IMG/VR virus record: IMGVR_UViG_3300030102_007332
Coordinates: 1 to 25,059 of that record
Reading direction: 5' to 3' (one strand)
Origin: a virus
Length of the DNA: 25,059 nucleotides
Each line of letters starts with the position of its first letter. Positions within the stretch are counted from its first letter, which is position 1. The notes beneath the pieces are model-generated. The model saw nothing but the letters and a program-made list of their open reading frames with translations, searched no databases and was not told where the DNA came from. Positions 1 to 25,059 of the stretch are shown in pieces. The position numbers and the translations under genes were made by a program.

Positions 1-144
1 AATCAACATGTTTGTTTCTAAATTACCAGTTGATTGTGCTCTTGCTGGGTCTATTACTTTTAATTTATTATCACCAACTCTTCTAACTACAGCTGATTGT
101 CCTAAAATCTTTTTTAATCTTCCGAATAATGTTTTGTCTGCCAT
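1..144 (-). CDS. Probable portal protein, N-terminal 48 codons only (gene runs off the left edge)
   Basis: An open frame begins with ATG at 144 and stays open to base 1. The visible part starts MADKTLFGRLKKILGQSAVV and continues with a short basic and polar stretch (RRVGDNKLKVIDPARAQS). The start is well placed: AGGGA lies just upstream and overlaps the stop codon of the terminase gene, and the gap is only 10 bases. Portal genes commonly follow the large terminase gene in tailed phages, and this kind of N-terminus resembles portal proteins of marine T4-like phages as I remember them. No catalytic motif can be expected in such a short fragment, so the function rests on position and general resemblance. 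A capsid or neck protein is the main alternative. Confidence 0.5.
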   Translation of the reverse strand, partial: MADKTLFGRLKKILGQSAVVRRVGDNKLKVIDPARAQSTGNLETNMLI

Positions 145-158
145 TTTATTTTCCCTAT
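140..158 (-). promoter_or_regulatory. Translation start region of the portal-like gene, shared with the gene at 3018
   Basis: Read on the minus strand this is ATAGGGAAAATAAAATGGC, a Shine-Dalgarno-like AGGGA nine bases before ATG. The same 19 bases occur without mismatch at 3014-3032 in front of an unrelated protein. The site overlaps the terminase stop codon (155-157), which suggests translational coupling. Confidence 0.6.
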
Positions 159-1729
159 TTAATTAACCACGTCAAATCTTCTCCACCGCCTGGAGTATCC
201 CATTTCCAATCTTTATGTTCTGTTTGAGTGTACATACCATCACTTCTATGAATATTTTCTATAGCATTCTTACTCAAATTTATACCATCATTTCTAAGCT
301 TGAGAGCAGTATCTCTAACCCAAAGTCCTATACCTAACGCCATTACTAAGTCGTCATTATATCCTTTTTGAGCTTCTGCTCTATGTCCTTTCCAGATAAA
401 AACAGCCAATTCGTCAAGTAGTCTTGTTGACCTGACGATTAGCGATCTTTCTCTAAAATAAATATCAAGTTTCGAAATTAAAAGTGGCCTGGTTTTACTA
501 GATGTTGTAAATCCTGGAGTCATTTGACTTTTATCTTTCAAATCATAACCTTTTTGTATTTGTGTTGTAGCGTCTGTAACGCCGTCTTGTTTATATGTAT
601 AATATAAATTTTTATACTGTCTATCTATTGCACTTTGAATTGCACCAAATCCTACACTTGCATTTTCTATTACCAATAGGGCTTCATTATATTCTGTAGC
701 AACTGTTACCAACATATTACCAAAGTCTTTAGGAGTTAATTGACCTCTAAATTCTGCAACTTGGGTAACATTGTCTATATCTAAAACATGAAAGGTAGAA
801 AAATCTGTTCCGTCTCCTCTTGCTACATCTGCTATTACCATATAGTCTTTAGAATAATCAGGATATTCCCAAACCCAATATTCTCCATCTCTACCACGTC
901 TTTCAACAGGTTCTTGCATATAGGTATCTTTATACCATTGAACTGTTTGTCCTTCAATTACAGTATTACCAGAAGATACAAAGTCACAATCACATTCTTG
1001 TGCGGCCATTTTTGCACCAAGTAATTGTTCTTGTTCATTTCTCCATTCTTGGTCTCTTTCTGGATGTAAACTCCAATGTAGTCTAATAGTATTAAACTTG
1101 TTTCTACCTTCTTCGGCTGCTACCCATGTTTTATGAAAGAAATTACCTGTACCATTTGGTGTTGAAAGAATTATAGCTTTACCACCAGTTGCAAGTGTTT
1201 GTTGTGCAGATGCCCATATTTCATCAATTTTATCAATAAACGCGGCTTCATCAATTACTAGAAGTGATAAAGCTTCAGATCTACCTGCATCACCTGAACT
1301 AGAAACTGCCTTTATTTGTGAACCATTCTTAAATCTCAATGATAATTTATTATCTTCAACAGTGGTACCTTTTAACCAGCTAGGAAGATAATTGTGCATC
1401 TCTCTAACTTTAGTTACTAGGTTTTTTGCAACCTCTTGTTTTGTTGCAATTACAAGTACGTTTTTATCTTCTTGAAAAAGCATTAACCAAAGAGAATATC
1501 CTGCAGATAGAGTTGATATACCTAACTGCCTAGACTTCAATATAATATTATAGTCATGGTCTGATAAATCTTCTAAACTGTGTTCTTGAAAAGGGTATAA
1601 TTTAAACGGTATTCTACCCCTTGTTGGATGTTGAATCTGACAATACTTTTTCATAAAGTATACTGGGTCAGATGCACATTTAGTATATTCTTGTTTAATT
1701 ATTTGCTTAAGAGATTGTTTCTTGCTCAT
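155..1729 (-). CDS. Terminase large subunit, packaging ATPase and nuclease (T4 gp17 type)
   Basis: This is the motor that drives DNA into the prohead and cuts the concatemer. The 524-residue product shows the whole motif set. There is a Walker A-like SRQLGIST at about 66-73, as in gp17-type terminases. The Walker B is LLVIDEAAF at about 156-164, with D160 and the catalytic E161. The coupling motif ILSTPNGTG is at about 187-195. The RNase H-like nuclease half has acidic residues at D301 (VIADVARGDGTDF), E355 (LLVIENASVGFG) and D459/D460 (YNDDLVMALG). T4 gp17 is somewhat longer, at about 610 residues, and nothing essential seems missing. The start at 1729 has no clear Shine-Dalgarno. It directly follows an AT-rich stretch, AAATATATATTTATATAT, which contains the recurrent TATAAATA octamer on the opposite strand. 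The portal-like gene follows after 10 bases. Confidence 0.95.
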   Translation of the reverse strand: MSKKQSLKQIIKQEYTKCASDPVYFMKKYCQIQHPTRGRIPFKLYPFQEHSLEDLSDHDYNIILKSRQLGISTLSAGYSLWLMLFQEDKNVLVIATKQEVAKNLVTKVREMHNYLPSWLKGTTVEDNKLSLRFKNGSQIKAVSSSGDAGRSEALSLLVIDEAAFIDKIDEIWASAQQTLATGGKAIILSTPNGTGNFFHKTWVAAEEGRNKFNTIRLHWSLHPERDQEWRNEQEQLLGAKMAAQECDCDFVSSGNTVIEGQTVQWYKDTYMQEPVERRGRDGEYWVWEYPDYSKDYMVIADVARGDGTDFSTFHVLDIDNVTQVAEFRGQLTPKDFGNMLVTVATEYNEALLVIENASVGFGAIQSAIDRQYKNLYYTYKQDGVTDATTQIQKGYDLKDKSQMTPGFTTSSKTRPLLISKLDIYFRERSLIVRSTRLLDELAVFIWKGHRAEAQKGYNDDLVMALGIGLWVRDTALKLRNDGINLSKNAIENIHRSDGMYTQTEHKDWKWDTPGGGEDLTWLIK

Positions 1730-1732
1730 ATA

Positions 1733-1740
1733 TATAAATA
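1733..1740. promoter_or_regulatory. TATAAATA octamer in the gap before the terminase gene
   Basis: TATAAATA lies on the plus strand (TATTTATA in gene orientation), three bases upstream of the terminase ATG. It sits beside the perfect 12-base palindrome AAATATATATTT (1736-1747). The octamer equals the T4 late-promoter core but faces away from the gene. Five other gaps carry the same octamer, so chance AT-richness alone is unlikely. Function is unknown. Confidence 0.4.
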
Positions 1741-1771
1741 TATATTTACAACAACAAAAAACTAAAAAATG

Positions 1772-2173
1772 CTATTTCTTTCCTAATTTTCTCTTTTCGA
1801 AAGATCTACCACCAAAATATGCACCAATTACTGTAATAAGAACCAATTGTAAAAGGTCAGTCCACTTCTCTTCAACAACAAATGAAATTGTACCTGCATC
1901 TATGAATATCATAAGAACTGTACATACAACTAAAAATATTAGTACGAGAGGTCTTACGTTTTTAGACAACCAAGAATCACTGTTCATATCTGCTTTCCAG
2001 CGATCAGTGATATTCTTTTCCATTTCTATTTCGTATTGGGCAATAAGTTCTTTAATTTTTTGTTCTGCTTCTAGTTTTTCTTCCTTAGAAGTGTGTAGGT
2101 TATCTATTACACCACCTACATTTTTAACTAGTTCGCCTGCGCCACCTGAAAATAAATTTCCTAATATACTCAT
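1772..2173 (-). CDS. Holin-like membrane protein (3TM-holin family pattern)
   Basis: A 133-residue protein with a glycine-rich N-terminus (SILGNLFSGGAGELVKNVGG), then a charged helical segment of about residues 25-65 (SKEEKLEAEQKIKELIAQY). Two hydrophobic segments follow, at about 74-98 (RPLVLIFLVVCTVLMIFID) and about 106-122 (DLLQLVLITVIGAYFGG), and the end is basic (RSFEKRKLGKK). This order, including the W-L-x-x-N-x-R-P stretch before the first membrane helix and GGRSxEK after the last, matches the Holin_3TMs pattern. Such proteins are thought to form holes in the inner membrane at lysis, though experimental proof is scarce. The start is supported by GGAG nine bases before ATG. No endolysin is visible here, so a lysis role is inferred from family and topology. 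An XhlA-like gene lies nearby at 2764-3018. Confidence 0.65.
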   Translation of the reverse strand: MSILGNLFSGGAGELVKNVGGVIDNLHTSKEEKLEAEQKIKELIAQYEIEMEKNITDRWKADMNSDSWLSKNVRPLVLIFLVVCTVLMIFIDAGTISFVVEEKWTDLLQLVLITVIGAYFGGRSFEKRKLGKK

Positions 2174-2188
2174 AACTATTCTCCGTTT

Positions 2189-2761
2189 TTAATATTCAAA
2201 TGGAGGTGTTCCGTAATCTTTTTGTTGTATTCCATACCAATTTCTACCAACTTGGTAATACCACCAACCATATTTTGAATCTTCTATAATCTTAAATTTT
2301 CCCTTTGGTAGAGGGGAAGGCTTTTTAGGTGCTCTAGCAATATACTTTAATACTGGAACTCCATCATCCCATACTCTATCTGTTTTTCTAGCCTGTACAG
2401 ATTTTCTATTATCTGTATTATGGGCCATTTCTATTTTAGATCCAGGTATATCTGCTTGAAAACTCTTAAAAACATCTTCGGTTATTACATTTTCATCTAG
2501 GTCTACTGGTTCAGCCTTTATAGCAGAATTAAAATCTGATTCAGCCTTCTGAACAACCTTATGCATTTTAATAATATCTTGTTTAAGTTTTTCTTTCTTT
2601 TTTGGATCTTTTTCTGCAACAAACTTTTTTCTCAATTGTTGTTGTGCAAGTTGAACCTTTTGTAATTCTTCTACGGCCTTTCTAAACTTACGAGTCATAG
2701 AGACTTCTAACATGTTTAGAACCTCTTCACTAATTATTTCTTCTAGTCTTTCTTTTTTCAT
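2189..2761 (-). CDS. Hypothetical coiled-coil protein
   Basis: I do not recognise this protein. With the ATG at 2761 it has 190 residues. The frame extends to a TTG at 2773, but that would overlap the upstream gene, while the ATG lies two bases after the upstream stop. The N-terminal half is highly charged and helical (KKERLEEIISEEVLNMLE, then a lysine/glutamine-rich stretch to about residue 90) and is very likely coiled coil. The C-terminal part, from about 130, is richer in aromatic residues and glycine (KYGWWYYQVGRNWYGIQQKD) and may be a small folded domain. There is no signal peptide or membrane segment. It lies between two small membrane-protein genes and upstream of the terminase. A minor head component, scaffold-associated protein or lysis accessory are all possible and none is demonstrated. 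Confidence 0.7.
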   Translation of the reverse strand: MKKERLEEIISEEVLNMLEVSMTRKFRKAVEELQKVQLAQQQLRKKFVAEKDPKKKEKLKQDIIKMHKVVQKAESDFNSAIKAEPVDLDENVITEDVFKSFQADIPGSKIEMAHNTDNRKSVQARKTDRVWDDGVPVLKYIARAPKKPSPLPKGKFKIIEDSKYGWWYYQVGRNWYGIQQKDYGTPPFEY

Positions 2762-2763
2762 AT

Positions 2764-3018
2764 TTAATCCCAAAATATCATTTTACCAAGCATACCAATA
2801 AGAACTATCCAAATAGACCATAAAGTTCTCTGTGCACCTTTTCTAAAAGCAGTATTTTTATTAACTCTAGAAATAGTTCCATCATCAGGACCTAGAAGTG
2901 TCTTTTTTATCATAGTCAAATCTTCTTGCATTCTAGCTTGATTGTCCTTTATATATTCAACCTCTTGCTTTACAAGTTTTATTTCACTATGAAGATGCTC
3001 GTTTGTTAATCTTGCCAT
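2764..3018 (-). CDS. Small coiled-coil membrane protein, XhlA-like
   Basis: An 84-residue protein. Residues 1-45 form a heptad-like charged helix (HSEIKLVKQEVEYIKDNQAR). A linker GPDDGTISRVNKNTAFRKGA follows, then a C-terminal hydrophobic segment at about 68-82 (LWSIWIVLIGMLGKMIFW). Coiled coil, glycine linker and a single C-terminal membrane helix is the plan of the haemolysin XhlA-type phage proteins associated with holins and lysis in Bacillus prophages. The similarity is one of architecture, so the role is inferred. The start is strong: AGGGAAAATAAA precedes ATG and is identical to the region before the portal-like gene. The gap upstream carries a TATAAATA octamer, so this gene may open a transcription unit that runs through the holin-like gene to the terminase. 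Confidence 0.6.
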   Translation of the reverse strand: MARLTNEHLHSEIKLVKQEVEYIKDNQARMQEDLTMIKKTLLGPDDGTISRVNKNTAFRKGAQRTLWSIWIVLIGMLGKMIFWD

Positions 3019-3032
3019 TTTATTTTCCCTAT
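3014..3032 (-). promoter_or_regulatory. Translation start region identical to that of the portal-like gene
   Basis: On the minus strand: ATAGGGAAAATAAAATGGC. It is identical over 19 bases to 140-158. It holds an AGGGA Shine-Dalgarno-like site and the ATG at 3018. Confidence 0.6.
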
Positions 3033-3048
3033 AGATGGATCTATATCA

Positions 3049-3056
3049 TATAAATA
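3049..3056. promoter_or_regulatory. TATAAATA octamer in the gap 3019-3075
   Basis: TATAAATA lies on the plus strand about 30 bases upstream of the start of the XhlA-like gene. In gene orientation it reads CTTATATTTATATGATA. It is one of six such gap octamers. In gene orientation the core also fits TAnnTTT, the -7 element of Bacteroidota promoters, but no convincing -33 TTG is placed consistently across the six sites. Confidence 0.4.
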
Positions 3057-3075
3057 TAAGATATATTGGTTAGTA

Positions 3076-3633
3076 TCACATATCTTCTAAATATTTATTC
3101 CAATCTAACAATTCCTTCTTAAATTTTGCCTTGATTTCTTCTTTATTTAATCCACCAGACCAATCTTCTATTTCACCAAGCTCTGTTACAAACGTTGGGT
3201 TATTATCTATCCAATCATTGAACTGCATAGTTATATCTGCTATTTCTGCAGTTTTTGATAGTTTGAATAATTCTTTCTTTTTATCTTGATAAGTTCCCTT
3301 ATTTCTCATTTGTTGTTCTTCTAATGTTACGCAGCTTAAACACTTTTTATTTATTTTCCAGTGATGTCTATCAAACTGACCTTTCATAACATTTCCACAT
3401 TCAGGACAACATAAAGGCATTTTAACAAAATCTCTAACCTTTTGCATTTTAGATATAGTTTGTTTTATACCATTTTTTATTGTCCAAATTTTATTACCTT
3501 CTTCCCAAACATCTCCTTCTGATCGTTCTTCTACTTTTTTATATCCTATTTGAGTTTTTACAGATTTGGTATAGTCTCCTTTGACTATATTTCTCATTCT
3601 TTGAACTTTTTCTTCGCTTATACTTTTCTTCAT
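3076..3633 (-). CDS. Hypothetical zinc-binding protein
   Basis: A 185-residue basic protein that I cannot assign. Around residues 75-101 it has a probable zinc site: C76 and C79 (CCPECG), the histidine pair H90/H91 (FDRHHWK), and C98 and C101 (KCLSC). This is a treble-clef-like or HNH-like spacing. I do not see a full HNH nuclease motif, so a purely structural zinc ribbon is more likely. The N-terminal 70 residues are lysine-rich, and the C-terminus (about 110-185) is mostly charged helix ending in WNKYLEDM. The start is supported by AAAGG nine bases before ATG. The gene begins 8 bases after the stop of the NMNAT/ligase-like gene and is probably co-transcribed with it. DNA or RNA binding is an inference from basic charge plus zinc site. 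Confidence 0.7.
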   Translation of the reverse strand: MKKSISEEKVQRMRNIVKGDYTKSVKTQIGYKKVEERSEGDVWEEGNKIWTIKNGIKQTISKMQKVRDFVKMPLCCPECGNVMKGQFDRHHWKINKKCLSCVTLEEQQMRNKGTYQDKKKELFKLSKTAEIADITMQFNDWIDNNPTFVTELGEIEDWSGGLNKEEIKAKFKKELLDWNKYLEDM

Positions 3634-3641
3634 AACCTTTC

Positions 3642-5957
3642 TTAAAACGTCATCATACCAGTAATTTGGTTTACCGGTGCAAATGCTCCTGTTAATTTGT
3701 ACGTATTTCCTTTATATATAAAAACTAGACCTTCACTAGGAATAATAGTCTTAAACCCTCCAATTGCAGCTATCTTCTTTAATTGTTGAGTCATTCTATT
3801 TAATTTTTTAAGGTCTCCACCCTTTCTAACATCACTAATAGCTTTTGCAACTTGCTTTCTTACATTTTGGATTGCTTTATCTGGATTTGCAGCCAAAAAT
3901 CCTTCCACATTCTTAAGAACCTCTGCACCTAACTCAAAAAATAGAGTTTCAAATGGCAACATGTTTTTCTTAACTTGATCTGCATGTTTCATTTTATCAA
4001 ATTCTTTTGCCTTTTTAAGAGTCTCTTCTTCAGGAATATTCTTTTTATCTAATCTAAATGATTTGTCAAAGAATGCCCAACGTTTAACCAGACCCATTTT
4101 AGTTTTATTATCAATTCCCTTTATATTCTTATCTACAAAATCTTCCCACCAGGCTTGATGATATTCTGCAAATGTTGAAGTGTCTTTCATCTTGTATTTT
4201 TTCATCAACCTATTTAGTTTTGAAATAAAATATGGCTTTTTAGCTGAATAGTCTTGGTGTGGATTCATCTTAAGAACTTTAGGACCAATAATAGAAAAAT
4301 TCTTTTGTACTGTTTGGTTGACTTGAGCTATCATACCAGCAAGTATTCTTGCTCCATCTTTTACTGCTCCAATTGCTTTGCCATCCTTATATTGTAATAC
4401 ATTGTGAAACTGTAGATATGGAGCGTCATAAGTAATAACATTTGCAGAAGCTGGAAACATGATTTCCATATTTACCCAATTATTACCTTTATTAAATATT
4501 TTATCTTGTTGTTTTGGTGACAAACTTCCAATTGCTTTACCCAAATCTTTCATAGCAAAAGTAAACGCTTTTTCTATATTACCTCTACCCTTAAATTTAG
4601 CTGCAACTGCCTTATAGTCCATTCCACCTCTCTTTAAGTCTCCAGTATTTCTAGCTGCCAGCATTTTTCCATTCCAACTAATGAATAAATTTTGACCATC
4701 TGTTTTTTCGGTAGCAGCTTTTTCTAGATCTAGATTTCCTTGGAGTGCAAGGTCAATAATATTCTTAAAATCACCGAATGTTAAACCTTTATCGTCAAAT
4801 GGATGAGACATGTGACCATAAGCTCCGCCTTCAACTAATAATATTTGATTAGCTAGCCACTGGCCTAGATTTTCAGTTATATTTGTTGGTTCTTCAAACT
4901 TTATTGGTTCCTTAATTTTTTCACCACTAACATTCTTTTTATTTTTAGACTCTTCTGCACCCATAAAGTCTACAAACTTCATTCCTGCTACTTGTGCAAC
5001 TTTGGTTATTCTAGATTTCCAACTTGTATATGCCTTTGTTTCTTTATAGTTTTTTTGGTTTGTGGCTGTATCTGTTCCTGCTACTCCAGCTGGAAAATAG
5101 GTTACACCTTGTGAATAGTCATTGGTATTTTCATCTTTAGCAAGGTTTATTATATTTGACTCGTCTCCAATAATATAATCAAGAACTTCAAAGCCAATCA
5201 TTTCTGCAAAGTTTTTACCTTGGTTTTCATATCCAGCTGGGGTAATAAAATATGTTGGTGGTCCGTCGTCAACATCTGCTCCTACTGTTGAGGTTGCTGA
5301 AGCTTCAGCTATGATTTCAGAAAAGTTTATATTTTTACAGAATTCTAATATAGATTCATTAAGCTTTTCTAGTTTACTAACGATTAAATTATAGTTTTTA
5401 GTATGGCCAAATATACCTTTAAATATTTTTAGCTTTTCTTTTTTATCTAGTGAAGTATCACCTAAAGCTTTTCTAATTGCTGTTCCACTCATTTCACCAT
5501 ATCCAGGTACATTCATACTTACGTGTGGAGCTTCTATTATATATGCACCATCTTTGTATCCAACTTCAGCTTTACCTTTCCATGGTCTAAAAAACTTACC
5601 TTTTAGTCTACCAGCATCTTTTTTACCAAACATAAATACTGCTGCGGTAGTTTTAGGGTCATACTTTTTAAGTATTTCTTCTGCCTTGTAAGGACTCTTT
5701 ACTTGTACAACTTTAGATATTCCATGAGACTTAATTATTTTCTTTTTTTCTGCAAATGAAAATGGTGATTTTGGAAGGTCGACCTTACCACTTGTTGCTA
5801 CATAGGCATCGCTAAATTTTGACTTAAGAAACCTAAATGTTTTTGCATGATGAGCTCCCATAGGTTGAAACCTACCGGGATAGATAGCAACTATGTTTTT
5901 TATCTCCTTATTTTCAGGTATTAAGCCTTCTACTAAATGTCTTGTCAAGTTATCCAT
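3642..5957 (-). CDS. Fusion of NMN-adenylyltransferase-like domain and ligase-like (KxDG) nucleotidyltransferase domain
   Basis: The 771-residue protein has at least three parts. Residues about 20-200 form a nucleotidylyltransferase of the NMNAT/cytidylyltransferase superfamily: IVAIYPGRFQPMGAHHAKT at 22-40 (H37 is the conserved histidine; the usual HxGH reads GAHH) and MSGTAIRKAL at 156-165, matching the ISxTxxR phosphate-binding motif. Residues about 225-335 are a middle region of unknown fold. Residues about 375-771 look like the covalent nucleotidyltransferase fold of DNA/RNA ligases and capping enzymes: motif I EKTDGQN with candidate nucleophile K418, a motif III-like NMEIMFP (E498), and motif IV/V-like SEGLVFIYKG (E742) and TYKLTG (K754). 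Ligation or AMP transfer is therefore plausible but unproven. A TATAAATA octamer lies just before the ATG, and AGGTG overlaps the previous stop. T4 RNA ligase 1 also assists tail-fibre attachment, which is notable beside these fibre genes. Confidence 0.7.
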   Translation of the reverse strand: MDNLTRHLVEGLIPENKEIKNIVAIYPGRFQPMGAHHAKTFRFLKSKFSDAYVATSGKVDLPKSPFSFAEKKKIIKSHGISKVVQVKSPYKAEEILKKYDPKTTAAVFMFGKKDAGRLKGKFFRPWKGKAEVGYKDGAYIIEAPHVSMNVPGYGEMSGTAIRKALGDTSLDKKEKLKIFKGIFGHTKNYNLIVSKLEKLNESILEFCKNINFSEIIAEASATSTVGADVDDGPPTYFITPAGYENQGKNFAEMIGFEVLDYIIGDESNIINLAKDENTNDYSQGVTYFPAGVAGTDTATNQKNYKETKAYTSWKSRITKVAQVAGMKFVDFMGAEESKNKKNVSGEKIKEPIKFEEPTNITENLGQWLANQILLVEGGAYGHMSHPFDDKGLTFGDFKNIIDLALQGNLDLEKAATEKTDGQNLFISWNGKMLAARNTGDLKRGGMDYKAVAAKFKGRGNIEKAFTFAMKDLGKAIGSLSPKQQDKIFNKGNNWVNMEIMFPASANVITYDAPYLQFHNVLQYKDGKAIGAVKDGARILAGMIAQVNQTVQKNFSIIGPKVLKMNPHQDYSAKKPYFISKLNRLMKKYKMKDTSTFAEYHQAWWEDFVDKNIKGIDNKTKMGLVKRWAFFDKSFRLDKKNIPEEETLKKAKEFDKMKHADQVKKNMLPFETLFFELGAEVLKNVEGFLAANPDKAIQNVRKQVAKAISDVRKGGDLKKLNRMTQQLKKIAAIGGFKTIIPSEGLVFIYKGNTYKLTGAFAPVNQITGMMTF

Positions 5958-5961
5958 ACTA

Positions 5962-5969
5962 TATAAATA
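5962..5969. promoter_or_regulatory. TATAAATA octamer in the 16-base gap before the NMNAT/ligase-like gene
   Basis: TATAAATA lies on the plus strand within a gap of only 16 bases (5958-5973). It ends five bases upstream of the ATG in gene orientation, where the stretch reads GATATTTATATAGTATGG. Its presence in so short a gap argues that it is functional and not filler. Confidence 0.4.
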
Positions 5970-5973
5970 TCAC

Positions 5974-6171
5974 CTACTTATTCTTTAGTATGTTTAACTC
6001 TTTGACAAGTTCATCTATTTTATCTTTAAGAAGTCTAATAGTTAATGTTTCAGGTACTTCATCATTTTGTAGATATTTCTTTTCAACTTCATAAGATCCT
6101 GATGCTTCTGAAAAACTAGAATCGTTACTACCTGACCAAAATGTTTCTGTTATTGTTTTTATGTCTGTCAT
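5974..6171 (-). CDS. Small hypothetical protein with C-terminal coiled coil
   Basis: A 65-residue acidic protein. The N-terminal half is serine/threonine-rich (TETFWSGSNDSSFSEASGSY). The C-terminal part is a leucine-heptad helix (LTIRLLKDKIDELVKELNIL) that could form a short oligomeric coiled coil. The ATG overlaps the stop of the upstream 765-residue fibre-like gene by four bases (ATGA), a usual sign of translational coupling, so the product may work with that protein as a small virion component or assembly aid. No family is recognised. Confidence 0.7.
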   Translation of the reverse strand: MTDIKTITETFWSGSNDSSFSEASGSYEVEKKYLQNDEVPETLTIRLLKDKIDELVKELNILKNK

Positions 6172-8465
6172 GATACTGATGCCTTTGTTACTAATATTGT
6201 GTGATACCCTCTAGCATTTTTTGCCGTTGGACCTGATGTTGTTGTTCCTACTCCAAAATATAACATTGTGCCTTTAGGTATAACCGTATCAGGCCTATAA
6301 TCTATATCTAAGTTTGTATATTTACCTCCTCCATCAAAAGTGGTTTGACTTGCAGTAACAAACCCTAATGTTATAGTAGTTTCATTTCCTTCAACTCTAC
6401 TTGCTGTATATAATGCAGCTGTAAAGTTTTCACCTGCACCTAATCCTGGTCTTGCTGCACTTTGTATTTCAATTCTTGATATATCAAAAGGTAAACACAT
6501 TCCCCAGTTTTGATCGTCATCACCTATATCGAATGATGTGACAGTATTAGGGTCACCTCCTATTGCTTGAGGATCGTTCCAGTTACTAGGTTGATGTCCT
6601 GCGGTGGATCCAAAATATAATGAGTTTTGAATAAACGGACTATCATTCACGTAAAATGGAAGACATCTTAATATATGTTGTTCTCCTATGAAACCTTCAC
6701 TTGAACTAACAGGGCCTGAGGCTGTGACAGGAGCCGTCATTTCTATACCTACAGTACTTCTCAGTTTTGTAAAACTACTATTAGCACCAAACAAGTGAGT
6801 ACTACTTATATAATCTATTGCATTTACACCCTCTACTTGAATAATTCCTGTTGTGTTTATGTTACCTGAGGCTGTTATTCTAGTTGTTTGAATTCCGTAA
6901 GTTCCACTTGCACTTATATTTTGTGAGGCTGTTATATTGGTAGCACTAACAAATCCTATAGTTGCAGTTTTAGTAGAAGGATTAAATTCGAATCCAGCAG
7001 TTGGTGTTACTAAAGTTTCTGCAGTTGCCGATGCATTTGTAGAATCAACCATAACAGGGAAAAAACCTGCATTGGTTGTTGTTCGTATAGTTTTTGCCTG
7101 TGTAGCTATAGAGGCTGCTCCTACTGTTACTTCAGGTAGCTCAACTCCTGCTAATTGTTCATTTGCAGTAGCGGCAGTTATTATTGGATCTGAACCAAAT
7201 ATTACTGATTGAACTTCATCTGTTTTTAGTACATTATCAGAATCTAATATTACAACCGAATTATCTACTCCAGCTGGCATATTATTTACTTTAATGTTTG
7301 TAGCTATATCAAGTGTACTTGCACTTATATTATTTGAACATGTTACAGCTTTGTTAATTTCAACTCTATTAGAAGCAAAAGTTGCTATAGTTAAGTTATT
7401 GCCCTCAATACTTACTGTATCTGATCCAAATTCTAGTCCAGTATTTGCATCGTTTGCGTGACTGACTAGAACATCTGCTTCTATTTTATTTGCTACAATT
7501 GTTCCACTTGCGCTTATATCACCTGAGGCTGTTATATGACCATGATCGATTTGAACAGAATTAGCTTCACTATTTTGAAAAGCTACCATACCTCCATCTG
7601 GGTTTAAGTATAAAGGAGCAACTGCACCATTATTTCTAGCCATTATCTCATTACTATTTATGATAATGTTTGCATCTGTAGTTAATCCTGATTGAAAAGC
7701 ATGACCTGTACTTGTTGCACTAGCGTCTGTTGTTGAGGATAATCTTAAGGTATTTCCTGTTATTGTTCCACTTGCACTTATATCGCCTGAAGCTGTTATA
7801 TGACCGTCTTCCGTGTTAAATGTTATTGATGTTGCTGCATTGTCCTTAAAATATACATTACCTGAGTCGGCATCTATAGTTATATCACCTGCAGAATCTA
7901 ATAAAAATGAATTTGCAATTATTTGTGCAGGCGTATTAGTTTGACCTAAAATTAAATTATTACCTGTACTAATATATGCTATATCTCTAGCTAAACCACT
8001 ACTATTTTCTCCTTGTATTTTTGTGTTATTTGCTATAGTAACAGCACCATCTATATCAACAACATCTAAGTTGGTTGTTCCGTCTACATCTAAATCTCCA
8101 TTAAAATCTACATTACCTGAGGCTGTTAGGTGCGATTCTAATTCAACCTGGCCAGTAAAAACATTTATATCACTACCAGCAAAATTAAGTTCACCTGGGT
8201 TTCCTGGAAATATAGAATTATTACTACCAACAAATGTAATTCTTGAACTTCCAACTTCAATACCCTTTGTTTTAATTATTCCACTTGCACTTATATTAGA
8301 AGCAGTCACATTTGTAAAAACAAAACTTGAAGATACTGCATTTGAACTTCCTGATGTACCATAAAACAATTGACCTGTTGAAACATTTAACCCTAATTCA
8401 CCTTGTACAAGTGAAGATGGTTCTGCAGAACCTGTTCCGTTTTTTGTAATAATTACTTGTGCCAT
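6168..8465 (-). CDS. Tail fibre-like structural protein with ITASG/ISASG repeats
   Basis: A 765-residue protein rich in Ser, Thr, Ala, Gly and Asn, with almost no cysteine. The N-terminus (MAQVIITKNGTGSAEPSS then LVQGELGLNVSTGQLFYG) matches the common phage-fibre opening that anchors to a baseplate or proximal fibre. The middle is beta-rich and carries repeated boxes (ITASGDISASGTI and variants) at about residues 225-240, 310-325 and 500-530. The last 160 residues differ in composition (FYVNDSPFIQNSLYFGSTAG through NWGMCLPFDISRIEI to a hydrophobic end) and look like a compact beta-sandwich tip, the likeliest place for receptor binding. The ATG is two bases after the stop of the 269-residue gene; GGAGG is present but about 19 bases away, so translation may be coupled. 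Function as a virion fibre is inferred from composition and layout. Confidence 0.75.
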   Translation of the reverse strand: MAQVIITKNGTGSAEPSSLVQGELGLNVSTGQLFYGTSGSSNAVSSSFVFTNVTASNISASGIIKTKGIEVGSSRITFVGSNNSIFPGNPGELNFAGSDINVFTGQVELESHLTASGNVDFNGDLDVDGTTNLDVVDIDGAVTIANNTKIQGENSSGLARDIAYISTGNNLILGQTNTPAQIIANSFLLDSAGDITIDADSGNVYFKDNAATSITFNTEDGHITASGDISASGTITGNTLRLSSTTDASATSTGHAFQSGLTTDANIIINSNEIMARNNGAVAPLYLNPDGGMVAFQNSEANSVQIDHGHITASGDISASGTIVANKIEADVLVSHANDANTGLEFGSDTVSIEGNNLTIATFASNRVEINKAVTCSNNISASTLDIATNIKVNNMPAGVDNSVVILDSDNVLKTDEVQSVIFGSDPIITAATANEQLAGVELPEVTVGAASIATQAKTIRTTTNAGFFPVMVDSTNASATAETLVTPTAGFEFNPSTKTATIGFVSATNITASQNISASGTYGIQTTRITASGNINTTGIIQVEGVNAIDYISSTHLFGANSSFTKLRSTVGIEMTAPVTASGPVSSSEGFIGEQHILRCLPFYVNDSPFIQNSLYFGSTAGHQPSNWNDPQAIGGDPNTVTSFDIGDDDQNWGMCLPFDISRIEIQSAARPGLGAGENFTAALYTASRVEGNETTITLGFVTASQTTFDGGGKYTNLDIDYRPDTVIPKGTMLYFGVGTTTSGPTAKNARGYHTILVTKASVS
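6901..6940 (-). repeat. Dispersed ISASG-type coding box
   Basis: The plus strand reads GTTCCACTTGCACTTATATT followed by TTGTGAGGCTGTTATATTGG. It codes, on the minus strand, for a variant of the ITAS..ISASGT box. The first 19 bases match the box at 7765 exactly. Confidence 0.6.
7501..7540 (-). repeat. Dispersed ITASGDISASGTI coding box
   Basis: This 40-base box differs from the one at 7765-7804 at three positions. It codes for HGHITASGDISASGTI. The two copies are 264 bases apart and flank a comparable stretch of the fibre gene, so they could serve as recombination sites. Confidence 0.7.
7765..7804 (-). repeat. Dispersed ITASGDISASGTI coding box
   Basis: Second copy of the near-identical 40-base box in the 765-residue fibre gene; see 7501-7540. 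It codes for DGHITASGDISASGTI. Confidence 0.7.
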
Positions 8466-8467
8466 AT

Positions 8468-9277
8468 CTAAAATCCGTTCATTCCTCCATCGAGGATTTC
8501 TTTATCTGTTGCGGCAGCAAATCCAGCTATTTGTCTAAGTTTTGTAAATGCTACCTCTTCGTTAAACTTTATATTACCATCTCTATCTATTCTAAACTTT
8601 CTATTTGCGTCATTAGCTGCATCTCCAACAATAACACTAAATTCTGTATGTGCAGCTCTTTCAAGTTTAGTACCACTAAGTAGATAATGCTCTTTTATTT
8701 TTTCTTCACTTTCATTATATTTTATAGAACCTACCTCAGTATCGTCTTGTTTTTTATATTTTACAGATTCAACGTCAGTATCGGCTGCTTGGTCATCCTT
8801 TCTTCTTGTATTAAGTGAACCACTATTGTCCAAAAATACAGAACCATCACCAAAAAATATACATGCTCCAGTATCAGTACCTCTAACCAATATGGTACTT
8901 TCATTTACTTGAGCACCACCAACGGTAAGGTTACTCTGAACAGTTGCAGCTCCATGAATATTTGCTTGTCTGCTACTACCTGTAATTGTGAATGCAGCTT
9001 GAAGAGTACCTGCACTATTTCTTGTATCAATTCTAAAACCTACTGCAGTGTTATTATCACTAACACCACAATCAATATGTGCAAAGGGATATGCAGAACT
9101 AAACCGTTCTATAAAGACCTTTTTAGATCCATCGTGCGTTCCAAATAATTGATTTCCTTTTGAAGTTAAGCTGTCTGCTGTGGTAATTATTCCACTTGCA
9201 CTTATGTCGCCTGAGGCTGTAACTTGATGAAGTGTTGCTCGCGAGCCACTAACAACTACTTTTTTCCAATTTGGCAT
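8468..9277 (-). CDS. Fibre-like structural protein, NWKK/VSGS N-terminal family
   Basis: A 269-residue protein that opens MPNWKKVVVSGSRATLHQ, followed at once by a VTASGDISASGII box. The 590-residue protein encoded at 9730-11502 has the same opening, so the two are paralogues at their N-termini, probably a shared attachment segment. The remainder is beta-rich, with a segment resembling the knitted beta-stem repeats of fibres (VQSNLTVGGAQVNESTILVR) and a charged part (KYKKQDDTEVGSIKYNESEE). The end, about residues 225-269, contains KFRIDRDGNIKFNEEVAFTK. No enzymatic motif is seen. The start is supported by GGAG nine bases before ATG. Upstream is the longest gap of the window, with a TATAAATA octamer. 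It is likely a structural fibre or whisker component. Confidence 0.7.
   Translation of the reverse strand: MPNWKKVVVSGSRATLHQVTASGDISASGIITTADSLTSKGNQLFGTHDGSKKVFIERFSSAYPFAHIDCGVSDNNTAVGFRIDTRNSAGTLQAAFTITGSSRQANIHGAATVQSNLTVGGAQVNESTILVRGTDTGACIFFGDGSVFLDNSGSLNTRRKDDQAADTDVESVKYKKQDDTEVGSIKYNESEEKIKEHYLLSGTKLERAAHTEFSVIVGDAANDANRKFRIDRDGNIKFNEEVAFTKLRQIAGFAAATDKEILDGGMNGF
9191..9220 (-). repeat. Dispersed DISASG coding box near the start of the 269-residue gene
   Basis: TCCACTTGCACTTATGTCGC and the following CTGAGGCTGT repeat the box of 7765-7794 with two mismatches over 30 bases. It lies in a different gene from the other copies, showing that the box is spread between genes. Confidence 0.65.
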
Positions 9278-9361
9278 TTTAATATCTCCAATTACGGTTG
9301 GTTACAGAAAAATTCTGCCCACTTCCCTTTAGGGCCAATAATCATTTAATATAAATATATA
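9278..9361. promoter_or_regulatory. Longest intergenic gap, with TATAAATA octamer (9350-9357)
   Basis: The gap lies between the 50-residue gene and the 269-residue fibre gene. The plus strand has TATAAATA at 9350-9357. On the gene strand the gap then holds two small inverted repeats, CCCTAAAGGG and CAGAATTTTTCTG, before GGAG and the ATG at 9277. The hairpins are short, and neither is followed by a clear U-tract. I read the region as a probable transcription start and leader; a weak terminator cannot be excluded. Confidence 0.35.
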
Positions 9362-9514
9362 TTAAGATGCTTTTGAAGCTAGTTTTTTCTCTTGTTTTGC
9401 AGCTTCTTTTTCTAGTTTTCCTAAAAGCATTGAAATATATGTCGCATCTGAACCTTTTATTGTCATTGCTCGTACCGCTTGTGTCAAAACTTGATAATCT
9501 TGTAAATTTAACAT
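9362..9514 (-). CDS. Small hypothetical protein, 50 residues
   Basis: A short gene that starts with ATG at 9514 and ends with TAA at 9362-9364. The product begins MLNLQDYQVLTQAVRAMTIK, continues GSDATYISMLLGKLEKEAAK and ends in a lysine/alanine-rich tail. It is helical, amphipathic and without membrane segments. Support for expression is strong: AAAGGAG lies 8-14 bases before the ATG and overlaps the stop region of the preceding 63-residue gene, which implies coupled translation. Two such small genes between fibre genes suggest roles in fibre assembly or chaperoning, but nothing in the sequence proves it. I do not recognise a named family. Confidence 0.75.
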   Translation of the reverse strand: MLNLQDYQVLTQAVRAMTIKGSDATYISMLLGKLEKEAAKQEKKLASKAS

Positions 9515-9517
9515 AAC

Positions 9518-9709
9518 CTATTCTCCTTTATATTGTAATTGTAATTTTGTTGTTAGGTGATAAAGTGAATCTATCATATCACCATTAAAATTAGAATTTT
9601 TAATTAGTTGTAAAATAATATTTAGTTCTTCTTGTGTTAACTGAACTACAACAACATCAGGCGTTTTTGACTGCTTGGCCTGTTGTTTTTTGTCTTGAAA
9701 TATTCCCAT
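9518..9709 (-). CDS. Small hypothetical protein, 63 residues
   Basis: The frame is open from an ATG at 9739, but that start would overlap the end of the 590-residue gene and lacks a ribosome site. The ATG at 9709 has AAAAAGGG eight or nine bases upstream and gives MGIFQDKKQQAKQSKTPDVV, so I prefer it. After a basic, glutamine-rich N-terminus comes a beta strand (VVVVQLT) and then two amphipathic helices (QEELNIILQLIKNSNFNG; IDSLYHLTTKLQLQYKGE). The compact helical plan is typical of small phage accessory proteins that bind a partner. The stop codon overlaps the Shine-Dalgarno of the 50-residue gene that follows. Function is unknown; location suggests virion assembly. Confidence 0.75.
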   Translation of the reverse strand: MGIFQDKKQQAKQSKTPDVVVVQLTQEELNIILQLIKNSNFNGDMIDSLYHLTTKLQLQYKGE

Positions 9710-9729
9710 AATAACCCTTTTTAACTTTA

Positions 9730-11502
9730 TTAACTCCAAACATATATATCTTCAGTAGAAGTATCAACTACCATCATACCAAGTCTAGCTGCATCTTCAG
9801 AACCAAAGTCTGTTGGATTACCAGACGGTGCACCATTAGATCCAGAAACTGCTACTAACATTTGTGGAGCTCCTGCAGCTTTTACAGCAAAAGCAGTATC
9901 TCCTGCGCCTACAACACCTTCTCCTGTAATCGTCCACCTCTGGGCACTATCATCATAACCAAGACCAGCTCCTAAATTATTATCTGTTTGAACAATAATA
10001 CCACCATCACCAGTATTTGAACCTGAATTTAACAGTATAAATTTATCTTCTACATTTAAGTTTGCAACGTTTAGTGTTGTTGTATCACCACTTACAATCA
10101 AGTCTCCAGTTACTACTAGATCGTTACCAATAGTTACCACATCATTACTATCACCAATTTGTACAGCGTTAGAGCCAAAACCACCAGCTAATCTAGTTTT
10201 TAAGTTTGCAACAGATACATCGACGTCAGTGTTAGTTGTAAATGTTAAAGCTGATTGTAAAAATGTTGTTAATCTACTAACATCAGAACGTCTAAGAGAA
10301 CCAGCATCACTAATTAAAATTTCATCTGTACTTGCGATAGCAGCGTTAATATCATCTTGGCCAGATATAACGTTGTCGTTAAGCATTGAGCCTTCAACAG
10401 CATTTGCTTGAATAGTTGTATCACCATCAGCTCCTAATGCAATGTCTCCACTTACTGCAACAGAGTTAATATCTGTTCCATCACCAATAAGTATTCTACC
10501 ACTTGTTTTAGCATCTAGATCTGTTGGAGCATTTGAACCACCACCGACCTTAACAGTACCTCTTGTCATATTGGCTAATTTAGCATTAGTTACCTTGTCA
10601 TTTCCGATTGTAGCTGTACCATCTCTTCCAAGAGTAACATCACCACTCATGGCAACCGATGCACCTTGATTAGAACCATTACCTACAATAATTTGTGTAT
10701 CGGTAACTGTTACTGCAGCTGCAGCAATGGTTCCAGCTGTAATTTGTGCTCCTGACCCTGTATATCCACCATTAAGTTGTCCAGTAATAGTTTTTCCAGG
10801 AAGTAAATCAATACTTTCAGAAACTTGAATTAAAGTTGTACTAAAACCTGCAATGGTAGCATTATTTCCTTGAATTGTTACTGTATCACTAGCAAATGTT
10901 ACTCCAGTATTTGGATCTTCTGCATGGAATATAGAGTTTCCAAAGAAACCACTAGCACTAATAAATCCTGATGTAGATATATGTGAATCCATATCAAGAG
11001 AACCGGTTATTTCTACTCCATCTCCAAATATTTTAACGGTTTGTGTATTATCAATATCAAATATTATTGCATCGTCTGTACCGAAGTCTATTGTATTATT
11101 TTGTGAATTACCACCAATAATTAGGGAATTGTTCTTAATAGAAGTTATCCCTGTTTGTGCAGCACTTACATCTAATTCTTCGTTTGTATTATCAGCAGTT
11201 AAACCTACACCGGCCATTACATCAACATCAACATTAAATGTGATTGTGTCGTTACCTGATTGGTCGGTTGTAAATGAACCACCGCCTTTAAGACCATCTC
11301 CTGCTGTTAATGTTATAGTTGCATCATTTGCAGCTGACGGTATGCTTGGCAAACTCCTCTTTCCAAAATCTCCATCACTATCTACAACAACATAACTTGT
11401 TTGGTCAGTAGAAGGTAATTGTGCTCTAATTGCACCTGAAGCTGTGATTGATTTCAGTTCAGCATCACTTCCACTTACTATTATTTTTTTCCAATTTGCC
11501 AT
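9730..11502 (-). CDS. Large fibre-like structural protein, NWKK/VSGS N-terminal family
   Basis: A 590-residue, beta-rich, cysteine-free protein. It opens MANWKKIIVSGSDAELKSIT followed by an ASG box, the same N-terminal module as the 269-residue protein. The middle has features usual in phage fibre shafts: GDGLKGGGSFTTDQSGNDTI, KLANMTRGTVKVGGGS, ILIGDGTDINSVAVSGDI, NDNVISGQDDINAAIAS and DEILISDAGSLRRSDVS. A segment near residues 193-215 (NTGVTFASDTVTIQGNN) closely matches NTGLEFGSDTVSIEGNN in the 765-residue protein, so modules are exchanged between the fibre genes. The C-terminus (DAARLGMMVVDTSTEDIYVW) may be a trimer cap. The start is supported by GAGG eight bases upstream. The gap before it contains a TATAAATA octamer. 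The product is likely a long or short fibre, or a whisker, of the virion. Confidence 0.75.
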   Translation of the reverse strand: MANWKKIIVSGSDAELKSITASGAIRAQLPSTDQTSYVVVDSDGDFGKRSLPSIPSAANDATITLTAGDGLKGGGSFTTDQSGNDTITFNVDVDVMAGVGLTADNTNEELDVSAAQTGITSIKNNSLIIGGNSQNNTIDFGTDDAIIFDIDNTQTVKIFGDGVEITGSLDMDSHISTSGFISASGFFGNSIFHAEDPNTGVTFASDTVTIQGNNATIAGFSTTLIQVSESIDLLPGKTITGQLNGGYTGSGAQITAGTIAAAAVTVTDTQIIVGNGSNQGASVAMSGDVTLGRDGTATIGNDKVTNAKLANMTRGTVKVGGGSNAPTDLDAKTSGRILIGDGTDINSVAVSGDIALGADGDTTIQANAVEGSMLNDNVISGQDDINAAIASTDEILISDAGSLRRSDVSRLTTFLQSALTFTTNTDVDVSVANLKTRLAGGFGSNAVQIGDSNDVVTIGNDLVVTGDLIVSGDTTTLNVANLNVEDKFILLNSGSNTGDGGIIVQTDNNLGAGLGYDDSAQRWTITGEGVVGAGDTAFAVKAAGAPQMLVAVSGSNGAPSGNPTDFGSEDAARLGMMVVDTSTEDIYVWS

Positions 11503-11548
11503 TCTTATTCCTCATTCATCGGCTTTTACCGACATCTAATTGTACATA

Positions 11549-11556
11549 TATAAATA
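11549..11556. promoter_or_regulatory. TATAAATA octamer in the gap 11503-11570
   Basis: TATAAATA lies on the plus strand about 46 bases upstream of the start of the 590-residue fibre gene. In gene orientation it reads CGTATATTTATATATGTAC. It is one of six matching gap octamers. Confidence 0.4.
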
Positions 11557-11570
11557 TACGAGTTTTATTA

Positions 11571-11921
11571 TTATGAATTATCTCCAACATAAAATACACC
11601 ATCTTTATAGTATATTCCTCCTTCAACGGCAGTTGGTGCACTATCTGGAGCTCCAAAAACTGTAACTCCTTCTGTATTTACTTTTAATTTTGCCGAATTA
11701 CTACCCACTGTTGGCATACTAACAATAAATGGGTCACGAGCAGAAGATCCCGTTAATACAAAACTAGATGAAACAAATACACCTACATCAGACTTTATAG
11801 ATATATCAGTTGAAGCAGATAATATAAAATCTGAGGCAGAACCAGTTATGAATGCAGTCTGAGCTGATGAAGCTGAAAACTGCATAACACCTATTCCTGG
11901 TACTATTCTAATATCTGCCAT
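11571..11921 (-). CDS. Small fibre-associated structural protein
   Basis: A 116-residue protein rich in Ser, Ala and Thr (MADIRIVPGIGVMQFSASSA, then alternating beta-prone segments) ending APTAVEGGIYYKDGVFYVGD. The ending recalls a common terminal motif of phage fibre and baseplate proteins (EGGxYY...FYxG). No enzymatic motif is visible. The ATG overlaps the stop of the giant tail gene by one base (TAATG), with GGAG about 10 bases upstream, so it is translationally coupled to that gene and probably made in proportion to it. This suggests a partner such as a cap, adaptor or small chaperone of the giant protein. That role is inferred from coupling and composition only. Confidence 0.7.
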   Translation of the reverse strand: MADIRIVPGIGVMQFSASSAQTAFITGSASDFILSASTDISIKSDVGVFVSSSFVLTGSSARDPFIVSMPTVGSNSAKLKVNTEGVTVFGAPDSAPTAVEGGIYYKDGVFYVGDNS

Positions 11922-14900
11922 TATATTATTGTCTCCAATGGATCTACATCTTTTCTAGTTCCATGAACTAGATAGTAGGCCTGTATTTTACTAGAAAACA
12001 TATTTCCATTTTTAATAAATATCTTATTGTCTTTAATTTCGCTAACATATAGGTTTTGGTGTTGACCAATAGGAGTCAACTGTACAGTTATAGTATCTTC
12101 ATCAACTAATCCTACCCATTCCTCTGGTAGTTCAATAGTACTAGTTGTTGTTTTTCCTCTATAATATACTGCGTGTTCTGGTCCCTCTAATACACCATAT
12201 TTTAATTTATTTCCTGGTCTTGTTGGGTGAGGAATAACGAATGATTTGACAGCAGCTTCTAACGTTCCATCAATACTAATATTTGTTGGATTAGCACCAC
12301 CACTACCAGTTATATTTCCATGTATTTCAATACTACCAGATCTTGCAACTAATAAATCTCTTCGTTTATTAAATGCATGACCATCTCCAATTGTAAATAC
12401 TGCATCTGTTACTCCATGTTTATTATTCATTCCAAGTACAATAGAACCACCTTTTGAACCAGAATTTACAAGTTGTGTACCAATTGCATGGTGACCGTTT
12501 GTTGAAGTTGCGGATATATGGTTATATGAACCTAATACTATACCACCGTCATTATCTTCGTTATGATTACCATAACCAAACACCATAGTGACATCACTAA
12601 GACCTTTGTTTCCAGCGCTACCACCGACAAAGTTTGCCAGACCCGATCCACTACTCAAGTATCCCATAACAATAGATCTAGCATTTTGATTTGTAACTGC
12701 ATTTCCTTGACCTACAATTAGAGATTCTGCACCATTGATTATTGCGTTATTTGGTATACCGTTTTGATTAGCTCTTTCACCAACAATAAGAGAACCTTCA
12801 AATATAGATACATCATCTCCCATTGGAGTTGCATTTATATTTGATTGTACATGTCTGTCATTATGTCTTACATTTATTGCACCAAAGAAATAATTTTCAG
12901 GAGCTGTACTTTCTACCTGTATATTTCCACTACCAGTAATATTTCTAAAGTCCACATCTCTAGCAATTATATCATCACTAGAACTTATTATACAACTTGC
13001 CGTTACCTTAGACCTTATCAATAAGAAGTTATCACAGTCTGTACCAATAGTTACGTCATTTAATAAGTCACCTGTGCCCGATGTAAAGAAGTTATTATTG
13101 ATTACAGTTGGTTGAGTTATATTTACAATAGGACCAATTACAAAAGTATTATTTATTGAGAATGTTCCTACACCACCTCCTGATTGTCCACCAAGAGTTG
13201 TATTAGATGTGCTACCTCCTTGGTATAAATCTCCATTTTGGTCTACTACAACAGGAGTTGTTCTTCTATCTTGTGCATCTGGAAGAGTTTCAAATCTAAC
13301 TATTGGTGTTGTAGTACTATGGTTAATAGAATTTGAAACATGTAGTCTCCTCTGAGGGTCATGAGTACCAATACCTACACCACCTTCATGGGCAATTGTC
13401 ATTCTTTGAGTTTCTACATTTACACCACCAGTATTTCTAGCATCATCATTACCTGTAAAGAATCTAATTTCTTGACCTCTGTCTCCACGTGCATGTATAT
13501 TTATACTACCTTGTGGATTACCTCCTGTAGTTATATGTAGAACTTCTTGTAATAATCTTCTTCCACCTGCATCAGTATCACCTCCATCTCCAAGATCGTT
13601 TCCAGTTGTTCCACCTTCATAAGTATCTGGATGGTATGATATAGAACCACCAGCAATTCCTCTTGTTCCACCAAAACCATAACTTGCACGTGAATTTAAG
13701 GCATTTACAGCAATTCCTGACCTTGGTCCGTTTGTTGATGGAGAACTACCTCCTGGAGTACCTCCATCTTGAATAAATTTAGATGAAGTTTCCCAGTTGG
13801 TAACGTTCAAGAATACTGCTTGTGAACTTGCACTGTAGAATTGGGCAATCCTTGTAGAAGCTTCAGTAAATTGTGCATTTGAATTTTCAAGCCCAAAGGC
13901 AAACTTACCACTACCAGTAAATACTTGCATGGTAGAATGAGAAACATTTAGAGAACCGGTAATTGAATGTATATTACTTGTAGCGTTACCAATTCTTGAT
14001 GCACCTTCAACCTGTAATTGATGTGTCACAGAGTCACTAGAAAAGTCTCCTATACCTACTCTTCCATTGTGATATATTTGGTCTGAAATTGCTGGATCTG
14101 TTAGTGCATTTGAAGCTCCTTGCTTGTACCAATCATTATCAGCACCATAACTTGCCGTACCTACCAAGTCTCCAACAAAACCTCCGCTTGCACTTATTTG
14201 TCCAGAGGCTGTTACGTTTCTTACTTCAATATCTCCGCTAACACTTACATTATTTGAAGCTGTAATATTTGTTGCATTAAGATTTGTTATATTTGCATTT
14301 GAAGCAGTTAGATGGTTAGTTATTATATTATCACTAGAACTTATAACTGAAGAGGTGATATTTGTAACAAAGATATTAGAAGAAGTTATATTTGTAATGT
14401 TAAACTGATTAACTGTACCTAGTGGAGTATCTGAGTCCATTTGATAAAGGTCACCTAAAGCATCAACAATTACCATATTTACAGGTACAGTTGAAGGATA
14501 AGGAGGTAAATCTTCAAATCTAACTATTGGTTCACTAGTATTGTGGCTAAGTGAGTTTGAAACATGTAGTCTTCTTTGTGGATTAAAAGAACCTATACCA
14601 ACTGCACCATCATTCTTAATAGTTACACGTTGTGTTTCTACATTTACACCGCCTGTATTTCTTGCATCATCATTACCTGTAAAGAACCTAATTTGCTGGC
14701 CTCTATCACCTCTTGCGTGTATATTTATACTACCTTGAGGATTACCACCAGTAGATATGTTTAAGACTTCTTGAAGTAGTCTTGCTCCATTTGAATCTAC
14801 ATCACCTCCATCTCCAACATCATCACCAGTTGTAGATCCTTCATAAGTATCTGGATGCATTGCAAATATACCTGCAGTAGTTCCTCTAGTTCCTCCGAGG

Positions 14901-17900
14901 CCGTAACTTGCACTAGAATTTCTTGCTGTTACCTGGATTATTGCTCTTGGTCCGTTTGTATCTGGAGAAGAACCTCCTGGAGTACCTCCTTGTGCTATGA
15001 AGGCTGACTGTGTTTCCCAGTTAACTACTTCAAGTATAGTAGCTCTTTGACTTCCACTGATAAATGAAGCTATTTGGTTTGTTCTGCTACTGAATTGAGC
15101 TGCACTATGGTCTATACCAAATTGAAATTTACCACTACCTGTTAATACATTTCTAGTATTATGTAGTAATTGTAATGAGCCTGTAAAGTCGTGTCTATCA
15201 TCAGTAGAATTACCTATTCTAGAATTTCCTTCAACTTGAAGTTGGTGAGTTACAGAATCACTAGAAAAGTCTCCTACACCTACTCTTCCGTTATGATAAA
15301 TTTGGTCAGTTATAGTAGGGTCAGTTAATGCGTCAGATACTCCTTGCTTATACCAATCATTGTCAGCGCCATAACTTGCAGTACCTGTTAGATTACCAAT
15401 AAAATTACTAGCACTTATATCACCAGATGCTGTTAGATTTGTTAAACCAGTTATATCATTACCATCTAGGTCTAAGTCTTGAGTTGCAGTATGATTACCT
15501 AAATTATCTCCAGTTGCACCACCACCTATTACATGAGATGCTGTTACGGCATAAGATGCAGATGTTATGTGTCCTGAACCAGTAAATGAACCTGTTGTAA
15601 AGCTAAGTCCAGTAAAACTTCCACTAAAATGTCCAAAACCTCCTAAAGCATGTGAAGCGGTATCCGCTGTTTGAGCATGAGAAGAAGATAATTCAAAGGT
15701 TACCTCGTGAGATGCAGTTACGGCATAGGATGCAGATGTTGCAAATATTGCATAAGACGAGGATAGTGCATAGGATGCAGATATAGATGAATTTGAACTA
15801 GAAACATTCATTGAGCCTGTTTTTGCAAATAGTTCATTAGCTTCATTTATACAAATTGTCTTTGCATCTACTCTAACACCTATTGAATCTCCATCTATAA
15901 AATTAAATAGGTCACTAGAAAATGCCTCTTGTCCTGATTCCCATGATGATGTTGAATTTAATTCTGTAGGAGCATATATGTTTCCATTAGTTGTATGCCA
16001 AGTTGCAGCTCCTTGTGCAAAGTCGTGCTTTTCTTTAATTGATTGGCTTTTTAGTCCATATATTCCACCTTGATAATGTGGAGACAAGTTACCAACAGAG
16101 TTGGATGCATGAGCATAAGGATTAGAACCAGTTATTGCGCTAAGGTTTGCACCAGTCGCAGTAAATCCTATAAAGTCTGCTGAATCGACTGCAGATGTTT
16201 CTATTGCACCATAAATATGTAATGCAAATTGTTGTCTGGCAGGATTACCAATATTTTGTGAAGATGGTAAAGCATAAACATATCCAGAAAAACATGAATA
16301 ATTAGGATGTGCTTCTCCTATAAATAGACCATAATCTCTTTTATAGTCATCTTGAGGTTCACTAGCCCAGTCACTTGCAACTCCTTGTGGAAAACTAGCT
16401 CCATGATAAGTAGCATTAGTTTCATCAACCAATGTAAATACAATGACATTATTATCTGTTACTCCCGAAGCGCTTATTGGAGCATTTTCTAAGTAATAAT
16501 CAGAAGTACTATATCCATAAGCTTCATAATCGTCTGAACCTAAATAAGTTCCATTTGCAAAATCAGTTGAAGAACCTGATGCGTCCCATTTTACAGAAGC
16601 TAAACTTCCAGTAATACCAGATCCTGCACTTAGTCCGTTTTGATTACCAACTGCAGGCCAAGACATCCAAGATAACCACCTTTCTCTATGACCTAATCCT
16701 GCTAAAGTAGTATCTCCAGCTCCTACATATATGTTTCCTTTCCAATATGAATATCTTTCTCTCATATCTTTTTCAAACTTAGGAATAACATATCTAGCTA
16801 GCATTGCGGGACTATCTGTTGCAGAACCACTAAAAACTAAACTTGTATTGTCAATAAAAATATAGATATTTGTATCTGCGTGGAGGTGACAACAACAATT
16901 TTCACTGTCCATAAAATCAAGTGCACAACCTAGTTTTAATTCTGCGACTTCTTGTGAAGAAGTATTATATACAAGAATATTATTATATTCATTTCTGACA
17001 GAAGTTGTACTATTATCTATATTAGTAATATTAGTAACGTCAAACTGGTGTACGCTTAGGTTATTGATAAATGTATCACCACCAAAAATATTAACATTTG
17101 TATTTTTAATTATGAAAGTATCACCAACAATATACGTGTTTATACCGCCGTTATTTATATCTATATTGGTGGTAATTATATCTCCAGTAAATGAACCTGT
17201 ATAAGAACCTGTATGTCTTGCAAAGAGTTCATTAGCCTCATTTACACATATAGTAGTACCATCAACTTTAACTCCAATAGAATCACCATTGATAAAATCA
17301 AATAAATCTGCACTAAAGCTTGCTTGACCTCTTAACCATGAACCAGATTTGTTTGCATTTGCTAAAGACACAGGAAAACCAAGACTGGCAGAATACCAAC
17401 CAGATATACCTCCAACAAAATCATGCTTTTCTTTTATAGATTGACTTTTTAGTCCATATATTCCGCCTTGATACCAAGGAGAATTAGTTCCAACACTATT
17501 TGCCGCATTTGCATAAGGGTTAGAACCAGTTATTGCACTAAGATTACCATTAGTTGGTGTTTCAGATATAAAGTCATCTGAAGCTACTATACCTGTTTCA
17601 ATCGCAGCATAAATATGCAAGGCAAAGTGTTGTCTAACTGGATGAGTAGTACTATTAGAACTTGGTAGTGCATAGACATATCCTGCAAAACATGTATATT
17701 CTGGATGTGCCTTACCTACAAATAGTCCGTAGTCTGCTTTATAGTGGGTTGTTAGGTGATTATTAAAATCTGCTGAAGTACCAGTAAGATTGGTTCCTCC
17801 ACCTGATAAAGAAGAATCATTATGTCTATAGTGGTATCCATTTCCTGCACCTCCATAATTCGGATTATTTCCAGGATCTGTTTCATCAACCATTGTAAAT

Positions 17901-20900
17901 ACAATAACATTTGTATCGGGTACTCCATGCTTTATGATTGGTGCATTTTCTAGATAATAGGCAGATGCACTATATCCAAATGCGTGAAAGTTATCAGAAC
18001 TTACATAAGCTCCTGTAGATTCATCAGTTTGGTTTGTTCCAGCTGGAAATTCTCCCCAAGTAACTGACATCATACTACCTGTTATACCTTGACCTACACC
18101 GTCATTATCAATTCTTTGATTACCAACAGCTGGCCACGACATCATAGATAACCATCTCTCTGCTGGAAGTGTTCCTGGTCCAGGTCCGGCTGCTCCTTGT
18201 CCTACAAATATACTTCCTTTCCAATAAGGATATTTTTCTCTCATATCCTTTTCAAACTTAGGTACTACCCATCTAGCCAATAATTGTGGAGTATATGTTG
18301 CACCAGATCCTCCTTCAGGATTACTGTTAACTACAGCCATACTAGTATTATCTATAAAGATATAAATGTTAGTATCGGCGTGAAGGTGACAACAACAATT
18401 TTCACTGTCCATGTAGTCTAATGCACAACCTAATTTTACATGACCTATTTCACCTGACCCTGTATTGTATACAAGTATATCTCCAAAATTATTTGTTATA
18501 TCTAATATATCTGCATCATAATTTACAGAGCTCGTTATATTTGTTAAATTGTTAACGACTAAAGGACCATTTATCTCTAGGTCAACATCTATATTATCTA
18601 TATTTTCTGTAATTAGATTTGTTGGTGCAATAGTCCATTCGTTATCCATGCAGATATTGTCTATATAGACTTTTTCTGCACACATGTGTCCTTCTATATT
18701 ATAGAACTCAAACATAAAGTCAAAGACATCTCGCCTATCAGGATGAGATAATCCTCTTGGTAAAGGTACTAAGTAATTATAGTTGTGAGTAGATACACCT
18801 GCTCTTTCGTAAGGTTTAACAGATATTTCTTGGAAGTACCATAGACCTCGTTCTATTTCAAACCTAAATTCTCCGATAGCATCTGCATCAGCTTTAAATG
18901 GAAACCTAAAGTTTACTTCTAATACGTGGTCTACACCAGAATATCCTTCTACTTTTTTAACGTCAACAATTCTACCTTTTGGTTGATTAACATCATTAAC
19001 TTCTCCAATAAGCTTACCAAGTCCTATTCTATTTGTGTCATCTTGGAATGCATCTCCAAATCCAAATATATCAAGTCTTGGTGCAGTTAAAATTGGTCCA
19101 TCAGGTATAGTATATGTGTTATTTGTAGAATTAACAGTTTGTCCAGATATCATACCACCATAAAGTGGAGGCTGAACTTGGAATCCTGGAGCTTGACCTG
19201 CTTTAACTTGTCCTTTACTATTGGTAGGGTTTCCTATAACAAAAGTTCCAATACCGTGTGCAACACCTAAATGATTGTTTTCTAGACTAGTTACCTCTCT
19301 ACTTTTAACAAATGCACTTACTTCTAGAACATAAACCTTATCTTTCTTAAATGATGCAGAAACAGTACTTCTTAATTCCACCACTTTTAGAGGTTGTACA
19401 CTAGGGTCTCTTCCAACATTATCATCTAATGGTGAAACTTCTCCAAGTGTACCAACCCTAAGAGATGGTCGCATTGGTATAAAATCTAGAACTTCATTTG
19501 GCGGTTGTTCTACAGTTGGGAAAGCGAGTGATTCTGATACTATGGCAAGCGTTGGAGGTTCTAGACCGGGGCTAGCAGTTGTTGTCCAATAATTTCCAAA
19601 ATATCTTACGTCTGAAGTATCTACAGAAGAATTTAATCTATCAAATCTTCCGCATGGTATATTCTTAAATCTATTTTTATTATAGTGTGGAGACATTGAA
19701 ACTACTAGCATTTCTTGTGCCTCTACTGGTAAATCTGAACAAAGTTCGTAGTCATCTGGTCTAGACTCTGCTCTTATATATGTTTTTATTCTATGAACTT
19801 CACCAGAATACGGGTCTAAATCATCTACTATAATTCCAGCATATGAAGTCTTATACAGAGATTCATCTTCTAGTGGATCTAATGTTGGGTATCTACTATG
19901 AGAATAAGGTGGCATTGCCCATGTTAATGTAAAGTCACTAGGATTAAACTCTTGATGCATTACTTCATGTAAATCTTGACCAGTTCCTTGGAAAGTTGTA
20001 TGAGGGCTAGATACTAATATTCTAGAAGGAGAAAGTACTTGTAATATACTGGTAAAATAAGAACCTTCTGTGTTTGATTGGTTTTCTGGTGTTGAAAAGC
20101 CATCACCATCTTCAACCTGTGCATTTATATTAGAAGTAGCTGGCTCGATTCCTACAATATCTTTTGCATCAAAGAATACTGTACCATTTTCCATATCTCT
20201 AACAAATCCACCAAAGTCAGAACTTGTTAGTTCTAAATATATTTGTTCTCCTCTCTTATCATACGATAACTTTGCATTTGTATTATATGAAGAAGAAAGT
20301 TGATATATAGAACATGTTATTTCATTCTGTATTACTGGATTTGCTGAAGTTAGTGCTGCATCTAGAGATGATGTTAACTTAGTATTAAAGTGGTGCTCAT
20401 AATAAGGAAGTTTTAGTTCCGATACTTCTATTTTTGGTGGAGTAATAAATGTTATTTCAGACGTATTATTAGCGTCTCTGTTAATATATACTCTTTTTGC
20501 CCATCTAATATTAAAAACACTAGGGTTTCTAGTAGCTAGAAGTCTTGCACCAACAACTCTTCCTCTTGCAACAGAAACTATTGTTACCTGTCCATATCCT
20601 TTAGGACGAGTCTCATCTACTTCTATAATTAGTCCAATAGAACCATCACTTCTTCTATTGTCTAAAAGTCTTACTGGTACTAGGTCACCATCTGCATCTA
20701 GAACTTCTACTCCGATTTCAGCATTTTCTACTAATGTTTCCGGATCAGGCTTGATAAAGAATAAATTCTTACCTGCATGAAGTTCTTGTCCTATACCTTG
20801 TACATTAAAATAATTCTCTGAAGTGCCTGAATCTTCTATCTCAACAGGTATAGAATCGTAACCCAGGTATTTCAAGGGATTTTGTAATGTAGGGTCCTTG

Positions 20901-20923
20901 AATGTTCTTTGTATTGTCGCCAC
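11921..20923 (-). CDS. Giant modular tail/fibre protein, 3000 residues
   Basis: One unbroken frame with a GTG start. An in-frame TAG lies 9 bases upstream and GGAG 11 bases before the GTG, so this start is nearly forced. Domain map (approximate): 1-790, beta-rich N-terminal part (VTIVSVARGRVVGARLLA; VYIDNICMDNEW); 815-1235 and 1315-1700, two copies of a module with a CCCH stretch and a vWA-like core (NIYIFIDNTS); 1705-1795, alanine/serine/tyrosine repeats (SASYAL, SASYAV); 1834-2162 and 2242-2570, two copies of a stem module (WYKQG... to GVGIGTHDPQRRLHVSN); about 2700-2860, left-handed beta-roll-like repeats (SLIVGQGN, SIVMGYLS, GIVLGSYN, SIVLGMNN) as in YadA-type head domains; 2893-3000, a C-terminal domain (KSFVIPHPTRPGNKLKYG; LEGPEHAVYYRG; TVQLTPIGQHQNLYV) that I know from marine T4-like virion proteins. 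Role in host recognition is inferred. Confidence 0.85.
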   Translation of the reverse strand: MATIQRTFKDPTLQNPLKYLGYDSIPVEIEDSGTSENYFNVQGIGQELHAGKNLFFIKPDPETLVENAEIGVEVLDADGDLVPVRLLDNRRSDGSIGLIIEVDETRPKGYGQVTIVSVARGRVVGARLLATRNPSVFNIRWAKRVYINRDANNTSEITFITPPKIEVSELKLPYYEHHFNTKLTSSLDAALTSANPVIQNEITCSIYQLSSSYNTNAKLSYDKRGEQIYLELTSSDFGGFVRDMENGTVFFDAKDIVGIEPATSNINAQVEDGDGFSTPENQSNTEGSYFTSILQVLSPSRILVSSPHTTFQGTGQDLHEVMHQEFNPSDFTLTWAMPPYSHSRYPTLDPLEDESLYKTSYAGIIVDDLDPYSGEVHRIKTYIRAESRPDDYELCSDLPVEAQEMLVVSMSPHYNKNRFKNIPCGRFDRLNSSVDTSDVRYFGNYWTTTASPGLEPPTLAIVSESLAFPTVEQPPNEVLDFIPMRPSLRVGTLGEVSPLDDNVGRDPSVQPLKVVELRSTVSASFKKDKVYVLEVSAFVKSREVTSLENNHLGVAHGIGTFVIGNPTNSKGQVKAGQAPGFQVQPPLYGGMISGQTVNSTNNTYTIPDGPILTAPRLDIFGFGDAFQDDTNRIGLGKLIGEVNDVNQPKGRIVDVKKVEGYSGVDHVLEVNFRFPFKADADAIGEFRFEIERGLWYFQEISVKPYERAGVSTHNYNYLVPLPRGLSHPDRRDVFDFMFEFYNIEGHMCAEKVYIDNICMDNEWTIAPTNLITENIDNIDVDLEINGPLVVNNLTNITSSVNYDADILDITNNFGDILVYNTGSGEIGHVKLGCALDYMDSENCCCHLHADTNIYIFIDNTSMAVVNSNPEGGSGATYTPQLLARWVVPKFEKDMREKYPYWKGSIFVGQGAAGPGPGTLPAERWLSMMSWPAVGNQRIDNDGVGQGITGSMMSVTWGEFPAGTNQTDESTGAYVSSDNFHAFGYSASAYYLENAPIIKHGVPDTNVIVFTMVDETDPGNNPNYGGAGNGYHYRHNDSSLSGGGTNLTGTSADFNNHLTTHYKADYGLFVGKAHPEYTCFAGYVYALPSSNSTTHPVRQHFALHIYAAIETGIVASDDFISETPTNGNLSAITGSNPYANAANSVGTNSPWYQGGIYGLKSQSIKEKHDFVGGISGWYSASLGFPVSLANANKSGSWLRGQASFSADLFDFINGDSIGVKVDGTTICVNEANELFARHTGSYTGSFTGDIITTNIDINNGGINTYIVGDTFIIKNTNVNIFGGDTFINNLSVHQFDVTNITNIDNSTTSVRNEYNNILVYNTSSQEVAELKLGCALDFMDSENCCCHLHADTNIYIFIDNTSLVFSGSATDSPAMLARYVIPKFEKDMRERYSYWKGNIYVGAGDTTLAGLGHRERWLSWMSWPAVGNQNGLSAGSGITGSLASVKWDASGSSTDFANGTYLGSDDYEAYGYSTSDYYLENAPISASGVTDNNVIVFTLVDETNATYHGASFPQGVASDWASEPQDDYKRDYGLFIGEAHPNYSCFSGYVYALPSSQNIGNPARQQFALHIYGAIETSAVDSADFIGFTATGANLSAITGSNPYAHASNSVGNLSPHYQGGIYGLKSQSIKEKHDFAQGAATWHTTNGNIYAPTELNSTSSWESGQEAFSSDLFNFIDGDSIGVRVDAKTICINEANELFAKTGSMNVSSSNSSISASYALSSSYAIFATSASYAVTASHEVTFELSSSHAQTADTASHALGGFGHFSGSFTGLSFTTGSFTGSGHITSASYAVTASHVIGGGATGDNLGNHTATQDLDLDGNDITGLTNLTASGDISASNFIGNLTGTASYGADNDWYKQGVSDALTDPTITDQIYHNGRVGVGDFSSDSVTHQLQVEGNSRIGNSTDDRHDFTGSLQLLHNTRNVLTGSGKFQFGIDHSAAQFSSRTNQIASFISGSQRATILEVVNWETQSAFIAQGGTPGGSSPDTNGPRAIIQVTARNSSASYGLGGTRGTTAGIFAMHPDTYEGSTTGDDVGDGGDVDSNGARLLQEVLNISTGGNPQGSINIHARGDRGQQIRFFTGNDDARNTGGVNVETQRVTIKNDGAVGIGSFNPQRRLHVSNSLSHNTSEPIVRFEDLPPYPSTVPVNMVIVDALGDLYQMDSDTPLGTVNQFNITNITSSNIFVTNITSSVISSSDNIITNHLTASNANITNLNATNITASNNVSVSGDIEVRNVTASGQISASGGFVGDLVGTASYGADNDWYKQGASNALTDPAISDQIYHNGRVGIGDFSSDSVTHQLQVEGASRIGNATSNIHSITGSLNVSHSTMQVFTGSGKFAFGLENSNAQFTEASTRIAQFYSASSQAVFLNVTNWETSSKFIQDGGTPGGSSPSTNGPRSGIAVNALNSRASYGFGGTRGIAGGSISYHPDTYEGGTTGNDLGDGGDTDAGGRRLLQEVLHITTGGNPQGSINIHARGDRGQEIRFFTGNDDARNTGGVNVETQRMTIAHEGGVGIGTHDPQRRLHVSNSINHSTTTPIVRFETLPDAQDRRTTPVVVDQNGDLYQGGSTSNTTLGGQSGGGVGTFSINNTFVIGPIVNITQPTVINNNFFTSGTGDLLNDVTIGTDCDNFLLIRSKVTASCIISSSDDIIARDVDFRNITGSGNIQVESTAPENYFFGAINVRHNDRHVQSNINATPMGDDVSIFEGSLIVGERANQNGIPNNAIINGAESLIVGQGNAVTNQNARSIVMGYLSSGSGLANFVGGSAGNKGLSDVTMVFGYGNHNEDNDGGIVLGSYNHISATSTNGHHAIGTQLVNSGSKGGSIVLGMNNKHGVTDAVFTIGDGHAFNKRRDLLVARSGSIEIHGNITGSGGANPTNISIDGTLEAAVKSFVIPHPTRPGNKLKYGVLEGPEHAVYYRGKTTTSTIELPEEWVGLVDEDTITVQLTPIGQHQNLYVSEIKDNKIFIKNGNMFSSKIQAYYLVHGTRKDVDPLETII
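12345..12815 (-). other. YadA-head-like beta-roll region of the giant tail protein
   Basis: The minus strand codes for repeated units of about 14-20 residues with a hydrophobic-x-G core: SLIVGERAN, SLIVGQGNA, SIVMGYLSS, NFVGGSAGN, TMVFGYGNH, GIVLGSYNH, HAIGTQLVN, SIVLGMNNK and FTIGDGHAF. This periodicity is typical of left-handed parallel beta-rolls in trimeric adhesin heads. It suggests trimerisation and surface binding. The boundaries are estimates. Confidence 0.65.
13216..14201 (-). repeat. Stem module, copy 2 (1224-base offset)
   Basis: This is the second copy of a roughly 985-base module of the giant tail gene. Matching landmarks (codons for the WYKQG segment, for SSDSVTHQLQVEG and for GSINIHARGDRGQ) lie exactly 1224 bases from those of copy 1, so no net insertion or deletion separates the landmarks. 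The copies differ at many third positions and some residues, so the duplication is not recent. Confidence 0.85.
14440..15425 (-). repeat. Stem module, copy 1 (1224-base offset)
   Basis: First copy in reading order; see 13216-14201. Both copies run from GTASYGADNDWYKQG through DRGQ.IRFFTGNDDARNTG to RRLHVSNS and GDLYQ. The VGIG..NPQRRLHVS segment is the kind found in fibre stems that precede intramolecular-chaperone regions. Confidence 0.85.
15825..16980 (-). repeat. vWA-like module with CCCH stretch, copy 2
   Basis: Second copy of a duplicated module. The stretch at 16886-16912 (GTGACAACAACAATTTTCAC then TGTCCAT) is identical to 18386-18412, exactly 1500 bases away. Nearer the module end the offset is 1395, so about 105 bases were gained or lost between the copies. 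Conserved protein landmarks are CCCHLHADTNIYIFIDNTS, KFEKDMRE.Y.YWKG, NVIVFT.VDET, YSCFSGYVYALPSS, SIKEKHDF and NEANELFA. Confidence 0.85.
17220..18480 (-). repeat. vWA-like module with CCCH stretch, copy 1
   Basis: First copy in reading order; see 15825-16980. It is about 105 bases longer than copy 2, mainly between IDNTS and the ALPSS segment (for example the glycine-rich GQGAAGPGPGTLPAERW and the GYHYRHNDSS stretch). Confidence 0.85.
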
Positions 20924-20963
20924 TAAATACTAGTCTCCAACTATGTTTCACTTTTATACCATA

Positions 20964-20971
20964 TATAAATA
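20964..20971. promoter_or_regulatory. TATAAATA octamer in the gap 20924-20987
   Basis: TATAAATA lies on the plus strand about 40 bases upstream of the GTG start of the giant tail gene. In gene orientation it reads GGCTATATTTATATATGG. It is one of six matching gap octamers and may mark the switch from the DNA-metabolism genes to the virion genes. Confidence 0.4.
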
Positions 20972-20987
20972 TAGCCGAAGAGAAAAA

Positions 20988-23900
20988 TTAGTTATAGACT
21001 ACCTTACTTAATCCTGCAGACTTGTTTATTTCTAATAGATTATCGGTAATATCTCTCATAAGGTCTATATGGCTAATCACAACAACATAGTCAAATTCAG
21101 TTTTTAGATAGTCGAACAACATAAAAATAGAATTTAAGTTTGTTGCATCTAAGTTACCAAATCCTTCATCAATTGCCAAAAAGTTTGGTCTAGGTAAATT
21201 AGAAACGTTAATTAAACCTACCCTAATTGCTAGAGAACTTATGAACTTTTCCATACCAGAAGTTAATTCTAGTGCCCATTTTTTATTATCACCATAAGAT
21301 ATTAAAGTATTTATGTTTTTACCATCTACACTAAACTCAATATTAAAGTCAACGATTTGAGACAGAATTGTGTTTACTTCTTCTTGTATATATGGTAAAA
21401 TATTAGATATTAGTTCATACGGTACACCATTTCTCTGTATTGAATTTAGATAGTACTCGTAAGCTTTATATTTTTCTTCTAAGTCATGGGCTTGTTCTAT
21501 AGATGAGTGAATAGAATCTATAGATTGTTTAACCATTGACAATTTACTAAAAGTTTCCTGTAGATTTGTAGAATTTTCTTTTTGTTCTATAGATATATCC
21601 GCCAATTGTTCCTTTAGAGAATCTATCTTTTTTTGTATTTTTGCATTATGGCGAAGGTTTTCTTCGTTTTTGTAGTATTTATCTATTTCTTTTTCTACAG
21701 AATTAAGGTTTCTATTCTTTTCTCTTAATTCAGATCTTCTTTGAACTCTTTTTAATTTTATCTCAGATTGATACTTTGATAATTTATTATGTTCATCAAT
21801 AATATTTTTTAGTTCTACAGACTCTGTTTCAACTGGCTCTAATATTGTAACTAAAGAATCTAATTTTGACTGCCTATCTAAAAGTCTATTAACAGATATT
21901 TTGTCATCTCTTAGTTCATTTTCTATCTTGAACGCGCTCTGAACAAAAGGTGTATTTTTACAAAAATCACAATTAGGGTCAAATTGGCCTATTGCCTTTA
22001 ATTTGTCTAATTTATTCTTGATAATAATCTTAAGTTTGTCTAACTCAGACTTTACAGTTGTTTGTTCTGTTCTTGTCAACTTTAACTTTTTAAGCCTATC
22101 TTCGATATCTTCTGCATTATGCTTCTTTTCTAGTCTTGTCAATTCTCTAAGTCTAGGAGTATTTTCTGAAAAGTATCTATCGTATTTAGCCAATCTTTCT
22201 TCTGCTGAAGATATTTCTAATAGAATGTCTTTTTTCTTTGTTTTTAATTCTTTAATATCTGTAATACTATCTAGCTTCAATAAATTAGAGGTTTGTTCTA
22301 TAATTTTATCGTTTAGTTTTTCACGTTTTTTATTTATTGAATCTTTTATTTTCTCATAGTTTTTATAGTCTTCCTCATGTATTTGTAATTGTTCTTCGGA
22401 ATCTATGAGTTGTTGTGTAAAGTCTAGATCCTTAAAATGTTTCAACAAAACTTCAACTTCCTTTATCTCTTCGTTAGCAACTCTATATAGTTCTTCAAAA
22501 ACTGTAATATCTAGAAATTGTGCTAATAAGTCTTTCTTTTCGACTTGTGTTTTATCTATAAACCCAGTATTATTGTTTTGCAAAGATAGAGCAGTTAATA
22601 CAAAATCTTCATAGTATCCTAAATATCCACGAATATTTCTATTTGTGTATACTCTCTGTTCTCCATTTAACGAAACTTTTTCGCCTGCTTCATCAATCAT
22701 CCAAAAGTCAACATCAACCCTTACATGGCCAGTATGTGACCTCTTTGCTCGTCTTTCTATAAAGTAGTCTATACCGTCTATTTCAAAATTAAAAAGACAA
22801 CTAAAATTATTTTTAGTAGTGTTCATAACCTCAGATGCTGATTTTGTTCTTGAACATTTATCAAATAAACAATATGCAACAGCATCTAAAATTGCAGACT
22901 TACCTGAATGGTTTGGTGCAAATATACCAACTGTTCCATTCATGTTTTGAAAGTTTATTTCATTATTTTCACCATAACTAAACATATTAGAAAACTTAAA
23001 AGTCTTAGGTTTCCAACTCACATTTCTACTTATTTCTACGTCAGGTAAAAGTGAATTTAAGTCTCTATTTATTTTTCTAATACGAGTCAATAAATCAGGG
23101 TCTAAGTCATAATTTCGTTCTAGATAATCTACTATCAATTCATTTTGATAATTAGAATCTCTAATATCTTTAGTTATCTCAATGGCATTCTTAGAATTAT
23201 TAGAAATATTTGCAAGCTTGTCAGTCTTTATATGAATAACGTCTCTAACTCTAGCCTTTTTTCTTATCTCAACTAGACCTTTTTTAAGCTCTGCTTGTGT
23301 AGTATTTGTTGTTCTTATTCTTAGTCTAGGATATTTAGGTATATTGTCTATATTTGGTAATTTACCGTCTATCATATCAACAGTATAATATCCATAGTCG
23401 TTATGTATATCAATAAATTCACCCTTTAGAGTATTCATATCCCATAACATATATCCGTGGTTTTCAAATGTTTCACCAAAGTTTTGTTGAATTAAAGAAC
23501 CAGCATAGGCAATTGTTTCATTCTTATCCAAATACTGGCGTTTATGAATATCTCCTAATAATACAAGGTCACATCCCTTAAAAACAGATTGTTTAAGGCT
23601 TTCATTATTTACAACATATCCTATATCTGTTACTGAATTATGTACCGGTCCATGATGTAAACCAATTTTTATATTAGATGCTTGTGTGGCATCTGGGAAG
23701 TCTTTAGGGTCATCAAATACAGACATGACTATAAAATCTATATTAGAAACTCTGTATATTCCACTATTTTTTAAGTAGTGGAGATGTGGATGTGCAAGAT
23801 TATCTATGATAGGCGATAGTGCGTCTAGTCTACTTGAATTATTTAAGTTAGCATCATGATTACCAGTAATTACTATTGTTGGTCTTATATCAGCCAACTT

Positions 23901-24128
23901 TCTAAAAAACTCAGAAGTTAATTCTACCAACTCAGGACTAATATCTGTTTTTGTATGAACAATATCACCAGCAACATAGATTAAACTATTTTTAGGTAAA
24001 AGTTTTGCTTCTTTATATAGTTTTCTAAATACTTGCCTGTATTCCTTATGTCTTTTGAAGTTTCTAATATGTATATCAGCTACATGTAGAATCTTTTCTA
24101 CCTTATCAAATCCAACGTCTATTTGCAT
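20988..24128 (-). CDS. Fused Mre11-type nuclease and Rad50-type ATPase (T4 gp47 + gp46 / SbcD + SbcC)
   Basis: A single 1046-residue polypeptide. Residues 1 to about 340 are a metallophosphoesterase with all five motifs: DIH (18-20), GD (54-55), GNHD (89-92), HHG (158-160) and GDIH (192-195). Residues about 370-1046 are an SMC/Rad50-like ATPase: Walker A APNHSGKS at about 403-410, long coiled coils at about 550-700 and 735-880, a hook-like CDFC at about 718-721 between them, signature LTSGMEKFISS at about 950, Walker B FLAIDEGFGNLD at about 980, and an H-loop histidine in VVISHIDLM. In T4 these are separate proteins, gp47 and gp46, that resect double-strand ends for recombination-dependent replication; SbcCD does the same in bacteria. 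The fusion fixes nuclease and ATPase at one to one. The ATG overlaps the end of the primase gene by 10 bases. No frame break is seen. Confidence 0.93.
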   Translation of the reverse strand: MQIDVGFDKVEKILHVADIHIRNFKRHKEYRQVFRKLYKEAKLLPKNSLIYVAGDIVHTKTDISPELVELTSEFFRKLADIRPTIVITGNHDANLNNSSRLDALSPIIDNLAHPHLHYLKNSGIYRVSNIDFIVMSVFDDPKDFPDATQASNIKIGLHHGPVHNSVTDIGYVVNNESLKQSVFKGCDLVLLGDIHKRQYLDKNETIAYAGSLIQQNFGETFENHGYMLWDMNTLKGEFIDIHNDYGYYTVDMIDGKLPNIDNIPKYPRLRIRTTNTTQAELKKGLVEIRKKARVRDVIHIKTDKLANISNNSKNAIEITKDIRDSNYQNELIVDYLERNYDLDPDLLTRIRKINRDLNSLLPDVEISRNVSWKPKTFKFSNMFSYGENNEINFQNMNGTVGIFAPNHSGKSAILDAVAYCLFDKCSRTKSASEVMNTTKNNFSCLFNFEIDGIDYFIERRAKRSHTGHVRVDVDFWMIDEAGEKVSLNGEQRVYTNRNIRGYLGYYEDFVLTALSLQNNNTGFIDKTQVEKKDLLAQFLDITVFEELYRVANEEIKEVEVLLKHFKDLDFTQQLIDSEEQLQIHEEDYKNYEKIKDSINKKREKLNDKIIEQTSNLLKLDSITDIKELKTKKKDILLEISSAEERLAKYDRYFSENTPRLRELTRLEKKHNAEDIEDRLKKLKLTRTEQTTVKSELDKLKIIIKNKLDKLKAIGQFDPNCDFCKNTPFVQSAFKIENELRDDKISVNRLLDRQSKLDSLVTILEPVETESVELKNIIDEHNKLSKYQSEIKLKRVQRRSELREKNRNLNSVEKEIDKYYKNEENLRHNAKIQKKIDSLKEQLADISIEQKENSTNLQETFSKLSMVKQSIDSIHSSIEQAHDLEEKYKAYEYYLNSIQRNGVPYELISNILPYIQEEVNTILSQIVDFNIEFSVDGKNINTLISYGDNKKWALELTSGMEKFISSLAIRVGLINVSNLPRPNFLAIDEGFGNLDATNLNSIFMLFDYLKTEFDYVVVISHIDLMRDITDNLLEINKSAGLSKVVYN

Positions 24129-25039
24129 ATAAATTTATACTCCATCAATTTTCCAAATGTTAAAGGCTCAGACTTATCAAGTAATTTTTGAAAGTTTTCA
24201 TATCCTAATTCACTAGGATCTGATTCTCCTAAGTCTACTATATGTACTTCTTTATCTAAGCTCATAAAATATTCTGCCATTTTTATAGAATGTTCTAGTG
24301 CATCTGTATCTAGTGCAATGTTTATTCTACGTACTTTATTTTTTATTACCTTTGTTTTAAGATTATCTAACATTAGCTTACCAAATAGAGGTATTGCATT
24401 GTATTTAGCAGCTATTGCGTCAAAAGCTCCTTCAACAACTGTAATTGGTTCATCCCAGTTTATATGTAAATCAAAACCTATAATATCTTTACTTACCCTA
24501 GGATTATTATGTTTATAGTTTGCATCTTTGTAATAACTTCTACCCGTAAAGAAGTTCAAATTACCTTCATAATCATAACTAGGTATAATTATCATTCCAC
24601 CATATCTTCCACTTTCACAATAGCCAATGCCATATCTTAAAATATCTTGACCTGTTATTCCTCTACCTAATAAATAATTTATAGCATTTCTATACTCAGG
24701 ACTTTTTTTATTTGCTAAATACAGTGGAATATATTCACTAGGCAATGATAAGTCATCATATTTTTTATTACTATCGACTTTAACTATTTTACCAGTTAGT
24801 TTAGATAGTCTATTTATTATTTCTCTAGAAACATTTAATTTTTTGAACAATGAAGATATAGTTCTACCTTTAACACTGCATACCCAACAATGCCATTTTT
24901 CTGTTTCTAAATTTAGATTAAACTTTCTCTTATGGTGCTTACAAAAAGGACAGTGAAAGCCAACTTCTCCAGTCTGTTCATTTGTTTTTGAACGACCAAG
25001 CACTTGTTCTAATATTTGTATGATTCTTAAATTACCCAT
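24119..25039 (-). CDS. DNA primase, DnaG/T4 gp61 type
   Basis: A 306-residue primase that makes RNA primers for lagging-strand synthesis at the phage fork, normally with a gp41/DnaB-type helicase. The N-terminal zinc finger has C30 and C33 (HCPFCKHHKRKF) and C51 and C54 (HCWVCSVKG), the CHC2-like fold. The middle part (about 100-190) contains GIGYCESGRYGGMIIIPSYD, equivalent to the RNA-polymerase basic domain. The TOPRIM part has the catalytic glutamate E203 in VVEGAFDAIAA and the aspartates D244 and D246 in IALDTDA. The protein is close to T4 gp61 in size (342) and much shorter than DnaG because the helicase-binding C-terminus is small. The ATG at 25039 has no Shine-Dalgarno (CCTATAAATG); the upstream 20 bases of the window are AT-rich and hold nothing else. 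The gene is co-transcribed with the nuclease-ATPase. Confidence 0.9.
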   Translation of the reverse strand: MGNLRIIQILEQVLGRSKTNEQTGEVGFHCPFCKHHKRKFNLNLETEKWHCWVCSVKGRTISSLFKKLNVSREIINRLSKLTGKIVKVDSNKKYDDLSLPSEYIPLYLANKKSPEYRNAINYLLGRGITGQDILRYGIGYCESGRYGGMIIIPSYDYEGNLNFFTGRSYYKDANYKHNNPRVSKDIIGFDLHINWDEPITVVEGAFDAIAAKYNAIPLFGKLMLDNLKTKVIKNKVRRINIALDTDALEHSIKMAEYFMSLDKEVHIVDLGESDPSELGYENFQKLLDKSEPLTFGKLMEYKFICK

Positions 25040-25059
25040 TTATAGGTATAATATAATAA

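Follow-up and report, generated by a model that had tools for sequence, protein, structure and literature searches.

A HIGH-type adenylyltransferase joined to a predicted RNA-ligase-like nucleotidyltransferase in a large family of aquatic phages

The 771-aa protein encoded by the open reading frame at 3642..5957 of a 25-kb viral contig (25,059 nucleotides, hereafter the window) is best explained, with somewhat better than even confidence, as an enzyme with which the phage adenylylates nucleic-acid ends and probably also seals them. The gene and all features located below lie on the minus strand, and the translation is the one given in a preliminary description of this DNA. From its N terminus the protein consists of a HIGH adenylyltransferase, a middle module, and a KxDG nucleotidyltransferase, and it has hundreds of homologues. 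Several hundred matches were found in IMG/VR and only three among deposited phages (tblastn); one further relative, among genome contigs, sits in a MAG labelled Euryarchaeota and is probably a viral contig. The family is large, unnamed, and made up of proteins of aquatic phages. No description of the HIGH and C-domain fusion, or of the C-domain family, was found in a literature search that covered mostly sources other than subscription journals. The constituent parts are of known kinds; provisionally, the family, a helical insertion in the C domain, and the pairing of the two enzyme-type domains are new variants.

Read along the minus strand, the window encodes a DnaG-type primase, an SbcD-SbcC fusion, very large proteins of repetitive sequence (taken here to be virion proteins), the 771-aa protein, a four-Cys protein, a holin, and a large terminase. 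The four-Cys protein (3076..3633; 185 aa; zinc-ribbon-like, with C76, C79, C98, and C101 conserved) is a constant downstream neighbor: of the 175 loci that encode it, 173 have it following the 771-aa-type gene, with a median spacing of about 50 bp (52 bp). The large terminase (155..1729; phrog_2, 1.4e-47) is a second conserved landmark: 209 of 220 loci, and 143 of the 147 with at least 4 kb of downstream sequence, have it downstream in the same orientation. These locus counts are partly redundant, since several contigs occur twice. The gene is thus surrounded by virion and packaging genes and lies just upstream of the terminase.

The C domain (aa 375-771; 3645..4835) of the window protein matched nothing in sequence searches of Pfam, PHROG, NCBIfam, and PDB. 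We based its assignment as an RNA-ligase-like covalent nucleotidyltransferase on a structure model, VIA comparisons, and PF09414 matches across the family. A set of 214 complete C domains was clustered at 88% identity, giving 98 representatives that were aligned, and AlphaFold2 used this alignment to produce a model of 402 residues with a mean pLDDT of 90.8 and a pTM of 0.86. Foldseek alone placed T4 Rnl1 and Rnl2 at the top with weak E-values (0.018 to 0.45). After realignment of the Foldseek candidates with VIA-align 2, all 50 matches listed were RNA ligases, DNA ligases, or mRNA capping enzymes. The best was the Naegleria RNA ligase NgrRnl (Z 9.2, rmsd 3.9, 185 residues aligned), and other scores were 8.6 for both T4 Rnl1 and Trl1, 8.5 for REL1, 8.1 for T4 Rnl2, and about 5.5-7 for DNA ligases. 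A Z of 8-9 on a model of 402 residues is moderate, and VIA rows within Z 1 of each other are ties, so these scores do not assign the domain to one ligase subgroup.

Profile searches pointed the same way at lower strength. PF09414 (RNA_ligase) was the top Pfam signal, reached at E <=0.1 by 37 of the 98 members (best 9e-4, below the curated cut-off, which no member exceeded), and the next family was reached by at most five; the window protein itself matched no Pfam ligase family. In searches of whole records, PF09414 also matched at motif I in frames of three homologues. Aligned with T4 Rnl2, the core profile placed EKTDGQN on EKIHGTN and AARN on AKRT and scored better than 119 of 120 column shuffles, a signal seen only with the helical insertion cut and still of low hhalign probability (8%); hhalign of the untrimmed profiles was weak. 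Searched against PDB with hmmsearch, the C-domain profile returned only eS6-like matches, mostly within the helical insertion. In the model, then, the C domain has the nucleotidyltransferase fold of the covalent (lysyl-NMP) superfamily, which forms a lysine-AMP (or GMP) intermediate, and is closest to RNA ligases.

The motifs of that superfamily, a KxDG lysine followed in order by Ia (R), III (E), IV (E), and V (K), were found in all 214 C domains. In the window protein they are motif I, EKTDG (4695..4709), with the candidate nucleotidyl-accepting K418; motif Ia, ARN (4647..4655), with R436; motif III, NMEIM (4458..4472), with E498; motif IV, SEGLVF (3720..3737), with E742; and motif V, YKLTG (3687..3701), with K754. 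Identical in 214/214 were K418, D420, G421, R436, E498, E742, G743, and K754, and likewise T756, in place of the second KxK lysine, and three residues (H382, H385, and P386) of an upstream HxxHxxxD motif, HMSHPFDD (aa 382-389; 4791..4814). Because the eight putative catalytic positions, T756, and HxxHP are invariant in domains that diverge by up to about 63% overall, the motif set is not a product of chance. The model puts K418 at the end of a strand, E498 within a strand, E742 at the start of one of the last two strands, and K754 within the other, and this order fits that of motifs I, III, IV, and V in ligases. The model also contains an all-helical insertion (aa 570-731; 3765..4250; model residues 201-362) that separates motif IIIa from motif IV. 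The KxK form of motif V and the C-terminal domain of RNA ligases were not found, KLT being present in 214/214 and the protein ending about 17 aa past K754; nor is there the C-terminal OB fold with motif VI of DNA ligases and capping enzymes, as no residues follow motif V to form one. The preliminary description had proposed a C-terminal covalent nucleotidyltransferase of the ligase or capping type, to be judged by the predicted fold of residues 370-771 and by conservation of K418, and on both counts the proposal has held. The motifs it listed are all present: GRFQPMGAHH at 28-37, SGTAIRKAL at 157-165, EKTDGQN from 417, EIMFP from 498, SEGLVF from 741, and YKLTG from 753.

The N domain (aa 19-205; 5343..5903) combines the fold of the HIGH nucleotidylyltransferases with both of their signature motifs. 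PF01467 matched 17 of 20 aligned members (best E 1.5e-8), with the window N domain alone under the Pfam cut-off (14.9 vs 21 bits). A profile built from 28 diverse N domains matched archaeal NMNAT (1f9a, 4.5e-8) and NadM (2qjt, 5.7e-7) in PDB, both before PPAT, and structure comparison with VIA gave Z 12.9 for PPAT and 12.2 for NadM (2qjo), with PPAT, NadD, and NMNAT tied at about 12-13. These matches agree with the NMN-adenylyltransferase-like fold proposed earlier. The replacement of the first HxGH histidine, also pointed out then, proved to be the prevailing state: the first signature, GRFQPMGAHH (aa 28-37; 5847..5876), has GxHH for HxGH and retains the second His, and among 146 homologous N domains 103 have GxHH and 37 the canonical HxGH. 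In the second signature, SGTAIR (aa 157-162; 5472..5489), S157 and R162 are invariant and G158 and T159 are kept in at least 90% of the 28 N domains; across the aligned N domains, H37 is invariant and R29 occurs in at least 90%. Proteins with either form of the first signature have a similar domain make-up (for example, homologue L216 with HSGH and L103 with GPHH). Since the second His is invariant, dN/dS is low, and both forms occur in like proteins, the substitution does not imply loss of N-domain activity. PPAT has Thr at the first-His position, yet is active. The window protein, with GAHH, does lack the pair of HxGH histidines that characterizes NMNAT of the NadM type. The middle part had a dN/dS of 0.16-0.23, against 0.03-0.07 in the N domain and, in comparison with four relatives, 0.036-0.045 in the C domain. 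Strong purifying selection thus acts on both enzyme-type domains.

The middle module (about aa 215-345; 4923..5315) was previously left without an assignment and still has none, and a census of architectures identified it as a real, separately shuffled module. It is present in most homologues, moves as a unit, lies N-terminal to the HIGH domain in homologues L129, L133, and L221, and has low pLDDT in the full-length model. HIGH and C domains occur together in 129 of the 131 homologues having a closed 5' end, the two exceptions being a fragment of 122 aa and L084, where a phage of 462 kb encodes the C domain (421 aa) by itself. Other modules are optional. They include a P-loop kinase module with Zeta_toxin/AAA_33 matches and a HAD-like domain, both matching PHROG polynucleotide kinase, as well as Pol-beta-like, Nudix, ParB-like, and putative zinc protease partners, a short KOW-like repeat, and an HExxH peptidase-like region. 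Four of these names (Pol-beta, HAD, KOW, and HExxH) reflect our own reading of the sequences; library matches supplied the others.

A structural search of BFVD with the C domain matched a protein of Synechococcus phage S-PM2 (P0002; A0A0M6VVW4; E 1.1e-3, TM 0.46) that consists of DUF6267 (PF19782, 1.6e-111, residues 5-398) followed by CTP_transf_like, the reverse of the order in the window protein. The invariant features of DUF6267 are KxDG, the motif III acid, EGxV, the motif V Lys, and an N-terminal HxxHxxD (H7, H10, D13), in which HLEHLED is the counterpart of the window motif HMSHPFDD. Profile alignment of the DUF6267 core with the window C-domain core was better than 120 of 120 shuffles, at a low hhalign probability. 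At E 1 neither the window protein nor 20 members matched the DUF6267 profile, alignment of DUF6267 with the Rnl2 profile gave no signal, and hmmsearch of the DUF6267 profile against PDB returned nothing. We consider DUF6267, on sequence grounds, a distant sister family of the window C domain. An earlier mention of DUF6267 in connection with this protein was well placed: the family appears related and has the same kind of partner, although the window protein has no DUF6267 score in Pfam.

In 201 deposited phage records a single place covers at least 80% of the S-PM2 protein, and among the matches listed this place mostly holds two neighboring genes. The DUF6267 and HIGH genes overlap by 1-10 bases in P-HM1, S-CAM9, S-H9-2, and S-SZBM1, and Pfam confirmed both members in S-SZBM1 and the HIGH member in P-HM1. 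Linkage of DUF6267 to a CTP_transf_like/HIGH partner is thus established, the cyanophage partner being of the GRFNPPTTGH type and not of the NMNAT type. The HIGH pairing has arisen in two domain orders, which speaks for a single coupled reaction. No papers were found that name DUF6267 or "cytitidyltransferase" in cyanophages, or that treat DUF6267 as a nucleotidyltransferase, among literature mostly other than subscription journals.

DUF6267 lies amid replication genes, and T4-like cyanophages pose a related question. Cyanomyoviruses do not have T4 gp30 (g30), and Clokie, Millard, and Mann considered substitution by an unidentified distant homologue or, as they preferred, by the host ligase (PMC2984593). 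We searched ten cyanophage genomes, chosen for having DUF6267 and so uninformative about statistical association, with PF01068, PF01653, PF09414, and PF09511; nine had no match and the tenth, S-CRM01, matched PF01068. T4 and a Vibrio T4-like phage were positive controls for all profiles but the NAD ligase. DUF6267 could on this basis be the missing gp30-like ligase, with the window group acting alongside terminase, and the common activity would be the sealing of DNA nicks when the genome is packaged or replicated, or when the incoming genome is repaired. The constant position beside the large terminase, the replication-gene setting of DUF6267, the nine genomes without a ligase match, and the distant g30 homologue allowed for in PMC2984593 all speak for this reading. 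We nevertheless regard it as fairly unlikely, since the nearest folds are RNA ligases (Z 8-9) and not DNA ligases (5.5-7), there is no OB domain, and the host ligase may suffice. In addition, phage Mel-JY01 encodes a separate Rnl1-type ligase, which weakens the case for a standalone replicative-ligase role in the window group.

Action on nucleic-acid ends, the reading we prefer, leaves the time of action to be considered, and virion proteomics bears on it. The cyanophage HIGH partner T4-GC190, whose gene adjoins DUF6267/T4-GC71 in P-HM1 and Syn33, was detected in virions of S-SM1 (PMC3037559), and the S-SZBM1 virion contained the HIGH partner encoded beside DUF6267 (PMC9146016). The S-SZBM1 proteomics reports the HIGH partner only, the DUF6267 protein being unnamed in the text of that paper. 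Cytidylyltransferase or NMNAT-like proteins were also detected in S-CREM2 (PMC10665884) and S-SCSM1 (PMC9602691); in S-CREM2, the immediate neighbors of the HIGH-type gene are not DUF6267-sized, and its authors caution about co-purification (PMC10665884). By analogy, proteins of the window group may also be carried in virions. An injected protein with several effectors, of the polyvalent type, might use its C domain to cap or modify a target other than an end, adding GMP or AMP to a tRNA, a host protein, or a metabolite. The late-gene context would suit such a protein, and the zincin-like peptidase, ParB-like, Pol-beta, and Nudix partners overlap the polyvalent-protein repertoire (PMC5512222). 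A constant pair of HIGH and ligase-fold domains is, however, not a polyvalent-protein feature to the extent that this paper was searched, and the structural and profile matches favor polynucleotide ligases; we think this alternative quite unlikely.

A further alternative is an NAD cycle within one chain, in which the HIGH domain would be a true NMNAT, the C domain an NAD+-dependent ligase, and the NMN released on adenylylation of K418 would be turned into NAD+ again. The archaeal NMNAT and NadM profile matches of the N domain are in keeping with this, and the kinase and Nudix partners resemble the NadR and NadM fusions (PMC9503650). The conserved HxxHPFDD lies upstream of motif I, roughly at the position of the NAD-ligase Ia segment. 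The change from HxGH to GxHH in most members, the lack of a match to PF01653 (NAD-ligase adenylation) in Mel-JY01 or the cyanophages, and the GRFNPPTTGH-type partner in cyanophages are all at odds with such a cycle. So is the distribution of NadV, which was found in none of 11 bearing phage genomes (Mel-JY01 and ten cyanophages) and in one of 23 records, mostly fragments. Phage NadM is reported always to be accompanied by NadV (PMC9503650), and recycling of NAD between the domains is for this reason disfavored. We hold the NAD cycle to be decidedly doubtful, and the earlier suggestion that the protein makes NAD found no support. Least probable by far is that both domains are degenerate enzymes retained as a virion or packaging scaffold, which the location among structural genes and the altered HIGH-motif His would allow, but which is hard to reconcile with C-domain catalytic positions identical in 214/214, a dN/dS of about 0.04, and the retention of R29 (at least 90%) and of H37, S157, and R162 (all) in the aligned N domains.

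The preferred reading draws on the C-domain fold and its invariant residues, the PF09414 matches, the constant HIGH pairing, the end-processing type of partner (kinase, HAD, Pol-beta), the reverse-order linkage in cyanophages, the late and packaging context, and the virion detections. Weighing against it are the weak Foldseek E-values and moderate Z scores, the T756 in motif V, the lack of an OB fold or a recognized C-terminal RNA-ligase domain, the lack of a Pfam ligase score for the window protein, the additional Rnl1-type ligase of Mel-JY01, and the report of the HIGH partner alone in virion proteomics. For an enzyme acting on nucleic-acid ends, we propose the following course. By analogy with the superfamily, K418 would attack ATP (or another AMP or GMP donor) to give a lysyl-nucleotide. 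The nucleotide might then be passed to the 5'-phosphate end of RNA or DNA, and the C domain might go on to seal the ends, two steps that we put forward more cautiously than the first. Substrate binding, for which the C domain lacks a C-terminal or OB domain, may fall to the helical insertion. The HIGH domain could transfer AMP a second time, to the 5'-phosphate of a small molecule or an end, and thereby feed, reset, or prepare the C-domain reaction. In homologues, the optional kinase, HAD phosphatase, and Pol-beta modules may serve to prepare ends. From the gene context and the presence of the cyanophage HIGH partner in virions, we infer that synthesis is late and that the protein probably accompanies the DNA into the cell, to act at the start of infection.

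A more specific version, which we consider unlikely, is that of a virion-carried, two-headed adenylyltransferase. Its HIGH domain would directly build a 5'-5' A-pp-N linkage, either as NAD+ or on an end, which its KxDG domain would use or resolve so as to join, cap, or reset nucleic-acid ends, with DUF6267 and its cytidylyltransferase replacing the missing T4 ligase in cyanophages. If true, this would be chemistry undescribed in one protein, and the split cyanophage form would be the long-sought replacement of the T4 ligase. More generally, the results offer a testable enzymatic identity for two very common and unexplained families of aquatic phages, the window family and DUF6267. They bear on the question of how T4-like cyanophages retain a T4 replisome without a recognizable ligase (PMC2984593), and they suggest a reason for the repeated finding of NMNAT-like proteins in cyanophage virions.

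Among known systems, the RNA ligases (T4 Rnl1, T4 Rnl2, NgrRnl, REL1, and Trl1) share with the window C domain the fold of the catalytic core, the motif order I-Ia-III-IIIa-IV-V, and the invariant K, R, E, E, and K. The window C domain differs from them in a helical insertion of about 160 aa between IIIa and IV, in having no domain after motif V, and in KxT for KxK, and the protein differs in its fusion to a HIGH adenylyltransferase. DUF6267 (PF19782) resembles the C domain in KxDG, the motif III acid, EGxV, the motif V K, the N-terminal HxxHxxD, a (P)NxIxY and FH segment after motif III, and the link to a HIGH domain. It is too distant for a Pfam match, has the reversed order or separate genes, lies amid replication genes and not beside terminase, and had not previously been given a function.

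NMNAT and NadM (archaeal NMNAT and bifunctional NMNAT-Nudix) have in common with the window family the HIGH fold, GRFQP, the second His of HxGH, and SGTxxR, whereas in the window family the first HxGH His is replaced in most members (GxHH), no NadV partner was seen in Mel-JY01, and a ligase fold is fused. Polyvalent proteins (Iyer et al. 2017, PMC5512222) are likewise large mosaics of shuffled effector-type domains encoded in the late or virion region. A term search of that paper found RNA ligases only in the context of 2H and T4 repair, and no adenylyltransferases. The window family is itself a multidomain mosaic encoded with virion genes, and differs from polyvalent proteins in being built on a constant pair of HIGH and KxDG nucleotidyltransferases.

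Among homologues of the 771-aa protein, the active-site motif of the N-terminal HIGH-type nucleotidylyltransferase domain was GxHH in 103 proteins, HxGH in 37, and TGAH and AKHH in one each. The HxGH and GxHH signatures were reciprocally swapped across proteins of similar domain make-up, such as the homologues L216 and L103. L216 (residues 283-335) and 53 other homologues contained a small domain-like insert (GDTVLMGRFKNKKVVVKSI...LINGR) similar to a KOW/SH3-like barrel, and its insertion point varied among them. Homologues of the ZINCIN set (L183 and similar proteins) were 1000-1600 aa long and carried an HExxH (HELVH) peptidase-like region between the HIGH and ligase-like domains.

Between the 771-aa-type gene and the large terminase gene, a 185-aa protein was a near-constant partner (175 loci). 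In the window it is encoded at 3076-3633 (-), has a zinc-ribbon-like motif of four cysteines (C76, C79, C98, and C101), and has no Pfam family. The sole GTDB relative found, L221 (PBHZ01000028.1), came from a MAG labelled Euryarchaeota. Because a terminase apparently lies downstream, as in the phage loci, this contig is probably viral and mis-binned.

Elsewhere in the window, a 3000-aa ORF (11921-20923, -; start listed as GTG) contains a pair of long near-duplicate segments, and its recurring ITASGxISASG-like motifs are shared with the 269-, 590-, and 765-aa neighbours. At 20988-24128 (-), SbcD (Mre11-like) and SbcC (Rad50-like) are joined in a single 1046-aa chain, whereas their counterparts in Synechococcus phage S-PM2, gp47 and gp46, respectively, are two genes.
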